Of a DNA stretch of 64,000 nucleotides, positions 1-64,000 are shown in pieces. The position numbers and the translations under genes are program-made. The notes beneath the pieces were generated by a model. That model saw nothing but the letters and a program-made list of their open reading frames with translations, had not been told where the DNA came from and searched no databases. How positions within the stretch are numbered: position 1 is the stretch's first letter; the number at the start of each line of letters is the position of its first letter. Location of the stretch: NCBI RefSeq assembly GCF_003610195.1, contig NZ_RAPO01000001.1, forward strand, positions 310,001 to 374,000, in the 5' to 3' direction. Source of the DNA: Halopiger aswanensis. Its GTDB lineage: Archaea > Halobacteriota > Halobacteria > Halobacteriales > Natrialbaceae.

Positions 1-126
1 CGCGAGAGCACCGGCGAGGAGGTCGCCGAGACGCTGGGGATCTCCCAGCCGACGTTCAGCCGTCATCTTCGGTTGGCCCAGCACAAGCTATTCGAACTGC
101 TGTTCGACGAGCGGGGCGAAGAGTGA
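1..126 (+). CDS. C-terminal end of an HTH_10 family (bacterio-opsin activator type) regulator, 5' truncated by the window
   Basis: The open frame enters from the left edge and ends at TGA 124-126, giving 41 residues. They form a helix-turn-helix: a GEEVAETLGIS helix, then QPTFSRHLRLAQ as the recognition helix, then a short tail FELLFDERGEE. This is the usual C-terminus of the archaeal HTH_10 family, in which a variable sensor domain (PAS, GAF or a BAT-type domain) precedes the DNA-binding part. The sensor domain lies outside the window, so the signal cannot be stated. The next gene (from 415) ends in a similar domain, so two regulators of one superfamily stand in tandem. Confidence 0.8.
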   Translation, partial: RESTGEEVAETLGISQPTFSRHLRLAQHKLFELLFDERGEE

Positions 127-414
127 GAGTGTGGGTGAGGGCGAGGGTAATACGCTATTTCTTCCGCAACAGGGAACCGGGGAGTGACCGTCGACCAGTG
201 TAGTTCGACCTTATCCGGCCGACGATGGCCGGTAAGACACTATTTCTTTCAGCGCGTAGCTGACGGATAACCGATGCGTGAATCAGTATTGACGACAGCC
301 GATTGATCGGTTCCGTGTATAGCGTCTACGACCATGTACTCGCGGTCGAATCACGCATTCGATGAGCGTGTCCCCGGTAATACGAACTTACACCGATACC
401 TGTCGTCCATCCGG
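127..414. other. Intergenic region with two near-identical 18-bp elements
   Basis: No credible gene is seen between the two HTH_10 genes. Two elements, GGTAATACGCTATTTCTT at 146-163 and GGTAAGACACTATTTCTT at 231-248, match at 16 of 18 positions and are 85 bp apart in the same orientation. A third partial copy (CCCGGTAATACG) lies at about 373-384. They resemble a perfect palindrome at 27563-27585 and an imperfect one at 54316-54333. They may be binding sites of a regulator or part of the promoter of the gene at 415. Confidence 0.45.
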
Positions 415-1221
415 ATGGCGGATGCTGCTGTGAGCATCGATCTCTCCGACGTCGAGTCCGCCGCTCGAACTGACCCGGACGCCGAGGGGGCCGAAGCCCC
501 CGCCGAGACCGATGCCGAGGCGCCAACCGGCGACGCGGCCGATGTCGACCGCACCGGCGTCCGCTCCGAAGCCGACGGCGGCATCGTCGCGCAACTCCGA
601 CTCGATCACGCCGACCTCTTCCTCCGCCCGACCCTCCGCCGCGCGACCGACGTCACCGTCGAACCCGACTACTGGACCACCGTCGAAAACGACCGCACCG
701 TCGTCTTTCTAACCGTCTACGGCGCCGAATTCGACGCCTTCGAGGCCGCCCTCGAGGCGGACCCGACCGCCGCCGATCCCGTCCTGGTCGACCGCTACAC
801 GGATCGACGCGTCTACCGGGTCGCCGTCGCCGATCGGACGCTGACGTTCGTCGAGCAGACGGCCGCCGTCGGCGGGCGCGTGCTCGAGATGACCAGTTGC
901 CGGGCCGGCTGGTGCGTCCAGTTACGATTCCCGAGCCGCGACGATCTCGTCTCGTTCAACGAGTACTGCCGAGAGCGCGGCATCTCGCTGACGGTGGATC
1001 ACCTCCGCGTCTCGGACGACGAGGACGACGGCGTCGTCGCGCTGACCGAGAAACAGCAGGAACTGCTCGCGGTCGCCCACGAGGAAGGGTACTTCGACGT
1101 CCCCCGCGGCATCTCACAGGACGAACTGGCGGACCGACTCGGCGTCTCGAAGTCGGCCATCTCCCAGCGCCTTCGCCGGGCGATCGGCGAACTCTGCGAG
1201 TCGACGCTCTCCCGCCGCTAA
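415..1221 (+). CDS. HTH_10 / bacterio-opsin-activator-like transcriptional regulator
   Basis: A 268-aa protein if the ATG at 415 is used. An in-frame ATG at 334 would add 27 residues of less halophile-like composition. I prefer 415 because a weak TATA-like stretch (GAACTTACAC, about 383-392) lies some 25 nt before it. Residues 1-60 are an acidic, low-complexity segment. The middle contains the BAT-type sensor fold seen in these regulators, and the last 60 residues form the HTH (ISQDELADRLGVSKSAISQ). The family is known for DNA-binding activators such as Bat. No ligand or target can be inferred. Length and domain order are normal for the family. Confidence 0.8.
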   Translation: MADAAVSIDLSDVESAARTDPDAEGAEAPAETDAEAPTGDAADVDRTGVRSEADGGIVAQLRLDHADLFLRPTLRRATDVTVEPDYWTTVENDRTVVFLTVYGAEFDAFEAALEADPTAADPVLVDRYTDRRVYRVAVADRTLTFVEQTAAVGGRVLEMTSCRAGWCVQLRFPSRDDLVSFNEYCRERGISLTVDHLRVSDDEDDGVVALTEKQQELLAVAHEEGYFDVPRGISQDELADRLGVSKSAISQRLRRAIGELCESTLSRR

Positions 1222-1467
1222 CGGCCGATCGTCTTCGGGTTCTTGGTTGGGTTCGGATACCAGTTGCTAGTCGCTCGAGGGGCGATCAGTACGACGTGCT
1301 TTCGAGCGCGAGGCGTGAAAATACGGCCGATCGAGAATATCGGCTCGAGTGTAGTTCGATCCCTCGACCCGAGTGTAAGAGTGTAACTGTGCGTCCGAAG
1401 CCGCGAACTCGCGTCCGAGGTATCGCGCGCGGTGAAGCGGCCGCGGGTGCGGTCGTCGTGGTTGCCG

Positions 1468-1656
1468 TTACTCGTCGTCGTCGGCGTCGTCCTTCATCGA
1501 GCCGAGCTGGGAGACGAGTTCGTCGGTCGAGATGTCCGACTCGAAGGACATCTCCCCGTTGTGGTCGTTCTCGTGGACGTTTACAGCTTCAGCGGTGTCA
1601 TCGTCGTCGTTCGTCTGTTGCTGTTGCTCGGATTCGTCGTAGCTACCAAAACCCAT
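1468..1656 (-). CDS. Small acidic haloarchaeal protein (DUF5786 family)
   Basis: A 62-aa protein beginning MGFGSYDESEQQ and ending in an Asp-rich tail, a pattern I recognise from the short haloarchaeal family DUF5786. It has no membrane segment or catalytic motif. The start is supported by a TATA-like CTTTGAGG on the minus strand about 24-30 nt upstream (1680-1689), consistent with a leaderless transcript. It lies between an HTH_10 regulator and the antiporter gene; its function is unknown. The acidic composition, conserved N-terminus and position make it more credible than the antisense reading frames that cover it. Confidence 0.8.
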   Translation of the reverse strand: MGFGSYDESEQQQQTNDDDDTAEAVNVHENDHNGEMSFESDISTDELVSQLGSMKDDADDDE

Positions 1657-1756
1657 ACGTAGACCACGACGCCGCCCCTCAAAGGTGTGGCGGTTCGGGG
1701 GTAGTTCCGGGAGTCGTTGGCACCCGACGCCGTAGTGCGGTCTCGCCCCGCGAGCG

Positions 1757-3814
1757 CTACTTGAACCGGAGGAACTGCCGGTCGTACTCCGGCTCGCCGC
1801 GGCGGGGGTGAATCGTGATGAACGACGCCGGTGGAAGCTCGGCCAACCGGGCCGGCAACCCCTCGAGTTCGGTCCGCCAGCCGACGTCGCCCCGCCGCGG
1901 CGAGAGCGTGACGATGAGGTCGTCGTCGTCGGTTTCTCCCTCGAGGCGAGGGACCAGCCGGTGCCAGCCGTCGAGCGAACTGAACTCGGCGGCGGCCTCC
2001 TCGTCGACCATCTCGAACAGGTGCTCGAACTGGTGGGCCGAGCCGTCGACGACGATCACGTTCAGTTCGGCACCCAGCGTCGCCGCGAGGCGCTTGACGA
2101 GGTGGACGGCCTCGTAGAACCCCTCGTGGTGGTCGACGCCGATGGGGACGACGACGTGAATTCGCCGCGTCGTGTTGATCGGGTGGCCGAGCCGCGAGAC
2201 CAACACGGGCCGGTTCGTCCGCTCTAACACCTGATCGATGATGCTGCCGAAGATCCGGTGGCGGAAGCTCCGCGCGGCGTCCCAGCCCATGACGATCTGA
2301 TCGGCCTGTACCTCCACGGCACCCTGAACGATGCCCGAGGCGACGTTGTGGTTGACCCGCGTCTCGGTCTCGACCGACACTTCGGCCGCACTGCCGACCT
2401 CGGCTAACTCCTCGAGTTCCTCGGTAACTGCGGCGATCTCACGCTCGGTCGCATCGTCGCTTCGGTCGGGTTGGACGACGGTCATCACGTGGACCGGTTC
2501 GGTGCCGCGGTCGCCCCTGATGACGAACGCCAGCTCCATGAGCCGTCCCTGGTGTTCGGCGTCGTGCGACAGCGGCAACAAGATCGTGGGATCCGTCGCC
2601 GCGTCGTCGCCGCCGACGTCGCGCTCGAGGGCCAACGTCGTGGCGCTGCGCTCGGTGAGCCAGGGGCTCAAAACGGCGGTGACGACCAGCATCAGGACGA
2701 CGGCGTTGAGCACGGCGGCGCCGAACAGCCCGAGGTCGTAGCCGATGAGCGTGATCGCCAGCGCGGCTGCGGCCTGGCCGGTCGAGAGCCCGAAAATGAC
2801 GGTGCGTTCGGTCGGCGTGTAGTCCTGGACCGCGGCGACGAGCCAGGCGGCGGTCCACTTCGTGACGAACATGATCCCCGTGATGACGGCGGCGATCCAC
2901 AGCGTCTCGAGGCCGTCGAGGATGACCGTCGGATCGACGAACATCCCGACGTGCAGCAGGAAGAAGGGGATGAAGAAGGCGTTGCCGACGAACTCGATGC
3001 GGTTCATCAGGGTGCCGCCCTCCGGAATGTGCCGGTTTAGTGCGATACCGGCGATAAACGCGCCTAAGATCGGCGCGAGTTCGAGCAGTTCGGCGAGGCT
3101 CGCGGTGGCGAAGATCGCGACCATTACGAACAGAAACTCGAAGTAGCTCTCCTCGCTGAACGTCTGGAAGAACCGCCGCGAAACCGGCGGCAGTACGAAC
3201 AGCGCCCCGCCGAACAGGACGACCAGCGAGAGGCCGACCCGTGCGAACAGCCACGGCGTCAGATCGCCGCCGACGGCGCCGGTGACGATCGCGAGGACGA
3301 TTAGCGCGAGCGTATCGGTAAAGAGGATACCGCCGAAGACGGCCGCGACCGCCCGGTTTTTCGTCACGCCGAGTCGGTTGACGATCGGGTACGCCAGCAG
3401 CGTGTGCGAGGCGAAGACCGACGCGAGCAACAGCGCGGCCCAGAGGTTCAGGCCGAGCACCGCGTAGACGACGCCGGCGCCGACGACGAACGGCAGGCCG
3501 AAACTCGTCAGGCCGAAGATCGCCGCGTTCTCGGGCGCCTCCTTGAACCCCTGCATGTCGAGCTCGAGGCCGACGGTAAACAGCAGGTAGATCAGGCCGA
3601 CCTCGCCGAGCAAGACGATCGCGTCCGAGTGGCTGACGAACTCGAGTGCGTCCGGGCCGATCGCTGCGCCGAAGAGAACGACGCCGACGATCCCCGGTTG
3701 CCCGAGGCGTTTGACCAGCAACGGGCCGACCAGGAAGATCGCCATCGCGACCGTAAAGACGAGCACCGGCTGCTCGAGCGGCAGTCCGACGTCAGTGAGT
3801 AGCGGTTGAACCAT
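1757..3814 (-). CDS. Kef-type (CPA2) cation:proton antiporter with C-terminal universal-stress-protein domains
   Basis: 685 aa. Residues about 10-385 contain some twelve hydrophobic segments typical of the Na+/H+ exchanger (CPA2) domain, for example the stretch LAPILGAFIAGIALNRH. From about residue 410 to the end the protein is soluble and reads as two UspA-like modules; one carries the nucleotide-loop pattern GWDAARSFRHRIFGS followed by NRPVLV. It probably exchanges K+ or Na+ for H+ across the cytoplasmic membrane, with the Usp part sensing nucleotides or energy state. Ion specificity cannot be read from the sequence. It is transcribed alone; a possible promoter on the minus strand (CGTTTTATTACG, 3903-3914) would leave a leader of about 60 nt. 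Confidence 0.9.
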   Translation of the reverse strand: MVQPLLTDVGLPLEQPVLVFTVAMAIFLVGPLLVKRLGQPGIVGVVLFGAAIGPDALEFVSHSDAIVLLGEVGLIYLLFTVGLELDMQGFKEAPENAAIFGLTSFGLPFVVGAGVVYAVLGLNLWAALLLASVFASHTLLAYPIVNRLGVTKNRAVAAVFGGILFTDTLALIVLAIVTGAVGGDLTPWLFARVGLSLVVLFGGALFVLPPVSRRFFQTFSEESYFEFLFVMVAIFATASLAELLELAPILGAFIAGIALNRHIPEGGTLMNRIEFVGNAFFIPFFLLHVGMFVDPTVILDGLETLWIAAVITGIMFVTKWTAAWLVAAVQDYTPTERTVIFGLSTGQAAAALAITLIGYDLGLFGAAVLNAVVLMLVVTAVLSPWLTERSATTLALERDVGGDDAATDPTILLPLSHDAEHQGRLMELAFVIRGDRGTEPVHVMTVVQPDRSDDATEREIAAVTEELEELAEVGSAAEVSVETETRVNHNVASGIVQGAVEVQADQIVMGWDAARSFRHRIFGSIIDQVLERTNRPVLVSRLGHPINTTRRIHVVVPIGVDHHEGFYEAVHLVKRLAATLGAELNVIVVDGSAHQFEHLFEMVDEEAAAEFSSLDGWHRLVPRLEGETDDDDLIVTLSPRRGDVGWRTELEGLPARLAELPPASFITIHPRRGEPEYDRQFLRFK

Positions 3815-4399
3815 CTAGATCGTAACTCGAGAGAGCGTCGAAACGGGTGGAAAGCGATCAGTACGACTGAACCGAATCGTAGTCGCGGACGAGGGACGGG
3901 GGCGTAATAAAACGGGGGGTTTCCGGTAAGGTACCCGATCAGTGTCGTGTACGCAACGAATGTGCGCCAATCGAGTCGGGATCGTCTCCAATAGCGGACC
4001 GAAAACCCATATCTGACCACTTTCGAAGGTCGAATCGGATCGTATACGGTTCGCTCCGTCTATACCTCGTTTCCGGGGAGCGATCTCCCCGAATCGTTTA
4101 ACCGACGTTTTGCCGCGTGAACCGTCGGTTCATCGGGGGTTATATACGCGTTCGGGAGGCCGTACGTTTTCGGTCCGGTCGTGTTTGGTTGACATACTTC
4201 AGCTGATCTCCGTATTTTAGAGTCGTGTGTTCGAATGCAACCCTCGAAGGGAACATACGATCACAATAGTGGTCAAATTAAATTACTGTCCGCGGAATAC
4301 GGGTCGGAAACTGACTGCGCGACCGCTCGAGAGTACTCCATCGCTACCGGGATCGGTAGCCAATCTATAGTAATGGGCTCGGCTTACCTGGTTCCTCTC
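3815..4399. other. Intergenic region between antiporter and glmS; candidate promoters only
   Basis: No convincing coding sequence. It holds a divergent promoter region: AT-rich boxes on the minus strand near 3903-3914 for the antiporter, and on the plus strand GTTATATACG (about 4139-4148) and CTATAGTAA (4365-4373) toward glmS. Open frames here are short and have atypical composition. The distance from the first plus-strand TATA-like box to glmS is nearly 480 bp, so glmS may have a long or multiple-promoter leader. Confidence 0.4.
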
Positions 4400-4615
4400 A
4401 TGTCCGTGTATCAGTTCCGATCTCGACGGGTCTCCGCGGACGATCGACCACGCACGCCGCCAGCGCGATCGTCACGGACGGCCAGCGATATCTACGCACG
4501 CGCGAGTTCCGCCCCGGAATCGAGTTTGCATCCGAGTCCGGAGTCGGCCTCGACTGTGTCGACCGGTGCATCGAGTCACACGCTAACCGACGTTCGCCGC
4601 CACGCTGCACGGTGA
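4400..4615 (+). other. Candidate leaderless upstream ORF (71 codons) in the glmS leader
   Basis: ATG 4400 lies 27 nt after CTATAGTAA (4365-4373), the spacing expected for a leaderless transcript. The frame ends at TGA 4613-4615, seven nt before the glmS start. Its composition is Ser/Arg/Thr-rich and not typical of a stable halophilic protein, so it may be a regulatory leader or chance. It resembles the shorter coupled mini-ORFs seen elsewhere in this window, but is the weakest case. Confidence 0.25.
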
Positions 4616-4622
4616 TCGATAG

Positions 4623-6434
4623 ATGTGTGGAATAATCGGGCACGTCGGCGACGGCAACGCACTCGAGACGCTACTAACTGGCCTCGAGAACCTCGAGTAC
4701 CGAGGGTACGATTCGGCCGGCGTCGCGATCCAGAACGGCTCCGGCATCGACGTCGAGAAACGCTCCGGGAAGGTCGAGGAGCTAAAGGAAGCGATCGACG
4801 ACCCGCTCGAGGGCGACGTCGGCATCGGCCACACGCGCTGGTCGACCCACGGGCCGCCGACCGACGAGAACGCCCATCCTCACACGGACGGCACCGAAGA
4901 CGTCGCGGTCGTCCACAACGGGATCATCGAGAACTACGCGCAACTCAAGGAGTGGCTCCAGGCCAAGGGCCACGAGTTTACGAGCGACACCGACACCGAA
5001 GTCATCCCCCATCTCATTCAGTACTATCTCGACTCGGGACTGGACAACGAAGCCGCGTTCCGGAAAGCGGTCGAGGACCTCGAGGGCAGCTACGCCGTCA
5101 CCGCGATGCTCTCGGGCGAACACGTCCTCTACGCCGCCCGAAAGGGATCGCCGCTGGTCGTCGGCGTCGAGGACGACGAGTTCTTCCTCGCCAGCGACGT
5201 CCCCGCCTTCCTCGAGTACACCGACAGCGTCGTCTACCTCGAGGACGGCGACGTCGTCGTCGTCGACGAGAGCGGCGTCGAGTTCACCGACCTCGACGGG
5301 AACCCGATCACGCGCAAGCCCGAGACCGTCGAGTGGGACCCCGAACAGGCCGGCAAGGGTGAGTACGACCACTTCATGCTCAAGGAGATTCACGAGCAGC
5401 CCACCTCGCTGGCGCAGGCGATCGAGGGCCGGATCGACCCCGAGAACGGCCGGATCGCCCTCGACGGGTTCGAACCCGGCGCGTTCGAGGAAATCGAGAG
5501 CGTCCAGCTGATCGCCTGTGGCACCTCCTACCACGCGGCGCTGTACGGCTCGCTCGCGCTGAACCAGGCCGGCGTCGAGTCGACGGCGCTTTTGGCCAAC
5601 GAGTACAGCGTCGCCGCGCCGCCGGTCGACGAGGACACGCTCGTCATCGCCGTCACCCAGAGCGGCGAAACCGCTGACACACTCAACGCCCTCCGCCAGG
5701 CCAAATCCGAAGGTGCGGACACCCTCACCGTCACGAACGTCGTCGGTTCCACGGCCGCACGCGAGGCCGACGATGCGCTGTTCATCCGCGCCGGCCCCGA
5801 GATCGGCGTCGCCGCGACCAAGACCTTCTCCTCCCAGGCGGTCATGCTCACGCTGCTGGCCCAGCGGATCGCCGACGACGCCGCCGGCGAACCCGCGGCC
5901 GACCTCGAAGCGCTGCTGCCCGACCTCGCGACGATGCCCGAGCAGATCGAGGGGATACTCACGGACTCCGACGCGGAGTGGATCGCCAGCCGCTATCAGG
6001 ACAGCCGGTCGTACTTCTTCATCGGCCGCGGCCTCGGCTACCCCGTCGCGCTCGAGGGCGCCCTGAAGTTCAAGGAGATCACCTACGAGCACGCCGAGGG
6101 CTTCGCCTCCGGCGAACTCAAGCACGGGCCGCTGGCGCTGGTGACGCCGGAGACGCCGGTCTTCGCGATCTTCACCGGCGAGGAGGACGAGAAGACCCTG
6201 AAAAACGCCGAGGAGGCCCAGACCCGCGGCGCACCGGTTGTCGCGGTCTGTCCCGAGGACCACCGCGCCGTCGAGGTGGCGGACGCTCACCTCGAGATCC
6301 CCGAGACCGATCCCGACCTCGCGGGGCTGTTGGCGAACGTGCAGCTCCAGCTCGTTTCCTACTACGCGGCCGACCTGCTGGATCGACCGATCGACAAGCC
6401 CCGAAACCTCGCGAAGAGCGTCACGGTCGAGTAA
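4623..6434 (+). CDS. glmS: Glutamine--fructose-6-phosphate aminotransferase (isomerizing)
   Basis: 603 aa, the full length of GlmS. It makes glucosamine-6-phosphate from fructose-6-phosphate and glutamine, the committed step to UDP-GlcNAc. The mature N-terminus CGIIGHVG gives the catalytic Cys2 of the Ntn-type glutaminase domain (about 2-220, with GHTRWSTHG and the Asn/Gly motif HNGIIENY). Two SIS sugar-isomerase domains follow (about 285-420 with CGTSYHAA and TQSGETADT, and 455-595). The C-terminus KPRNLAKSVTVE matches the family. glmU-like and glmM genes follow within 4 kb, so the whole UDP-GlcNAc pathway is local; these sugars likely feed the glycan island downstream. Confidence 0.97.
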   Translation: MCGIIGHVGDGNALETLLTGLENLEYRGYDSAGVAIQNGSGIDVEKRSGKVEELKEAIDDPLEGDVGIGHTRWSTHGPPTDENAHPHTDGTEDVAVVHNGIIENYAQLKEWLQAKGHEFTSDTDTEVIPHLIQYYLDSGLDNEAAFRKAVEDLEGSYAVTAMLSGEHVLYAARKGSPLVVGVEDDEFFLASDVPAFLEYTDSVVYLEDGDVVVVDESGVEFTDLDGNPITRKPETVEWDPEQAGKGEYDHFMLKEIHEQPTSLAQAIEGRIDPENGRIALDGFEPGAFEEIESVQLIACGTSYHAALYGSLALNQAGVESTALLANEYSVAAPPVDEDTLVIAVTQSGETADTLNALRQAKSEGADTLTVTNVVGSTAAREADDALFIRAGPEIGVAATKTFSSQAVMLTLLAQRIADDAAGEPAADLEALLPDLATMPEQIEGILTDSDAEWIASRYQDSRSYFFIGRGLGYPVALEGALKFKEITYEHAEGFASGELKHGPLALVTPETPVFAIFTGEEDEKTLKNAEEAQTRGAPVVAVCPEDHRAVEVADAHLEIPETDPDLAGLLANVQLQLVSYYAADLLDRPIDKPRNLAKSVTVE

Positions 6435-6945
6435 CGGCGCTGTTGCGGTCGACGGTCATCCACATCGGGATCGAACTGGTCTTTTCTAGAAACCGAATTT
6501 TCGTATAAACGGGGTTGGACGTCACTTGCACTGTTCCCGGTCCGGCTTCGCGCTCCGGTCGTCACTGGGTCGATAGCCGCGTCGCAGCCCGCAGATGGAC
6601 GAGCACGAGGCAGCGTTTCGGATAGGTCCCCCGTCCCCACAGGAACGCCTCTCGAGCGTGAACGGTGCGCCACCGAGTGGGAGTCTCCGAGGCCGCAGGA
6701 CGCTCGGCCACCCCCGTAGCCGTCGTCCCACGGCGCCGAGATGAACGACCCACACTCGACGACGTCGGAATCGGAACTGGAGGGTCGGTGATCCGAATGA
6801 TACCGATCGACACCCTCCAGATAGGCTAGCTCTTCGTGAATATATAAAGTCACTACCTGATAGCTACGGTTCAGTGCGGATCGCCGCGACTAGAGGACGC
6901 TACCGGCGACGACGTAACCTCGAGTCAGAAGCAGAACCGTGGCCG
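6435..6945. other. Intergenic region with a symmetric TATA-like sequence
   Basis: About 510 bp between the convergent glmS and glmU-like genes without a convincing gene. A strong AT-rich box, TGAATATATAAAGTC (about 6837-6851), reads as a TATA box on both strands. No good gene follows it in either direction: on the minus strand a GTG at 6813 opens an Arg-rich 83-codon frame of doubtful coding value. It could drive a non-coding RNA between or antisense to the two genes. Confidence 0.35.
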
Positions 6946-8127
6946 TTATCGATCCCGTTCGACGACTTCGCCGGGTTTCGTCGTCGCGCCGGTGTCGAGT
7001 TTCAGCCCCGGCGTGAGGCTCGTGTTGATCCCCGTCTTCACGTCGTCGCCGGCGACGACGCCGAACTTCCGGCGGCCGGTCGAGACGCGGTCGCCCTTGA
7101 CGGTGAACTTGACGTCGGCCTCGTCGTGGCGCAGGTTCGCGACGGTCGTCCCCGCGCCGAAGTTGACGTCCCGGCCGAGGACGCTGTCGCCGACGTACGA
7201 GAGGTGACCCACGGTCGCGCCCGGCGAGAGCACGCTGTTTTTCACCTCGACGCCGTTGCCGACCTTCGCGCCCTCGCCGATCAGCGTCGCGCCGCGGACG
7301 TACGCGTTCGGGCCGACCGTCGCGCCCGAGCGGATCAGGGCCGGGCCCTCGATCACGACGCCCGGCTTCACCGTCGCGCCCTCCTCGACGACCACGTCGC
7401 CCTCGAGGTGGGCGTCGTCGCTCACCGCGCCGTCGAGGCGCCGCTCGAGCTCGCCGATCTTCCACTCGTTTGCCTCGAGCAGTTCCCAGGGGCGGCCGAC
7501 GTCCATCCAGCGATCGAGCGTGACCGGCGTGACGGCGTACTCGTCGATGACCCGCCCGAGCACGTCCGTGATCTCGTGTTCGCCGCGCTCGCTCGCGGGG
7601 ACGTCCAGCCACTCGCGGGCGTCCGCGGGGAACGCGTACGCGCCGGCGTTGGCGAGGTTCGTCGGCGGCTCGGCCGGTTTCTCGACGATGTCGGTAATCG
7701 TGCCGTCGGTCGTGCTCAACACGCCGTAGTTGCTCGGCTCGTCGACCTCGACGGCGCAGACGGCCGGACAGGCCTCGAACAGGCGTTCGATCGCGGCCGG
7801 GTCGTAGAGGTTGTCGCCGTTGAGGACGGCGAAGGGTCCCTCGAGGTGCTCGCGCGCGGCGTTGACGGCGTCGGCGGTGCCGGCCTGTTCCTCCTGGACG
7901 GCGTAGCTGACGGGGACGCCCCGGTATTCCGAGCCGAAGTACTCCCGCACCGTCTCGGCCTCGTAGCCGACGACGAGGACGATCTCGTCCGCGCCGGCGT
8001 CGACGGCCGCGTCGACGGTGTGGGCGGCGAGCGGTCGATCGGCGACGGGCAGCATCGGTTTCGGCACTGACGCGGAGAGCGGTCTGATCCGCGTCCCTTC
8101 ACCCGCCGTGAGAACGACAGCTTTCAT
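6946..8127 (-). CDS. glmU: Bifunctional sugar-1-phosphate nucleotidylyltransferase / acetyltransferase (GlmU-like)
   Basis: 393 aa. Residues 1-230 are a nucleotidyltransferase domain starting with LTAGEGTRIRPLS and the KPMLP lysine motif, and containing the metal-site NGDN sequence. Residues about 240-393 are left-handed beta-helix hexapeptide repeats (for example GVVIEGPALIRSGATVGPN). This fits the archaeal enzyme that acetylates glucosamine-1-P and transfers UMP to give UDP-GlcNAc. The presence of glmS and glmM beside it supports that role over a glucose-1-P specific enzyme, although substrate choice is not provable by eye. A TATA-like CGTATAATTATCC (8152-8164, minus strand) lies 26 nt upstream, so the mRNA is probably leaderless. 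Confidence 0.88.
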   Translation of the reverse strand: MKAVVLTAGEGTRIRPLSASVPKPMLPVADRPLAAHTVDAAVDAGADEIVLVVGYEAETVREYFGSEYRGVPVSYAVQEEQAGTADAVNAAREHLEGPFAVLNGDNLYDPAAIERLFEACPAVCAVEVDEPSNYGVLSTTDGTITDIVEKPAEPPTNLANAGAYAFPADAREWLDVPASERGEHEITDVLGRVIDEYAVTPVTLDRWMDVGRPWELLEANEWKIGELERRLDGAVSDDAHLEGDVVVEEGATVKPGVVIEGPALIRSGATVGPNAYVRGATLIGEGAKVGNGVEVKNSVLSPGATVGHLSYVGDSVLGRDVNFGAGTTVANLRHDEADVKFTVKGDRVSTGRRKFGVVAGDDVKTGINTSLTPGLKLDTGATTKPGEVVERDR

Positions 8128-8513
8128 GCCCCACCGTACGCCGATTCGGGGGATAATTATACGGGTTCTACTCGGACGTTGCGAGCCACGCCGATGGCGC
8201 TCGGAGTCGGTGTCACGTCCGGTTGACTCGCTCGGTACTGGCTATCGGTATCGGTTCTCACGACCCCTGATCAGCGATTGGACGCCCACCGGGATCGGTA
8301 CCGTCGCGACGACCGATTCAATCATCAACACGCCAATGAGTAACACCTACTTACCCGGCAGAAATACGATATTTATCGCGAATTAGCGCGTGATACTGCC
8401 GATATCTAACTCGTTTCGATCACCGACTGTGACCCGTCGCAACGAGTGACTAACCTTCTCAGACGGAATTATGGGGTCTATAGTAAATACCGTTCTGTGG
8501 CTACGGGCTGTTG
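8128..8513. other. Divergent promoter region between the glmU-like gene and the DUF7563 gene
   Basis: About 385 bp with no gene. On the minus strand TATAATTATCC near 8152-8162 serves the glmU-like gene. On the plus strand CTATAGTAAATAC (8478-8490) lies about 26 nt before ATG 8514. Nothing else is recognised. Confidence 0.5.
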
Positions 8514-8723
8514 ATGTCGACGGAACCATCCGACGCGAAGTGGACGCCGATGACGTCTCGAGAACACACGAGCGCCCCCCGCTGTGTCAACTGTGGGAAC
8601 CAGGTGACCCGGCAGTTCGCACGCGTCTTCGGGGACAATCGTGACGTCGTCCACGCCTGTCCCGACTGTGCGACGTATCGTGAGATGAAGACGTCCGATT
8701 TCATCCCCGAAGAAGCCAGATAA
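8514..8723 (+). CDS. Small zinc-binding protein, DUF7563 family
   Basis: 69 aa from ATG 8514, which lies about 26 nt after a TATA-like CTATAGTAAATAC and so is probably leaderless. The core is RCVNCGNQVTRQFARVF, then VVHACPDCATYREM: two CxxC pairs forming a zinc ribbon around a conserved RVFGDN stretch. A close paralogue lies at 54544-54744. This is the small haloarchaeal family DUF7563; its role is unknown, with nucleic-acid or protein binding the usual guess for such ribbons. It sits alone between the glmU-like and glmM genes, on the opposite strand. Confidence 0.85.
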   Translation: MSTEPSDAKWTPMTSREHTSAPRCVNCGNQVTRQFARVFGDNRDVVHACPDCATYREMKTSDFIPEEAR

Positions 8724-8871
8724 CCGGTTAGTTTCGCTTGTTCGCGCTGCAGTGGCGCGATCGTGTCCGTATCGACGCTACCGACGGCCGCTGCTGATTG
8801 TCTCTGGCACGTTCACAGCACCTCAGTGATACCGACGAGCGATGCAAGCGCTACCGGACCGTCCGTGACCG

Positions 8872-10215
8872 TTACTCCGTCCTCGTCTCCGCCGTCGTCG
8901 CCTCGAGCGCATCGCCGACGAGTGCCTGCGCCTCCTCGAAAACCCGCTCGGCGGCGTCCGCCTCGCGGGCTTCGGCAGTCACCCGAATGAGCGGTTGCGT
9001 ACCGCTTGCGCGGAGCAGGAACCAGCCGTCGTCGGTCTCGACGCGGACGCCGTCGAGCGTGTCGACGTCGTCGTAGCGATCGCTGACGCGCGTCCGAACC
9101 GCCTCCATCACCGCGGCTTTGTCGTCGACCTCGAGCGACGTCCGGCGGATCGGGTACCGCTCGATCGCGCCGGCGAGCTCAGAGAGCGGGCCGCGATCGG
9201 CGACCAGTTCGACGAGCTTAGCGGCGGCGAGCGGGCCGTCGGGACACCGGGTTTCGGCGGGCCAGATCCAGGCGCCGCTGGGTTCGCCGCCGAAGACGAC
9301 GCCGTCCTCGGTCGTCCGCTCGGCGACGTAGACGTCGCCGACCTTGGTCCGGGTGAGCGTCGCGCGGACGGCCGCGAGTGCGTCGTCGACCGCGAGGCTG
9401 GTATCGACCGGTGCGGCGACGCGGTCGCCCTCGCCCGCGGCCTCGCGAGCGAACAGCGCGAGCAGGGCGTCCTTCGGGACGAAGGTCCCCGTCTCGTCGA
9501 CGGCCATCATCCGGTCGGCGTCGCCGTCGTGAGCGATGCCGAGATCCGCGTCGGTCTCGGCGACGAGCGCGGCCAGCGTCTCGAGCGTCTCTTCGTTCGG
9601 TTCGCTGGGACGGCCGGGGAACGAGCCGTCCTGCTGGCCGTTCAGCGTTCGGACGTGACAGCCGAGGTCGGCGAGCACTTCAGCCGTGACCGCGCCGGCG
9701 CCGTTGCCGAGGTCGACGATCACGCTCGGGGTCGACTCGAGGTCGACGGCGGCCGCGATCGCCGCGGCGTGGTTTTCGCGAGCGGTGTCCCGGCGACGAC
9801 GGACGCCGAGTTCGTCCCACGCCCCGAGGTCGTAGTCGTCCTCGCGGATTCGACGTTCGATGGCGTCGCGCTGCTCGGGGCCGAACGCCTTCCCCGAGGG
9901 GTTCCAGAGCTTGAGTCCGTTGTCCGGCGCCGGATTGTGCGAGGCCGTCACGACGATCCCCGCGTCCGCGTCGAAGTGCTCGATCGACCGCGCGATCGTC
10001 GGCGTCGACTCGATCCCGACCTCGAGGACGTCGGCGCCGCACTCGCGCAGCCCCGACGCGACCGCGTCGACGAGCAGGGTGCCGCTCTCGCGGACGTCTC
10101 GCCCGACGACGACGGTGTCGTATCCCTCCGATGCGACCGCGCGGCCGACCGAAAGCGCAAGGTCCGCCGTAACGTCCTCGCCGACGGTGCCGCGGATACC
10201 GCTGGTTCCGAACAT
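8872..10215 (-). CDS. glmM: Phosphoglucosamine mutase
   Basis: 447 aa from the ATG at 10215 (MFGTSGIRG); a longer frame upstream lacks the conserved start. A TATA-like CATAGTAAGG lies about 25 nt upstream on the minus strand. It interconverts glucosamine-6-P and glucosamine-1-P between GlmS and GlmU. All four signature loops are present: TASHNPAPDNG with the phosphoserine at about Ser92, the metal loop DGDADR at 230-235, the sugar-binding EPSGAW, and the phosphate-binding RASGTQPLIRV near the C-terminus. The length is normal for archaeal phosphohexomutases. Some family members act on glucose or mannose phosphates, but the neighbouring glmS and glmU-like genes favour glucosamine. Confidence 0.92.
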   Translation of the reverse strand: MFGTSGIRGTVGEDVTADLALSVGRAVASEGYDTVVVGRDVRESGTLLVDAVASGLRECGADVLEVGIESTPTIARSIEHFDADAGIVVTASHNPAPDNGLKLWNPSGKAFGPEQRDAIERRIREDDYDLGAWDELGVRRRRDTARENHAAAIAAAVDLESTPSVIVDLGNGAGAVTAEVLADLGCHVRTLNGQQDGSFPGRPSEPNEETLETLAALVAETDADLGIAHDGDADRMMAVDETGTFVPKDALLALFAREAAGEGDRVAAPVDTSLAVDDALAAVRATLTRTKVGDVYVAERTTEDGVVFGGEPSGAWIWPAETRCPDGPLAAAKLVELVADRGPLSELAGAIERYPIRRTSLEVDDKAAVMEAVRTRVSDRYDDVDTLDGVRVETDDGWFLLRASGTQPLIRVTAEAREADAAERVFEEAQALVGDALEATTAETRTE

Positions 10216-10454
10216 ACGCGTCGGTGATGCGACGGAGCGCCTTACTATGTGGGGACTACCGACTGCACCCCGGATGAACACGTCTGCGCCGTCTCGATCG
10301 GGGAGCGTCCCGCTCGAGTCCGGCTCGACTCCCGTTCGGTCCCGCGTCGGTACTGGCCCCGTTCGAGCCCGACGCGGCCGTTAGCGGCCCCCTATATTTC
10401 TGAACTGTCGCCAGCGTATATACGAGCGAGCGCGTAGGCCGGGACAGCATTGCT

Positions 10455-10745
10455 ATGAGTGCGACCGACCACGACGCCGATCGCGACGCCGCCGCTGAGT
10501 CCAATTCCGACGCCGACGACGCCGCTTCTCCCACGTCGATCGCGGAGCTCCCGCCGAGCGCGAAGCTCGTCTACAAGGTTCTCGAGTACGAGGGCGCGAT
10601 GACCCAGGAGGAGATCGCCGCCGAGTCGCGCCTCTGTGCCCGCACCGTCCGCTACGCGCTGGGCAAACTCGAGGACGCGGAGTGCATCGCCAGCCGCGTC
10701 TGTCTCGAGGACGCCCGGCAGTCGAAGTACCGGATCGCGGAGTGA
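10455..10745 (+). CDS. Small winged-helix (MarR-like) transcriptional regulator
   Basis: 96 aa. After an acidic Asp/Ala-rich tail (1-35) comes a winged-helix domain: KLVYKVLEYEGAMTQEEIAAES, recognition helix CARTVRYALGKLEDAE, and a wing ending in RQSKYRIAE. A TATA-like GCGTATATACG (about 10414-10424) lies some 30 nt before the ATG. Such single-domain haloarchaeal regulators act as DNA-binding switches; the target is unknown. It stands between glmM and the phosphodiesterase/FemAB pair without operon partners. Confidence 0.83.
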   Translation: MSATDHDADRDAAAESNSDADDAASPTSIAELPPSAKLVYKVLEYEGAMTQEEIAAESRLCARTVRYALGKLEDAECIASRVCLEDARQSKYRIAE

Positions 10746-10809
10746 CACCGTTCGTCGTCTGATCGTACTGTGACGTCGAACGAAAACGGCCGATTCGATA
10801 CTTCAGGCG

Positions 10810-11820
10810 CTAGCCGAGCTTTCGGTACCGATCGATCGCCAGATCGATCCCGAACGCGCCCGACGTGATCGTGAAATTGGTCTCGAGGCGCGGGTTGAAC
10901 TTCGCCTTGTAGCGGTTGATGCTCGGCACGCCCGCGCCGACGAGGTCGTACCGCTCGAGGCCGGCGCGGAGGCCGTCGCGCATCACCGTCCAGTCCAGCA
11001 GGTCGTTGATCGGCAGGTCGACGTCCGCGTCGGGTTTGACGCCGCCCTGCCACCGGTACCTGGTGGTATCGGACTCGACGACGAGGATGCCGCCGAGGAA
11101 CTCGCCGTCGACGCGACAGACGTACGGCCGCACGGATCCCTCGGGGAGCACCGCGTACGCCGAGCGGACGAAGTCGGGGTTGAGGTGGAACGACCGCCCC
11201 TGACTCTCGTAGCGCTGTGCGACCTTCTCGACGATGCGCTCGATGTCGTCGGCGTCGCCCTCCTCGACGACGTAGGCGTCTTCGTCGGCGGTGCGCACGT
11301 TCTGTCTGGCGTCGCTGCTGAATCGATTCAGGAGGTCCTCCTCGCTGCCCTCGAGATCGACGACGTACGTGTAGCCGGGTTTGACGGTGTACTGGTTCCA
11401 GGAGAACGGGCGCACGTCCTCGAACTCGGCGGCGACGACCCGCGTGTACAGCGGCGAAATCTCCCGTTCGATCCACCGGATGGCACCCTCGAGGAACCGC
11501 TGGATCCGTTGATCGGCCTTCCGGCGTTTGACCTTTGCGAGGTTCAGCGTCGCCGGCCCGAGGTATGGCGACCACGACTGTGGCGCCGGGGAGAACGCGC
11601 CGCTGATCGGCCCCTTCGAGTACTCGAAGACGGGAAAGAGGCCGATCGCCTCCTGACCCTTGAACCCGGTCAGGAGGTGCAGCGTCGTGCCCGTATCCTC
11701 GGCCTGCAAGCGGAGCGCTTCGGCTCGGAAGAAGGGATTGGTGCCGTCCGAGCGCTCGACGTAGCGGTTCCACTCGTCGGCGTCGGTCCACGGGTCGAGC
11801 GTCGTGACTTCGACGGTCAT
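10810..11820 (-). CDS. FemAB/GNAT-like acetyltransferase (Acetyltransf_6 type)
   Basis: 336 aa from ATG 11820 (MTVEVTTLDPWTDADEW). The fold type is suggested by the N-terminal NPFFRAEAL motif and by the C-terminal half with RYRWQGGVKPD, LPINDLLDWTVM and INRYKAKFNPR, typical of the FemAB-like Acetyltransf_6 family found in exopolysaccharide loci. It would transfer an acyl or aminoacyl group to a sugar or lipid-linked acceptor; the substrate is unknown. The start overlaps the stop of the upstream phosphodiesterase gene by 4 nt (ATGA), so the two are translationally coupled in an operon whose promoter carries an ATAACAAA box at 13474-13481. Confidence 0.82.
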   Translation of the reverse strand: MTVEVTTLDPWTDADEWNRYVERSDGTNPFFRAEALRLQAEDTGTTLHLLTGFKGQEAIGLFPVFEYSKGPISGAFSPAPQSWSPYLGPATLNLAKVKRRKADQRIQRFLEGAIRWIEREISPLYTRVVAAEFEDVRPFSWNQYTVKPGYTYVVDLEGSEEDLLNRFSSDARQNVRTADEDAYVVEEGDADDIERIVEKVAQRYESQGRSFHLNPDFVRSAYAVLPEGSVRPYVCRVDGEFLGGILVVESDTTRYRWQGGVKPDADVDLPINDLLDWTVMRDGLRAGLERYDLVGAGVPSINRYKAKFNPRLETNFTITSGAFGIDLAIDRYRKLG

Positions 11821-13448
11821 AGGTATCCCAGGTCCGAGAGGCGGTCCTCGACGGCCCGATCCTCGGTCGCCGTGATCGGTTCGGGATCGTAGGAGGGGTA
11901 CTCCGCTTCCGGCCCGTCCTCGACGACGGGCAGGGTTTCGCCGTCCATCTCGGCGTCGATCGGAACGTCGAACAGCGCGCAGATCGTCGGTGCGACGTCG
12001 AAGATCGACGCGTCGGCGTCCGCGAGCGAAGCGCTCTCGTCGAACGTCGACCCCATTGCGCCGACGACGCCGGTCCGCTTGTGGTTCCACGACTCCATCG
12101 GCTCGCCGAACAGGTCCTTCCCGAGGTCGGCGCTGACCGCGTTGTTGAACGCCGCCGGTACCGTGACGACGTCCGGTCCCTCATCGAGGTACGGGCCGTC
12201 GAAGAACTCCTCGCGGGGACCGACGGCGTCGAACATCGGCTCGCCGTCCGGCGTCCGAACCGCCGACAGCTCCGCGACGACTTCCTCGCGGACCCGCTCG
12301 TACTCGGATTCGGGAACCTTCCCGTCGGGCTCGCGGCCCTCGAGGTTGATCCGGAGCCCGAGTTCGCTCTTCGAGCGCATGTAGACCTCCGAGTCGGCGA
12401 AGTCGACCTGCTCGCTGGCCGCCCGGATCAGGTCGTTGGGCACCCGCCTGCCGATCGGTTTCTTCAGGCCGACTCGCTCGAGCGCGTTCGCGACGCGCTG
12501 GGTCGTGACCCCGACCCGCGCGGCGACGTTCATCGCCTTCTCGAGGGTGGTTTCCTCGTGGCTGCCCGCGTCCTCGCCGTAGAGCAGGTCGTTCTCCCAA
12601 CTCTTGGACCAGTCGGGCATCCCCTCGCCGCCCCGGTGGGCCTGCAGGTAGCCCCGATCGCGGAGGAACTCGTTGACGCGGAACTCGTGGCCCGTGACTT
12701 TTCCCATCCCGTGGTCGCTGACGATCAGGATGTTCTCGGGGTCGGTCTCCTCGATGGTCCGCTCGACCTGCCGGTCGACCTCGCGGTAGACGGCTTCGAT
12801 GGCCTTCTTGTCTCCGGGTCGCTCGTGGAAGACCGAGTCGGTTTGCTGGAACTGGAGGAAGCCGAACTCGGGTTCCATCCGCCGACAGAGGTAGCGAAAG
12901 GCTTTCCCCCGGAGTTCGATCGTTCGCTCGTACCCCTCGATCGACTGGTCCGGTTCGGGGCCGCTCTGGGGGTAGACCCGGTAGCCGCCACACTCCAGTT
13001 TGACGTCCTCGAGAATGCCGTCGGGATGGCAGTCCGGATCTTCGGGGGCGGTCATCCCCGGAATCAGCGCCCCGTCGAACTCGCGGGCCGGGTGGGTGAC
13101 GGGAAGGTTGACGACGACGCTCGTGATCCCGTGCTCGGAGAGGAGTTCCCAGACCGGCCGTTCCCGGACGTGGGTCGAGTTCACCACGTTCCAGTCGTAG
13201 CCGTTGAACGAGAGAAAGTCGAAGACACCGTGTTTGCCCGGATTCTTCCCGGTGTACAGCGACGGCCAGGCGCTGGCCGTCCAGGGCGGGATCTGGGACT
13301 CGAGGGGCCCGCTGGAGCCGGACTCGAGTATCCGCCGTAACGTCGGCACCTCGTCCGACTCGAACAGCGACTCGAGTATCGGCGGACACCCCGCGTCGAG
13401 CCCGACGACGAGAAGGCGAAGATCATCTTCGTCGGTCGAATCTACCAT
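11817..13448 (-). CDS. Alkaline phosphatase superfamily protein (type I phosphodiesterase / nucleotide pyrophosphatase)
   Basis: 543 aa. The N-terminus RLLVVGLDAGCPP supplies the metal Asp (about 18). The nucleophile Thr is probably in PPWTASAWPSLYTG (about T57), followed by GKHGVFDFLSFNG. The second metal site is SDHGMG (about 245), and HKRTGV is a later His motif. The family hydrolyses phosphodiesters or phosphomonoesters; homologues in haloarchaeal glycan loci are uncharacterised. A paralogue lies at 35562-37157 with the same order of motifs and a similar C-terminus (RLSDLGYL against RLKGLGYM). An ATAACAAA box is 26 nt upstream of the ATG, the TATA position for a leaderless mRNA. The FemAB-like gene follows with a 4-nt overlap. 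Confidence 0.87.
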   Translation of the reverse strand: MVDSTDEDDLRLLVVGLDAGCPPILESLFESDEVPTLRRILESGSSGPLESQIPPWTASAWPSLYTGKNPGKHGVFDFLSFNGYDWNVVNSTHVRERPVWELLSEHGITSVVVNLPVTHPAREFDGALIPGMTAPEDPDCHPDGILEDVKLECGGYRVYPQSGPEPDQSIEGYERTIELRGKAFRYLCRRMEPEFGFLQFQQTDSVFHERPGDKKAIEAVYREVDRQVERTIEETDPENILIVSDHGMGKVTGHEFRVNEFLRDRGYLQAHRGGEGMPDWSKSWENDLLYGEDAGSHEETTLEKAMNVAARVGVTTQRVANALERVGLKKPIGRRVPNDLIRAASEQVDFADSEVYMRSKSELGLRINLEGREPDGKVPESEYERVREEVVAELSAVRTPDGEPMFDAVGPREEFFDGPYLDEGPDVVTVPAAFNNAVSADLGKDLFGEPMESWNHKRTGVVGAMGSTFDESASLADADASIFDVAPTICALFDVPIDAEMDGETLPVVEDGPEAEYPSYDPEPITATEDRAVEDRLSDLGYL

Positions 13449-13473
13449 AACTGATCGGTTCGTCTACCCGCGC

Positions 13474-13481
13474 TTTGTTAT
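13474..13481 (-). promoter_or_regulatory. ATAACAAA box upstream of the phosphodiesterase/FemAB operon
   Basis: On the minus strand it reads GCATAACAAAGCG, with its 3' end 26 nt from ATG 13448. It is one of ten copies in the window, all in coding orientation upstream of glycan-island units. No ordinary TATA box is visible between it and the start. Confidence 0.65.
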
Positions 13482-13663
13482 GCGAGTGCTTGCAGACCGT
13501 AAGTTAGGTTTTCAGTCACGAATGTCGAATACTTCACACGACCCGCGGGGGGTGTAAGCCGTGCCTGTCGACGCGCGACCGGGTGTATCACCCCCATCAC
13601 TAAGGCTGTATTCGCGTACTGAATCCACGTACTACGCGGCCGCCGATCGGCCGTCCGTTACGC

Positions 13664-14896
13664 ATGCACCGCGCCACGCCGACGCTATCCGTCCGATCGC
13701 TCGCGAGCCGGAACGACCAGGGACTCGAGGCGGTCTTCGACGACTACGCGAGGGCCTACACCTACTACGGCTCGGGCAAGGTCGCGCTTCGGGACGGTCT
13801 CGCCGGACTCGTCGAATCCGGTCAGAACGTCCTCATTCCGGCCTACCTGCCCGACGCAGTCGCCGAACCGTTCCGCGATCTCGACCTCGAGCCGCGGTAC
13901 TACCGCGTGCGCCCCTCGTTCGCCCCCGACTTCGCCGACCTCGAGGCCCGGATCGACGACGAAACCGCGGCCGTCATGTCGGTCAACTACTTCGGCTTTC
14001 CGCAGCCCGGACTCGAGGAGGTGGCGGCGCTGGTGGACGAACGCGGCTGCTACCATATCGACGACAACGCACACGCCCCGATTTCCGTCGCTAATGGACG
14101 ATTGCTCGGGACGGACGGGGACATCGGCGTTACGAGTCTCTGGAAACTGCTCCCGATTCCGAACGGGGCCGTCCTCTACCGAAACAGCGACGCGGCGGTA
14201 GACGCCTACGAACCGTCCGAAAGCGCCGGCGTCCGCGGTCGCGTCGGTCTCGGCGACGGCGCGTTCGTGCTCAAATCCCCCGTCCGAAACGTTCTCGACG
14301 GCGTCGGCGGAATCGGCGCGTCGCTCGGGGCGCTGCTCGGCGGCTCCACTCAGGTCGACGACGACCGTCGGGACGCAAATCGGAACGGGACCGAGACCGA
14401 ACCGCCCGAAAGCGACAGGACCGAACCCGACGGCGGGACGACGCTCGAGGAGAGCGACGAAGGCGACGATCCGCCGGCCGTCGGCACCCCCGAAGAGCGA
14501 TACGAGGAGGGGAAGACCCCGATGTCGAAGCTGTCGAAGTACGTCCTCGAGAACGCCGATCCGGACTGGATTCGAGAGCAACGGCGGGCGAACTATCGGA
14601 CGTGGCACCGCATCCTCGCCGACCGCGACGACCTCGCGGTCGTCTACGACGACCTGCCCGAGGGAATCTGCCCTCTGGCGTTCCCGGTCCGTGCGGATCA
14701 TCCCGACGACCTCGTGGCGACGTTCGAGGACCACGGCATCGGGGCGTACACCTGGCCACGGCTCTCGACGACCGTCCGCGACGATCCGGCCTACGAAACC
14801 GCGCGACGACTTTCCAGTACGATCGTCGCACTGCCGGTCCACCAGCACATCGAGCCGTCGACGCTCGAGGCGATCGGCGACCGGCTCTCGAGATAG
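13664..14896 (+). CDS. DegT/DnrJ/EryC1/StrS-type PLP-dependent protein (sugar aminotransferase-like) with acidic insertion
   Basis: 410 aa. The fold-type I core is visible: NVLIPAYLPDAV near residue 56, the PLP-ring Asp in YHIDDNAHAP (about 133), and the candidate Schiff-base lysine in SLWKLLPIPNG (Lys161). Family members transaminate keto-sugars of nucleotide-linked intermediates. It differs from the operon aminotransferase at 48209-49471, where the lysine motif is YPTKNMTTGEGG. A 60-residue Asp/Glu/Thr-rich insertion (about 227-285) interrupts the fold before KTPMSKLSKY, which is unusual. The gene diverges from the phosphodiesterase operon. I saw no clear TATA box or ATAACAAA box before it. 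Substrate unknown. Confidence 0.78.
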   Translation: MHRATPTLSVRSLASRNDQGLEAVFDDYARAYTYYGSGKVALRDGLAGLVESGQNVLIPAYLPDAVAEPFRDLDLEPRYYRVRPSFAPDFADLEARIDDETAAVMSVNYFGFPQPGLEEVAALVDERGCYHIDDNAHAPISVANGRLLGTDGDIGVTSLWKLLPIPNGAVLYRNSDAAVDAYEPSESAGVRGRVGLGDGAFVLKSPVRNVLDGVGGIGASLGALLGGSTQVDDDRRDANRNGTETEPPESDRTEPDGGTTLEESDEGDDPPAVGTPEERYEEGKTPMSKLSKYVLENADPDWIREQRRANYRTWHRILADRDDLAVVYDDLPEGICPLAFPVRADHPDDLVATFEDHGIGAYTWPRLSTTVRDDPAYETARRLSSTIVALPVHQHIEPSTLEAIGDRLSR

Positions 14897-14974
14897 TTCT
14901 GCGCCGAATTACGGAGCTATGACGCGCCTCGCTCGCCGCGATATCTTCTTGTATCCGTTCTGAGAAGACCCGCT

Positions 14975-15142
14975 ATGACCGTCCTCGACCCCCGGCAACT
15001 CCTCGCCGGATTTCTCGGCGCAGCGCTCGTCGGCCTCCTCGCCAGTCTCCTCACCGATCGGATCGAACCGCGACGCGCCCTCTGGCTCGCCGTGGGCGTA
15101 ACGCTGGGACTCGCTGTCGGGCAACTCGCGGGATCGCTCTAG
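14975..15142 (+). CDS. Small two-helix membrane protein
   Basis: A 55-aa frame from ATG 14975 to TAG 15140-15142. Two hydrophobic helices (about residues 9-26 and 36-54, with LLAGFLGAALVGLLASLL and ALWLAVGVTLGLAVG) flank a charged turn TDRIEPRR. Similar short glycine-rich hairpins are common in haloarchaea and mostly uncharacterised. It overlaps the 3' end of the convergent HerA-like gene by 4 nt. Codon use is GC3-rich like its neighbours and the sequence reads well as protein. No function can be proposed. Confidence 0.65.
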   Translation: MTVLDPRQLLAGFLGAALVGLLASLLTDRIEPRRALWLAVGVTLGLAVGQLAGSL

Positions 15143-17127
15143 TCGGTCCGCTCACGCTCCTCGCGCTTCTCGCTGTCCTCGAGGTGCGAAGCGATCTCCT
15201 CGGAGGCATCGTCCGCCAGCGCGTACGACCGTTCTCCCGTCCTGTCGAGTACCGATTCGGTGCGCAACTCCGAGAGGAGGCTCTGCACGGCGATCGTCGA
15301 GCGATCGACCCGCTTCGCGATGGGTGCCGCCTGGAGGGGTCCCTCGCGCGCTAAGACGATCAGCACGGTGCCGGCCGTCTCGATCGAACACCGCGAGCCC
15401 TCGCTGGCGCGCTCGAGGGACTCGCCGACCGACGTGCCCTCGAGTTTACTCACGAGCTCGTGGCCGGGCTGGTGCTGGCCGGCGAGCGTGTAGTCGGGAA
15501 CGGCGGCCTCGACGTCGGCCGCGGTCGATTCGGCATCGTCCGTCCCGTCTGCCCGTTCCCCGCGGTTGACTACTGTGGAACTGCGCTTGCGCTCGTGGTT
15601 CCGGCCGCGGGCCGTCGCTCGCTCGCTCTGATCTTTCCCGGCGGTCGACGCTCGTTCGTGCTCGACGGTCGGCCAATCCCCGCGCTCGTAGCCGGTAAGG
15701 GGGCCGCGTTCCGGCACGCCCGTGCCGTCGCCGCTCGACTGCGTCGCCGATTCGGGGTCCCCTGCGACGACCAGTTCGCCCTCGTCGTCGCCGTCGACGG
15801 ACGCGTAGCCGTACTCGAGGTCGTCGCCGCTGACCTGGATGATCGACTCGCCGTCGCCGTCGGTCTCGTCCTCGAGGTCGCGCACTCGCTCGCGAAGCTG
15901 TTCGTTAGCCTCGCGAAGCCGATCGATCGTCTCCGCTCGGGAGGCGAGTTCCTCCTCCAGCGCCTCGATCCGCTCGTCGCGCTCGGCGAGCGCGTCCTCG
16001 AGTTCGTCGCGTTCCTCCTCGAGGGCGACGATTTCGTCGTGCAGCCGGCGCTCCTCGGCCCCGTCGTCCCGGTCCGGCAGTTGCGTCTGGAACGTCTCCG
16101 GGCGCGTCAGGGCGTCGGCCATCTGTTTCGCGGCGTTCGAGATGTCCCGAGCCGACTCGAGTTCGTCCTCCAAGGTCTCGATCCGTTTTTCCTTCTTCTC
16201 GAGTTCGTTCTCGAGTTCGAGGATGCGGCTCTCCTCGCGCTCCTTGCGCTCGGAAATCTCCTGCAGATCGCCCATGAGGGTGTCCGAGACGGACTTGAGC
16301 TCCGGACGCTCGAAGTCGTCCAGCCCCGGCGTGGCGCCGGCGTCGAAGGTCCGCTTGCGGCGGAACTGGACCTTGCGGACGTCGGCGTCCATCCAGTCGG
16401 TCTGGACGAACGCCTGCCCGTCGTTCAGTTCGGCGACGGCCTCCTCGTACTCGGTGTCGATGATCCGGCCGACGACCTTCGTGTCGTTGTCCCAGGTGAG
16501 CCGGTGCCAGACGAGCCAGTTGGCCTGCGTGATGAAGTCCTTCTTGACGTCGGCGGGGCGCTGGCTGATGCCGACGATGCCGAGGCCGTGCTTGCGGCCG
16601 CGCTTGCTGATCTTGATCAGGAGGTTGCCGGTCTCGCCGACCCCGCCGCCCTCGGGGATGTACTCGTGGACCTCCTCGACGACCAGCAGGAAGGGCTTCT
16701 TCAGCTTCTTCTCCTTGACGAACAGCTGGCGGGCGACCTTCCGGATGAGTTCGTCCGCGACGCCCTCCTCGATGTAGCCCGACACGTCGAGGATGATCGG
16801 CACGTTCTCCTCGAGGGCCAACGTCGCCATCTGTTCGGCGTGCTCGGGGCCGATCTGGATGTCGCACTCCTCGTCGGCGCCGGCGTGGAGCATCTCGTAC
16901 TCCTCCTTGAGCCCGTAGTACTCCCCGTCGGTGTCGACGATCAGGAGGGGGTAGCCGGCCTCGAGCAGTTCCTCGGCGATGACGGAGGCGGTGTTCGATT
17001 TCCCGGAGCCGGATTTGCCGGTCACGAACCCGCGGCCGGTTAGCAATTCGACGACCGGCAGCCACAGGTCCTCGCCGGCGTCGGTCTCGCCGACGAGCAC
17101 CTCGCGCTGGTTCTCGTCGTCGCTCAC
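15139..17127 (-). CDS. HerA-like ATPase (DUF87) with coiled coil and C-terminal winged helix
   Basis: 662 aa. An N-terminal HerA/DUF87 motor carries the P-loop TGKSGSGKS (about 36-44), FLLVVEEVHEYIPE as Walker B (about 146-159) and SQRPADVKKDFITQANW, typical of HerA-type DNA translocases. From about 280 to 420 is a long Glu/Arg coiled coil, then an acidic linker. The last 110 residues form a winged-helix-like domain (GTVLIVLAREGPLQAAPIAK, then STIAVQSLLSELR). HerA proper works with NurA in DNA end resection; no nurA gene is adjacent and the C-terminal HTH is not part of classical HerA, so this is a relative whose role is open. It overlaps a convergent small ORF by 4 nt. Confidence 0.88.
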   Translation of the reverse strand: MSDDENQREVLVGETDAGEDLWLPVVELLTGRGFVTGKSGSGKSNTASVIAEELLEAGYPLLIVDTDGEYYGLKEEYEMLHAGADEECDIQIGPEHAEQMATLALEENVPIILDVSGYIEEGVADELIRKVARQLFVKEKKLKKPFLLVVEEVHEYIPEGGGVGETGNLLIKISKRGRKHGLGIVGISQRPADVKKDFITQANWLVWHRLTWDNDTKVVGRIIDTEYEEAVAELNDGQAFVQTDWMDADVRKVQFRRKRTFDAGATPGLDDFERPELKSVSDTLMGDLQEISERKEREESRILELENELEKKEKRIETLEDELESARDISNAAKQMADALTRPETFQTQLPDRDDGAEERRLHDEIVALEEERDELEDALAERDERIEALEEELASRAETIDRLREANEQLRERVRDLEDETDGDGESIIQVSGDDLEYGYASVDGDDEGELVVAGDPESATQSSGDGTGVPERGPLTGYERGDWPTVEHERASTAGKDQSERATARGRNHERKRSSTVVNRGERADGTDDAESTAADVEAAVPDYTLAGQHQPGHELVSKLEGTSVGESLERASEGSRCSIETAGTVLIVLAREGPLQAAPIAKRVDRSTIAVQSLLSELRTESVLDRTGERSYALADDASEEIASHLEDSEKREERERTD

Positions 17128-17772
17128 CGGCTCACCACCTCTCGATTTCGCGTTCGGTTTCGCGCTCGGGCGATCGAGGCCGCGTCGTTCATGCTACCTA
17201 GTCTTCGAACGCGGTACCTTGAATATTGGCCTCGGGTGACTGTCGCTCTCGCTGACCGATATGACTGTGCCGTGTGTTACCAAACTGTGGAAATAATTAT
17301 GTCAGTGGCGCCACACTGTCCGTGTAGGTTCCGACCGATGACCACCACCGCGCTCGTCACCGCGTTCCCGGGTTCCTGCAACCGTGGGACGGGTGGCGCA
17401 TTCCACGCTCGTTATGGGCCCGAGGGTATTCTCGCCCTCGAGTCCGGCGCGCGCGGGCTGGTCCGTCGGTCGCGTAATTCGATCCCGAAGCTCTCCGGGA
17501 TCGGTGTCGACGTCGGAACCGTCCGCGCCGCATAACGGAACTCGTCGCCGCTCGGCCGGACGGTCCGACGCCGTTCTCTGGATCCCCACACCCCGTGAGG
17601 GGAGCGTTCGGTTCGGATCCACTGTAGACGGTATCGACGTTCGGCCAGCGGGGGCGCTCTTCCCCCCGTGGTGTATCGGTCAACACGCGGCCGCGTCCGT
17701 CCGGACGATACTCGAGTCGTCGTCCGGTCGGCAACGCGGCCGAACGTCGAGTTCGACTCTCGACGGGGGCCT
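17128..17772. other. Intergenic region, no recognised feature
   Basis: About 645 bp between the divergently transcribed HerA-like gene and the 117-aa ORF at 17773. Open frames on both strands here are Arg/Ser-rich and lack the acidic composition of real haloarchaeal proteins. An AT-rich patch (GAAATAATTATG, about 17289-17300) could belong to a promoter. I see no repeat or RNA gene. Confidence 0.4.
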
Positions 17773-18126
17773 ATGACCGACCTATCCAACCAACCGCAGC
17801 AGCAGAATCAGACCGAAATCGTCGCGACCCTCACCGTCCGCGTCCCGCTGGGCGGTCCGGGCGACCTCGCCGAGGGCGCCGTCCGCGTCGTCGAGCGAGT
17901 CGAGGCCGTCGAGACGGTCGTCGACGCCGAGATCCGGAACGTCTCGCCCGGGCTCAACGACACGACCGTCGACCTCCGCGTCCGCGCCGCCGTCCCGTCC
18001 GGTCACGTCGACGCCGATCGCGTTCAACCGGCGCTCGAGGACGGCGTGGGCGTGCGAACGGTCGAGAAAGTCGAACGGGTCGAAGCCGTCGAGCCGGACG
18101 CGCCGCCGATCGCCGACGTCGGTTAG
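17773..18126 (+). CDS. Conserved-looking hypothetical protein (117 aa)
   Basis: I take ATG 17773 as start (MTDLSNQPQQQ), because upstream sequence in the frame lacks halophile composition. The protein alternates beta strands and helices: EIVATLTVRVPL, a helix GDLAEGAVRVVERVEAVETV, DAEIRNVSPGLNDTTVDLRVRA, and a closing VEKVERVEAVEPD, suggesting a small alpha/beta domain of about 90 residues. No catalytic motif is visible. It overlaps the 3' end of the convergent XPB-like helicase gene by 4 nt. I do not recognise the family; function unknown. Confidence 0.7.
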   Translation: MTDLSNQPQQQNQTEIVATLTVRVPLGGPGDLAEGAVRVVERVEAVETVVDAEIRNVSPGLNDTTVDLRVRAAVPSGHVDADRVQPALEDGVGVRTVEKVERVEAVEPDAPPIADVG

Positions 18127-20117
18127 CGGTCGGGTTCGGTTTCGGGTTCACTTTCATCGACGACGTCGCCCTCGGCTGCATCCCCGCTGTCGCGTTCGGC
18201 TGCCTCCGCATCCGCTTGCTCGTCCGCCGCTTCGTCGTCCTCCCGCTCCCGCTCGGGCTCGACCGTCTGCTCTCGCACGGTCATCCCCTTGCGGCCGAGG
18301 TGCTGGAGCTGCCGGCGAGCGAAGTCCTCTTCGCGCGTGCCCCGCGTCGCCAGCACGTAGACGAGCGCGCCGCCGGCGGGGCGCATCGTCCGGCCGGCCC
18401 GCTGGGTCCCCTGTCGCCGGGAGCCGCCCAATCCGGAGGCGACGATGGCGAGGTCGGCCGTCGGGAGGTCGATCCCCTCGTCGCCGACCCGCGAGATGAC
18501 CAGCAGGTCGCGCTCGTTGCGCCGGAACTCGTCGAACAGCCGCCGGCGCTCGTGGTGGCGCGTCTCCCCGCTGACGAAGGGCGCCTCGAGCGCGGCGGCG
18601 AGTTCGCGGCCCTGCTCGAGGTAGTCGACGAAGATCAGCGCCTTCGAGTTGGGGTGGGCCGACAGCAGGTACCGAATCTCGTCTATCTTCCCGCGGTTCT
18701 CGGCGGCGATGCGGTACTTTTCGCGGCCCTCCGCGGAGACGTAGGCGTTGCGCTGCTCGTCGTCGCCCCACGGCACGTAGCGGATCTCGAGTTCGGGTTC
18801 GGCGACGAAGCCGGCGTCGAACAGGGCCTGCCAGTCGGTGCCGATCGGCGGCCCCACGAGGGTGAAAATTTCCTTCTGCCGATCGTCTTCGCGGATGGGA
18901 CTGGCGGAGAGGCCCAGCCGGTGCCGGGACTGGAGGTGGGTGCTGCGCCGGTAGACGTCCGAGGGCACGTGCTGGCACTCGTCGAAGACGACCAGCCCCC
19001 ACTCGCGGTCGTCGAACAGCGAGCGGTGCCGATCCATCCCGGCGATCTGGTAGGTGGCGATCGTCACCGGCCGGACGTTCTTCTGCCCGCCGTGGTACTG
19101 GCCGATCTGGTGGGGGCCGAGCGAGGTGTACTCCTGAATGGTGTCGGCCCACTGGCGCGCGAGGTCGCGGCTCGGCACCAGGACGAGGGTCTCGCCGCCG
19201 ACGTGGGCCATCGCGCCCATCGCGGCGACGGTCTTCCCGCTGCCCGGCGGGCCGACGAAGACGCCCTCGCCGGCCTCGGCGAAGCGGTCGACCCACGTTT
19301 GCTGGTACTCGCGCAGCGAGACCTCGAGATCGATCTCGAGCTCTTCGCCGGACTCGAGGTCGCGATGGTCCTGCACGGGGTAGCCGGCCTCGTAGAGAAT
19401 CCGTTTGATCGCGGCCTCCGCTCCCTCGCGAACCCAGTCTTCGGTCTCGGAAATCGGGGCGTGGACGTGCTCCTCGTCTAATTTCTGTCGGGCGACGTTG
19501 CCCATCACTTCCGGACTCTTGGCCTCGAGCACGGTGTAGCCGTCCTCGTGGGTGGTGAGTCGGAACTGGTGGGCCCGATCCCACTGGCTTCGGACCCACT
19601 CCTCGAGTTGCTCGTTGCGCTGGCCCAGCGCCTGGCGCATCGTTCGGGCCAGCTCCTCGAAGGAGTCGTGGGGTGCCTGCCAGATGTCCTCCGGCCGCAC
19701 GACGTAGCGATAGCCCTGCTCGCCGTTTCCGTCCTCGAGGTGTGCGAACTGCGCCAGTTGCGCGCGCGTGAATTGATCGGGGCGGTCGACGACGATCTCC
19801 CGGCGCTTCGGGAAGACGACGACCCGTTCCTTGTCGGTCAGGTCCTCGAGTTCGCTCGGGTACCAGACGACGGGGTCGGTCGAAACCGAGAGCCGCTCGA
19901 GGTCGCCTCGCTCGGCGAGATGGTCGAGTTGCTCACTGACCTCGTCGTGGGAGCGCTCGAGGGTTCGCGCGACGGCGCCGGCGGTGAGGACGGGGCGGCC
20001 CTCGCGCTGGGACGCCTCGTGGAACTGCGCGAGCGTGAGTTCGTCTGCGTCGGCGTCGTCGTCGCCGTCGCCGTCGCTGTCGTCGCGATCCGAGGGTACA
20101 GAGGGTTCGTCCGTCAC
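18123..20117 (-). CDS. XPB/Rad25-like DEAD/DEAH-box helicase
   Basis: 664 aa from a GTG start at 20117. A TATA-like CGTTTACTCG lies about 24 nt upstream, so the transcript is probably leaderless. Residues about 28-95 look like a winged helix; the motor has GPPGSGKT (289-296), motif Ia LVLVPSRDLARQW, motif II DECQ (379-382), motif III LSASP, and in the second RecA domain LIFVDYLEQG, DLLVISRVGDEGIDLP and the arginine-finger motif QRAGRTMRP. This order and the DECQ-type box fit archaeal XPB/SSL2 relatives involved in repair or transcription. The C-terminal 70 residues are a disordered Glu/Asp tail. It is a single-gene unit convergent with the ORF at 17773. Confidence 0.87.
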   Translation of the reverse strand: MTDEPSVPSDRDDSDGDGDDDADADELTLAQFHEASQREGRPVLTAGAVARTLERSHDEVSEQLDHLAERGDLERLSVSTDPVVWYPSELEDLTDKERVVVFPKRREIVVDRPDQFTRAQLAQFAHLEDGNGEQGYRYVVRPEDIWQAPHDSFEELARTMRQALGQRNEQLEEWVRSQWDRAHQFRLTTHEDGYTVLEAKSPEVMGNVARQKLDEEHVHAPISETEDWVREGAEAAIKRILYEAGYPVQDHRDLESGEELEIDLEVSLREYQQTWVDRFAEAGEGVFVGPPGSGKTVAAMGAMAHVGGETLVLVPSRDLARQWADTIQEYTSLGPHQIGQYHGGQKNVRPVTIATYQIAGMDRHRSLFDDREWGLVVFDECQHVPSDVYRRSTHLQSRHRLGLSASPIREDDRQKEIFTLVGPPIGTDWQALFDAGFVAEPELEIRYVPWGDDEQRNAYVSAEGREKYRIAAENRGKIDEIRYLLSAHPNSKALIFVDYLEQGRELAAALEAPFVSGETRHHERRRLFDEFRRNERDLLVISRVGDEGIDLPTADLAIVASGLGGSRRQGTQRAGRTMRPAGGALVYVLATRGTREEDFARRQLQHLGRKGMTVREQTVEPEREREDDEAADEQADAEAAERDSGDAAEGDVVDESEPETEPDR

Positions 20118-20232
20118 TGGCGGTCCGTATCGGCGGCGCGAGTAAACGGGTTTCGCTTGGGCGCCGAACGTCGGGCAACGACACCGTCGACGGCGTCAAC
20201 CGTCGGTCGGACCGGTCGCGATCGGAATCCGC

Positions 20233-20625
20233 TCAGTCGAGTCGTTCGATGACCTTGATGTCGCCGGCTTCGTTCACCCCGACGAGGCGGTCTGCGGTAC
20301 AGTCCTCGAGCATTCCCGGCCCGGTGACGGCACGCTCGCTCGTCTCGACCTCTTCAACGGGCGACTCGGTTTCCGGAAAGCCGCACATGACGCCGACCGT
20401 ATCCCCGCCGAGCGAGCGGACGATCACGGTGCCGTCGTGTTCGACCCGCACGTCAGCGGACGGCGGGCGCGTGAGGGTATTCATCGTCTCGTCGACGCTC
20501 TCGTTGGCTTTCTGCCCGACCTCTTCAGTCGTTCCTTCGACCACGTCTGTGACTTTTCCGACACACCCTGCGAGCGCTCCCGTCGCTGCCGTCCCCGCGA
20601 GCGCCAGATATCCACGTCGGTCCAT
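20233..20625 (-). CDS. Predicted Tat-exported lipoprotein (hypothetical)
   Basis: 130 aa from ATG 20625 (MDRRGYLALAG). The N-terminus has a twin arginine and a hydrophobic stretch ending in the lipobox GALAGC, so it is probably exported by Tat and lipid-anchored on the outer face of the membrane. The mature part is acidic with a short helix (EGTTEEVGQKANESVDE) and a beta domain (ADVRVEHDGTVIVRSLGGDTVGV) containing CGFPET and LEDCTADR cysteines. No enzyme motif is visible. Such small haloarchaeal lipoproteins are mostly uncharacterised. It is transcribed divergently from the chemotaxis-type transducer. Confidence 0.78.
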   Translation of the reverse strand: MDRRGYLALAGTAATGALAGCVGKVTDVVEGTTEEVGQKANESVDETMNTLTRPPSADVRVEHDGTVIVRSLGGDTVGVMCGFPETESPVEEVETSERAVTGPGMLEDCTADRLVGVNEAGDIKVIERLD

Positions 20626-20795
20626 GCACTCGGGTCGTCGAGAGACCCACAAATGCGTACTGGCCGGAAACCGCTATTACCGACAGAGATGCCTTGAGGG
20701 GCTGACAGGCGGCCGATACGGATTTGAGGACGGATCTTCCCGCGGCGCGGTAATCCGCACGGAATTCATATAAGTGACGGCGAATGTCTCGTCGT

Positions 20796-22526
20796 ATGTC
20801 GACGATTGCTTCGGACGGGGTCGCCGAGCGGGACGGGGCGTCCGGCTCGATCCGCAGGCGGTACGAATCGCTCCTGTGGGGGTCGATGGATCGGCTGAGC
20901 GTCACCGAGAGCCTCGAGCGGAAGATGATGGCCGCGGTCGTGCTCCAGTTCTGTTCAACGCTTGCGGTATTCGCGCTCCCGCTGGTCTTTCTCGGCCCTC
21001 GGGAAGCGTTCGCGGTCTTTCCGACGGGACAGATCGTCCTCACGGGCGTCGTTTTCTGCCTCGCGCTCGTCGCCTTCGTCAACACGCTATTGATCGCTCG
21101 CGAGGACGTTATCCGCCCGTTGCAGGAGCTCCGGGCGGTGGCCGACGGCATCGCGAACGGGCGACTCGACGACCGGCCGCCGGAACCGGATCAGGCCGAC
21201 GAGATCGGCGATCTCCAGCGGTCGTTCGTCGCAATGGACGACTACCTGACGACGGTCGCCGCCCAGGCCGATGCGCTCGCCACCGAGGCGTTCGACGCCG
21301 ACGTTCTCTCAAAGTCGGTTCCCGGCGACCTCGGTGATTCACTCGCCGAGATGCAGACGAGCCTCGAGACTCGAATCGCCGACCTCGAGGAGAGCCGCGA
21401 ACGGATCGAGCGCCAGCGCGAACAGGTCGAACGCCGCAACGAGGCGCTCGAAGCCGACGCCGAGCGGTGTCGCGAAGTCCTCCGGCGCTGCGCGGAGGGC
21501 GATTTCACCGGCCGAGTGACGATCGAGAGCGACCACGACGCGATGGTCGAAATCGCCGACGCACTCAACGCCACGCTCGACGACCTCGAGGCGACGCTCT
21601 CGAGCATCCAGCGACTTGCGGACGAGGTCGACGAGGTCGGCACGGACGTCTCGACGAGCGTCGCGGAGATCGAGACGGCCAGCGCCGAGGTCAGCGAGTC
21701 GGCCGAACAGATCGCCACCGCCACGGAGGCCCAAAACGAGCGATTCGAGTCGGTTCGGGGCGAGATGAGCGACCTCTCGGCGACGATCGAGGAGATCGCG
21801 TCGACGGCCGACGGGGTCGCCGACGTCTCCGAGCGAGCCGCCTCGAGCGCCCGCGACGGTCGGGACACCGCCAGCGAGGCCGTCGACGAACTCGACCGCC
21901 TCGAGCGCCGCTCCGAGGCGATCGTCGAGCGGATCGAGGCCCTCGACGCGGAACTCGGACGGATCGGGGAGATCGTCGACCTGATCGACGAGATCGCCGA
22001 GGAGACGAACCTGCTGGCGGTCAACGCCTCGATCGAGGCGGCGCGGGCCGGCGCGGACGGCAGCCGGTTCGCCGTCGTCGCCGACGAGATCAAGTCCCTC
22101 TCGGAAGAAACCGGCGAGGCCACGGCCGAAGCCGACGCGATCGTGACCGACGTACAGACCTCGACGCAGGAAGCGGTCGAGGAAATCCGCGCGATGCAAC
22201 GGGAGGTCGTCGACGGCGCCGAGACGATCGAGGCAAGCCTCGCACACCTCGGGGAGATCGCCGACCGAGTCCAAGAGGCAAACGAGGGCGTCCAGTCGAT
22301 CGACGAGGCGACCGACGCCCAGGCCGAGACGAGCCAGGAGGTCGTCACGATGGTCGACGAGGCGACCGCGGAGAGCGAGCGCACCCTCGAGGAGACCAGC
22401 GGCGTCGCCGCGGCCGCCGAGGAACAGACGGCGACGATCTCGGAACTTTCGGGGGCGGCCGAGTCACTCTCGGAAACGGCGTCGGAACTCAACGGACAGC
22501 TCGCGGCGTTTACCGTCGATCGCTGA
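20796..22526 (+). CDS. Membrane-anchored methyl-accepting chemotaxis-type transducer (Htr family) without a large sensor domain
   Basis: 576 aa from ATG 20796; an ATG at 20784 is only about 10 nt from the TATA-like CATATAAG (20768-20775), so the second start fits a leaderless mRNA better. Two hydrophobic helices lie near residues 45-65 and 77-100 with only a short loop between them, so there is no extracellular ligand domain. A HAMP segment (IRPLQELRAVADGIANG) follows, then long coiled coils and the signalling hairpin IAEETNLLAVNASIEAARAG with FAVVADEIKSLSEET. It would signal through CheW/CheA, none of which are nearby. The input might be membrane energetics or a partner sensor protein; this is inference. 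Confidence 0.9.
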   Translation: MSTIASDGVAERDGASGSIRRRYESLLWGSMDRLSVTESLERKMMAAVVLQFCSTLAVFALPLVFLGPREAFAVFPTGQIVLTGVVFCLALVAFVNTLLIAREDVIRPLQELRAVADGIANGRLDDRPPEPDQADEIGDLQRSFVAMDDYLTTVAAQADALATEAFDADVLSKSVPGDLGDSLAEMQTSLETRIADLEESRERIERQREQVERRNEALEADAERCREVLRRCAEGDFTGRVTIESDHDAMVEIADALNATLDDLEATLSSIQRLADEVDEVGTDVSTSVAEIETASAEVSESAEQIATATEAQNERFESVRGEMSDLSATIEEIASTADGVADVSERAASSARDGRDTASEAVDELDRLERRSEAIVERIEALDAELGRIGEIVDLIDEIAEETNLLAVNASIEAARAGADGSRFAVVADEIKSLSEETGEATAEADAIVTDVQTSTQEAVEEIRAMQREVVDGAETIEASLAHLGEIADRVQEANEGVQSIDEATDAQAETSQEVVTMVDEATAESERTLEETSGVAAAAEEQTATISELSGAAESLSETASELNGQLAAFTVDR

Positions 22527-22615
22527 CGGACGGCCGGAATCGTGACTGCGCCGGTGGCCCGTCGCGATCCGACGGCGGCGAACGGTATATTTGCGTGGAC
22601 GGCGTAGCCACTCGT

Positions 22616-22792
22616 ATGTTCCGTGCTATCCTCCCGGAAGGACAGATCGTCTGCGAACGGTACGACCACGCCGACGAGGGACTAGAACTGTACGACGAGG
22701 ACGACGAGTTCATCGGCTTCGTCCCGTACGCCAACCTCCACGCGCTGGTCGACGAGGACGCCTACGGCGAGGACGAGCGGTCGATCATGTAG
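22616..22792 (+). CDS. Small conserved haloarchaeal protein (58 aa)
   Basis: ATG 22616 lies about 26 nt after a TATA-like GGTATATTTGC (22584-22594), the leaderless arrangement. The 58 residues MFRAILPEGQIVCERY through DAYGEDERSIM are acidic and look like a small beta-rich domain (LELYDEDDEFIGFVPYANL). I recall similar short proteins from many haloarchaea but know no function. Its 3' end overlaps the convergent tfb gene by 8 nt, so transcripts of the two genes are complementary at their ends. Confidence 0.75.
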   Translation: MFRAILPEGQIVCERYDHADEGLELYDEDDEFIGFVPYANLHALVDEDAYGEDERSIM

Positions 22793-23741
22793 CGGTCGGC
22801 TGCTGGTCGATCGCCTCGAGTTGCTCGCGGTACCTGTTTCTGACCGTCACGACGGTCGTCTGCGCGGTTTCGGCGACGGCGCGCTGCGGGATCGTCTCGT
22901 CGCAGAGCAGTCCGGCGGCGTAGATGGCCGCAGCGGCGAAGCCCGTCGGCGACTTGCCCGAGTGTAGGCCCTGCTCGGTCGTCTCGTCGATGATCTCGAC
23001 GGCTTTCGTTTCCACGTCCTTCCCGACGTCCAGTTCCGAGCAGAACCGGGGGACGAACTGGCGCGGATTCGTGGGCTCTAGGTTGATGTCGAGTTCGTCC
23101 GCGATGTACCGATACGTGCGACCGATCTCGCGCTGGTCGACCCGGGAAACCGAGGTGACTTCCTCGAGGCTGCGCGGGATGTCCTCCTTGCGGCAGGCGG
23201 TGTAGAGCGCGCTGGTCGCGACGCCCTCGATCGAGCGCCCGCGGATGAGGTCCTGCTCGAGGGCGCGTCGGTAGATGACGCTCGCGGTTTCCTTGACGGG
23301 GTTGGGGACGCCGAGCGCGCTGACCATGCGGTCGATCTCCGACAGGGCGTACTTGAGGTTGCGTTCGCCGGCGTTTTTCGTCCGAATCCGTTCCTGCCAG
23401 ACCCGCAGTCGGTGGATCTGGCCCTGCTTCTCGGCCGACATCGAGTGGCCGTTAGCGTCCTTGTTGCGCCAGTCGATGGTCGTCGTCAGCCCCCGGTCGT
23501 GCATCGACTGGGTCAACGGGGCCCCCACGCGCGAAAGTTCGTCGTGTTCCTGGGCGTTGAACGCACGCCACTCGGGGCCGTAATCGATCGGGTCCTCGGT
23601 CAGGACGAGGCCGCACTCCTCGCAGACGCGCTCGCCGCGATCCGGATCGTGGACGATCGTATCGGTTTCGCAGTCGGGACACAGTTCGGCGTTCGTCTCC
23701 TGGGGGTCGTTTCTGGCGCGACCGATAATAGACTGTGTCAT
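22785..23741 (-). CDS. tfb: Transcription initiation factor IIB (TFB)
   Basis: 318 aa from ATG 23741; a GTG immediately before it is less likely. The N-terminal zinc ribbon has CPDC (21-24) and CEEC (40-43), followed by the B-finger/linker and two cyclin repeats (about 120-205 and 215-305), with the usual AAIYAAGLL helix in the second. TFB bridges TBP-TATA and RNA polymerase and reads the BRE upstream of the TATA box. Haloarchaea carry several TFBs that tune different gene sets, so this copy may be general or specialised; the sequence alone does not tell. TATA-like CCTTACAG lies about 27 nt upstream. It overlaps the small ORF at 22616 at its 3' end. Confidence 0.95.
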   Translation of the reverse strand: MTQSIIGRARNDPQETNAELCPDCETDTIVHDPDRGERVCEECGLVLTEDPIDYGPEWRAFNAQEHDELSRVGAPLTQSMHDRGLTTTIDWRNKDANGHSMSAEKQGQIHRLRVWQERIRTKNAGERNLKYALSEIDRMVSALGVPNPVKETASVIYRRALEQDLIRGRSIEGVATSALYTACRKEDIPRSLEEVTSVSRVDQREIGRTYRYIADELDINLEPTNPRQFVPRFCSELDVGKDVETKAVEIIDETTEQGLHSGKSPTGFAAAAIYAAGLLCDETIPQRAVAETAQTTVVTVRNRYREQLEAIDQQPTAT

Positions 23742-24357
23742 CACACTGGTGCAACGCTGCCGTCACTGTAAGGGGCTCACATGGTTTCGCCGGAAACACG
23801 GTCTTACTGTGGCCGCCGATGCCGGTCGATAGAGAGGAGAAAAATCGTCGGCACGGGCCACCGATCGCCCGCTCGAAACGATCGGCCGGCCCGCACCGAC
23901 GTAGTGTCCCATCGATCGTCTCCGGGCGAAGCGACCGGTCACGGTCGCCTCGACCCATTGCTGACAACGTGAACGTGGCACATGAAAGCCATCGATTGTT
24001 CCGGCCTCCCTGCGGCGTAAACAGAATGTTCATCGTGTAAACCTCGATTTCGGGACCGAACCGACGGTCCAATTTATGTCGATGGAGTCGAACGTTTTCG
24101 TGAGTGCCGTGTCGCAGACCTACATCGCGGAATCTAACATTCCGTCTTCGATAGCTGTTTCGCACGTACGCCGCCGATACGCGTCCACAGGGGCCCGATA
24201 CCGCGCCCCCGGTCGCGCCTCGAGCAGCGGGTGGGGACGCCGTCGCACCCGTCCGCCGACGGCACCGCGCAGAAGTCGTCCCGTACCGGCCTCGCCTTTG
24301 CAGCCGGTGCGAAACGTGGCCGTGTTTAAGAGTATCAGTGTTGGCGTACAACTTGGT
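23742..24357. other. Intergenic region between tfb and the first DUF7344 gene
   Basis: No reliable gene. Plus-strand TATA-like boxes occur at CAATTTATG (about 24070) and GTTTAAGAG (24324-24332); the second fits the mini-ORF starting at GTG 24358. Other open frames here are Arg-rich and probably chance. Confidence 0.4.
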
Positions 24358-24498
24358 GTGTCAATCGTGACTGCGAATCGCCGTTTGGAAGTACAGCGGT
24401 CGCTGTCGACCCGACAGTTCGGTGGTGATTGCGGCAGCTACTGGCGACGGCAGCGGACGGGCCAGCCCGTAACGACAACGTACGGAGGCGCAAACTAA
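24358..24498 (+). other. Candidate leaderless mini-ORF (46 codons) coupled to the DUF7344 gene
   Basis: GTG 24358 lies 28 nt after TTTAAG (24325-24330). The frame stops at TAA 24496-24498, which overlaps the ATG of the next gene by one nt (TAATG). A GGAGG lies inside its end (24484-24488), 9 nt before that ATG. The peptide is Arg/Gln-rich and unlike a folded halophilic protein, so a regulatory leader seems more likely than a functional product. Confidence 0.45.
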
Positions 24499-25013
24499 TG
24501 TCCTCGATCGATACCTCGCTCCCCGATGAAATCGCATCGTCGGTCGGCGACGATGATGACGAATCCCTCTCGAAGGACGTCATTTTCGAACTCCTGAAGA
24601 ACCGTCGCCGCCGCGAAGTCCTTACCTATCTCCTCGAGGCCGACGATACGGTCACGTTAGGCGAACTGGCGGAGCAGATCGCCGCCTGGGAGAACGATAC
24701 GGACGTCAACGCGCTCAGCTCCGACCAGCGAAAGCGCGTCTACGTCGCCCTCTATCAGACCCATCTCCCGAAGATGGACGACGCCGGGATCGTCGAGTAC
24801 GATCAGGATCGCGGGCTGATCTCGCTGTCGGATAACGCCGACCTGCTGATGATGTACCTGGACACGGACACCCACCAGCAGGATCGGTGGGACCGATGGT
24901 ACGCCGGAACGAGCGTCGTCGTCGCTGCGTTCCTGTGTCTCTCGGTCGCCCACGCCGTGACGAATCGGCAGCGCGAACGCAACGTCAACGGGAAACTGTC
25001 CCGGATCGAGTGA
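24498..25013 (+). CDS. DUF7344 family winged-helix protein with C-terminal membrane helix (paralogue 1)
   Basis: 171 aa from ATG 24498, preceded by a good Shine-Dalgarno GGAGG 9 nt upstream. Residues about 25-110 hold the family core: IFELLKNRRRREVLTYLLE, LGELAEQIAAWEND and YVALYQTHLPKMDDAGIVEYD, a winged-helix domain. One hydrophobic helix (SVVVAAFLCLSVAHAV, about 140-158) near the C-terminus suggests membrane attachment. Two paralogues are at 50588-51136 and 55197-55700. A candidate mini-ORF ends on its start codon. The family is predicted to be transcriptional regulators of haloarchaea; targets are unknown. Confidence 0.85.
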   Translation: MSSIDTSLPDEIASSVGDDDDESLSKDVIFELLKNRRRREVLTYLLEADDTVTLGELAEQIAAWENDTDVNALSSDQRKRVYVALYQTHLPKMDDAGIVEYDQDRGLISLSDNADLLMMYLDTDTHQQDRWDRWYAGTSVVVAAFLCLSVAHAVTNRQRERNVNGKLSRIE

Positions 25014-25552
25014 TTCCGATTCGACCCCGCGTTCGCGCCCCCGAGCACGGTTCGAATCGCTCCGCGGCCAGTACGACCGTTGCAGGCGCGACTCGACTCA
25101 CGTCACGGTTGTCCGTTCGTTCTTGACCCGTTCCGTGACGGCCGTCGCCGCGTGGTGACTGCCACCGTCACCGTCTCGACCGCGAACCCTACTCTGTCTC
25201 CGTTCGGTAAACTGAACCGCTCACTCGAGAAGGACTTTTAATCACCCCGCTCGTACCAACAGTTGGCTCCCGGCGACCGTCATCCAGTACCGGAGCAGTT
25301 CGCGTGCCAGCTCGCTGTTCCAGGCGCGGGAGCCATTCTGTACCCGCGCAATACGGCGTAATTCCCCGGTCGCATCCCGCACTCGAGGAGCACTGCAGCC
25401 GGCTACCCCCAGTTGAATCTGAACGCGACGCACACTCAGCACGAAGAGACTGCCGTAAATCGAAGCCGCCGCGACGAATCAGTGACAGTGACCGACGCAT
25501 TCGGGGACAGCAATCGAATGACTGACAGCACCGCGTGGAAAAACGAGGCCGA
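25014..25552. other. Intergenic region, possible gene remnant
   Basis: About 540 bp between convergent genes. A minus-strand frame ending at 25242 encodes a protein-like stretch (AWNSELARELLRYWMTVAG) but its upstream part is basic and no good promoter is seen, so it may be a decayed gene end. Plus-strand frames overlapping the end of the beta-helix gene are not convincing. Confidence 0.3.
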
Positions 25553-27361
25553 TTACTGGCCGCGCGCGTTGTACTGGACGTCGACCGCCGCGTCGCCGAG
25601 GAATCGGAAGTCTTCGATGTCGCCGTCGAACCAGTACGCGTCGAGCCAGTTCCCGACCGCGCCGCGAACGGCTCGGTCCTCGACGACGTCCTCGTCGTCG
25701 ATCGAGGCGTTTCGGTAGTTCGAGCGGACGGCGGCGCCGCTTACCCGGAACGAATAGGTGCTCGGTCCGTCGGCGTCGGTGCCGTCGATGACGAGCGCGT
25801 GAGGGAGGAGTTCGTGGTCGCCGTACTCGCTCGGATCGATCTCGTCGCCGTCGAGGAGCACGGTCGCCTCGCCCTCGGTGAACGTAATATCCGTCAGCGC
25901 GCCGGCGAACCGGAACGTCTGGGTCTCGTCCGTGACGGCGCTCTGGACCGTCGAGCCCGAGATCGTCGTCGCCTCGTCGTCGGGATCCGCGTCGCCGGCG
26001 AGTTCGATCTCGCCGTCGACCGTGATCTCGAAGCTCGTCGGCACGCCCTGGCCCTGCACCTCGAGGACGTGGGGCAGATCGCTCCCGTAGTCGGCGGGGT
26101 CGACCTGCTCGCCGTTGAGGGAGACGGTGCCCGGCCCGTCGACGGTGAGTTCCTCGAGGTCGCCGTCGAATCGGAAGGCGTCCTTCCAGTTCGCGACGGA
26201 GCCGTGGACGAACCCGTCGTCGATCTCGTCCTCGGCGTCGATGGACGCACCGTCGACGTTCGATTTCTCGACCGTCCCGGAGACCGCGAACTCGTAGCGG
26301 GTGACGTCGGCCTCGTCGCCCTCGACGAGGAGGACGTTCGGGAGCTCACGGTCGTCCTCGGTCTCGTCGGTTCCGTCGTCGCTTTCGTCCGGACTCGAGC
26401 CCGGCGTCGAGCCGGTCGACCCGCCCGCGGCCGCTTCCTCGGGACTGGTCGGGACGCCCTCGGGTCGCGAGAGGTCGGGCGAACTCGAGACGCTCGAGCG
26501 CTGGAGCCCCGATCCCTGCACGCCGCCGCGAATGGCGCCGCCGGTCATCCGGGCCGAGCCGCTGCCGCGCAGGACCATCGCTCGACCGTAGCTGCCGGCC
26601 GCGAAGTTGGAGTCCTCGATCGTGACGGTGCCGCCGGGCCAGACCCAGACCGGGCGGCCCGAATCCTCGGTGTAGCCGCCCCAGCCGGGACCGTAGTCGG
26701 TGTCGTCGTTGTACGCGACGGAGTTGACGATCGCGTCGTTGCCGCCCGCGACGCGGTACGTGGAGACGCCGTTGTTCTTGCCGTAACAGTTCTCGAAGCG
26801 GACCGAGCCGCCGGAGGCGGTATTAGAGCAGTAGAAGCCGTTGTTCGGCCAGCCCTGAACGTTCATGTGCCGGAAGGTGACGTCGCAGGACGCGGTCCGG
26901 TGGTAGAAGACGGCGCCCGGCCCGTGGACGAAGCTCTCGCCTTCCTTGGTCGAGCCGTCGCCGAGGTAGACGTTCTCGATCAGCACGTCGCCCGCGGGGG
27001 CGGTGATCGAGATCATGAACCCGTCGCCGCGGTGGAGCCCCTTGAATCCGATGTTCCGGATCACGGAGTTGCTCCCCTCGACGAGCAGGACGACGCTGTC
27101 CCCGGTCGTGAGGTCGAATAGTTTGTTTTCGTACGTTTCACCCTGCCCGATCCGGATGACCTGTCCGCGGGCGGCGATCTCTTCGTAGTCGTCCGCCGCC
27201 GCGGCGGCGGAGCCCGTGACCGTCGCCGCGGCCGTCGTCACGCCGGCGAGGCGCAGATACGATCGCCGATCGAGTAATCCATAATTACCGCCGCTATCCG
27301 ACGATTCAGTGCCATTCTCGTCGGATTTACCGCCATCCAGTACCGAAGGTTCGCGTGCCAT
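25553..27361 (-). CDS. Tat-exported parallel beta-helix protein with three C-terminal repeat domains
   Basis: 602 aa. The twin-arginine signal DRRSYLRLAG is at about 31-40, followed by an alanine-rich h-region. Residues about 60-300 read as a right-handed parallel beta-helix (repeated short strands with SNSVIRNIGFKG, DVLIENVYLGDG, VRFENCYGKNN). After a Ser/Gly/Asp linker containing GVPTSPEEAA come three tandem domains of 85-89 residues (about 340-428, 429-517, 518-602), each opening LPxxLxVxG. Such beta-helix proteins bind or cleave polysaccharides outside the cell; no catalytic triad is obvious. A GTTTATG box lies 28 nt upstream (leaderless), and an upstream element is shared with the gene at 27991-28938. 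Confidence 0.85.
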   Translation of the reverse strand: MAREPSVLDGGKSDENGTESSDSGGNYGLLDRRSYLRLAGVTTAAATVTGSAAAAADDYEEIAARGQVIRIGQGETYENKLFDLTTGDSVVLLVEGSNSVIRNIGFKGLHRGDGFMISITAPAGDVLIENVYLGDGSTKEGESFVHGPGAVFYHRTASCDVTFRHMNVQGWPNNGFYCSNTASGGSVRFENCYGKNNGVSTYRVAGGNDAIVNSVAYNDDTDYGPGWGGYTEDSGRPVWVWPGGTVTIEDSNFAAGSYGRAMVLRGSGSARMTGGAIRGGVQGSGLQRSSVSSSPDLSRPEGVPTSPEEAAAGGSTGSTPGSSPDESDDGTDETEDDRELPNVLLVEGDEADVTRYEFAVSGTVEKSNVDGASIDAEDEIDDGFVHGSVANWKDAFRFDGDLEELTVDGPGTVSLNGEQVDPADYGSDLPHVLEVQGQGVPTSFEITVDGEIELAGDADPDDEATTISGSTVQSAVTDETQTFRFAGALTDITFTEGEATVLLDGDEIDPSEYGDHELLPHALVIDGTDADGPSTYSFRVSGAAVRSNYRNASIDDEDVVEDRAVRGAVGNWLDAYWFDGDIEDFRFLGDAAVDVQYNARGQ

Positions 27362-27388
27362 TGCGATCGGGTAATACTATACTACGAG

Positions 27389-27397
27389 CATAAACCT
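27389..27397 (-). promoter_or_regulatory. TATA-like box of the 602-aa beta-helix gene
   Basis: The minus strand reads GGTTTATGC. Its 3' end is about 28 nt from ATG 27361, as expected for a leaderless transcript. The related gene at 28938 has AGTTTATGAG at nearly the same distance. Confidence 0.6.
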
Positions 27398-27412
27398 TCC
27401 GTCTAAAAAGAC

Positions 27413-27424
27413 TTAAAATTTACA
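27413..27424 (-). promoter_or_regulatory. Shared upstream element of the two beta-helix genes, copy 1
   Basis: The plus strand reads TTAAAATTTACA, 52-63 nt from ATG 27361. The second beta-helix gene has TTAAATTTACA at 28991-29001, 53-63 nt from its ATG. Equal sequence and position suggest a regulator site upstream of both TATA boxes. Confidence 0.5.
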
Positions 27425-27437
27425 TATAGTACGTACA

Positions 27438-27457
27438 TTCTGAAGGTTAATTCAGAA
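27438..27457. repeat. Inverted repeat, 7-bp arms
   Basis: TTCTGAA (27438-27444), spacer GGTTAA, TTCAGAA (27451-27457). The arms are exact reverse complements. It lies upstream of the TATA-like box of the 602-aa beta-helix gene and could be an operator. Confidence 0.5.
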
Positions 27458-27562
27458 AATAATCGATGTTCGCACACGGAATTATACTAGTTGTCGATAC
27501 GGCGAATCGGCTCGGAACCGATGGTTACGCGGCGATCTGGCCGATCGAGCGAACTGTTTCAC

Positions 27563-27585
27563 GCCGGTAATACGCTATTACCGGC
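27563..27585. repeat. Perfect intergenic palindrome, 10-bp arms
   Basis: Arms GCCGGTAATA (27563-27572) and TATTACCGGC (27576-27585) around CGC. Related imperfect copies are at 146-163, 231-248 and 54316-54333. It is not followed by a T-tract on either strand, so an ordinary archaeal terminator is unlikely. Confidence 0.55.
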
Positions 27586-27990
27586 CTATTTCGACCACAG
27601 CGGACGGAATCGGCGGCACACAGCGACGGTGATCGGTACGATTTTGCACGGCACGTCTCTCGACCCCGCCGAATCGGATCGCAGCGACTCGAGGCTCCAT
27701 CGACGGGGAGCGATCGGAACAGCGTGAAGCGTCACGAACTATCGGCCGTTAATACACAGAACGCGGTGGAACGGTGCTAACGGACGAAAAACGACAGAAA
27801 AGTGACGACGAAAAATCGCGAAAACGGCGAGCGGCGGAGGGGAGAACGTCGGCGGGGGAGTCGGTGGAGGGCTGACGGTGTCGAGTGGAGTCGGTGGCGG
27901 ACCGGCAGCGTCAGCGGGGACCGAAGAGTCGGGAATCGGGTCCCGGCGGGGATGCGTCGGGAGTCAGTCGGAGTGGACGCGCGAGTTGCG

Positions 27991-28938
27991 TTAGTTGTCG
28001 CCGCTGGCAGCTTCTTCGGGGCTGGTCGGGACGCCGCTCGGGATGAACGCCTCGGGTTCGGTGCCGGTGTTCTCGAGCTGGACGTTCGAGCCGGCGTGTT
28101 CGGCGATGCCGGCCTGCTCGTCGTAGTCGGAGTCGGTGACGACGACGTCGGTCGGGTTGCCGTTCGCGCCCGCATCGATTGCGGTGTGGGCGCCGTTCAT
28201 CTCGATCTGGCAGTTGTCAATTTCGATCGTGCCAGGGGCCCAGGCCCAGATCCCGCGGCCCTGGTAGCCTTCCTGGTTGTCGACGTAGACGCTCGAGTTC
28301 GTGACCTTACAGCCTTCAGAGGCCACGCGGAAGTGCGAGATACGGCAGTTCGCGGCGAAGCTCCGGTCGATGTGGAGGGTGCCGCCGCCGTTGCTTCCGG
28401 GGGCGGAGCCGTAGATCGCGTTGTCGGCGAACTTCTGGATGTTCAGGTGCTTGAAGTCGATGTGACCGGAGTGGTTCGGGTCGACCCAGAAGGCGGTCTG
28501 ACCGTGCCCGGTGTCGGCGCCGTTACGGCCGTCGGAGCCGTCACCGAGGTAGACGTTCTCGATCGTGCTCGAGCCGCCCTCGTCACAGATGCCGAAGGTG
28601 GCGGAGCCGGTGCCGGAGGTGTTCTTGCCCTTGAATCCGATGTTGCGGATGGTCCAGTCGGAACCGTACGCGCTGATGACGATGTCACCGCCGGTGGTCA
28701 TGTCGATCAACTTGTTCTCCCACGTCTCGCCGGAGCCGACCTGGATGGTCTGGCCCGTGGCCTCGACGACCTCGTAGTCGTCCTGGCTCTGGGCGGCAAC
28801 CGTGCCGGCAGCGCCGACGGAGGTCGCCGCGGTCGCGACCGCAGCGAGCGAGCGAACGTAGTTGCGGCGGCTTAATCCGGAATTACGGCCTGTAGTCGGA
28901 GCGGATTCCGTGTCGGTCGTACGGGGATTCTGCGCCAT
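27991..28938 (-). CDS. Tat-exported parallel beta-helix protein
   Basis: 315 aa. The N-terminus has a twin-arginine signal LSRRNYVRSLAA (about 23-34) and a cleavage-like region GTVAAQSQ. The mature part parallels the N-terminal 300 residues of the 602-aa neighbour almost motif by motif: ATGQTIQVGSGETWENKLIDMTTG, WTIRNIGFKGKN, STIENVYLGDG, and the same C-terminal GVPTSPEEAA. It lacks the three C-terminal repeat domains, so the pair arose by duplication with loss or gain of the tail. Likely a secreted carbohydrate-binding or structural protein. Its TATA-like GTTTATG lies 26 nt upstream of the ATG. Confidence 0.85.
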   Translation of the reverse strand: MAQNPRTTDTESAPTTGRNSGLSRRNYVRSLAAVATAATSVGAAGTVAAQSQDDYEVVEATGQTIQVGSGETWENKLIDMTTGGDIVISAYGSDWTIRNIGFKGKNTSGTGSATFGICDEGGSSTIENVYLGDGSDGRNGADTGHGQTAFWVDPNHSGHIDFKHLNIQKFADNAIYGSAPGSNGGGTLHIDRSFAANCRISHFRVASEGCKVTNSSVYVDNQEGYQGRGIWAWAPGTIEIDNCQIEMNGAHTAIDAGANGNPTDVVVTDSDYDEQAGIAEHAGSNVQLENTGTEPEAFIPSGVPTSPEEAASGDN

Positions 28939-29250
28939 ACACTTGCGTAACCTGGCCTTGCACTCATAAACTTTTCCTTGGGAATATGGATTAAATTTAC
29001 AGAATATATTTGTAACACTATGGATTTGGGTACAATCTACGGCGGTTCGTTCACGAACATATGAACGAATACCGGTCGAAACGGTCGTCGTAACATCGTG
29101 TTTTTCGGGTAAATAGCTTATTACCGCGGCCGAGAGCGCTTCTACCGGCCACTTTCTCGAGGGAGGACGAAGGGGCCGAGACCGGTCGACCGACGACCGT
29201 TTCTGTCAAACGAGCGATCGAACTGGAGAATAGGAGTCGATTATCGCCGA
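28939..29250. other. Intergenic region upstream of the 315-aa beta-helix gene
   Basis: Contains that gene's TATA-like box (about 28962-28970), the shared AT-rich element, and GGTAAATAGCTTATTACC (29109-29126), an imperfect inverted repeat related in sequence to the palindrome at 27563. No gene is seen. Confidence 0.4.
28991..29001 (-). promoter_or_regulatory. Shared upstream element of the two beta-helix genes, copy 2
   Basis: TTAAATTTACA on the plus strand, 53-63 nt from ATG 28938, matching copy 1 in sequence and distance. It overlaps TTACA-8 nt-TGTAA (28997-29014), a short inverted repeat absent from copy 1. Confidence 0.5.
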
Positions 29251-30477
29251 TCACCAAGTGTCCTGCTCGGCGAAGGTCACGGTCCAGTTCGCGGGGTCGG
29301 CGATCGCGCGGCCGGCGACGGTCCACTCGTGGCCGCCGTCGTCCGCGAGCGGATACGTTACCTGGGTCGTCGGCTGGGTCACCTTCGAAAACGGCAGCGA
29401 CTGATCCGACCGAAAGCCGAACTGGCCCAGCAGGGCAGGGTCGACCGCGCGCCCGCTCGTCGCGAGCAGCGCCGCGTCGCGCCGGTCCTCGAGCACGCGA
29501 GCGAGGATCGCCTCGAGGCCGTCGCGTCGCTCGCGCGTTCGCACCAGCGGGACGATGTCGGTCAGGCAGGTTTCTTTCGTCCCGTCCTCGGTTCGCGTGC
29601 CGGTGATGACGCCGGCGATGGGCTCGCCGTCGCGGCTCGCGACGTAGGCGTCGTAGGTCCACTTGGGGTTCTCGAAGCGCCACTCGTAGAACGTCTCGTC
29701 GCGGTGTGCGTGTACGGTGCCGGGAATCGCCTGCTCGTAGAGGTCGACGAACTGGTCGACGGGGACGTCCGCGAACCGGCGAACGACGACGTCCGTCGGC
29801 GGATCGGCCAGCTGGTCGCGCGCACGGAAGTACGCCGCTGCGACCGGGCCTGCGGCCGTTGCAAGCCGCTCGAGGCGCCCGTGGCCGTCGCCGTCGACCA
29901 GTGCGTCGGGGCGCTGGACGCGATAGTAGGTGGGCACCTCCTCGACGATCCGCCAGCCGTGTTTCAGGCTGCCCGACAGCGTCGCCTCGTTGGGGAAGTT
30001 GAAGAACAGGTCGGCGTCCCGGTCCCGGTACCGTTCCTTGAGCCGCTCGGTCGTCCGCGAGTAGAGCCCGCGCCGGCGGTGGTCCTCGTGGACCATGACG
30101 TCGGCCGGCTGGAGCGCCCGGAGCGTCCGCTCGCCCGCGCGCAGTTCCAGCGCGAAGCTCGGTTTGGTGCCGACGACCCGCCCCTCGTGGGTCGCGACGA
30201 TCATCGGCACGTGATCGACGTAGGGGTTGTCCTCGTACTTCCACCGGAACCACTCGTCGTCGCGGTCGCCTAACACCTGATCGTACAGCTCGAGGAAGTC
30301 CTCCCTGTCGTCGGGTTCGTAGGGACGGATCGTGTACGGGTCGTCTTCGGTCGCCGCCTCGTCGGGCTGTGAGTCGCGTTCTCGTTCGGTCTCTGCCCCT
30401 GACTGTGTCTCGGTGGTCCGGTCGCTATTCGCCGTTTCCGCGTCCGATTTCGTTCGGTTTGATGAGTCCGTTGCCAT
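29251..30477 (-). CDS. GNAT family N-acetyltransferase
   Basis: 408 aa. After a 45-residue Asp/Glu/Thr-rich tail comes YTIRPYEPDDREDFLELYDQ, the start of a GNAT domain, with the acetyl-CoA loop VHEDHRRRGLYSR (about 112-124). A second GNAT-like half and a C-terminal beta domain follow, as in Acetyltransf_9 (Eis-like) proteins. Acceptor unknown; in this island a sugar amine is plausible. Its ATG (30477) lies 6 nt after the stop of the CoA-transferase gene, so the two probably share an mRNA driven from the ATAACAAA box at 31740. Confidence 0.84.
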   Translation of the reverse strand: MATDSSNRTKSDAETANSDRTTETQSGAETERERDSQPDEAATEDDPYTIRPYEPDDREDFLELYDQVLGDRDDEWFRWKYEDNPYVDHVPMIVATHEGRVVGTKPSFALELRAGERTLRALQPADVMVHEDHRRRGLYSRTTERLKERYRDRDADLFFNFPNEATLSGSLKHGWRIVEEVPTYYRVQRPDALVDGDGHGRLERLATAAGPVAAAYFRARDQLADPPTDVVVRRFADVPVDQFVDLYEQAIPGTVHAHRDETFYEWRFENPKWTYDAYVASRDGEPIAGVITGTRTEDGTKETCLTDIVPLVRTRERRDGLEAILARVLEDRRDAALLATSGRAVDPALLGQFGFRSDQSLPFSKVTQPTTQVTYPLADDGGHEWTVAGRAIADPANWTVTFAEQDTW

Positions 30478-30483
30478 GGTCGT

Positions 30484-31710
30484 TCAATCGTCCTGTGACT
30501 GATCTTGCGAAACTTCGAACGATTCCGTCTCTCCGTCGCCGACGTCGGGTTCGGGTGGCTGTGCGATATCGACTCCGAGGAGCTCGTCCCGGTGTTCGTC
30601 CAGCAGCGGCGCGCGGTCGCCCGGCTCGGGCGGCGTCTTGGCCATCTTGATCGGCGTGCCGGCGATCGTCACGGTCTCGTCGGCTTCCGGGAGGTCGGCC
30701 TCGACGAGCATCTCCCGCTGCTGGGCGTGCTCGCAGTCGTAGATGTCGGCGACGTCCTGAACTGGACCGCAGGGGACGGAGCCGTTGAGCGTCTCGAGGA
30801 CGTCCGCGGCCGATTGGGAGCTGACCCACGCCGCGATCGCCTCGCGCAGTTCGTCGCGGTGCTCGAGCCGATCCGACGCGTCGGCGTAGTCGACGGCCCA
30901 CTCGGGTTTGCCCATGTGCTCACAGAGGTTCTGCCAGTGCCGGTCGGTGAGCGCGGCGATGACGACGTAGCCGTCCTCGGCTTCGAAGGCGTTGTACGGG
31001 AACAGCGTCGGATGGGAGTTGCCGTTTCGCTTGGGGACCTCGCCGGTGTAGGAGTACTGGTAGACCGCCCGCTCGGCGAGACTCACCATCGAGTCGTACA
31101 TCGCCGTATCGACGAACTGCCCGACGCCCGTTCGCTCCCGGTAGTGCAGCGCCGCGAGGATGTTGACCGCGTGCAACACGCCGGTGAAGATGTCGCCGAC
31201 GCCGAACCCGACCTTCGTCGGCGGGCCGTCCGGCTGGCCGGTCTGGTGCATCACGCCGCCCATCGCCTGCGCGACGAGGTCGAACGCCGGCTCGTCCTGT
31301 TTGGGACTCTCGCCGGTTCGGGGATCGCCGAACCCGCGCATCGCCGCGTAGACGAGTTGCGGGTTGCGCTCGGCGAGTCGCTCGTACTCGAGGTCGAACT
31401 TCGCCATCGTCCCGGCCCGGTAGTTCTCGACGACGACATCCGCCGCGTCGACGAGCGACAGGAAATCCTCGCGATCGTCTTCGTCGGTGAAATCGAGCTC
31501 GAGGCTTCGTTTCCCGCGGTTGATGCTCTGAAAGTAGCCACCGAAGCTATCGTCCTCGTCGTGGAACGGGGGCGTTTCGCGGACGAAATCCCCGCCCGGC
31601 GGTTCGATTTTCACGACGTCTGCGCCCAGGTCAGCGAGCAACATCGTGCAGTACGGTCCGCCGAGCACGCGGGTCAGGTCGAGCACGCGGACGTCGTCGA
31701 GAGCGCTCAT
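30484..31710 (-). CDS. Family III CoA-transferase (CaiB/BaiF)
   Basis: 408 aa from ATG 31710 (MSALDDVRVLDLTRVLGGP). Family III features are present: GPYCTMLLADLGADVVKIEPPGGD, NRGKRSLELD, the stretch VVVENYRAGTM, GDIFTGVLHA and GVGQFVDTAMYDSM. These enzymes move CoA between carboxylic acids through an aspartyl-CoA intermediate; oxalate, succinate, carnitine and mesaconate types exist and the substrate cannot be told here. No other acyl-CoA gene is near. An ATAACAAA box lies 30 nt upstream of the ATG. The presence of this gene in a glycan island is odd; the downstream acetyltransferase may be functionally linked. Confidence 0.88.
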   Translation of the reverse strand: MSALDDVRVLDLTRVLGGPYCTMLLADLGADVVKIEPPGGDFVRETPPFHDEDDSFGGYFQSINRGKRSLELDFTDEDDREDFLSLVDAADVVVENYRAGTMAKFDLEYERLAERNPQLVYAAMRGFGDPRTGESPKQDEPAFDLVAQAMGGVMHQTGQPDGPPTKVGFGVGDIFTGVLHAVNILAALHYRERTGVGQFVDTAMYDSMVSLAERAVYQYSYTGEVPKRNGNSHPTLFPYNAFEAEDGYVVIAALTDRHWQNLCEHMGKPEWAVDYADASDRLEHRDELREAIAAWVSSQSAADVLETLNGSVPCGPVQDVADIYDCEHAQQREMLVEADLPEADETVTIAGTPIKMAKTPPEPGDRAPLLDEHRDELLGVDIAQPPEPDVGDGETESFEVSQDQSQDD

Positions 31711-31739
31711 AATCGTCAACACCGACGGGAAAATGTGGT

Positions 31740-31747
31740 TTTGTTAT
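31740..31747 (-). promoter_or_regulatory. ATAACAAA box upstream of the CoA-transferase/GNAT operon
   Basis: The minus strand reads CCATAACAAAACC. Its 3' end is 30 nt from ATG 31710, the position of a TATA box for a leaderless mRNA. Confidence 0.65.
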
Positions 31748-31774
31748 GGCTACTGTTTTCAGTTCTACGACGGC

Positions 31775-33571
31775 TTACGACTCGCTAGCAACGGCGTACA
31801 TCTCGTACTCCTCGTTGGAGATCACCTTATCGGCCGCTGGGTCGGTCTCGACGCCCGCAACGGCCTCTTCGCTGACATCGAGCCCTCGATAAACATCCGT
31901 TTCCCGCGTTTCGTCGAACGCCGAGATAGTGAGATAGTAGTCGACACCGCGGTAGGCGCCGCTATAGTTGCCGGCTTCGAACTGTTCGGGGTCGACCGTG
32001 CCGCTCGAGAACGCCGCGCCGCTCAGGGGAGCCTCTTCCTGGCCCTCGAGGCCGTTGATCCCGTGATCGTACCGGTAGGGATCGTACCCCAGGCCGACGT
32101 AGGGTTGATCGCCGGCCGTGTGCTCGAAGCTCGACTCGTAGCCGCTGAACTGCTCGTCGGTGACGTGCTGTGTCGGGCTGTAGATCAGCGGCGAGGCGTA
32201 GACGGTCACCAGTCCGAGCACGAGGAGCGCGCCGAGGCCGACCGACGCCACCACGTTCGCACCCGGCGTCGTGATGTACCGCGAGAGGCCGCCGATCGCG
32301 TGTGCCAGCGCGACGCCGCCGAGGATCGTCAGGACGACGTAGATGAACCCGACCTGCCGGAACGCCATCGTGGGCGTCCCGACGAAGTAGAGCGCGAACA
32401 TGATTCCGAGCGGGATCAGTCCGAGGCCGAAGTACGTGACGAACGTCGACGCCTCGCGGTCGGTCCGGGTCCAGCCGATCCAGGTCGCCAGCACGAACAG
32501 CCCCGCAACGAGGCCGATCACCGCCGCGTCGAGGAACATCTTGACGAATAGTTCGGCGATGCTACCGCCGATTTCGGTCAACGAGGTCCCGCGCTGATCG
32601 ACCTCCTGGCTAGCGCCGATGTCCGCGGAGAGCACGCCCTCGACGAGGGTCGTCACGGCGTTCCGGAACCGCTCGTTGGCGAGCGCCCAGACCGTGAACA
32701 TCCCGCCGAGCACGACCGTTTGAACGTAGGTCGTCGGGTGCTCGAGGATGGGGTGGTCGTCGTACCGGCGTCGGGCGAGAAACTGGACGCCGGCGATAGC
32801 ACCCACGAGGACGACGACGTTGACCATCTGCTGGAGGTGGACCAGCAACAAGCCGGTAGCAGTGAGGTAGACGAGGGCGCTGAACGGGGAGAGACCGAAC
32901 GGGAGCCGTTCGACCGTCGACCGGCGACGGAGGTACGTCACGAACGCGAAGATCACGACGGGAACGAGAAACAGCGCGTTCGAGTTGGTGTGGACGCCCA
33001 TGTGCGTCGCGACGTTGTTGATCGGCAGGACCATCCACGCGACGATCGCCGCGCAGCCGGCCGCCAGCCCGGTGTTGTCGATCTCTCGAGCGGCCAGCGG
33101 AGCGAAGAGCAGGAAGGGGACGAACAGGAAGACGATGGTAAACAGCAGCGCCCGCTCGATCGAGACGCCCCCGATGTAGTGGACGACCGCTGCCAGCGAG
33201 TGAGCGCCGGGATAGATCAACTCGTGGGGCGCCATATTGCCGGTGACGATGTCCCGCGTCCACCCGAGGTGCGTCAGTGCGTCGCCCATCCCGGCGAACC
33301 GGTAGTTCCGGATTACGGGGAGACTCACGATCGCCGTCACCGCCAGGCTACCGAGCCCGATGGCAATCCCTTGCTCGCGGCCGCGACAGCCGAGCGCACC
33401 GGGGAGGGCGATCGCCAACCCGATCCCCAGGCCGACCCACGTCGCCGTCGGCGTCGCCGTATACAGCGACGCCTCGTACGCGGTCGCGGGGTTCGCTCGC
33501 GCTACGAGGATTCCGACTGCGACGGCGACGAAGCCGACGGCGAACGCTGCGTCGAGTTTCGTCCGATTCAT
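31775..33571 (-). CDS. Polytopic membrane protein, possibly GT-C-like, of the glycan island
   Basis: 598 aa with about twelve to thirteen hydrophobic helices and a soluble C-terminal domain of about 130 residues (from about 465) facing the outside. The first large loop carries YRFAGMGDALTHLGWTRDI; an acidic motif in that loop is typical of GT-C glycosyltransferases that use dolichol-linked sugars, but the family is not certain. The end of the protein (AFDETRETDVYRGLDVS) is hydrophilic and acidic. A candidate leader mini-ORF (33568-33627) stops on its ATG, with GGTGAT about 8 nt upstream of the start, and an ATAACAAA box lies further upstream. It may be a polymerase, sugar transferase or flippase-like component. 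Confidence 0.75.
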   Translation of the reverse strand: MNRTKLDAAFAVGFVAVAVGILVARANPATAYEASLYTATPTATWVGLGIGLAIALPGALGCRGREQGIAIGLGSLAVTAIVSLPVIRNYRFAGMGDALTHLGWTRDIVTGNMAPHELIYPGAHSLAAVVHYIGGVSIERALLFTIVFLFVPFLLFAPLAAREIDNTGLAAGCAAIVAWMVLPINNVATHMGVHTNSNALFLVPVVIFAFVTYLRRRSTVERLPFGLSPFSALVYLTATGLLLVHLQQMVNVVVLVGAIAGVQFLARRRYDDHPILEHPTTYVQTVVLGGMFTVWALANERFRNAVTTLVEGVLSADIGASQEVDQRGTSLTEIGGSIAELFVKMFLDAAVIGLVAGLFVLATWIGWTRTDREASTFVTYFGLGLIPLGIMFALYFVGTPTMAFRQVGFIYVVLTILGGVALAHAIGGLSRYITTPGANVVASVGLGALLVLGLVTVYASPLIYSPTQHVTDEQFSGYESSFEHTAGDQPYVGLGYDPYRYDHGINGLEGQEEAPLSGAAFSSGTVDPEQFEAGNYSGAYRGVDYYLTISAFDETRETDVYRGLDVSEEAVAGVETDPAADKVISNEEYEMYAVASES

Positions 33572-33627
33572 CGCCCGTCATCACCCCCTGCTCGAGGGTC
33601 GATAGCGGCGTCGATACGAATACGCAT
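33568..33627 (-). other. Candidate leaderless mini-ORF (19 codons) coupled to the membrane protein gene
   Basis: ATG 33627 lies 31 nt after the ATAACAAA box (33658-33665). The frame encodes MRIRIDAAIDPRAGGDDGR and stops at a TGA that overlaps the ATG at 33571 (ATGA). A Shine-Dalgarno-like GGTGAT lies within the mini-ORF. The arrangement predicts translation of the membrane protein by reinitiation. Confidence 0.5.
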
Positions 33628-34059
33628 GGGTTGGCCTGAGCGTCCTCGATAGCGTGGTTTGTTATGCGGCTCCTATCGGCTGGCGTCGTCCGAGCGGCAG
33701 CTACTCCCCTCGAGCGCGGCTGCTCGCGTTTCCCGGTCGCTGTCGGGCGCCGCTACACGCCCGATCGCCGCCGTGGCTCCCAATGGTCCGTTTCGGCCGT
33801 ACGCCAGCCGCTGCGAGAGGACCGGTGACGGACGAGTCGGACTCGAGCGAACCCCGACAGGCGACCGGCGAACCGGGGTCGGGTGCTCGGGCCGCTACCG
33901 CGGGTCCGTCGTTCGTCCCGATCGACCGCTGAGGCATCGGCTAATTCACCGTACGGCGCCGTTGTCAGCGGCCGACCGGCGGCTACGCACCGATTTCACG
34001 GCGGCGAACCGAGAACGGTGCTGCAGGTTTTTGTAGCCGTTCGTAGTCCAGTACACGGT
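33628..34059. other. Intergenic region between the membrane protein and the PP-loop gene
   Basis: Holds the ATAACAAA box at 33658-33665 on the minus strand and, on the plus strand, TTTTTGTA (34027-34034) about 26 nt before the GTG at 34060. Arg/Ser-rich open frames between them are probably chance. Confidence 0.4.
33658..33665 (-). promoter_or_regulatory. ATAACAAA box upstream of the mini-ORF/membrane protein unit
   Basis: The minus strand reads GCATAACAAACC. It is 31 nt from the mini-ORF ATG (33627) and 87 nt from the main ATG (33571), so the mini-ORF start matches the usual spacing. Confidence 0.65.
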
Positions 34060-35388
34060 GTGTCATCGATTGCCATCGACCGTCTCGAGACCGACGGCTC
34101 GACTATCGAGTGCGAAATTCGTCCCTCGGCCGACCTCGAGCGATTCTTCACGGGCGAGCCGTTCCGAATCAACTACGACTGCGCCATCGAGGACGTTCCC
34201 GACGGCGTCCTCGCGATTCCGGTCCTCGCGAACGTCTGTCCGGTCGCGTGGGCCAACGGCGCGGACGTCTACGTCGACGAAGTCGATGCGACCTTCGCGC
34301 GGGCGCTCGAGGACGTCAAGGCCAGCCTGCTCGGGATGTACGACTTCCTCGAGGGTGGAACGCTGTACGCAAAGCGGACGATCGACGCGGAACCGGCCTC
34401 CGGTGCTGCAGCCGCCGACGGCAGCGACAGCGCCCTCCTCTTTACCGGCGGCGTCGACTCCACCTGCTCGTACGTCCGCCACCGCGACGAGTCGCCGACG
34501 CTCGTGAGCATCCGCGGTTGGACCATCGCCCCCGACGACTCGGGCGCCGAGGACTGGCGCCACCTCCGCGAGCGCGTCTCGTCGTTCGCCGCCGAGCGCG
34601 ACCTCGAGACCGCCTTCGTCGAGACGAACGCGCTCGAGGCGCTGGACCACGCGATGCTGCTGGCCCACTACAAGCGGTTCGTCGACGGCGCCTGGTACAG
34701 CTCCGTCGGCCACGGGCTCGGCCTGCTCGGCCTCTGTGCGCCGATGGCCGCCGCCCGCGGGATCGAGGACCTGTACGTCGCGGCGACCCACTGGGACGGG
34801 ATCGACCTCGAGTGGGGGTCGCGGCCCGATATCGACGAGTACGTCCGCTGGACGGGCACCGAGTGCCACCACGACGCCTACGACCTCACCCGTCAGGAGC
34901 GACTGGACGTCATCGCCGACTACGTCGAGAGCGAGGCGCCGGGGCTCGAACTTCAGACCTGCAACGCGCGCATGGACGGCAACTGCGGCGCCTGCGAGAA
35001 GTGCTATCGGACCGCCGTCGGCCTTCGACTCTCCGGTCTGGAGCCGACGGCCCACGGCTACCCGTTCGCCGAGGACGACTACGCCGAGATCCGCCGCGCG
35101 CTCGAGGGCGGCGAGTGGGTCCTCGGTCAGGACGAGCGGTACATGTGGGCCGACATCCGCGATCGGATCCGCGAGGCCGACCCCGAACCGGAATCTCCCC
35201 GGGAGCAGGCCTTCTTCGAGTGGCTACTTCAGGCCGATCTCGAGGCCCTCGTCGACGAGGCCGAACCGCCGCTGTCCCATCGACTTTTCCGCGCGGGCGC
35301 GAGAAACGCACCGACGCCGGTGTACAACGCCGCGTATCCGGTGCTGACGACGGCGAAAAACGGATTGGATCGCATCCGCGGACGGTAG
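34060..35388 (+). CDS. PP-loop ATPase-like protein (QueC/N-type adenine nucleotide alpha hydrolase fold) with a cysteine cluster
   Basis: 442 aa if the GTG at 34060 (VSSIAIDRLE) is used; it lies about 26 nt after TTTTTGTA. The P-loop LLFTGGVDSTCS (about 127-138) is the SGGxDS motif of enzymes that adenylate a substrate. Around 301-315 the cysteines in CNARMDGNCGACEKC could bind zinc, as in QueC. The N-terminal 100 residues form an unfamiliar beta-rich domain, and the C-terminus is helical. It is not a normal QueC (about 230 aa). A sugar-modifying amidotransferase or ligase role is possible from context, but the substrate is unknown. Confidence 0.8.
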   Translation: MSSIAIDRLETDGSTIECEIRPSADLERFFTGEPFRINYDCAIEDVPDGVLAIPVLANVCPVAWANGADVYVDEVDATFARALEDVKASLLGMYDFLEGGTLYAKRTIDAEPASGAAAADGSDSALLFTGGVDSTCSYVRHRDESPTLVSIRGWTIAPDDSGAEDWRHLRERVSSFAAERDLETAFVETNALEALDHAMLLAHYKRFVDGAWYSSVGHGLGLLGLCAPMAAARGIEDLYVAATHWDGIDLEWGSRPDIDEYVRWTGTECHHDAYDLTRQERLDVIADYVESEAPGLELQTCNARMDGNCGACEKCYRTAVGLRLSGLEPTAHGYPFAEDDYAEIRRALEGGEWVLGQDERYMWADIRDRIREADPEPESPREQAFFEWLLQADLEALVDEAEPPLSHRLFRAGARNAPTPVYNAAYPVLTTAKNGLDRIRGR

Positions 35389-35561
35389 CCGACCGTCTCG
35401 CTGACGGGACTCCGTCCTGTCACTGGCGCCGTTCCCGATGCGCGATTGAGACCGTCCGCTCGAGCAGAGTGCTGGGAGACGGCGGCGAAAACGCGGATCG
35501 AGCGCTCGAGTCGCCCTATTCTGCCGCAGATTACGTCCCGACCGCGAGAACCAAAAGTGGA

Positions 35562-37157
35562 TTACTCCATGTAGCCCAGGCCCTTCAGCCGGTCCTCGAC
35601 GTCGTCGAAGTCTTCGTCGACATCGCCGTCCGGCGTCGCCACCTGCGACACCTCGGACCGCTGGACCTTCGTCGTCGCCGGCGTCGCCGACTCGTCGAAC
35701 GCGTCGAAGAGCACGCGGCCGTCGGCGTTCGCCGGCACCGGCTTTCCGATGCCGTGGAGCAGCGTCGGCGCAACGTCGACTACGCGCGCGCCCCGCAGCG
35801 TCGCGCCCGGCTCGATCGACGGGCCGCGACAGAGCATGATACCGGTGCTGCGGTGGCTCGCCGCGTAGTTCCCGGTGTCGCCGAGCACCTCGTTTTCGAT
35901 CCCGTTGCGGACGTCGTAGCCGTCGATCCCGTTGACGATCAGGTCCGGCGACTCGTCGTCGGTCGGGAACAGTTCGTCGCCGTCGTAGACCTCGAGCAGT
36001 TGCTGATCGTTCTCGTCGGTCACCGACTCGAAGACGTCGATGAGTTCCGCCTTGATCTCGGGGACGTCGCTCGGGTCGACGCGGCCGTTCTCGAACCGCC
36101 TGCTGTCGTTGATGTAACAGTTACCCGCGTCGTGGACGAACGCGACGGTACGCTCGTAGTCGACGTCGTAGAGGGCGTGATCGCCCGGAATCTGCTCGGC
36201 GACGGTGTCGAGCAGGCTGCGGGGCAGGTTCGAGACCAGCATCTCCTCCGAGATACCGACCCGCTCGAGCATGTTCGTGATGCTGTCCCGCGAGATGCCG
36301 AGGCTCGCGAGCGCGCCGCGGGTGCCCTCGTCCTCTCGTCTGAACAGGTAACCCTCGCGCTCGAGAATGTGGTTGACGTAGATCAGGTTGTGGATCTCGC
36401 CGAAGCCGTGGTCGGAGACGACGTAGAGGTCGGCGTCGTGGTCGTCGGTGTACTCGATGACCTCGCCCAGCAGATCGTCGAGTTTCTTGTAGTGCTCGAG
36501 CAGCCGGTCCATGTCCCAGATGAGGTGCTGGAAGCGGTCCGGCGCCGTGTACACGAAGAAAAACAGCTGCCAGTCGTCGCCCGCCCGATCCATCTGCAGC
36601 TGCATCACCTCTCGGCGCTGCTCGAGCATGGTCGCGACGGCCTCCTCGAACTCGTCGGGCCGGTCGGCGTACTCCGGATAGTCGAGGCTGATCTCGTACT
36701 CGCCGACGGCCTCCTCGATCTCGTCACCGAGGTCGGACGGGTGCGTGAACTCCTGATCGGTGGAGGGAGTCATCATCCCCGTTACCATCGAGCCGTCGAT
36801 ATCGCGGGCGGGGAACGTCATCGGAACGTTCCCGACGTGGGCCGGCTGGAGTTGCTCCCACAGCGGCGGCTGCTGGATGTCGTGGCTCGTGTACATCTCG
36901 TGGGTGTACTCGGCGGAGAGGTTCTGGAAGCCGTAGATCCCGTGTTTGTCCGGCCAGACGCCGGTCGCGATCGACGGCCACGCGAGCGGCGTCGTCGGCG
37001 GGCGCGTACTCTCGAGCGTGCCGGCGGCGCCTTCCTCGCGCATCCGGGCGAAGTTCGGAAGTTCGCCCTCGTCGCTCCACTGCTCGATGAGTCGCCACGG
37101 GACGCCGTCGAGTCCGAGGACGAACGCCCGCTCGGACGTGGGGGTAGATCCGCTCAT
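35562..37157 (-). CDS. Alkaline phosphatase superfamily protein (type I phosphodiesterase / nucleotide pyrophosphatase), paralogue 2
   Basis: 531 aa. It shares motif order with the gene at 11817-13448: FVLGLDGVPWRLI at the N-terminus, the nucleophile region PPTTPLAWPSIATG, DKHGIYGFQNL, the metal site SDHGFG, and HRSTGIML, with the tail RLKGLGYME. It probably cleaves a phosphodiester or phosphomonoester at or outside the membrane; no signal peptide is seen, so the site is uncertain. An ATAACAAA box lies 44 nt upstream. Between them GTG TTT TAA (37170-37162), 31 nt from the box, could be a two-codon upstream ORF. Two copies in one island suggest different substrates or steps. Confidence 0.86.
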   Translation of the reverse strand: MSGSTPTSERAFVLGLDGVPWRLIEQWSDEGELPNFARMREEGAAGTLESTRPPTTPLAWPSIATGVWPDKHGIYGFQNLSAEYTHEMYTSHDIQQPPLWEQLQPAHVGNVPMTFPARDIDGSMVTGMMTPSTDQEFTHPSDLGDEIEEAVGEYEISLDYPEYADRPDEFEEAVATMLEQRREVMQLQMDRAGDDWQLFFFVYTAPDRFQHLIWDMDRLLEHYKKLDDLLGEVIEYTDDHDADLYVVSDHGFGEIHNLIYVNHILEREGYLFRREDEGTRGALASLGISRDSITNMLERVGISEEMLVSNLPRSLLDTVAEQIPGDHALYDVDYERTVAFVHDAGNCYINDSRRFENGRVDPSDVPEIKAELIDVFESVTDENDQQLLEVYDGDELFPTDDESPDLIVNGIDGYDVRNGIENEVLGDTGNYAASHRSTGIMLCRGPSIEPGATLRGARVVDVAPTLLHGIGKPVPANADGRVLFDAFDESATPATTKVQRSEVSQVATPDGDVDEDFDDVEDRLKGLGYME

Positions 37158-37200
37158 AATTTTAAAACACCTACTATCCGGCAGGATACCGGATGACCGC

Positions 37201-37208
37201 TTTGTTAT
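37201..37208 (-). promoter_or_regulatory. ATAACAAA box upstream of the second phosphodiesterase gene
   Basis: The minus strand reads CTATAACAAAGCG. It is 44 nt from ATG 37157, further than in most copies, so the transcript may have a short leader. Confidence 0.6.
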
Positions 37209-37492
37209 AGGGAGTGTTCACCCCTCATCCGTGTCAACTCCCGGTGCGTTCGGTGGCGTTAACGAGTCGAACCGCGGAATGTTCGGCTGTTTGGACACAT
37301 TACCGTTAGAACCGCCGACAGTCGCCGCGTTCTGGATGTTCTACCGACAGGACGGTCCGAAACGACGACCAATGATCGCTGCGTACGGCTGCCCGAGCGG
37401 CGCGTGACCGCTGACACTCGGTTGACCGTCCTCGGATCGTATCGTCGGCTATCGGTTACCGTACGATCGGGCTTGCCATCGAAAGGCGATCA

Positions 37493-37500
37493 ATAACAAA
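37493..37500 (+). promoter_or_regulatory. ATAACAAA box upstream of the polysaccharide deacetylase gene
   Basis: CAATAACAAAACCG, 27 nt before the mini-ORF ATG 37527 and 52 nt before the main ATG 37552. It is one of two copies on the plus strand, both before plus-strand genes. Confidence 0.65.
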
Positions 37501-37526
37501 ACCGTCCGATCGAATCGATCACGTGT

Positions 37527-37559
37527 ATGACGATAACGCGTGGTGGGAGCTATGGGTAG
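37527..37559 (+). other. Candidate leaderless mini-ORF (10 codons) overlapping the deacetylase start
   Basis: ATG 37527 lies 27 nt after the ATAACAAA box. It encodes MTITRGGSYG and ends at TAG 37557-37559, five nt past the start of the main gene at 37552. A GGGAG in its end may act as a ribosome binding site. Reinitiation coupling is inferred, as for 33568-33627. Confidence 0.4.
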
Positions 37560-38502
37560 TGTCGTCGTCTCACTCGACGCCGAACTCGGGTGGGGATTCC
37601 ACGACATCGATTCCCTGCCGACGGATCGAGTAGAGTCCGGCCGCCGCGGCTGGTCGGTTATGCTCGATCTGTTCTCGGAGTTCGAGATTCCCGCGACCTG
37701 GGCCGTCGTCGGCCACCTGATGCTCGAGTCCTGCGACGGGAGACACGTCGAACACCCAGCTCCGGAGGGCTGGTTCGAACGAGAGCGGACCGAGTGGGCA
37801 GATCGAGCCGATCTGCGGTTCGCGCCCGATTTAGTCGACGCGTTGCTCTCGTCCGAGATCGACCACGAGTTCGCCAGCCACTCGTTCTCTCACGTCCTCT
37901 TCGGACGGCCGGAGACGGATCACGAACTCGCCGAGGCCGAGCTTCGACGCAGCACCGAGATCGCATCCGAGTGGGATCTGTCGATCGAGACGTTCATCTA
38001 TCCGCGCAACGACGTCGGGCACCGCGACGTTCTCGCCGACCACGGCGTCCGGGCGTATCGGGGCCGCTCGCCGACGCGGGACGGCGTTCGCGGCCTCTTC
38101 GATTCGACGTTTCGCGACCACTCGCTGCTGGTCGAACCGATCGTCGACGAGTACGGGCTGGTGAACGTGCCGGCCTCGCTGTTCCTGTTCGGCTTCGAAG
38201 GACCGGCTCGAACCGTCGCGGAGTCGATCTGGGAGGATCCGATGGTCGTCCAGGCCCGGCGCGGAATCGACGAAGCCGCCGAATCGGACGGGATCTTCCA
38301 CATGTGGCTCCATCCGAACAACCTCACGCACGAGCGGGACGATCGGCGGATGCGGGCGATCCTGGCGTACCTCGACCAGAAGCGTTCGAGGACCGATCTC
38401 ACGGTCGAAACGATCGCCGACGTCGCGCGAGAGGTCGACGTCGCTCGCGGCGTCGACGGTCGGGTCACCCCCGTCGACGGGCAGACGATCGGCGACGACT
38501 AG
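37552..38502 (+). CDS. Polysaccharide deacetylase family protein (NodB-like)
   Basis: 316 aa from ATG 37552 (MGSVVVSLDAELGWG); GTG codons at 37540 and 37543 are in frame but less likely. The NodB triad is visible: Asp9 in SLDAELGWGF and the HxxxH pair in EFASHSFSHVLFG, with FIYPRNDVGHRDVL as the later conserved strand and HMWLHPNNL near the C-terminus. It would remove acetyl groups from N- or O-acetylated sugars by metal-dependent hydrolysis. No signal peptide is seen, so a cytoplasmic, perhaps lipid- or nucleotide-linked, substrate is likely. Transcribed alone behind an ATAACAAA box. Confidence 0.85.
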   Translation: MGSVVVSLDAELGWGFHDIDSLPTDRVESGRRGWSVMLDLFSEFEIPATWAVVGHLMLESCDGRHVEHPAPEGWFERERTEWADRADLRFAPDLVDALLSSEIDHEFASHSFSHVLFGRPETDHELAEAELRRSTEIASEWDLSIETFIYPRNDVGHRDVLADHGVRAYRGRSPTRDGVRGLFDSTFRDHSLLVEPIVDEYGLVNVPASLFLFGFEGPARTVAESIWEDPMVVQARRGIDEAAESDGIFHMWLHPNNLTHERDDRRMRAILAYLDQKRSRTDLTVETIADVAREVDVARGVDGRVTPVDGQTIGDD

Positions 38503-38626
38503 TGCTTATAAACGAACGTATCGAATCGCCTGACTGAACGGCGTATTCGAATAAGTATCCGTAAAAGACAGCGCGCCAGACAGGGGAATCGAAGACTACA
38601 ATCGCGGGCTCGACTGTACGGCGCTG

Positions 38627-38634
38627 ATAACAAA
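38627..38634 (+). promoter_or_regulatory. ATAACAAA box upstream of the Gfo/Idh-DUF362-SDR operon
   Basis: Reads TGATAACAAAACCC. Its 3' end is 28 nt from ATG 38662, the TATA position for a leaderless mRNA. Confidence 0.68.
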
Positions 38635-38661
38635 ACCCGCTGCTGGCCCTGTCACGGACAG

Positions 38662-39762
38662 ATGTCATCCGCAGTTCTGCGCCGATTGACCGACTCGAGT
38701 TCCCTCTCCGTGGGCGTACTCGGCGTCGGAAACATCGGCATGGTACACCTGAAGTCGGCGAGCGCAATGGCTGCTGTCGACGTGGTTGCGGCCGCCGACG
38801 CGGTTCCCGAGAACCGCGAGCGAGCCGAACGCGCCGGCGCGGAGCGGACGTACGACGACTACGCCACCCTGCTCGAGACCGAAGACCTCGACGCGGCGGT
38901 CGTCGCCTTACCCCCGTTCCTCCACGCCGACGCCGTCGAACGGGCCGCCGAGGCCGGCGTCGACGTGTTCGTGGAAAAACCGTTCGCTCGCTCGACCGCG
39001 GAAGCCGACCGGATGCTCGAGGCCGCCGAGAAGGGCGACATCGCCGTCGGCGTCGATCACACGCTGCGCTACCAGCCCGACATCGTCGGCGTCAAGGAGG
39101 CCTACGAGGACGGTAGCGTCGGGCACGTTCCGTACGCCTCGATGACGCGGCTCAACGACGGGCCGCTCGGTCGGCCGCCCGTTCAGGACCCGCCCGCGTC
39201 GTGGCCGCTCGATCCCGACGCGGCCGGCGGCGGCTCCCTGCTCGAGCTGGGCATTCACTGTTTCGACGTGCTCGAGTGGCTGTTCGGCGACCTCGAGGTC
39301 GAAAGCGCGGCCACGGGCGAGACGCTCGACGTGCCGGTCGAGGACGCCGCGACGGTCATGATGCGGGCACCCGAGACGGAGACGACGATCACGCTCCACT
39401 GCGGTTCCTACCAGTGGGAGCAACTGCCGGAGGTCAACACCCGGCTCCGCCTCGAGGGGATCACCGGGACGATCACCAATCAGGATCACCTGCCGGACAA
39501 CTTCTACGCGGGCGCGGCCAAGTCGGCGCTGTCGAACGTCGCGAGCCGCGTGGCGGACGTCGATCGGGAGGTCTTCGGCCCGACGTTCTACCTGCGGGCC
39601 CACTACCGAGCGCTCGGCGACTTCCTCGAAGCGATCCGAGAGGGCGAGACGCCGCCGGTCGACGGCGAGGTCGGTCGCCGGACGCTCGAGTTGGCGGAGA
39701 CGGCCTACGAACTGGCCGGGCGGACCGATCGCGAGGAACTCGCGCCGGAGGTGATGCCGTGA
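38662..39762 (+). CDS. Gfo/Idh/MocA family oxidoreductase
   Basis: 366 aa. The NAD-binding GVLGVGNIGMVH is near residue 18 and the family EKP motif occurs in VFVEKPFARS (about 108). A catalytic-domain GGSLLELGIHCFDVLEWLFG (about 192-211) includes the conserved His. Such enzymes oxidise or reduce a sugar or cyclitol hydroxyl with NAD(P). It leads an operon: the DUF362 gene starts within its stop (GTGA overlap), and the SDR gene follows after 2 nt. It is distinct from the Gfo/Idh gene of the diamino-sugar operon at 47178. The substrate is unknown. Confidence 0.87.
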   Translation: MSSAVLRRLTDSSSLSVGVLGVGNIGMVHLKSASAMAAVDVVAAADAVPENRERAERAGAERTYDDYATLLETEDLDAAVVALPPFLHADAVERAAEAGVDVFVEKPFARSTAEADRMLEAAEKGDIAVGVDHTLRYQPDIVGVKEAYEDGSVGHVPYASMTRLNDGPLGRPPVQDPPASWPLDPDAAGGGSLLELGIHCFDVLEWLFGDLEVESAATGETLDVPVEDAATVMMRAPETETTITLHCGSYQWEQLPEVNTRLRLEGITGTITNQDHLPDNFYAGAAKSALSNVASRVADVDREVFGPTFYLRAHYRALGDFLEAIREGETPPVDGEVGRRTLELAETAYELAGRTDREELAPEVMP

Positions 39763-40715
39763 CTGGGCCCGTTCGCGCGGCCGCCGTCGACCGCGGCGAT
39801 CGGCGCGGCAGCTGGATTCCGGATCTCGACGCCCGGATGGCCACCTTCGAGGAACCGGTGCAGGCGCTGCTCGAGTCGGCGCTCTCGGATGAAACGGATC
39901 TGGAAACCGCCGACGAAATCACGCTCGTCCCCGACGCACACTATCCCTTCCACCCCTCGACCGGGATGGTAACCGATCCCGCCGTCGTCGGCGCGCTCGT
40001 CGCCGCTCTCGAGGACCGCACCGACGCGGACATCGCCGTCGCGGGCGCCACCGACGAGATCATCGACCTCGAGCGGACCGGACAGTATCTGGGCTACCGG
40101 GGCCTGCTCGAGCGCTTCGACGCCGAGCTCGTCGATCTCGCAGACGATGCCGAGCCACGAACCGACGCCGTCCGGGAGGTCGACGGGCGGTCGGTGTCAG
40201 TGTCCGTCCCGACGCGGCTCGTTCGGGGGACGGTCGTCACCGTCCCGACGCTGCGGCCGACCGAGGCTGGGCGAGTCGCCGGCGGGATGCGGCGGCTCGG
40301 CGATCTCGTCGACTCCGCGGCTGACTCGGAGACCGCCGCCGTCGCCGCGACGCGAGCCATCGACCCTGCACTCTCCGTCACGGACGCGACGACCGCGTAC
40401 GGAACCGATCCCTACGCGGCCGACGCCCTGTTCGCGGGGCCGGCGCCGGGCGTCGACGCGCTCGGTGCGTCGCTGTTCGGAGACGCGACCGATGACGATC
40501 CGGTGCTCCGACTCACCGCCGAGACGGACGACGAGCCGATCACCGTCGAGCGCGTCGGCGCGGACGCCGACGACCTCGAGTTCGACGCGCTCCGGGACCG
40601 ACTCGCCGGCGCGGAACTGCCGCCGTCGGACGAAACGCACCCCGCCGTGACGACCGCCTATCGGCTGTACGCGGCCGTCGGCGGCGACGCGGTGCCACCC
40701 CAACTCGAGCAGTAA
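39759..40715 (+). CDS. DUF362-type protein of the Gfo/Idh-SDR operon
   Basis: 318 aa from GTG 39759, overlapping the preceding stop by 4 nt (GTGA). The order LPDAHYPFHPSTGMVTDP-like strand (about 60-80), ADIAVAGATDEIID, LGYRGLLERF and VSVPTRLVRGTVVTVPTLRPTE fits the DUF362 (LarA-unrelated, often iron-sulfur linked) family, but I see no CxxCxxC ferredoxin motif. The function of DUF362 proteins is unknown. Tight packing between two sugar-type dehydrogenases suggests that it acts in the same pathway, perhaps as an enzyme of unfamiliar type. Confidence 0.72.
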   Translation: MTGPVRAAAVDRGDRRGSWIPDLDARMATFEEPVQALLESALSDETDLETADEITLVPDAHYPFHPSTGMVTDPAVVGALVAALEDRTDADIAVAGATDEIIDLERTGQYLGYRGLLERFDAELVDLADDAEPRTDAVREVDGRSVSVSVPTRLVRGTVVTVPTLRPTEAGRVAGGMRRLGDLVDSAADSETAAVAATRAIDPALSVTDATTAYGTDPYAADALFAGPAPGVDALGASLFGDATDDDPVLRLTAETDDEPITVERVGADADDLEFDALRDRLAGAELPPSDETHPAVTTAYRLYAAVGGDAVPPQLEQ

Positions 40716-40717
40716 CC

Positions 40718-41725
40718 ATGACCGGAGACGAGATCGCTGCCGTCACCGGCGCGACCGGCTTCCTCGGCTCGCACCTCTGCGAACGGCTCCTCGCGGACGG
40801 CTGGTACGTCCGTGCGCTCAGTCGCCCGTCGTCGGATCGCGAGGTGCTCGAGGACGCCGCGGCGGACGCGGACGGCACGCTCGAGTGGTACGTCGGCGAC
40901 GTCTTCGACGACGAGACGCTGCGTGAGTTAGTTGACGGCACGGACGCCGTCTTCCACCTCGCGGGCGTCGGGCTCTGGAGCGCGACCCCCGAGACCGTCA
41001 AGCGCGTCAACCGCGACGGGACGGCCCACGTGCTCAAGGCCTGCCGCGCCGCCGAAAACGGCGTCGGCCGCCTCGTCTTTACGAGCACCGCGGGCACGCG
41101 CCGTCCGAACGAATCGTCGCCGTTCGCCGACGAGACCGACGTCGCCGAGCCGATCGGCGCCTACCAGTCCTCGAAGGCCGAGGCCGAACAGCTCGTCGAC
41201 CGGTACGCGAACCAGGACGAGGGCGGCGACGCCGTCACCGTCCACCCGACCTCCGTCTTCGGCCCCAGAGACGGCTCGTTCACGCCGCAACTGCTCTCGA
41301 TGGGTCTCGAGCCGACGATGCCGGCCTACCTTCCGGGCGGGCTGAGCATCGTCGGCGTCTCGGACGTCGTCGACGGCATCCTCGCGGCCTACGAGAAGGG
41401 CGGCAACGGCGAACACTACATCCTCGGCGGCGAGAACCTCACATACGATCGGGCCGTCTCGCGGATTTCCGAGGACCTCGGCGGGTCGCCGGCTCGGATT
41501 CCGGTGCCGTCGACGGCGATCCACGCGGCCGGGCCGGTCGCCGAGGCCGTCGGCGCCGCCACCGGCCGGCAGGTGTTCCCGTTCAACCGCCGGATGGCCA
41601 AGCTCGCGACCGAGCGCCTGTTCTACACCTCCGAGAAGGCTGCAGACGAACTCGGCTACGAGTACGAACCGCTCGAGGCCCACCTGCCGGAGACGGTCGC
41701 TTGGTACCGGAACGAGTTCCAGTAG
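40718..41725 (+). CDS. NAD-dependent epimerase/dehydratase (extended SDR)
   Basis: 335 aa. The Rossmann motif TGATGFLGSHLCERL is at the N-terminus, VFHLAGVGLWSA follows, and the SDR active site is YQSSKAEAE (YxxxK) with an upstream Ser/Thr in VFTSTAGTRR. Its C-terminal half (SRISEDLGGSPARIPVPST) resembles dihydroflavonol-reductase/hopanoid-sugar type SDRs rather than classical GalE, so a reductase role is as likely as epimerisation. It starts 2 nt after the DUF362 stop and is the last gene of the three-gene operon. Confidence 0.86.
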   Translation: MTGDEIAAVTGATGFLGSHLCERLLADGWYVRALSRPSSDREVLEDAAADADGTLEWYVGDVFDDETLRELVDGTDAVFHLAGVGLWSATPETVKRVNRDGTAHVLKACRAAENGVGRLVFTSTAGTRRPNESSPFADETDVAEPIGAYQSSKAEAEQLVDRYANQDEGGDAVTVHPTSVFGPRDGSFTPQLLSMGLEPTMPAYLPGGLSIVGVSDVVDGILAAYEKGGNGEHYILGGENLTYDRAVSRISEDLGGSPARIPVPSTAIHAAGPVAEAVGAATGRQVFPFNRRMAKLATERLFYTSEKAADELGYEYEPLEAHLPETVAWYRNEFQ

Positions 41726-41775
41726 GTGCGTCGTACAACTGTTCGAGATTCGGTTTGCGGTTGCAGGTCGCGCCG

Positions 41776-42957
41776 TCAGGGCGTCAGCACGACCTTGATG
41801 CAGTCGTCTTCCTTGTTGTTGAACGTCTCGTACATCTCCGGGCCGTCCGTCAGCGACGTCTCGTGGGTGACGATAAAGGATGGGTCGATCTCGCCCTCCT
41901 CGATCCGCTCGAGCAGCGGCCCCAGATACCGCTGGACGTGGGTCTGGCCCGTTTTGACCGTCAGCGCCTTGTTCATCAGCGGGCCGAACGGGACGTTGTC
42001 CGAGTTTCTGATGTAGACGCCCGGAACCGAGAGCGTGCCGCCCTTCCGGCAGCACTTGATCGCCTGGCGGAGGACCACGGGGCGGTCGTCCTGCAGGTGC
42101 ATCTCCTGTTTCACCTTGTCGGTGACACCCTTGAGGCCGGTGCCGTGGGCCTCGGTGCCGACCGCGTCGATACAGCGGTCGGGACCGCGCCCGCCGGTCA
42201 TCTCCATTAGCCGGTCGTAGACGTCCTCGTGCTCGAAGTTGATCGTCTCCGCGTCGCCGTGATCGGCGGCCATCTCGAGGCGTTCGGGGATGCGGTCGAT
42301 GGCGATCACGCGCTCGGCGCCGAGCATCCAGGCGCTCTGAATCGAGAACTGGCCGACCGGGCCGCAGCCCCACACCGCGACGGTGTCGCCCTCTTCGATA
42401 TCGGCGTTCTCGGCGGCCATGTAGCCCGTGGGGAAGACGTCCGAGAGGAACAGGACCTGCTCGTCCTCGAGGTCAGAATTGACCTTGATCGGGCCGACGT
42501 CGGCGTAGGGAACGCGCAGGTACTCGGCCTGACCGCCGGCGTAGCCGCCGAGCATGTGCGAGTAGCCTAGCAGCCCTGCTGGCGACTGGCCCATGGCTGC
42601 GCGGGCGACCTCCGCGTTGGGGTTCGAGTTGTCACACAGCGAGTACAGTTCCTCCTCGCAGAACCAGCAGGAGCCGCAGCTGACCGTGAAGGGGACCACG
42701 ACCCGGTCGCCGACCTCGAGGGTTTCGACCTCGTCGCCGACCTCGATCACCTCGCCCATCGGCTCGTGGCCGATGACGTCGCCCTCGCGCATGCCGGGCA
42801 TGTAGCCGTTGTAGAGGTGGAGGTCCGAGCCGCAGATCGCGGTCGCCGTAATCTCGATTACCGCATCGGTCGGGTTGACGATCTCCGGTTTCGGAACCTC
42901 GTCGACGCGGATGTCCTTTTCGCCGTGCCAGGTGAGTGCTTCCATCGTGCCGTCCAT
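41776..42957 (-). CDS. Zinc-dependent alcohol dehydrogenase (glutathione-independent formaldehyde-dehydrogenase-like)
   Basis: 393 aa from ATG 42957; an ATG at 42945 ([11 protein letters not shown]) is equally possible. Catalytic zinc residues are seen in [11 protein letters not shown] and GHEPMGEV, the structural-zinc lobe in [16 protein letters not shown], and the NAD site in [14 protein letters not shown]. The long insertion around [17 protein letters not shown] and [11 protein letters not shown] is typical of the FdhA-like MDR subgroup. It would oxidise an aldehyde or alcohol with NAD. It lies convergent to the SDR operon and lacks an ATAACAAA box, so it may be a housekeeping gene inside the island. 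Confidence 0.88.
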
Positions 42958-43132
42958 TGTGGCTCTCCGGTCGCATCTCTCACCCAGCCGTCGGGTAAAG
43001 TGAGTCCCTGTTTGTGCAACAAATGGTCGTTCCGCGCCCGAAATGTATGCTCTCTGGACTCGGAACCAGTAATCAGATGGCGGTCCTCCCTCGAGCGACG
43101 CAGTTGTCACTCGGTTCGGATGCAATACCGTC

Positions 43133-44062
43133 TTACCGCCCCCCGGCAGCGACCCGTTCGTACAGAGAGTGCAACCGGTCGGCCGTCCGCTCCACGCTGA
43201 CCTCGCGGGCCGCCTCGCGACCGTTCGACCGCTCGCCGGACTCGAGGATCTCCCGCAGTCCTTCGATCAGATCCTCGTCGTCGTCCGAGACGAGCGAGGG
43301 ATCGACCCCCTCGAGGCGTTCCGAGACGTCGCCGACGTCGACCGAGACGACGGGCAGGTTGCAGGCCAGCGCCTCCTTGACGGAGTTCGGCGAGCCTTCG
43401 CTGCGGGAGGTCAACAGCAGGGCGTCCGCGGCGTTCATGTAGTCGGGGACGGTGTCGTGGTCGACGCCGTAGACGGTCTGTAGCCGGACCGGCCGGTCGA
43501 CGAGCCCGTTGACGGCGTTGACGAGCCGCCGCGCTCTGGGGTAATTCTTCACCTCGCGTTCGGGGAGATAGGGAAAGAGGACGTGGTACTCGTCGGGGTC
43601 CCAGCCGACGACCTCGCGGGCCTCGTCCTGGGACGCCGGCTGGAACTTCTCGAGATCGACGCCGTCGGGAATCACGCGGCAGTCGTGATCCAGCGTCTCG
43701 CGCATCTCCTCGGACATCACGACCACCTCGTCACAGAGCGGCGCACAGGTGCGGCTCACGGGCCCGACGGGGCCGTAGAGGTCAGAGCCCCACAGCGAGA
43801 GCACGACCGGTTTGCGCACCTGTGCGAGCGCCATCGGCGCCGTCAGCCCGTAGTGGGCGTGGACCAGATCGTAGCCGTTGCCAGCCTCCGCGATCACCTC
43901 GGGAAAGTACTTGAGATAGTCGGTCGGGCTCCGAGTCTTCCCGGAATCGCCCTCCCCCGACACCGGCAGCGTGGAAAACGAGACGCCGCGTCGCTCGAGC
44001 GCACGCATCTGCTCTGTCATAAACGGCGCATCGGCGTTCGTCGTCAGCGTGAGGACGTGCAT
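43133..44062 (-). CDS. Glycosyltransferase family 4 (GT4)
   Basis: 309 aa from ATG 44062 ([13 protein letters not shown]). The acceptor-side domain has [16 protein letters not shown]; the donor domain carries the E-x7-E motif in [19 protein letters not shown]. The family transfers a sugar from a nucleotide sugar with retention. It is shorter than many GT4 enzymes (about 350-400), mostly in the N-terminal half. It is cytoplasmic with no membrane helix. An ATAACAAA box lies 33 nt upstream. It is a single-gene unit in the island; donor and acceptor are unknown. Confidence 0.88.
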
Positions 44063-44094
44063 CTCAGTTGACCGACTAGAGCCGGAGACGTGGC

Positions 44095-44102
44095 TTTGTT
44101 AT
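44095..44102 (-). promoter_or_regulatory. ATAACAAA box upstream of the GT4 gene
   Basis: The minus strand reads GGATAACAAAGCC, with its 3' end 33 nt from ATG 44062. Confidence 0.63.
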
Positions 44103-44244
44103 CCGGAACTTTTTCCGATACGTTCGCCGACCATACGCGAGTCTCGAGCCGTTTCCCGACGGTACAATTCGACTGCGGAGACCGTTTCATCCCGGCGTAC
44201 AAAACGCTTATTGCCGACTCTGTAGTAGGACCGCTACCCGTTCT

Positions 44245-44472
44245 ATGCCCCTCTCTCGCCTCCTCTCGGAACTGTTCACGGACTCCGCTCCCGACCACGA
44301 CTCGCCCTCCGGTCCCGAATCAGCGCCCGGCTCCAGGGACGAAAGCGAGCCCGACAGCCAGCCGACGACTGTCCTCTACGAGTGTCGCAACTGCGGAACG
44401 AACGTCGACGCGAGCGCGACGACGTGCCCGGCCTGCGGCGGCGACGATATCGTCACCTACGCGATCGACTGA
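44245..44472 (+). CDS. Small zinc-ribbon protein
   Basis: 75 aa. An N-terminal disordered Ser/Pro/Asp part (1-40) precedes a zinc ribbon YECRNCGTNVDASATTCPACG with two CxxC pairs (about 46-64), ending DIVTYAID. Ribbons of this type occur in many small haloarchaeal proteins and usually bind nucleic acids or proteins. A TATA-like ACGCTTATTGCC (about 44203-44214) is some 30 nt before the ATG. It lies between the GT4 gene and the end of the diamino-sugar operon, on the opposite strand; no role can be assigned. Confidence 0.78.
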   Translation: MPLSRLLSELFTDSAPDHDSPSGPESAPGSRDESEPDSQPTTVLYECRNCGTNVDASATTCPACGGDDIVTYAID

Positions 44473-44489
44473 CGGCCACAGCACGTCCC

Positions 44490-45653
44490 TCAGGGCTCGC
44501 CGTCCGTCGTCGCTTCCGAGCCGCGATTCAACTGCGGCTGCGGTTGGGATCGGGTCTCCGAACGCATTTCTACGCTCGGCCGCTCGTCGCGAGCGTCGAT
44601 TCGCTCCTGGTCGTCGCGCGTCTCGCCGTCCTCGGCGTCGTAGTACGTCACCTCGAGCGGCTCGTTCTCGTCGGCGTCCATCGCGATCGCGGCGCCGAGC
44701 GAGACGAGGCCGAGCAAAACGGCGACGAACGACGCGAGCAGCCCCGTAAGGCCGTCGCGGCCGTCCTCCCCGCGACTCCGTGCGATCGAGCCGACGGCGC
44801 CGGCGACGCCGCCCGCGAGCCCGGAGGCGCCGGTGCCGTAGAAGAGGGCCGCCGGGTGGAATCCCTCGACGACGTAGCGGCGCTTGAGCCGCCACAGGAA
44901 GCTCCGGAGCAACAGCAGGGAGACGAACTTGACGAACGACGTGTACCGGATGCTGCTCTCCTCGTCGCCGTAGACCGCCGACATCGAGACGTCGGCGACC
45001 CGGCGCTCGTCGACGTTTAAGTGCGTGAGGATGTGGTTGAGGAAGCCGTACCGGTCGGTGATCTCGTCGAGGTCGAGGGACTCGATCGTCTCCCGCGAGA
45101 TGGCGGTGTAGCCGTTCTGCGGGTCGCCGATCGTCCAGTAGCCGGTCGCGAACTTCGAGAGGCCGGTCAACATGGCGTTGCCGACGAAGCGGAACGTCGA
45201 CATGCCCTCGCGATCCTCCGGCGAGAGGAGCCGGTTGCCCTTCGCGTAGTCGGCCTCGCCGGTGACGACGGGGTCGATGATCCGGTCGAGGATTTCGGGG
45301 TCCATCTGGCCGTCGCCGTTCATCACCGCGACGACGTCGATTCCGTCCGCGGCGGCGCGCTCGTAGCCGGTTTTGACGGCGGCGCCGTAGCCGCGGTTTT
45401 CGTCGTGTTGGATCGGCACGACGCGCCGACCGTCGCCGCCGTCGGCGAGGGCCAGTTCCTGCTCCGTCTCTGCAGCCTCCTCGTTGATCCGCTCGGCCAC
45501 GCGCTGGATCACGTCCCAACTGCCGTCCTGCGAGACGTCGTCGACGGCGTAGATCCGGTCGACGAACGCCGGAACGGTCTCGATGACGCGGCCGACGAAC
45601 GCCTCCTCGTTGTACGACGTGACGACGACGCCGATCGTGTTGCCCTTATACAT
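44490..45653 (-). CDS. Glycosyltransferase family 2 (dolichyl-phosphate sugar transferase-like) with C-terminal membrane helices
   Basis: 387 aa from ATG 45653 (MYKGNTIGVVVTSYNEE). The GT2 core includes VVVTSYNEEAF, YAVDDVSQDGSWD, and the metal motif MNGDGQMDPEIL (DGD). It resembles the DPM1/AglJ group that charges dolichyl phosphate. Hydrophobic segments near 215-240 and 270-320 and a disordered acidic tail suggest membrane association. It is the last gene of the five-gene operon, starting 8 nt inside the 3' end of the nucleotide-sugar dehydrogenase gene, so it probably transfers the sugar made by that operon. Confidence 0.87.
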   Translation of the reverse strand: MYKGNTIGVVVTSYNEEAFVGRVIETVPAFVDRIYAVDDVSQDGSWDVIQRVAERINEEAAETEQELALADGGDGRRVVPIQHDENRGYGAAVKTGYERAAADGIDVVAVMNGDGQMDPEILDRIIDPVVTGEADYAKGNRLLSPEDREGMSTFRFVGNAMLTGLSKFATGYWTIGDPQNGYTAISRETIESLDLDEITDRYGFLNHILTHLNVDERRVADVSMSAVYGDEESSIRYTSFVKFVSLLLLRSFLWRLKRRYVVEGFHPAALFYGTGASGLAGGVAGAVGSIARSRGEDGRDGLTGLLASFVAVLLGLVSLGAAIAMDADENEPLEVTYYDAEDGETRDDQERIDARDERPSVEMRSETRSQPQPQLNRGSEATTDGEP

Positions 45654-47181
45654 CGTTGTCCGCTCCGTGTCCGGATCCACCGTCGGTTCTCGTTGCACCG
45701 GTCGCCTCGGATTCCGCTTCGGTCTCGAGGTCGTCAGCCGTCCTTGCGTCGGCTCCGTTAGGCCCCGCTGCGGTCTCGGGAGCGGGCGGCTGCCCGCTTC
45801 GCGAGCCCGCGAGCGTGTACTCCCGGTGGTCAGTCTCCGCGAGGTCGACCGCGTCGCGGCCGTCGACGACGACCAGCGGCTCGAGGTCGGCCCACGAAAC
45901 CCGCTCGAACGCCTCGTGGGGCGTCACGACGACGGCCGCGTCGAGCGTTTCCGATTCGGCCTCGAGGTCCTCGAGTGCGATCGGCCGCGCGCCGTACTCG
46001 GCGGGGTCGACCAGCGGATCGACGCCGGCCACGTCCGCGCCGCGCTCGGTCAGTTCGTCGACGATGGCAAGCGCCGGCGAGGCGCGGGTCTCCTCGACGC
46101 CGGGGCGGTACGTGAGCCCGAGGACGACGACCGAGGCGTCAGCGAGGTCGACGCCGGTCGCGTCGAGTTGTTGCTCGAGGCGGTCGACCACGACGCGCGG
46201 CATCCCGTCGTTGACCCGTCGCGCGGTGTGGGTCAGGTCCATCGGTTCCTCCGTCCGGCCCAGCAGGAAGTGCGGGTAGTAGGGGATGCAGTGGCCGCCG
46301 ACGCCCGGGCCGGGATCGTGCAGCTGGCACATCGGCAGATCGTTAGCCGTATCGATCGCCTCGCGCACGGAGATGCCGAGTTCGTCGGCGAGTCGGCCCA
46401 GTTCGTTCGCCAGGCCGATGTTGACGTCGCGGTAGAGCCCCTCGAACACTTTCACTGCTTCAGCAGTCGTCGCGTCCGAAACGGGGTGGACCTCGTTGCT
46501 CGAGAGTTCGTCGTAGACGACCGTCGCGGCGCGGGTGCTTTCGTCGTCGACACCGCCCACGACCTTCGGGTACGCGCCGCGGATGTCCTGAAGCGCGCGG
46601 CCGCTCGAGGTCCGTTCGGGGCAGAAGGCGAGGCCGAACTCGTCGGCCTCGAGGCCGCTCTCCTGGACCAGGTGGGGCTGGAGGACGTCCCGACACGTCC
46701 CGGGCGGCAGCGTCGACTCGGCGATCACCAGGTCGCCCGGCGAGAGTCCCGCGGCGATGTCGTCGGCGACCGATTCGACCGTCGCGAGGTTCGGCTCGTT
46801 GTCCTCGTCCAGCAGCGTCGGGACGATGATGACGTGGACGCGAGCGTCCGCGGCCGCCGCGGCGCCGTCGGTCGTCGCCTCGAGTCGGTCGCCGCCGACC
46901 TGCTCGGCGACCAACTCGTCGAGGCCGGGTTCGCCGATGACGTGGTTCTCGCCGTTGTTGACCGTCTCGACCACGTCGGGGTCGATATCGACGCCGGTCA
47001 CGTTGCCGGTCGTCTCGGCGTAGACGGCCGCCAGCGGGAGCCCCATCTTGCCGAGGCCGTAGACGGCGACCGGGACCTCGCCGCCGGTCAGCGCCTCGCG
47101 CTGGCGGGCCTCGTCGACGCTCGCCTCGTAGAGGGATACGGCGTCGCTCGAGTTCGTGCTCGAGGGTTCTGCCCCGGTCAT
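45646..47181 (-). CDS. UDP-GlcNAc/UDP-ManNAc 6-dehydrogenase-type nucleotide sugar dehydrogenase (WbpA/WecC-like)
   Basis: 511 aa from ATG 47181. The N-terminal NAD site VAVYGLGKMGLPLA (about 36-49), TLPPGTCRDV, the AEAVKVFEGLYRDVNIGLANEL stretch with the catalytic lysine region, and the catalytic cysteine in GVGGHCIPYYPHFL (about 280) identify the UDP-sugar 6-dehydrogenase family, four-electron oxidation to the uronic acid. A 90-residue acidic tail extends the C-terminus. The neighbours (3-dehydrogenase, aminotransferase, acetyltransferase) favour UDP-GlcNAc as substrate. It overlaps the upstream Gfo/Idh gene by 4 nt. Confidence 0.9.
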   Translation of the reverse strand: MTGAEPSSTNSSDAVSLYEASVDEARQREALTGGEVPVAVYGLGKMGLPLAAVYAETTGNVTGVDIDPDVVETVNNGENHVIGEPGLDELVAEQVGGDRLEATTDGAAAAADARVHVIIVPTLLDEDNEPNLATVESVADDIAAGLSPGDLVIAESTLPPGTCRDVLQPHLVQESGLEADEFGLAFCPERTSSGRALQDIRGAYPKVVGGVDDESTRAATVVYDELSSNEVHPVSDATTAEAVKVFEGLYRDVNIGLANELGRLADELGISVREAIDTANDLPMCQLHDPGPGVGGHCIPYYPHFLLGRTEEPMDLTHTARRVNDGMPRVVVDRLEQQLDATGVDLADASVVVLGLTYRPGVEETRASPALAIVDELTERGADVAGVDPLVDPAEYGARPIALEDLEAESETLDAAVVVTPHEAFERVSWADLEPLVVVDGRDAVDLAETDHREYTLAGSRSGQPPAPETAAGPNGADARTADDLETEAESEATGATRTDGGSGHGADNDV

Positions 47182-48212
47182 TCGGCTTCCACCTCCCGGT
47201 CCTGCTCCCGTTCGTAGGTCTGTCCGCTCGCGAGCTGGTCGTCGTCCGCGACGATCGAATCGATCGTCTGGACGGCCTCGAGCGCCTCGATACCGTCCTG
47301 CGGCGTCACTTCCGGTTCGGTGCCCGTTCGGACGCTCTCGACGAACGACTCGAGTTCGTGGCGCAGCGGCTCGCCGTTGTCGACGCGCGGGCGCTCGACC
47401 ACGCTCTCGTGGCGGTAGCGCTTCTGGCCCTCGTCGTTGACGTACTCGGGGAACGAGTCGCGGTGAATCAGCACCGACTGCTCCAAGTAGTCGACCTCGA
47501 CGAAGCACTCGCGGGCGGTGACCGAGAGCTTGCGGACCTTCTTCTGGGTGACGCGGCTGGCCGTCAGCGTCGCGACCACGTCGTCGTACTCCATCGTCGC
47601 GGTCGCGTACCGGCCGTCCTCGGTGCCCATCGCCGCGATTTCGTCGGGCGTGTCCGCGAGGATCGAGCCGACGATGTCGACGTCGTGGACCATCAGGTCG
47701 AAGATGACGTTGCCCGGCGCGTCCCGGTCGATCGGCGGCCCGAGGCGCTCGGCCTCGAGGCTGATCACGTCCAGGTCGTCGATCAACTCGGCGACCGTCC
47801 GGACGGCCGGGTTGAACCGTTCGATGTGGCCGACCTGCAGGACGAGGTCGCGCTCGTCGGCCAGGTCGGCCATTTGCCGGCCCTCCTCGACCGTCTCGGC
47901 GATCGGCTTCTCGACCAGCACGTGGACGTCTTCCTCGAGGCAGGTCGTCACCAGATCGTAGTGGACGTGGGTCGGAACCGCGACCGTGACGACGTCGCAG
48001 CGGTCCAGTAGCTCCTCGAGTGGGACCGCCTCGGTGCCGTACTCGTCGGCGACCGTCTGCGCGAGGTCGGTGTCGTGGTCGGAGACGCCGACGAGGTCGA
48101 CGCCCCGGAGTTCGCTGTACACTCGCGCGTGGTTCTCGCCCATCGCGCCGACGCCGATGACGCCGGCTCGCGTGGGTGTCGTGGGGACCGTGTTCGTGTG
48201 TTCCGAGCTCAT
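47178..48212 (-). CDS. Gfo/Idh/MocA oxidoreductase, probable UDP-GlcNAc(A) 3-dehydrogenase (WbpB/WlbA-like)
   Basis: 344 aa. The NAD-binding AGVIGVGAMGENHARVYSEL is at the N-terminus, the EKP motif in VLVEKPIAETVEEG (about 105), and the conserved FDLMVHDVDIVGSIL (about 175). Relatives (WbpB, WlbA, GnnA) oxidise the 3-hydroxyl of a UDP-GlcNAc-derived sugar so that an aminotransferase can act. The aminotransferase gene directly upstream and the 6-dehydrogenase gene downstream, each overlapping by 4 nt, support this. Whether it acts on UDP-GlcNAc or UDP-GlcNAcA cannot be decided by eye. Confidence 0.86.
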   Translation of the reverse strand: MSSEHTNTVPTTPTRAGVIGVGAMGENHARVYSELRGVDLVGVSDHDTDLAQTVADEYGTEAVPLEELLDRCDVVTVAVPTHVHYDLVTTCLEEDVHVLVEKPIAETVEEGRQMADLADERDLVLQVGHIERFNPAVRTVAELIDDLDVISLEAERLGPPIDRDAPGNVIFDLMVHDVDIVGSILADTPDEIAAMGTEDGRYATATMEYDDVVATLTASRVTQKKVRKLSVTARECFVEVDYLEQSVLIHRDSFPEYVNDEGQKRYRHESVVERPRVDNGEPLRHELESFVESVRTGTEPEVTPQDGIEALEAVQTIDSIVADDDQLASGQTYEREQDREVEAE

Positions 48213-49471
48213 GTCGAGTGGTAGTGATCGTAGACTGCTTCGACGACGCTTCGCCGCTCGTCGTCGGTCAGGTTGGGGTGGACCGGCAGCGAGAGGACTT
48301 CGTTGGCTGCCGCCTCCGCCTCCGGGAACTCCGCCGCAGCCGTGCTGATCGTCTCGTAGGCCGGCTGGCGGTGGATCGGCGTGTCGTAGTAGACCGCCGC
48401 GTCGACGTTTCGCTCCTCGAGCGTCGCCGCGAGCGCGTCGCGCTCGGCTTCGTCCGCGGTCCGGACCGTGTACTGGTGGTAGACGTGACGGTAGCCCCGC
48501 GGCTCCGTCGGCGTCTCGAGCGGGAGGTCAGACAATCGCTCGTCGTAGAAGGCGGCGTTCTCCCGCCGCGCCTCGTTGAACGCGGGGAGGCGCTCGAGTT
48601 GCGTGCGGCCGATCGCGGCCGCGATGGCGGTCATCCGGTAGTTGTGCCCGAGGTCGACGTGTTCGTAGCCGCCGGTACCGGTCTCGGCGCGGCCGTGGTT
48701 GATGTAGCTCTGCGCGCGCTCGGCGAGGTCGTCGCGGTCGGTGGTGATCATCCCGCCCTCGCCGGTCGTCATGTTCTTCGTCGGGTAGAACGAGAAGCAG
48801 GCCGCGTCGCCGAACGTGCCCACGCGGTCGCCCGTGATCCGCGCGCCGTGGGCCTGGCAGGCGTCCTCGAGGACGAACAGGTCGTGCTCGTCGGCGATCT
48901 CACACAGCGCCGGCATGTCGGCGGGGAGGCCGTAGAGGTGAACCGGCAGCAGGCCGACGACGTCCGACCGCTCCGAGAGGACCCGCCGGACGTCGTCCGG
49001 ATCGAGCGTGTAGGTTTCGGGATCGACGTCCGCGAAGACCGGCTTCGCGCCGGCCAGTCGGATCGCGTTCGCGCTCGCGACGAACGAAAACGGCGAGGTG
49101 AGCACCGCGTCGCCGTCCTCGACGCCCAGCGCCTCGAGTGCGGCGTGCAGCGCCGTCGTCCCGTTCGAGGTCGCGACGGCGTGATCCGAACCGCAGTACG
49201 CGGCGAATTCCGACTCGAAGGCCCTAACTTCGGGACCGTCCGCCATCGCCCCGCTCTCGAGGACCGATCTGACGCGCTCGATCGCGTCCGCGCTGACGTC
49301 GGGGTCCGCGATCGAGACTGACGGGAGCGAGTCGGACGTCTCGACGGCGGCCTCGGTCGTCTCGGCCGGGTCGACGTTGCTGGCCGTCGGCTCCGGCTCC
49401 GGTTCCGGTTCCGATTCCGATTCGGGTTCCGGTTCCGCTTCGGTCTCGGTATCGAGGTTCGTGTTACTCAT
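48209..49471 (-). CDS. DegT/DnrJ/EryC1/StrS aminotransferase (WbpE/WlbC-like)
   Basis: 420 aa. A 55-residue Glu/Pro-rich extension precedes the enzyme, which begins VSIADPDVSADAIERV. PLP residues: EDACQAHGARITG (Asp near 200) and the Schiff-base lysine in CFSFYPTKNMTTGEGG. The last part includes HVYHQYTVR and LPVHPNLTDDE, family hallmarks. It would aminate the 3-keto group produced by the neighbouring oxidoreductase, giving a 3-amino sugar nucleotide. It overlaps the acetyltransferase gene upstream and the 3-dehydrogenase gene downstream by 4 nt each (ATGA). Confidence 0.9.
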   Translation of the reverse strand: MSNTNLDTETEAEPEPESESEPEPEPEPTASNVDPAETTEAAVETSDSLPSVSIADPDVSADAIERVRSVLESGAMADGPEVRAFESEFAAYCGSDHAVATSNGTTALHAALEALGVEDGDAVLTSPFSFVASANAIRLAGAKPVFADVDPETYTLDPDDVRRVLSERSDVVGLLPVHLYGLPADMPALCEIADEHDLFVLEDACQAHGARITGDRVGTFGDAACFSFYPTKNMTTGEGGMITTDRDDLAERAQSYINHGRAETGTGGYEHVDLGHNYRMTAIAAAIGRTQLERLPAFNEARRENAAFYDERLSDLPLETPTEPRGYRHVYHQYTVRTADEAERDALAATLEERNVDAAVYYDTPIHRQPAYETISTAAAEFPEAEAAANEVLSLPVHPNLTDDERRSVVEAVYDHYHST

Positions 49472-50073
49472 GCTAGATCGTTCGGTCCCTCGAGCGGTTC
49501 GGGCAGCTCCTGGATCGTCGCGGGCGTTCCCACCGCGAGGCTGTTCGGCGGCACGTCCTCGGTGACGACGGCGCCGGCAGCGACGAACGCGTTCTCCCCG
49601 ATCGTCACGCCCGGCAGCAAGGTCGCGTTCGCGCCGACCGAGGCGCCGTCCTCGATCGTCGGCCCCTCGAGGTCGGCGTCCGTCCGAATGGGGTACTCGT
49701 CGTTGGTCAGGACGGCGCTCGGGCCGACGAAGACGTTGCTCCCGATGGTCGTCTGGGTCGGAACGTAGACGTTCGTCTGGAGGCTGACGTGCGAGCCGAT
49801 CGTCGTCTGGCCGTCGATGACCGTCTTCGTGCCGACCAGTACGTCGTCGCCGATCTCCGTTCCTTCGCGCACGAGGACGTCATGGCCGGTCGCGAACCCG
49901 TCGCCGATCGTCACGTCGCCGTAGACGATCGAACCGGCCCGGATCGTCGCGTCGTCGCCGATCCGCGTCGGCTCGTCGAACTCGCCGTAGCCGACGGTCG
50001 CGTCGGCGTCGATCGTGCAGTCCTCGCCGCGGACGACGTCGTCTGCGTCCGCGTCGCGGACGGCCTCGCTCAT
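49468..50073 (-). CDS. Hexapeptide-repeat N-acetyltransferase (WbpD/WlbB-like), first gene of the diamino-sugar operon
   Basis: 201 aa from ATG 50073 (MSEAVRDADADDVV). The frame continues upstream without an ATG; a GTG further up is possible but the sequence there is not conserved-looking. The protein is a left-handed beta-helix with hexapeptide turns (DDVLVGTKTVIDG, TIGSHVSLQTNV, TIGSNVFVGPSAVL) and the usual PPNSLAVGTPA end. It resembles acetyltransferases acting on the 3-amino group of UDP-sugars. It heads the five-gene operon; the ATAACAAA box at 50290-50297 is 217 nt upstream, leaving a long leader. Confidence 0.85.
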   Translation of the reverse strand: MSEAVRDADADDVVRGEDCTIDADATVGYGEFDEPTRIGDDATIRAGSIVYGDVTIGDGFATGHDVLVREGTEIGDDVLVGTKTVIDGQTTIGSHVSLQTNVYVPTQTTIGSNVFVGPSAVLTNDEYPIRTDADLEGPTIEDGASVGANATLLPGVTIGENAFVAAGAVVTEDVPPNSLAVGTPATIQELPEPLEGPNDLA

Positions 50074-50237
50074 CGCGCGACACCTCCGCCGTCCGTCGGT
50101 CGTGCCGGTCGCGTCGGTCGGTTCGAGTGGGTGGGGGTCGGCCCACTCGCGCGACTCGTCGGGGGCGAGGACGGTCCTGTTCTCGAACACGTCCGAACGC
50201 GCACTCGCACTCGTCGTCGTCGGTGATGCTGTGTCAT
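50070..50237 (-). other. Possible upstream ORF (55 codons) ending on the acetyltransferase start
   Basis: ATG 50237 opens a frame that stops at a TGA overlapping ATG 50073 (ATGA). It is Arg/Pro/Thr-rich, and its start is 53 nt from the ATAACAAA box rather than 26-31, so chance is a real possibility. It is listed because the ATGA junction matches other mini-ORFs in the window. Confidence 0.25.
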
Positions 50238-50289
50238 CGGTTACTCGATACCCGCGAGGGAATCGTGCTGATACACCGGGTAACGAGGT

Positions 50290-50297
50290 TTTGTTAT
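50290..50297 (-). promoter_or_regulatory. ATAACAAA box upstream of the five-gene diamino-sugar operon
   Basis: The minus strand reads GAGATAACAAAACC. It lies 217 nt before the first recognised start (50073), so either the operon has a long leader or the leader contains an upstream ORF. Confidence 0.6.
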
Positions 50298-50526
50298 CTC
50301 CGCCCTGACAACGCCGTAGCCAGGAACTACAGCGCTCGAGCGGCCCGAACGCTCTCCCCAACAATCGGCCAAACCCTCCCCCGTATCGACTGTTTTTGCG
50401 AGTTTGTGCCGTTCACGGTCGCTGAAACGTCGGATATGCCGTCAGTCACGAGCGCTAACCGGTATAATACGATTTCGGGAGGGTAGCCGAGCGATAGTAA
50501 AGGGTCAGCGACTGGCATTCGGTGGT
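50298..50526. other. Divergent region between the diamino-sugar operon and the second DUF7344 gene
   Basis: No gene. Two plus-strand AT-rich boxes, GGTATAATAC (50461-50470) and ATAGTAAAG (50494-50502), precede the mini-ORF at 50527. Confidence 0.4.
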
Positions 50527-50595
50527 GTGAGGTATCCGAACATCCCCGAACGGTATTCGATTCGGATTCGGGAACGCGAGGGCACGCATGTCTGA
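50527..50595 (+). other. Candidate leaderless mini-ORF (22 codons) overlapping the second DUF7344 gene
   Basis: GTG 50527 lies 25 nt after ATAGTAAAG (50494-50502). The frame ends at TGA 50593-50595, eight nt inside the DUF7344 gene that starts at 50588. All three DUF7344 paralogues in the window have a comparable mini-ORF, with different peptide sequences. Confidence 0.42.
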
Positions 50596-51136
50596 ACACG
50601 AACGTGAACACGAGCTGACGCAGGCCGAACTGTTCGACGTGTTCAGCAACGCCCGCCGGCGTCGAACGGTCCAGTACCTAAAGCGGCAGGGCGGTTCCTG
50701 CGATCTCGCGCCGCTGGTCGAGCAGGTCGCGGCCTGGGAGAACGACACCGAACCGGATGATGTGACCCGGACGCAGCGGCGACGGGTCTACATCTCCCTG
50801 TACCAGACCCACCTGCCGATGCTCGAGGACCACGGGATCGTCGACTGGGATCCCGACGGCCACGAGATCGACCTGTTGCCGGACGAGGAGGTGTTCGAAC
50901 CCTACCTCGACCGCCACCACGGCTCGAGCCGTGCGTGGCACCGCTGGTACGCGGCGACCGCAACCGTCGGCGCCGTCGCGTTCGCAGTGGCGGCGCTCTC
51001 GCTGGGTCCAGCAACGACCGCCGCAGCCCCAGCCGTTGCGCTGGGCGTTTGCGGCGTCGTCCTCGCGCTCTCGATCGCACAGCACGTCTCGCGGCGACCG
51101 GATCTCGATTCCCCGCTCGGTCTCGCGAGTCGATAG
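50588..51136 (+). CDS. DUF7344 family winged-helix protein with two C-terminal membrane helices (paralogue 2)
   Basis: 182 aa from ATG 50588. The core ELFDVFSNARRRRTVQYLKR, LVEQVAAWENDTEP and YISLYQTHLPMLEDHGIVDWD matches the other two paralogues. Two hydrophobic segments (about 122-140 and 145-163) place the C-terminus in the membrane. It lies just beyond the diamino-sugar operon, divergent from it, with no ATAACAAA box of its own. A DNA-binding regulator anchored to the membrane is the simplest reading; its target is unknown. Confidence 0.84.
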   Translation: MSEHEREHELTQAELFDVFSNARRRRTVQYLKRQGGSCDLAPLVEQVAAWENDTEPDDVTRTQRRRVYISLYQTHLPMLEDHGIVDWDPDGHEIDLLPDEEVFEPYLDRHHGSSRAWHRWYAATATVGAVAFAVAALSLGPATTAAAPAVALGVCGVVLALSIAQHVSRRPDLDSPLGLASR

Positions 51137-51649
51137 GATCGCGTTCAGTCCTGCCCTCCGTATCGTTCACCGCTCGCGCGATACCTGCGCCGCGAGCCGG
51201 TGCCGTCGTCTCGGCGGCGCCGCTGCGATCATTTGGCACCGAGCGTCTCGCTTACGGTTCTGCGTCGCTCGAGCACGGTCGTCTGCGCTCGTTTCGAACA
51301 CAGTCGTCTAGGTTCGGCTCGAGCAGCCGTCGTCGACCGTAATCGATCGTTGCTCGAGTTCACCGGACTCGAGTTCACGTGAGTTCGAGTCGCGATTGCT
51401 GCTCGAGCAGTGGCGAGCGTCGACCCCGAGCAGCGATAGCGACGCACGACGAGTAAGTCAGCGCCTCGAGTAACGATAGCGATACGCGAGTCACTGGGTC
51501 GAGCAGCGACACATCACCACGGTCAGGCGTCCACAGTTAGGAGCGACCGGTGGAGAGCCAGAAGCCGAAAACACGCCGTAGAACGACAGACTCGGACTCG
51601 AGAGCAATCGAGAACCGACGGGTGAACCCGACGAACTCGACGAACCCGG
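51137..51649. other. Intergenic region with degenerate CTCGAG-containing repeats
   Basis: No gene is seen. Between about 51330 and 51520 short imperfect direct repeats recur (CTCGAGTTCAC, CGAGCAGCGATAGCGA, CGAGTAACGATAGCGA, CGAGCAGCGACA). They may be decayed sequence or slippage products; no function is apparent. Confidence 0.35.
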
Positions 51650-52648
51650 CTACTCGGCCGCGTCCTCGGTGACGGTCACCCAGAAGTAGGTGTCCGCCTC
51701 GGCGTTTTCGTTCGTCGGTTCGGCCGGCGGCTCGCCGGGATAGAGCAGGAGACTGATTCGAACGGTCTCGCCGTCGCCAGCCGTCGGCTCGATCTCGTGC
51801 TCGGCGACGCCCGTCGCGTCGGCCGAGACAGTCCCGTCGATCTGCCTGAGTTCCGTCCGCTCGACGACTTCACCGTCCTCGAGCACCTGTTCCTGGACGA
51901 CAACCGTATACGAGGTCTCCTCGCCCTCGTGGTTCTCGATCGCGAACGAGACCGGCACGGACTCGCCGGGTGCCACCTCGTCCGGGAGTTCGCCGGCGAC
52001 GAGATCGCCGTCCTCGTCCTCGGTGTAGAGGGCGAGTTCCGAGAACCCGCCCGTCGACGCCGGAAAGAGGAAGCCGACGAGCAGCGCCCCGCCCGCGAGC
52101 GCAATCGCGACGACGAGGAACACTGAGGAGGCGGTCGCGACCGTCCCCTCGTCCCGGCGCAGTCGCGCCAGTGCCGCCGTCAGCGAGACTGTAAACCGGT
52201 CCGGAGCGGGCGTCCGGAGCCGTCGGATCACGCCCAGTTGCGCGAGGACGACGGTGAGGCCGGCCAGCACCGCCGCGGCCGATTCGGTCGCCAGTCCCCA
52301 CTGCGTCAGCGGGAGAACGATTCCGACGACGGGCACGATCGCGATCGACAGCGCGAACGACAACCCGAGCCGTTCGATCGTATCGATTCCCCGGGGCCGG
52401 CGCTCGATCGCCGTCTCCGCGTCCGCTCGAGCGTCCCGGGCTGCCGCCGGGAAAAGAACGGAGACGAGGGCATAACCCGGCAAGAAGAGAACGAGCGGGA
52501 GCGCGGCGAGCAGCCGACCGGCGTTCCCGGCCGGAACTCCGGTTACAACGAGTGCTACGAGCGCCGCAAGCAGCGAGGTGAGCGCCAGATCGACCGGATA
52601 CTTCCGGATGAAACCCAGCTGAGGTCGAGAATTCGTCGGAAAACTCAT
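51650..52648 (-). CDS. DUF1616 family membrane protein
   Basis: 332 aa from ATG 52648 (MSFPTNSRPQLGFIRKYP). Four hydrophobic helices in the first 200 residues (DLALTSLLAALVALVVTGV, LAALPLVLFLPGYALVSVLF and two more), followed by an external domain with a beta-sandwich look (EVAPGESVPVSFAIENHEG, EPTAGDGETVRISLLLYPGE). DUF1616 proteins occur beside archaeal glycosylation and polysaccharide genes; the function is unknown. A mini-ORF of 18 codons ends on its ATG, and an ATAACAAA box precedes the mini-ORF by 30 nt. Confidence 0.82.
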   Translation of the reverse strand: MSFPTNSRPQLGFIRKYPVDLALTSLLAALVALVVTGVPAGNAGRLLAALPLVLFLPGYALVSVLFPAAARDARADAETAIERRPRGIDTIERLGLSFALSIAIVPVVGIVLPLTQWGLATESAAAVLAGLTVVLAQLGVIRRLRTPAPDRFTVSLTAALARLRRDEGTVATASSVFLVVAIALAGGALLVGFLFPASTGGFSELALYTEDEDGDLVAGELPDEVAPGESVPVSFAIENHEGEETSYTVVVQEQVLEDGEVVERTELRQIDGTVSADATGVAEHEIEPTAGDGETVRISLLLYPGEPPAEPTNENAEADTYFWVTVTEDAAE

Positions 52649-52701
52649 CGCTGACTCACCGGTTGTCGTGTCGGTTCGACGCTCGTCGATCCAGCTACCA
52701 T
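52645..52701 (-). other. Candidate leaderless mini-ORF (18 codons) coupled to the DUF1616 gene
   Basis: ATG 52701, 30 nt after the ATAACAAA box (52731-52738), encodes MVAGSTSVEPTRQPVSQR and stops at a TGA overlapping the ATG at 52648 (ATGA). A GGTGA lies shortly before the main start. An alternative reading, main start at 52720, would lie only 11 nt from the box, which speaks against it. Confidence 0.52.
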
Positions 52702-52730
52702 TGTGACCGAAACGGTGCATTCGCTATTGT

Positions 52731-52738
52731 TTTGTTAT
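52731..52738 (-). promoter_or_regulatory. ATAACAAA box upstream of the mini-ORF/DUF1616 unit
   Basis: The minus strand reads CCATAACAAAACAA. It is 30 nt from the mini-ORF ATG and 83 nt from the DUF1616 ATG. Confidence 0.65.
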
Positions 52739-53036
52739 GGCCGGGCTATCGCCGGAAACCGGCCGATTGAGAAGCGAACGCACGATCGTCGTCGCCGACT
52801 CGATACGCTGGGGCTGACCGGCGGTTCTCGGTTGAAGCGACAGCCTTCGGTAGTCAGTGGATCAGTACAACGTGCTTGCTTCGATCAGTCGACCCTTTCA
52901 GCAACCAGGAGACGCCGTGGCGCAGCTGTGTTCTCGGTCTATCCCGTCTGTCGCGTTCGCGTTCCAGCATCTAGTCCGGGGTTCGGAGCTCGAGGGTCGA
53001 GGGGAGACCGGAAGCTAAGTCGGTACCGAATGTCGT

Positions 53037-53312
53037 CTAAAAATCGACGTACTGTGCTTCCCATTCGCGTCGTTCCTCGATCCGCTGTCGACCGGCGTCC
53101 GTGATCGCGTAGTAGTTCGTTCGGCGGTCGAGTTGCCCCTTCTCGACGAGATCCTTGTTGACGAGCGTATCGAGGTTCGGATACAGTCGCCCGTGATTGA
53201 TTTCCGAGCTATAGTACTTCTCGACCTCGTCTTTGACTGTTTGGCCCGATGGGCGGTCAGCGCCCGCGATCACGTACAGCAGATCCCGCTGGAAGCCGGT
53301 CAGATCGTGCAT
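53037..53312 (-). CDS. PadR family transcriptional regulator
   Basis: 91 aa. MHDLTGFQRDLLYVIAGADRPSGQTVKDEVEKYY then INHGRLYPNLDTLVNKDLVEKGQ, a wing RRTNYYAITDAG, and a final REWEAQYV: a compact PadR winged helix without the longer C-terminal dimer arm. PadR proteins are usually repressors that bind palindromes in their own and neighbouring promoters. It carries the same ATAACAAA box (35 nt upstream) as the glycan genes, so it may autoregulate or belong to the same regulon. It is the closest regulator to the island. Confidence 0.86.
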   Translation of the reverse strand: MHDLTGFQRDLLYVIAGADRPSGQTVKDEVEKYYSSEINHGRLYPNLDTLVNKDLVEKGQLDRRTNYYAITDAGRQRIEERREWEAQYVDF

Positions 53313-53346
53313 TGCTCAATCACAGTGATCGTTCCACTGAGGAGAT

Positions 53347-53354
53347 ATTTGTTA
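53347..53354 (-). promoter_or_regulatory. ATAACAAA box upstream of the PadR gene
   Basis: The minus strand reads GGATAACAAATATC. It lies 35 nt from ATG 53312. Unlike most copies it is followed by TATC rather than ACC or GCC. Confidence 0.55.
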
Positions 53355-53610
53355 TCCGTGTCGTACAGCGTTGTTAGCTCATCTTTCAATAATAGTACGG
53401 AGAATAAAATATGGCTTCCCGTGACGGTCATGCAACAACGAACGGATTCGATAGGACCGGAAATCAGCTCATACGAACGATCTCCCCGGGGAAATATCCG
53501 GCAGGGATCGGTATCAACGAGTGAGAATCACGCCGTGCGTTCGATGTCGGCCGTCCGTTCATCGGTCGTCTCGCCGAGCCAGTCCGATCGATCAGAACCT
53601 ACCGTCGATG

Positions 53611-53943
53611 TCAGGGATCGGCATTCGCCAGCGCAACGTCGATCCCGTCCGAACCGATTCGGACCCGCAACTGGTCGACCGTCGCTTCGTAGGCTGTCGT
53701 GTGCGATCCGTCGTCCTCGAATCGAACGCACTCCGCGAGGAGATCGCTCTCGAGCAGATTGTTGATTCGTCGATAGACGGTTGCGGACGAACTGTCGGTC
53801 CGTTTGGTCAGTTCCTTGGCTGTTTTCGGGCCGTCGCTCGTTGCGACGAGAATGGTACGCGCACACTCGTCGCCGAGGACGTCGAGCTGGGCCGTCGACT
53901 CCGCGGTCAGTTCCGATCGGGTGTTACTCGCTTGCGTGGACAT
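53611..53943 (-). CDS. ArsR-like winged-helix regulator
   Basis: 110 aa. The domain runs QLDVLGDECARTILVATSDGPKTAKELT, recognition helix SSSATVYRRINNLLESDLL, and a wing GSHTTAYEATVDQLRVRIGSDGI; the tail is short. This is a haloarchaeal ArsR/HTH_20-like protein with no cysteine metal site, so not a metal sensor of the classical kind. A good TATA-like GTTATAAAATACC on the minus strand (about 54103-54115) would leave a leader of about 130 nt. It stands alone; target unknown. Confidence 0.82.
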   Translation of the reverse strand: MSTQASNTRSELTAESTAQLDVLGDECARTILVATSDGPKTAKELTKRTDSSSATVYRRINNLLESDLLAECVRFEDDGSHTTAYEATVDQLRVRIGSDGIDVALANADP

Positions 53944-54403
53944 AGTGATGCAGTGCTTAGACGCTCGTGGGTGAGAGGGGCAGTCGTTCGCTCTCGGTCT
54001 CGAGAGGGGGCGATGCGCGGCGATCGGGTCGGTCGGAAACCGTCATTGGGGATGCCACCATTACGTTCCGGCGATACAACTGGTAAGCGATACGGGTATT
54101 TTATAACGATGTACTTTATCGTCCGTAGGACCATCATTCAGTGGCGAAATTTCGTATTTCGGCCGAGAAATATGATATTTCGGCGGGTCTCTCGGTTGAT
54201 CAATCACTACTTTTCGGACCGAACACAACACAACCCGTGTGAATTCACGTTGAGGTCGATCGATACGCTGTCGTCGAATGTAGCGCCCTCATGGCTCGCT
54301 GCTACGTAATTAGGCGGAAAGACGCTATTTCCGGGCGTCCAATTCCGTGGGGCAGGTGAACGGTCGCCCTCCTTTATTCGCATCTGCTACCCTCCCTTGT
54401 ACT
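53944..54403. other. Divergent AT-rich promoter region
   Basis: No gene. It holds the minus-strand TATA-like box near 54103-54115, an AT-rich stretch around 54140-54200, GGAAAGACGCTATTTCCG (54316-54333, related to the palindrome at 27563), and plus-strand TTTATT (54373-54378) before the mini-ORF at 54404. Confidence 0.4.
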
Positions 54404-54547
54404 GTGCTCGGACGACTCCGTTGCACGCACGTCGCCACCGGCGTTCCCGCGTCCCTGGGCGACGGTCGACTCGGTCGGTACCGAACGACGATCGCGATGG
54501 GTGCGACTCCGCGCCCACGCCTACACCCCCATCACAACACACTATGA
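54404..54547 (+). other. Candidate leaderless mini-ORF (47 codons) coupled to the DUF7563 gene
   Basis: GTG 54404 lies 26 nt after TTTATT (54373-54378). The frame ends at TGA 54545-54547, overlapping ATG 54544 (ATGA). No Shine-Dalgarno sequence is visible before that ATG, so reinitiation would be needed. The peptide is Arg/Thr/Leu-rich and not halophile-like. Confidence 0.45.
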
Positions 54548-54744
54548 ACTCGAACCAACACGAATGGCGACCCATGGAATCGTCGACGGCCGGTGCACGC
54601 TGTCGAAACTGCGGGACCCACGTCACCCAACAGTTCGCCCGCGTCTTCGGCGACAACGGCGACGTCGTCCACGGCTGTCCCGGCTGTACGACCTATCGGG
54701 AGATGCAGTCGGGCAGCCACCTGCCGAGTGACACTCCGGAGTAA
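54544..54744 (+). CDS. Small zinc-binding protein, DUF7563 family (paralogue 2)
   Basis: 66 aa from ATG 54544 (MNSNQHEWRPMESS). The core RCRNCGTHVTQQFARVFGDN and VVHGCPGCTTYREM is nearly the same as in the protein at 8514-8723, with both CxxC pairs kept. The upstream sequence in the same frame is Arg-rich and lacks this conservation. Unlike its paralogue, it has no box directly before the ATG; instead a mini-ORF begins at leaderless distance and ends on the ATG. Function unknown. Confidence 0.85.
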   Translation: MNSNQHEWRPMESSTAGARCRNCGTHVTQQFARVFGDNGDVVHGCPGCTTYREMQSGSHLPSDTPE

Positions 54745-55139
54745 ACCGCGCAGTTCGGTGCGGGTCGCGCTCGTCGCGCCCCAGCACCGTAACCGGCGCG
54801 TCACGTTTCCGATCGTGACCGAGCCACCGATGTATTCCCGTTAACCACTTTCTCACCCAGCCCGGACGGTTCAAATCGGACTCGGTGATCGACCGGTCGC
54901 CGATCCGCGAGAGACACGCTTTCGTTCCGCAACCGGATCGGATACGACGTCGAGACAGCCACCGCACGTGACGGGACAACCGACCGGTGTCCGTCTCATC
55001 GCCGGCCTGGACGCCTGCGCTGGTCGATACCGCCGTCACGCCCCTCGTTTCTCGAGCGAGAGTTCAATCGTTTCCCATAAATGCGTCTGTAAATAATACA
55101 GCAGGTTAAAGTTAGTGGTTCGCAAAACAGGAGACGTGT
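54745..55139. other. Intergenic region, promoter of the third DUF7344 unit at its end
   Basis: No gene or RNA is recognised. GGTTAAAG (55104-55111) lies 29 nt before the mini-ORF ATG at 55140. A GGTTCAAAT (about 54868) superficially resembles a tRNA T-arm but no cloverleaf surrounds it. Confidence 0.4.
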
Positions 55140-55193
55140 ATGATGGTAGGCGATGGACTGCCCGTCGATAGCGTGTTCGCGATCTCCTCCTAA
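55140..55193 (+). other. Candidate leaderless mini-ORF (17 codons) before the third DUF7344 gene
   Basis: ATG 55140 lies 29 nt after TTAAAG (55106-55111). It encodes MMVGDGLPVDSVFAISS and stops at TAA 55191-55193, three nt before ATG 55197. There is no Shine-Dalgarno sequence before the main ATG. Confidence 0.47.
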
Positions 55194-55196
55194 TCA

Positions 55197-55700
55197 ATGT
55201 CGGTTCAGACGAGTCGTTCCGGGTCGCTGGCGGAAAGCGAGGTGTTTCACATCCTCGGCAACGACAGGCGCCGTGCAATCGTCCAGTTGCTCGCGAACGA
55301 ATCCGGTCAGATCGACGTCTCGCAGGTGGCAACCGAAATCGCCGAAACGGAATCCGATACCACGCCCGTCCCGAACAACCTCTACAAGAGCGTTTACGTC
55401 TCCCTCCAGCAGACGCATCTCCCCCAACTCGAGGAGGACGACGTCATCGAGTACGACTCGGATGCGAAGACGATCAGCCCCGGTCCGCACTTCGACGACG
55501 TCCTCGCGTACGTCAACGGCCACGACGACGATCCGTCGACGATCCTCCAGCTCCATCTCGTCACCGCCGTGCTCGGCCTCGCGGTCATCGCGCTCGCCGG
55601 CCTCGAGCTGCCGGCGCTCTCGAGTATCGATCCCGTGCTGTGGAGCGTGCTCGTGTTGCTCGCGGTCGCGGCCAGCAGCCTCTATCGGCTGTTGACCTAA
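55197..55700 (+). CDS. DUF7344 family winged-helix protein with two C-terminal membrane helices (paralogue 3)
   Basis: 167 aa. The family core is VFHILGNDRRRAIVQLLAN, VSQVATEIAETESDT, and YVSLQQTHLPQLEEDDVIEYD; two hydrophobic helices close to the C-terminus (LVTAVLGLAVIALAGLEL and VLWSVLVLLAVAASSLYRLL) anchor it. It differs from the other two by a longer linker after the wing (SPGPHFDDVLAYVNGHDDD). The gene lies next to the large secreted DUF7282 protein gene, which is convergent to it. A regulator role is assumed from the fold. Confidence 0.85.
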   Translation: MSVQTSRSGSLAESEVFHILGNDRRRAIVQLLANESGQIDVSQVATEIAETESDTTPVPNNLYKSVYVSLQQTHLPQLEEDDVIEYDSDAKTISPGPHFDDVLAYVNGHDDDPSTILQLHLVTAVLGLAVIALAGLELPALSSIDPVLWSVLVLLAVAASSLYRLLT

Positions 55701-55861
55701 GCTCGTTCGTCACGCTCCGATCGGAACCCGAGTCAACTAGTTCTCCACCGTTCGAGCCGTCACGTACGTACTTTGCGTAAAGCGACGTATTTGACCGGAG
55801 GGCCGCGTACGAACGCGACGACAAAAAATAGGATGCGCTCGAGTAGTTCGAGTCCGATTCG

Positions 55862-58816
55862 TTAGCTCGCGCTAACGACGCCAACGACCGTTTCGTTGTC
55901 CTCGGACTCGTCGGGGTACTCGTCAGTGTCGTTCCCGGCGTCAGTGTCGTCGGTCTCGTTCGTCGTCTCGTCGTCGAGACCGTCGTCGGCGTCGGTGTCG
56001 GTATCGTCAGTGCCCGTGTCCGTGTCGCCGTCTTCAGTGAGTTCGATGAAGGCCACTTCGCCCGTCGCGTCCGTCAGGACCATCTGGACGTAGTCGCCCG
56101 CGGCGAACTCGCTCGTGTCGATCTCGAAGGTGACGTCTTGGCTTTCGCCGCCCTCGAGGGTGACTTCCTGCGATTCGATGAGGTCACCGTCGAGTCGGAA
56201 CTGGATCTCCTGGGTGTCCTCCGTGTCGCCCGGATTCGTGATCGTCGCGGTGACGGTGATCGTCTCACCGATCTCCGCGGTCTCCGGTGCGTCGAACGAG
56301 TCGACCTCGAACGGCTCGGTCGGCTCCTCGACGTCATCCGGTTCCTCCTCGACTGGCTCCTCGTCGGTTTCGTTGGGTTCCTCACCGATCGGTTCGTCAT
56401 CGGTTTCGTCCGGCACCTCAACGGGTTCGTCGTCCGTTTCGTTTGGCTCCTCTTCAACCGGCTCCTCGTCGGGCTCTTCCTCAATCGGTTCGTCGTCAGT
56501 CTCGTTGGGTTCTTCGCCGATCGGTTCTTCAGGTTCTTCCTCCACCGGCTCCTCGTCGATCGGTTCTTCGGGTTCTTCCTCAACCGGTTCTTCATCTACC
56601 GGTTCGTCGGTCGGCTCCTCAGGCTCTTCAGGTTCTTCGACGGGTTCCTCCGGACCCTCGTCGATACCTTCGACGAGGACGAAGATGGTTGCCTGCTCGA
56701 TCGTCACGTCGATCTGCCCGTCGGCATCCGTCATCATCGTCTCGTCACTGGTCTCGTCGCTATCGAGGCCAGTATCCGTCGCGTTGTCGTCGTATTCGTC
56801 ACCGTTAGTGGTCTCGTTCTCGAGTCCGTCTTCGTCGACGCCGTCGTCGGTGTCGTCGGCGTCATCGGTATCGTCGGTCACCGTTTCGTCGGACTCGGAC
56901 TCCTGTGGCGATTCAGATTGGTCCTGGACGACGAGGATCGTCGCCTGCTCGACCGTGATCTGGTAGCCGGACTCAGCCGCGTCCGTCTCGTCCACCGAGG
57001 TATCGATGGCCGTATCTTCGACGTCGTCAGCGGCGTCCGTCTCGTTGGTGTCGTCGGTCACCGTTTCGTCGTCATCGCTGATCGGACTCTCTTCGGCTGT
57101 GTCGTTCTCGGTCGGCGTTTCGTCGACCGATTCGTTGTCGTCGATACCGTCGGTGTCGTCTTCGATCGTTTCGTCCGTGTCGTCGGTGTCGTTCTGGATC
57201 GGCTCCGACTCATCGGTATCGTCCGTGACGGGATCCTCGTCCCCGTCAGTCGTCTGGACGTCTTCAGCGACGACGAAGATCGTCGCCTGGCCGACAGTCA
57301 CGGTCTGGCCGTCGGCACCCATCTCGGAGTCGCCGTCGCTGATCTGCACGTCTTCAACGACGACGAAAACGGTCGCCTGACCGACGGTGATCTCGTGGGC
57401 ACCGTCGACCGTCATGTCGTCGTCAGTCGTCTCGTTGAGATCGTCCTCAACGGGCGTGTCGACGTCGTCAGTATCGTTGAGCGTCTCCTCGTCGCTGTCG
57501 TTGATCGTGTCTCCGTCACCGTTGCCACCGATGGTGTCGGTGTCATCCTCCGTCTCGTCCGGAGACTCCGTCGGCATCTGGTCGCCGTGGATCGGCGTCA
57601 CGTCAGCGTCCTCGATCGAAATCTCGATCTGCTGATCGCTTACGTCCATGCCGTTCTCGAGGTGGTCGTCAGCGCCGTCACCGTTCTCGACGCCGTTCAT
57701 GATGGCGTCGCCGTTTTCGATGTCGTTGACGACGGTGTCGTTCTCGACGCCGTTCGTGGCATCATCGTCTTCGACACCGTCTCCGTCGGTCATCGTGTCG
57801 TCGTGCGGTAGGCCGTCCGACTCGACGACCGCGAAGATGTTCGCCTCCTCGATCACGACGTTGATCGCAGCCTCGATGTCGTCGGGTTCTTCAGCGGGCT
57901 CTTCGTCAACTGGCTCTTCGGGCTGCTCGACCGGCACTTCGTCCGTCTCGTTCGGCTCTTCCTCGACTGGCTCTTCGGGCTCCTCTTCGACCGGTATGTC
58001 GTCAGTCTCGTTTGGCTCCTCTTCGACCGGCTCTTCAGGTTGCTCGACGACCGGTTCGTCATCCGTTTCGTTCGGCTCCTCTTCGACCGGTATGTCGTCA
58101 GTCTCGTTTGGTTCCTCTTCGACCGGCTCTTCAGGTTGCTCGACGACCGGTTCATCGTCCGTTTCGTTCGGCTCCTCGTCAACCGGCTGCTCAGTTTCGC
58201 CGACCGTCACGGTCGCTTGATCGGTCACCGGCATATCATCGACGAGGTACGGACCGTCCGCCTGGCCCTGCTGCTCGACGAAGTCGTACTGCTGATTGCC
58301 GTTCGTGTCGCGATGCGGCATCGCGATCAGCGTCTCGCTCTCCTCGAGCGGCTCGTCGAGCGTGATCTCGACGTTCTCGTGGGTCCCCGCCTCGAGATAC
58401 GTCGAAGTGCCGATGACGCTACCGATGACGTTCTCGACGAGGAGGCTGCTATCGTGGATCACCACGAAGCCGCCGTTTGCCATCGTCACCTCGTCGACGA
58501 CGACCGTCTGGCCTTGCGTCGTCTGGTCTTCAAACGTTACGTACGCGGGCTGTCCGCCGTCACCGTCATCGGTATCACCGTCACCCTCATCGGGTTCGAT
58601 AGCGATCGGTTCGTCGCCCGTGTCGTTCTCGTCCTGTGCCTGCTCTTGCGCTTGTGTCTGCGTCTGTGTCTCCACAGTCGCCCCCTCGCTCGCTGATTGC
58701 TCGTCGACGGTTGCCCCGGACCCGGAACCGGATGCGGCTCCGACAACCATCGCCCCGCTCGAGCATACCATCATCAGCGCGGTGAGGACGACCAGTAATT
58801 GATTGCGTGCGTTCAT
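55862..58816 (-). CDS. Very large acidic secreted protein with DUF7282 domain and Glu/Pro/Asn-Glu-Thr-Asp repeats
   Basis: 984 aa. A Sec-type signal (about 1-28, LLVVLTALMMVCSSGAMVVGA) is followed by an acidic linker and a DUF7282 domain (about 91-206, YVTFEDQTTQGQTVVVDEV to DGPYLVDDMPV). Most of the rest is low complexity: repeated EEPNETDDEPVEEP-type units at about 212-320 and 770-860, and a middle of Asp/Thr/Glu with recurring 10-12-residue beta segments (VTVGQATIFVVAEDVQ, ITVEQATILVVQD). A CARDB-like domain (about 870-950, SFDAPETAEIGETITVTATI) ends it. There is no C-terminal anchor or sorting motif. Probably extracellular, surface-associated; function unknown. Monocistronic. Confidence 0.82.
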   Translation of the reverse strand: MNARNQLLVVLTALMMVCSSGAMVVGAASGSGSGATVDEQSASEGATVETQTQTQAQEQAQDENDTGDEPIAIEPDEGDGDTDDGDGGQPAYVTFEDQTTQGQTVVVDEVTMANGGFVVIHDSSLLVENVIGSVIGTSTYLEAGTHENVEITLDEPLEESETLIAMPHRDTNGNQQYDFVEQQGQADGPYLVDDMPVTDQATVTVGETEQPVDEEPNETDDEPVVEQPEEPVEEEPNETDDIPVEEEPNETDDEPVVEQPEEPVEEEPNETDDIPVEEEPEEPVEEEPNETDEVPVEQPEEPVDEEPAEEPDDIEAAINVVIEEANIFAVVESDGLPHDDTMTDGDGVEDDDATNGVENDTVVNDIENGDAIMNGVENGDGADDHLENGMDVSDQQIEISIEDADVTPIHGDQMPTESPDETEDDTDTIGGNGDGDTINDSDEETLNDTDDVDTPVEDDLNETTDDDMTVDGAHEITVGQATVFVVVEDVQISDGDSEMGADGQTVTVGQATIFVVAEDVQTTDGDEDPVTDDTDESEPIQNDTDDTDETIEDDTDGIDDNESVDETPTENDTAEESPISDDDETVTDDTNETDAADDVEDTAIDTSVDETDAAESGYQITVEQATILVVQDQSESPQESESDETVTDDTDDADDTDDGVDEDGLENETTNGDEYDDNATDTGLDSDETSDETMMTDADGQIDVTIEQATIFVLVEGIDEGPEEPVEEPEEPEEPTDEPVDEEPVEEEPEEPIDEEPVEEEPEEPIGEEPNETDDEPIEEEPDEEPVEEEPNETDDEPVEVPDETDDEPIGEEPNETDEEPVEEEPDDVEEPTEPFEVDSFDAPETAEIGETITVTATITNPGDTEDTQEIQFRLDGDLIESQEVTLEGGESQDVTFEIDTSEFAAGDYVQMVLTDATGEVAFIELTEDGDTDTGTDDTDTDADDGLDDETTNETDDTDAGNDTDEYPDESEDNETVVGVVSAS

Positions 58817-58996
58817 AGTCTGCCGTGAAGGCAGTGGCCAATAGTCCGTTCAGCGCATAAACGGGGACAACCATTTCGGCTAGAAACGGGCCAGTACGGG
58901 CTTGAACGGCAGAATCAGCGTCGCGTTCCGTTTGCGAAACATACTGGCACGGAGCGGCGCCGGCCCGGAAAACGGCGATTGAATCGGCCCCGCAGG

Positions 58997-59506
58997 CTAC
59001 TCATTTTGGGCCTGTTCCGGGGACTTCGAGGCGGTCGGCTCGTGGCCGGGTAAGCAAACCAGATTCTCCCGCCCAAGGCGAAGTTTCGTGATCTGCCCCT
59101 CGTCCTCGAGTTCGGCCAAGAGGCGACTGACCTTCGCCTTCGACCAGTCGACGGAGTCGACGATCCGCGACTGCTTCATCCGACCGCCGTTTTCGGTGAC
59201 GAGCTGTCGGATCCGTTCCCGGTCGGTGACGAATTCGTCCGTCGGCGGCTCCTGGGTGGTGCCGAGCTGGTCTCGTTCGTCGAGCCGGTTTCGGACCGCG
59301 AGGACGCTCCCCAGGAGTGCGAGCGCGACGATGCCGAAGAGTGCAGCGAGGTGCGGTCCGGCCAACTGGAGCGGCGCATCAGGCAGCGTCAGCGGCGATG
59401 CCACTGATCGGCCGTCCGCCACGCCGGGCTCGAGAAGCCCGCTGACGCCGCTGTCCGACAGTACAAACGGAATGTCGGGGGCCGAGATGTGTGTCTCACT
59501 GCTCAT
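58997..59506 (-). CDS. Membrane-anchored winged-helix regulator
   Basis: 169 aa from ATG 59506 (MSSETHISAPD). An N-terminal outside part (about 1-50) precedes one hydrophobic helix (HLAALFGIVALALLGSVLAV, about 52-71), then a linker and a cytoplasmic HTH: RERIRQLVTENGGRMKQSRIVDSV, recognition helix SKAKVSRLLAELEDEGQI, and a wing. This is a one-component sensor-like arrangement. An ATG at 59575 is too close (about 7 nt) to the TATA box TATAAAAAA (59582-59590) to be used; the mini-ORF at 59550 fits that box. It is next to the 984-aa secreted protein gene and could control it; this is inference. Confidence 0.82.
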   Translation of the reverse strand: MSSETHISAPDIPFVLSDSGVSGLLEPGVADGRSVASPLTLPDAPLQLAGPHLAALFGIVALALLGSVLAVRNRLDERDQLGTTQEPPTDEFVTDRERIRQLVTENGGRMKQSRIVDSVDWSKAKVSRLLAELEDEGQITKLRLGRENLVCLPGHEPTASKSPEQAQNE

Positions 59507-59550
59507 GGCGTTGGCGTTGACGTTGTCTGTGGCCGCGATCCCTCGTTCAT
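59503..59550 (-). other. Candidate leaderless mini-ORF (15 codons) coupled to the HTH membrane protein gene
   Basis: ATG 59550 lies 32 nt after the 3' end of TATAAAAAA (59582-59590). It encodes MNEGSRPQTTSTPTP and stops at a TGA overlapping ATG 59506 (ATGA). A strong TATA box and the exact junction make this one of the best cases. Confidence 0.52.
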
Positions 59551-59581
59551 CTCTGTACCGTCGTGACCGTGCCACAAAGCG

Positions 59582-59590
59582 TTTTTTATA
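59582..59590 (-). promoter_or_regulatory. TATA box of the mini-ORF/HTH membrane protein unit
   Basis: The minus strand reads CTATAAAAAAC, one of the strongest TATA-like sequences in the window. The transcript should start near 59555, just before the mini-ORF. An ATAACAAG sequence just upstream (59597-59604) differs from the ATAACAAA box by one base. Confidence 0.6.
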
Positions 59591-59674
59591 GTCATAGCTT
59601 GTTATTATTTTAGGTGAGTGTGTTTGGAAACGATATGTCTGGAATGTCGACCAATGGGACGGGCGACGATTCGC

Positions 59675-59950
59675 TTACCCTGTCACACCCATGCTGGGGC
59701 CGCGGGAGCGAAGACTGGGAGTAGCAGAAACTGCGAGTTCATCGTCCAAGTTCACACCCCCTGCATCCACAGCGAGCGGCTGGGTTGGGTCAGTTCGATC
59801 GAGCGTGTCGTCGCGGTCCGGTGCGTGGCTGGTCACGATGGATGTCGTCTCGAGGGCTGGGTCAGCGTCGAGCGGTACGCTTCCGTCTGACCGTGCCGGT
59901 GTTCCGATTCCCGCTGCGAGCGGTTGGCTGACGATGAACTCGACTCTCAT
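59675..59950 (-). CDS. Hypothetical acidic protein (91 aa)
   Basis: ATG 59950 (MRVEFIVSQPLAAGIG) lies about 31 nt after a TATA-like GCGTTTATTCG on the minus strand (59978-59988), the leaderless spacing. The predicted protein is Asp/Ala/Thr-rich with TSIVTSHAPDRDDTLDRTDP and ends near SLRSRGPSMGVTG. No domain is recognised. The acidic composition supports real coding over the opposite-strand frames, but it could also be a remnant. It is divergent from nothing obvious and has no operon partner. Confidence 0.45.
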   Translation of the reverse strand: MRVEFIVSQPLAAGIGTPARSDGSVPLDADPALETTSIVTSHAPDRDDTLDRTDPTQPLAVDAGGVNLDDELAVSATPSLRSRGPSMGVTG

Positions 59951-60108
59951 AGTCGAGTGGCCGTTCACTGACCCATCGAATAAACGCAGTCGGACGTTCG
60001 GCCGGATTAGTCCGGATTCGACTCGGCTTTAGCCGGTAATACTCAACTGTACTGATTCGAACCGCGAGCGTCCGCGGTCGGTGCGTGTTGTCTCCGTGTC
60101 GATGCCGA

Positions 60109-60477
60109 TCAGACGCCGGGGACGCCGACCGCATCGAAGGCTGTCACGCCCAAAACTGCGAGGACGTACAGCACGACGAGCACCGACACCCAAGCGATGA
60201 GCGTGATCGCTGCGGCATCGACCCAGCCGCCCGGATATCGGGCGTTGATCACCGCCAGATACGCGACGAAGACCAGCAGCGGCCCCAGCAGCGGGATCCA
60301 CCCGAGGAACAAGCCCACCACGCCCCAGATGATCGCGCCGATGAGTGCGGTGATGATTGCGTACGTGTAGTCCGCCGCATCGACGATAACCTTCGCCCCG
60401 ACGTAGATGCCGAGCGCACCGATCAGGAGGCTCACGCCGAAGACGATGAGGTTATCGATCAGGGAACTACCGAGCAT
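60109..60477 (-). CDS. Small polytopic membrane protein
   Basis: 122 aa from ATG 60477 (MLGSSLIDNLIVFG). Four hydrophobic helices follow each other (about 8-28, 35-58, 60-80 and 95-118; for example LIVFGVSLLIGALGIYVG and ITLIAWVSVLVVLYVLAVL). A TATA-like TGATAACTATCGG lies about 26 nt upstream. Family unknown; it resembles small haloarchaeal membrane proteins related to permease fragments, without a transport motif. It stands alone between a hypothetical gene and the epimerase. Confidence 0.8.
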   Translation of the reverse strand: MLGSSLIDNLIVFGVSLLIGALGIYVGAKVIVDAADYTYAIITALIGAIIWGVVGLFLGWIPLLGPLLVFVAYLAVINARYPGGWVDAAAITLIAWVSVLVVLYVLAVLGVTAFDAVGVPGV

Positions 60478-60676
60478 ATGGGCGTCTCGAGCGCCGACAC
60501 CGATAGTTATCACTCACCTACACAAACCCGACGCTGCGGGCGCCTTCGTCAATCGATCGATGGACAACAGCGGGTGCGAAAATGCCGGTTTTGTGCGCGC
60601 TAAATCCGTCGGTACCGGCACAAGCGTTATAGGCGGCTATCGGCCGCCTGCGCGGCTCGAGCGACGATCTGCCTAC

Positions 60677-61642
60677 TCACGAGTCGGCTGCCGTCTCGAT
60701 CGACGGCTCCGACGGCTCCGCCGCGTCGGCGCTGACGAGCGACCGAATTCCCGACTCGAGGCCCACGGTCGCCTCGAAGCCCAGATCGCGACCGGCCTTG
60801 GAGACGTCGGCGCGGCTGTGCCTGATGTCGCCGGGCCGGGGGTCCTTGTGGACGATCGGCGACGACGAGTCGGTCGCGTCGCGGATCGTCTCGGCGAGCT
60901 CGCGGATCGAGGTTCGGTCACCCGTGCCGATGTTGTACGCCTCGCCGACGTTCGACGTCGTCCCGGCCCGCAGGTTCGCCCGGACGACGTCGTCCACGTG
61001 AACGAAATCGCGGGTCTGCTCGCCGTCGCCTTCGATCGTAATCGGCTCGCCGGCGCGGGCCTGCTCGAGGAACGTCGAGATGACGCCGCTGTAGGGGCCC
61101 TGCTGGCGCGGGCCGTAGACGTTGAAGTACCGCAGGGCGACCGTGGGCACGTCGTACAGTTCCTCGTAGAGCCGGGCGTACTGGTCCAACGCGAGCTTCT
61201 GGACGCCGTAAGGTGAGGTCGGATTCGTCGCAGCGCGTTCGCTCACCGGAAGTTCCTCGGGGTGGCCGTAGACCGCCGCGCTCGAGGCGACGACGACGCG
61301 GGCGTCCTCCTGACGGGCCTGCTCTAAGACGAGGAGGCCGGCGTCGAGGTTCGTTCGATTGCTCTGGCGCGGTTCGTCGACGCTCTGGGTGACGCTGACG
61401 ACGGCGGCGTGGTGAAAGATCAGGTCGACGCCGCGAGCGGCGCGCTGGAGCACCATCGGATCGCGGACGTCTCCCTCGAACACGTCGACGTCGTCGGGGA
61501 GGTGCGACCGACTGCCGGTCGAGAAGTCGTCGAGCACCCGGACCTCGTTGTGCGGGGCGAGGGCGTCGACGAGGTGGCTGCCGATGAATCCGGCGCCGCC
61601 GGTCACGAGAACCGTCTGATCGCGGATCGGTGACGAGTCCAT
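60677..61642 (-). CDS. NAD-dependent nucleotide-sugar epimerase (GalE-like extended SDR)
   Basis: 321 aa from ATG 61642 (MDSSPIRDQTVLVTGGAGF). The Rossmann motif TGGAGFIGSHLVDAL, then DVFEGDVRDP, the active-site SAAVYGH, YGVQK (YxxxK) and the substrate loop ALRYFNVYGPRQ identify the UDP-glucose/UDP-GlcNAc 4-epimerase subgroup. A TATA-like TAGTATACTAAAC (61674-61686) lies about 30 nt upstream. It may supply a UDP-hexose for the glycan island, but it is 10 kb away and transcribed alone, so a housekeeping role is also possible. Confidence 0.9.
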   Translation of the reverse strand: MDSSPIRDQTVLVTGGAGFIGSHLVDALAPHNEVRVLDDFSTGSRSHLPDDVDVFEGDVRDPMVLQRAARGVDLIFHHAAVVSVTQSVDEPRQSNRTNLDAGLLVLEQARQEDARVVVASSAAVYGHPEELPVSERAATNPTSPYGVQKLALDQYARLYEELYDVPTVALRYFNVYGPRQQGPYSGVISTFLEQARAGEPITIEGDGEQTRDFVHVDDVVRANLRAGTTSNVGEAYNIGTGDRTSIRELAETIRDATDSSSPIVHKDPRPGDIRHSRADVSKAGRDLGFEATVGLESGIRSLVSADAAEPSEPSIETAADS

Positions 61643-61921
61643 TACTCGCCGGACGACCACCTCCCGTCGGTTTAGTATACTATTCGTACCCGGCAGTACC
61701 GGCCACCTACGGCGTGTAATATCGTATTTATCGACCGCCCCACAGTATCGTGTCGGCGGTCTCGAGTGTCCGTCTCGGCGATAGCGTCACGGTCGCGGGA
61801 GAAGACGATCGGGTAATGATTACACTCGCGCGCGAGGGCACTCGTCGTAGCGACGACAGTCCGTCGTGGTGACCGCCGGCCAACAGAAGCTATATGCGCC
61901 GTCCTCGGCAAACCCTGGGCA

Positions 61922-63289
61922 ATGACCGTCGACCTCGTCGTCCGCAACTGTACCGTCGTCACGCCCGCGGGGCGAACGCCCGACGCGGGGGTCGCCGTCG
62001 AGGACGGCACCATCGTCGCCGTCGGCCGCAGCGACCGCCTGCCGGACGCGGACCGCGTCGTCGACGCCGAGGGGAAGGTGTTAGTCCCCGGCATCGTCGA
62101 CGGCCACATCCACAACCGCGAACCCGGCCTCGAGTACAAGGAAGACTGGGAGTCCGCGACCCGCGCGGCCGCCGCCGGCGGCGTCACGACCGTCGTCGGG
62201 ATGCCCAACACTGATCCGGTCATCGACCGACCCGAACACCTCGAGCTCAAGTTCGAGCGCGGGGAGGAATCAGCCCACGTCGATTTCCAGAGCTACGCCG
62301 TCGTCACCTCGGAGAACCTCGATCTCATCCCCGAGATCGACGAGGCTGGCGCGCTCGGATTCAAAATCTTCCTCGGCTCGACGGTGGGTGACGTGCCGCC
62401 GCCGAACGACGGCGAGATCATAGAGGCCATGGAGAAGATCCGCGAGATCGGTAAGCGACTTGGCTTCCACGAGGAAAACGGCGAGATCATCGACCACTAC
62501 ACCGAGAAGTTTCAAGCCGAAGGGCGCAACGACCCGATCGACCACTCCCACTCCCGGCCCGTGATCGCCGAGCAGGAGGCCGTCGAACGGATGATCACCT
62601 TCGCCGAGGAGACCGGCGCGAAGGTCCACATGTTCCACGTTTCCTCCGGATCGGCGGCCGAAGCCGTCGCTCGCGGGAAGGAACGCGGCGTCGACGTGAC
62701 CGCCGAGACGACCCCCCACTACCTCTGGTTCACCGAGGAGGTCATGCGCGAGAAGGGGAATCCGGCCCGCATCCAGCCCCCGATCCGGGACGCCGACGAG
62801 CGCGAGAAACTCTGGGCGGTCGGCATCGAGGACGGCGCGATCGACTCGATCGCCACGGACCACGCGCCCCACACCCCCGAGGAGAAGAAGGTCGACGATC
62901 CCTTCGGAAACACCTGGGAGGCGATTTCCGGGTTCGTCGGCCTCGAGACCGAGGTGCCGGTCATGCTCACCTTCGTCGACGAGGGCCGGCTCACGATGGA
63001 GGAGTGGGTCCGGCGCCACTCGACCCGGCCCGCCCAGATCTGGGGCATGTACCCGCAGAAGGGGTCGCTGCAGGTCGGCACCGACGCCGACTTCACGATC
63101 GTCGACCCCGAACGGGAGTGGACGCTCGAAGACGCGGACGAACTCCACTCCAAGAACTGCGTGACGCCGTTTATCGGCGAATCCTTCACCGGCAAGGCGG
63201 TCGCGACGGTCGTCCGCGGCGAAGTCGTCTACGAGGACGGCGACGTGGTCGGCGAGTCCGGATACGGAACGCGCGTCGACGTCGAGTAG
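61922..63289 (+). CDS. pyrC: Dihydroorotase
   Basis: 455 aa. Metal ligands: HIH in DGHIHNREPGLEYKEDW (about 58-60), the carboxylated lysine in LGFKIFLGSTVGD, His residues in HMFHVSSG and HYLWFTE, and ATDHAPHTPEEK. This is the long class I type common in archaea. It forms dihydroorotate from carbamoyl aspartate in pyrimidine synthesis. TATA-like AGCTATATGCGC (about 61888-61899) lies 26 nt upstream: leaderless. The probable dihydroorotate dehydrogenase gene lies downstream on the other strand with the AN1 protein between. Confidence 0.94.
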   Translation: MTVDLVVRNCTVVTPAGRTPDAGVAVEDGTIVAVGRSDRLPDADRVVDAEGKVLVPGIVDGHIHNREPGLEYKEDWESATRAAAAGGVTTVVGMPNTDPVIDRPEHLELKFERGEESAHVDFQSYAVVTSENLDLIPEIDEAGALGFKIFLGSTVGDVPPPNDGEIIEAMEKIREIGKRLGFHEENGEIIDHYTEKFQAEGRNDPIDHSHSRPVIAEQEAVERMITFAEETGAKVHMFHVSSGSAAEAVARGKERGVDVTAETTPHYLWFTEEVMREKGNPARIQPPIRDADEREKLWAVGIEDGAIDSIATDHAPHTPEEKKVDDPFGNTWEAISGFVGLETEVPVMLTFVDEGRLTMEEWVRRHSTRPAQIWGMYPQKGSLQVGTDADFTIVDPEREWTLEDADELHSKNCVTPFIGESFTGKAVATVVRGEVVYEDGDVVGESGYGTRVDVE

Positions 63290-63372
63290 ATCGCTGAACG
63301 GCCCCGTTTCATTCGAGGAGAACTAGTGCCGGACCACAGATTGATACTATCTGATCCCTTCTGTAGAACTGA

Positions 63373-63609
63373 ATGGGTGACTGCGCGTATCCGGGCTGTT
63401 CCGGCGACGAGAGCATGCAAAACTCCTGCTCCTACTGCGGAGACAGCTACTGCTCGGAGCACCGACTGCCGGAGAGCCACGACTGCCCCGCCGTATCGGC
63501 CGCGAATACGCTCGGCCCGGACTTTCGGGCAAGCGGCGAGCAGACGGAAATCGGATCCGACAGCGGAGACGGACTCCTCTCGCGGTTAAAATCGCTTCTC
63601 AGCCGGTGA
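63373..63609 (+). CDS. AN1-type zinc finger protein
   Basis: 78 aa. MGDCAYPGCSGDESM then SCSYCGDSYCSEHRLPESHDC: the Cys/His pattern of an AN1 zinc finger (CxxxxC, CxxC, CxxH, HxxxC order). The C-terminal half is an acidic linker ending in an amphipathic LLSRLKSLLSR, perhaps a membrane or protein contact. Archaeal AN1 proteins are often linked to membrane proteases or ubiquitin-like systems; here no such gene is adjacent. Its start at 63373 is the first ATG that includes the first Cys pair; a later ATG (MQNSC) would lose it. Confidence 0.85.
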   Translation: MGDCAYPGCSGDESMQNSCSYCGDSYCSEHRLPESHDCPAVSAANTLGPDFRASGEQTEIGSDSGDGLLSRLKSLLSR

Positions 63610-63635
63610 GATCGGCGGTCCGTACCGAGGTTTGT

Positions 63636-64000
63636 TCACTCGAGGTCCGCACCGACCGCGTCCTCGACCGACGAGAAGCCGTCGCGCTCGAGCAGGCGGA
63701 CCAGTCCCTTATTGATCCGCTTCGCTGTCGAAGGTCCCTGATAGACAAAGCCGGTGTAGAGTTGGACGAGCGAGGCGCCGGCCCTGATTTTCCGGTAGGC
63801 GCTCGCAGCGGAGTCGACGCCGCCGACGCCGATAATCGGCAGGTCGCCGTCGGTGTGCTCGGCGATCGTCCGGATCACGTCGGTCGAGCGGTCCTCGATC
63901 GGTTTCCCGCTCAAGCCGCCCCACTCCTCGCGGTTCGGCGACGCCAATCCCTCGCGACCGGTCGAAGTGTTGGTCGCGATCATGCCGTCGAGGCCGAACT
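63636..64000 (-). CDS. pyrD: Dihydroorotate dehydrogenase, quinone type (C-terminal part, continues beyond the window)
   Basis: About 121 residues; the 5' part lies past the right edge. The visible region has [12 protein letters not shown] with the FMN-linked catalytic-domain sequence, [35 protein letters not shown] and a short helical tail ending DLE. The GVGGV and [10 protein letters not shown] motifs are the phosphate-binding end of the class 2 (quinone-linked, membrane-associated) enzyme, which oxidises dihydroorotate. pyrC is close by, fitting pyrimidine synthesis. The start cannot be seen. Confidence 0.9.

Follow-up and report, generated by a model that had tools for sequence, protein, structure and literature searches.

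A directional box and stop-start-coupled mini-ORFs upstream of polysaccharide-island genes in Halopiger aswanensis and related haloarchaea

The stretch of the Halopiger aswanensis genome analysed here (64,000 nucleotides, hereafter the window) carries on its minus strand a gene for a DUF1616 protein whose sequence reads as hydrophobic and membrane-like; PMC8241124 lists an H. volcanii DUF1616 protein among glycoproteins, with 2 or more TM. Upstream of the gene lie a mini-ORF and a copy of a short box, ATAACAAA.

51650-52648, minus strand: DUF1616 protein, 332 aa (Pfam PF07760, E 2.5e-97), with its start taken from the conserved junction
52645-52701, minus strand: putative 18-codon starter mini-ORF, MVAGSTSVEPTRQPVSQR, with its ATG at 52701, 29 nt after the box
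52731-52738, minus strand: ATAACAAA box, candidate DUF1616 promoter, with GATAG at 52750-52746 as upstream half

The TGA of the mini-ORF (52647-52645) overlaps the DUF1616 ATG at 52648 to form ATGA, and an SD-like GGTGA is contained in the 3' end of the mini-ORF. The original prediction had described a box, 30 nt, an ATG, 18 codons and ATGA at this gene and, in the same layout, at a companion at 33568. The layout holds at both genes, except that the DUF1616 gap measures 29 nt instead of 30 and that the companion mini-ORF, which precedes a gene for a 598-aa protein, has 19 codons instead of 18.

31775-33571, minus strand: 598-aa protein, membrane-like by reading, with no Pfam match
33568-33627, minus strand: putative 19-codon starter mini-ORF, 30 nt after the box; its TGA (33570-33568) overlaps the ATG at 33571 (ATGA)
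33658-33665, minus strand: ATAACAAA box of the 598-aa gene, with GATAG at -12

A mini-ORF in a single genome could be a product of chance, and the upstream regions of related DUF1616 genes had been proposed as the place to look for box, mini-ORF and junction. We searched 125 genomes of the family, 123 of which matched, and compared the 87 best-scoring loci, one per genome and from 19 genera (genus labels were entered by hand from the match table). Box, mini-ORF and junction are present in 87/87, which excludes chance, although the counts are not independent events since the loci are related by descent. The box is exact in 85 loci and carries one mismatch in 2; the box-to-ATG gap ranges from 27 to 34 nt (29 in 39 loci, 34 in 20, 28 in 13, 30 in 11 and other values in 4); and the mini-ORF stop overlaps the DUF1616 start as ATGA in 83 and as GTGA in 4. 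Mini-ORFs of 16, 17, 18, 19, 20, 21, 23, 30, 42, 46 and 48 codons occur, and the coupled frame is held at all 11 lengths, whereas the other two frames of the mini-ORF interior are open in 44 and 55 of the 87 (Markov null 0.62). Against this stands the finding that coupling is also seen for 8 of 81 other ATGs within 250 nt upstream. In Natronococcus pandeyae (L030), whose DUF1616 protein is 62% identical, the box is followed after 34 nt by a coupled 21-codon mini-ORF, and four more distant DUF1616 loci of the same family all display this architecture (4/4). By comparison of relatives, box, spacing, frame and junction are thus all conserved features.

The same loci bear on where DUF1616 translation begins. 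In H. aswanensis the gene has an open in-frame extension upstream (a 356-aa reading), so that the gene might start at the in-frame ATG at 52720, or at another upstream start, with the mini-ORF an accident. We reject this reading as barely credible. Only 10 nt separate the ATG at 52720 from the box, and the equivalent ATG in a genome of the same genus (G009) is out of frame with DUF1616 and leads into the mini-ORF instead. In 32/87 loci a stop codon downstream of the mini-ORF ATG and ahead of the DUF1616 start closes the DUF1616 frame, and an accidental mini-ORF is at odds with a frame and junction kept throughout the 87.

Conservation at the 598-aa gene is equally strict. Among the best 30 loci of the 114 genomes matched, all 30 have an exact box, a gap of 29 or 30 nt and a coupled mini-ORF of 14-19 codons (ATGA in 29, GTGA in 1), and 0 of 31 other upstream ATGs couple. 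For further genes we scanned 22 islands, comprising the window and 17-76 kb around DUF1616 from 21 relatives (907,854 bases). The shared layout at two genes without sequence similarity, as originally described, is borne out and extends to a third island family, that of a hexapeptide acetyltransferase; a looser form precedes a polysaccharide-deacetylase-like gene.

49468-50073, minus strand: hexapeptide-repeat acetyltransferase (PF00132), 201 aa from the coupled start
50070-50237, minus strand: 55-codon acetyltransferase mini-ORF, gap 52 nt, ATGA junction
50290-50297, minus strand: ATAACAAA box of the acetyltransferase gene
37493-37500, plus strand: ATAACAAA box of the polysaccharide-deacetylase-like gene
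37527-37559, plus strand: 10-codon mini-ORF, gap 26 nt, overlapping the gene start by 8 nt (ATGGGTAG)
37552-38502, plus strand: polysaccharide-deacetylase-like protein, 316 aa (PF01522, below its curated cut-off)

The acetyltransferase has an RTGA-coupled ORF of 18-64 codons in 19/22 islands, with the 52-nt gap in 17/22; the copies of the other three islands (G016, G045 and G096) do not fit the coupled layout. In the deacetylase-like family, an ATG at a gap of 25-27 nt opens an ORF of 9-14 codons in 15/15 islands, which, as judged by reading, terminates at the presumed gene start or slightly within the gene. The view that the mini-ORF hosts are membrane proteins applies, by reading, to DUF1616 and the 598-aa protein but, judging from their Pfam families, not to the acetyltransferase and deacetylase-like proteins, whose genes carry mini-ORFs as well. 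By eye, the stretch between the acetyltransferase box and mini-ORF (50289-50238, minus strand; GCCTCGTTACCGGCTGTATCAG...) is strikingly conserved between genera, more so than the mini-ORF, and is a candidate leader or operator.

The substitution pattern indicates that the junction rather than the peptide is conserved. In 126 pairs of DUF1616 loci from the same genus, of equal length and at most 30% different, differences at codon positions 1/2/3 number 433/592/386 in the mini-ORF and 995/758/1988 in the start of DUF1616; at the 598-aa gene (18 pairs from any genus, at most 35% different) the corresponding numbers are 58/52/32 and 209/163/404. DUF1616 is thus under protein-level selection, of which the mini-ORF peptide gives no sign, and with no third-position excess and a frame kept through 11 lengths, it is the linkage that is conserved more than the peptide. 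This comparison bears directly on whether the mini-ORFs act as attenuators, encoding regulatory leader peptides whose stalling senses an amino acid or small molecule. Short ORFs directly upstream of genes would suit such a role and, by eye, M-x-x-V-S-S-like beginnings recur in part of the DUF1616 mini-ORFs and M-R-I-D-like ones in much of the 598-aa set. Conservation would be expected of a stalling peptide, however, and neither set has a third-position substitution excess; moreover, lengths vary from 13 to 64 codons, no common codon run was seen and the stop is kept in the junction. We consider attenuation very unlikely.

Comparison also places an SD-like motif at the end of the mini-ORF. An SD-like 4-mer occurs in the 20 nt before DUF1616 at a frequency of 0.90 (n=87; shifted windows 0.09-0.29) and ends 5-9 nt from the start in 75/87 loci, as against 0/87 in a window shifted by 60. 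Before the 598-aa gene the frequency is 0.77 (n=30; shifted windows 0.03-0.50), but here the strict SD position is occupied in only 16/30 (control 1/30). The anatomy seen so far would also serve a mini-ORF that lowers expression, a uORF that captures ribosomes of which only part re-initiate, so that the product is kept low, and of the three genes that are clearly coupled, two appear to encode membrane proteins. We regard such throttling as unlikely, though less so than attenuation, since the SD-like motif situated 7-8 nt before the start in 63/87 DUF1616 loci and the exact overlap favor efficient hand-over, and the regulon has other genes that lack a mini-ORF.

The arrangement extends beyond the family. 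We assembled 58 DUF1616 loci from nine other families, hand-picked from the higher-scoring rows, with several genomes giving more than one paralog; partial matches, at least one full match (G139:C101) and 2 further regions were left out. An exact box lies within 300 nt upstream in 15/58 of these homologs, and 11 of these 15 have a coupled mini-ORF of 14-34 codons at a gap of 26-38 (ten of the loci belong to family f17 and one to f12); no exact box lies within that distance in the remaining 43/58. An origin of the mini-ORF within a single family was accordingly dropped, box and coupled mini-ORF preceding DUF1616 in two other families. A search for the bare box-ATG-ATGA pattern, which matched 104/125 family genomes, was set aside as too loose for a count, as the reversed control also matched some.

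The box itself occurs ten times in the window as an exact copy, against 0.06 expected (mean of 100 shuffles, none of which reached 10). It is asymmetric, and all ten copies are oriented toward a downstream start, with a box-to-start gap of 25-35 nt at 8/10 and of 43 and 52 nt at the remaining two. Besides the four boxes above, these are as follows.

53348-53355, minus strand: ATAACAAA box of a PadR-type regulator gene, gap 35, no mini-ORF
53037-53312, minus strand: PadR-family winged-helix regulator, 91 aa, adjoining DUF1616
38627-38634, plus strand: ATAACAAA box of a Gfo/Idh oxidoreductase gene (38662-39762), gap 27, direct start
37201-37208, minus strand: ATAACAAA box of a phosphodiesterase-family gene (35562-37157), gap 43
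44095-44102, minus strand: ATAACAAA box of a glycosyltransferase gene (43133-44062), gap 32
31740-31747, minus strand: ATAACAAA box of a CoA-transferase III gene (30484-31710), gap 29
13474-13481, minus strand: ATAACAAA box of a second phosphodiesterase-family gene (11817-13448), gap 25

The whole genome (4.87 Mb) holds 29 copies, versus 24 of the reversed control pattern, and 12 of the 29 fall within 80,194 bases; the probability of finding at least 10 of 29 copies in this 64 kb is 2.5e-12. Thus, the excess is a cluster and there is no genome-wide surplus. The boxes of a GNAT gene (L011) and a glycosyltransferase-like gene (L012) are members of the 12-copy cluster. Outside it, some copies look genuine: four precede genes with a PadR-like start (L018, L019, L028, L029) and one precedes the gene of a formyltransferase-domain protein (L015). 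The remaining ones may be background. Two of the PadR-like cases (L028 at C11:1599 and L029 at C13:2869) are near-identical box-PadR units on small contigs (36 and 18 kb) that may be plasmids or viruses, which suggests mobile copies of the unit. Far from the island, a box also precedes the gene of a secreted-looking protein (L014, at C2:46244), in whose first 474 aa no Pfam match was found.

Across the 22 islands we counted 143 exact boxes, whereas the mean count for the 55 other permutations of its letters is 4.9; permutations that look frequent partly overlap a box (TAACAAAA in 38/42 cases, AACAAATA in 20/25 and AATAACAA in 11/23). At 140/143 boxes, a gene start in the same direction (ATG or GTG, at least 90 aa) or a coupled mini-ORF lies 15-60 nt downstream, the first choice being an ATG gene at 74, a coupled mini-ORF at 58, a GTG gene at 8 and none at 3. 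Because GTG starts are easily found by chance, we restricted the controls to ATG starts (a gene of at least 90 aa or a coupled mini-ORF): these occur at the same distance after 132/143 boxes, compared to 9/143 on the opposite strand and 30, 5, 25 and 9 of 143 at shifts of +300, -300, +700 and -700. Coupled ATG mini-ORFs follow 60/143 boxes, compared to 5, 3, 1, 2 and 3 in the five controls.

When the downstream proteins were clustered, and some of the clusters merged by hand, ten families with at least 2 sites emerged. Direct starts characterize the glycosyltransferase (8/8 sites), CoA-transferase (5/5) and phosphodiesterase (17/19) families, the other two phosphodiesterase sites (G048 and G119) having a coupled 28-codon ORF; the oxidoreductase and PadR families also start directly, as judged by constant offsets of 27-28 and 35-36. 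The island genes are largely concerned with polysaccharide and include glycosyltransferases, Gfo/Idh oxidoreductases, a UDP-sugar dehydrogenase, an aminotransferase and the acetyltransferase, deacetylase-like and phosphodiesterase-family genes. A 662-aa protein with HerA-like and coiled-coil matches (15139-17127, minus strand) was found only in the H. aswanensis and a same-genus genome among the 22 islands, not all of which reach its position. The secreted-looking protein (L014) was considered as a further coupled case with a GTG mini-ORF and dropped. Among its 25 orthologs, one (L229) is cut short and not assessable and one (L243) lacks an exact box, which leaves an exact box in 23/24 assessable loci and a coupled ORF in only 7/23 of these. 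Box and coupling are therefore separable, and the coupling test is one that can fail.

We next considered the sequence around the box, using a profile over the ten gene families (gene clusters hand-merged) in which each family is weighted equally. Upstream, G-T-A stands at -11 to -9 (A at -9 in 94%); downstream there are C at +10, W at +23 (89%), Y at +33 (74%) and R at +34 (76%). If transcription starts at +34, the box covers -33 to -26, W falls at -11 and Y/R forms the initiator. Apart from the box, nothing near the TATA position is strongly AT-rich in the averaged profile, and neither CGAAA nor TTWT stands out there. The TATA position, the W at -11 and the lack of another AT-rich element in the profile lead us to read the box as a core-promoter element, with a predicted transcription start about 26 nt downstream of it. 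Upstream of 486 long island ORFs, the distribution of AT-rich hexamers has one maximum at -35 to -31 relative to the first ATG, adjoining the box positions, and a larger one near -60 that the box does not explain. Not every case would be strictly leaderless: with a start at +34, the gaps of 34-35 nt (20 DUF1616 loci and PadR) and 52 nt (acetyltransferase) would leave leaders of about 9-27 nt. The canonical haloarchaeal promoter, as given in the accessible sections of PMC4983044, consists of a CGAAA BRE, a TTWT TATA element and a WW at -10; the box resembles it in its position relative to the start codon and in the W at about -11, and differs in placing ATAACAAA at the TATA position with an extra G-T-A 11 bp upstream.

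The adjacent PadR, an HTH_20-type protein encoded at 53611-53943 and a TFB are candidate readers of the box. A tentative alternative to the core-promoter reading, which we hold to be possible though doubtful, is that the box is the operator of a sequence-specific regulator, in that case most likely the adjacent PadR, overlapping each promoter, with the mini-ORFs working as proposed below. The PadR gene has its own box in 77/125 family genomes (reversed control 0) and adjoins DUF1616 in 22/22 islands, where it is at least 90% identical, compared to 55-67% for DUF1616 in other genera; 4 further boxes of this genome precede genes with a PadR-like start (one Pfam-checked), and the site is bipartite with an 11-bp period. 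Yet each genome has at least 4 PadR relatives, so the high identity of the island PadR is not special, and the two closest PadR paralogs in H. aswanensis (C11:29226 and C5:136501) are at none of the 29 exact boxes. Dimeric PadR proteins usually bind palindromic sites, unlike the asymmetric box with its single direction at all ten window sites, and the averaged profile shows no strongly AT-rich element besides the box near the TATA position. The island PadR was also rejected as a unique marker, having many close paralogs. The PadR-box pair was matched only in its own family (45/293 genomes of the order). By eye, the 35-nt PadR leader (53347-53313, minus strand) is near-identical across genera and contains short inverted repeats (TCACTGTGA), a possible PadR operator at the start site; a paralog class has TGTGATCACA nearby.

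The HTH_20-type regulator (110 aa, 53611-53943, minus strand) lies directly upstream of PadR and is present in 22/22 islands at 74% identity or more; no exact box precedes its gene in the window. A TFB (TFIIB-type) gene at 22785-23744 (minus strand), near a gene for an XPB/RAD25-like helicase at 18123-20117, was found in 7/22 islands, several of the regions ending before its position. We considered this TFB as the reader of the box and set it aside, as beyond its position nothing links it to the box. Two TBP genes were found, both on other contigs. A bolder form of the core-promoter reading, to which we give somewhat less than even weight, is that ATAACAAA and the upstream G-T-A half-site replace TATA/BRE in a separate haloarchaeal core-promoter class with a dedicated basal or TFB-like reader, that part of its regulon uses disposable leaderless starter ORFs to initiate translation of genes otherwise unable to use their SD start, and that the arrangement is older than the divergence of at least three haloarchaeal families.

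In its simpler form, the reading that we think probable is that ATAACAAA serves as the promoter core of a surface-polysaccharide regulon giving nearly leaderless mRNA, and that the mini-ORF is a starter handing ribosomes to the gene by termination-reinitiation. The box and the G-T-A half-site 11 bp upstream would form the core of a shared promoter class, and at the TATA position of a leaderless promoter the box, once bound, would drive transcription and set its start about 26 nt downstream. For many box genes, the first AUG of the resulting leaderless or nearly leaderless mRNA would be the gene's own start; for DUF1616, the 598-aa protein and the acetyltransferase it would be that of a short starter ORF instead. 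A ribosome starting at or near the 5' end would translate 13-64 codons without conserved meaning, stop at the UGA inside AUGA or GUGA and re-initiate on the overlapping start, helped by the SD-like GGTG or GGAGG in the last codons of the mini-ORF. Selection would act on translation itself and on the junction, and not on the peptide, and we infer that the effect on the downstream gene is positive.

This proposal draws on work in H. volcanii, for which the sections of Huber et al. 2019 (PMC6728339) available to us state that 72% of transcripts are leaderless, that SD motifs are inactive for de novo initiation and used for reinitiation at overlaps, and that coupling was strict in nine tested overlapping pairs. 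With the SD motif reportedly inactive for de novo initiation, a gene start away from the 5' end needs a ribosome delivered to it. The overlapping pairs of that haloarchaeon share with our loci the ATGA overlap and an SD motif within the upstream frame; there the partners are genes, whereas here the upstream partner is an ORF of 13-64 codons without a conserved product (PMC6728339, same sections). The hallmarks of termination-reinitiation pairs, a 4-nt stop/start overlap and an SD motif inside the upstream ORF, are present at our loci.

The closest parallel is found in mycobacteria, where coupled leaderless small ORFs are backed by start-site, profiling and mass-spectrometry data (Shell et al. 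2015, PMC4633059, as far as the text was accessible). These too combine a leaderless start, a short ORF and a TGA inside an RTGA with the downstream start, and in a mycobacterial example the linkage is conserved and the sequence is not, as here. The present set differs in that it is archaeal, box-preceded, located mostly in one polysaccharide island and known from sequence comparison, and it is kept in 87/87 DUF1616 loci of one family plus 11 loci of two more. A small ORF ending in RTGA, as defined there, is found in 87/87 DUF1616 loci, 30/30 598-aa loci and 19/22 acetyltransferases; three of the acetyltransferase mini-ORFs exceed 50 codons and so lie beyond the mycobacterial-type range of 5-50 aa. 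In H. volcanii, uORFs of 15-31 aa in leaders of 150-250 nt, one of them before the agl15 flippase (Babski et al. 2016, PMC4983044), resemble our mini-ORFs as short ORFs before haloarchaeal genes, but the sections available to us report no overlap with a gene start and no box. Ribosome-delivering short ORFs have been proposed in general, citing the mycobacterial work, in the accessible part of a review (PMC12548453); a term search of the retrievable text of PMC10666635 returned no uORF or small-ORF passage. Within a literature search by title and abstract, which covered few subscription papers, neither the box nor a haloarchaeal mini-ORF set was described, and as far as searched, an archaeal, box-defined and deeply conserved mini-ORF set in a polysaccharide regulon appears to be new.

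These loci provide a clean natural test of whether ribosome delivery can be the sole role of a short leaderless ORF in archaea. A compact and strictly positioned motif would define a surface-polysaccharide regulon and point to a transcription factor. For annotation of these genomes, the starts of box genes are easily misassigned and their mini-ORFs easily missed.
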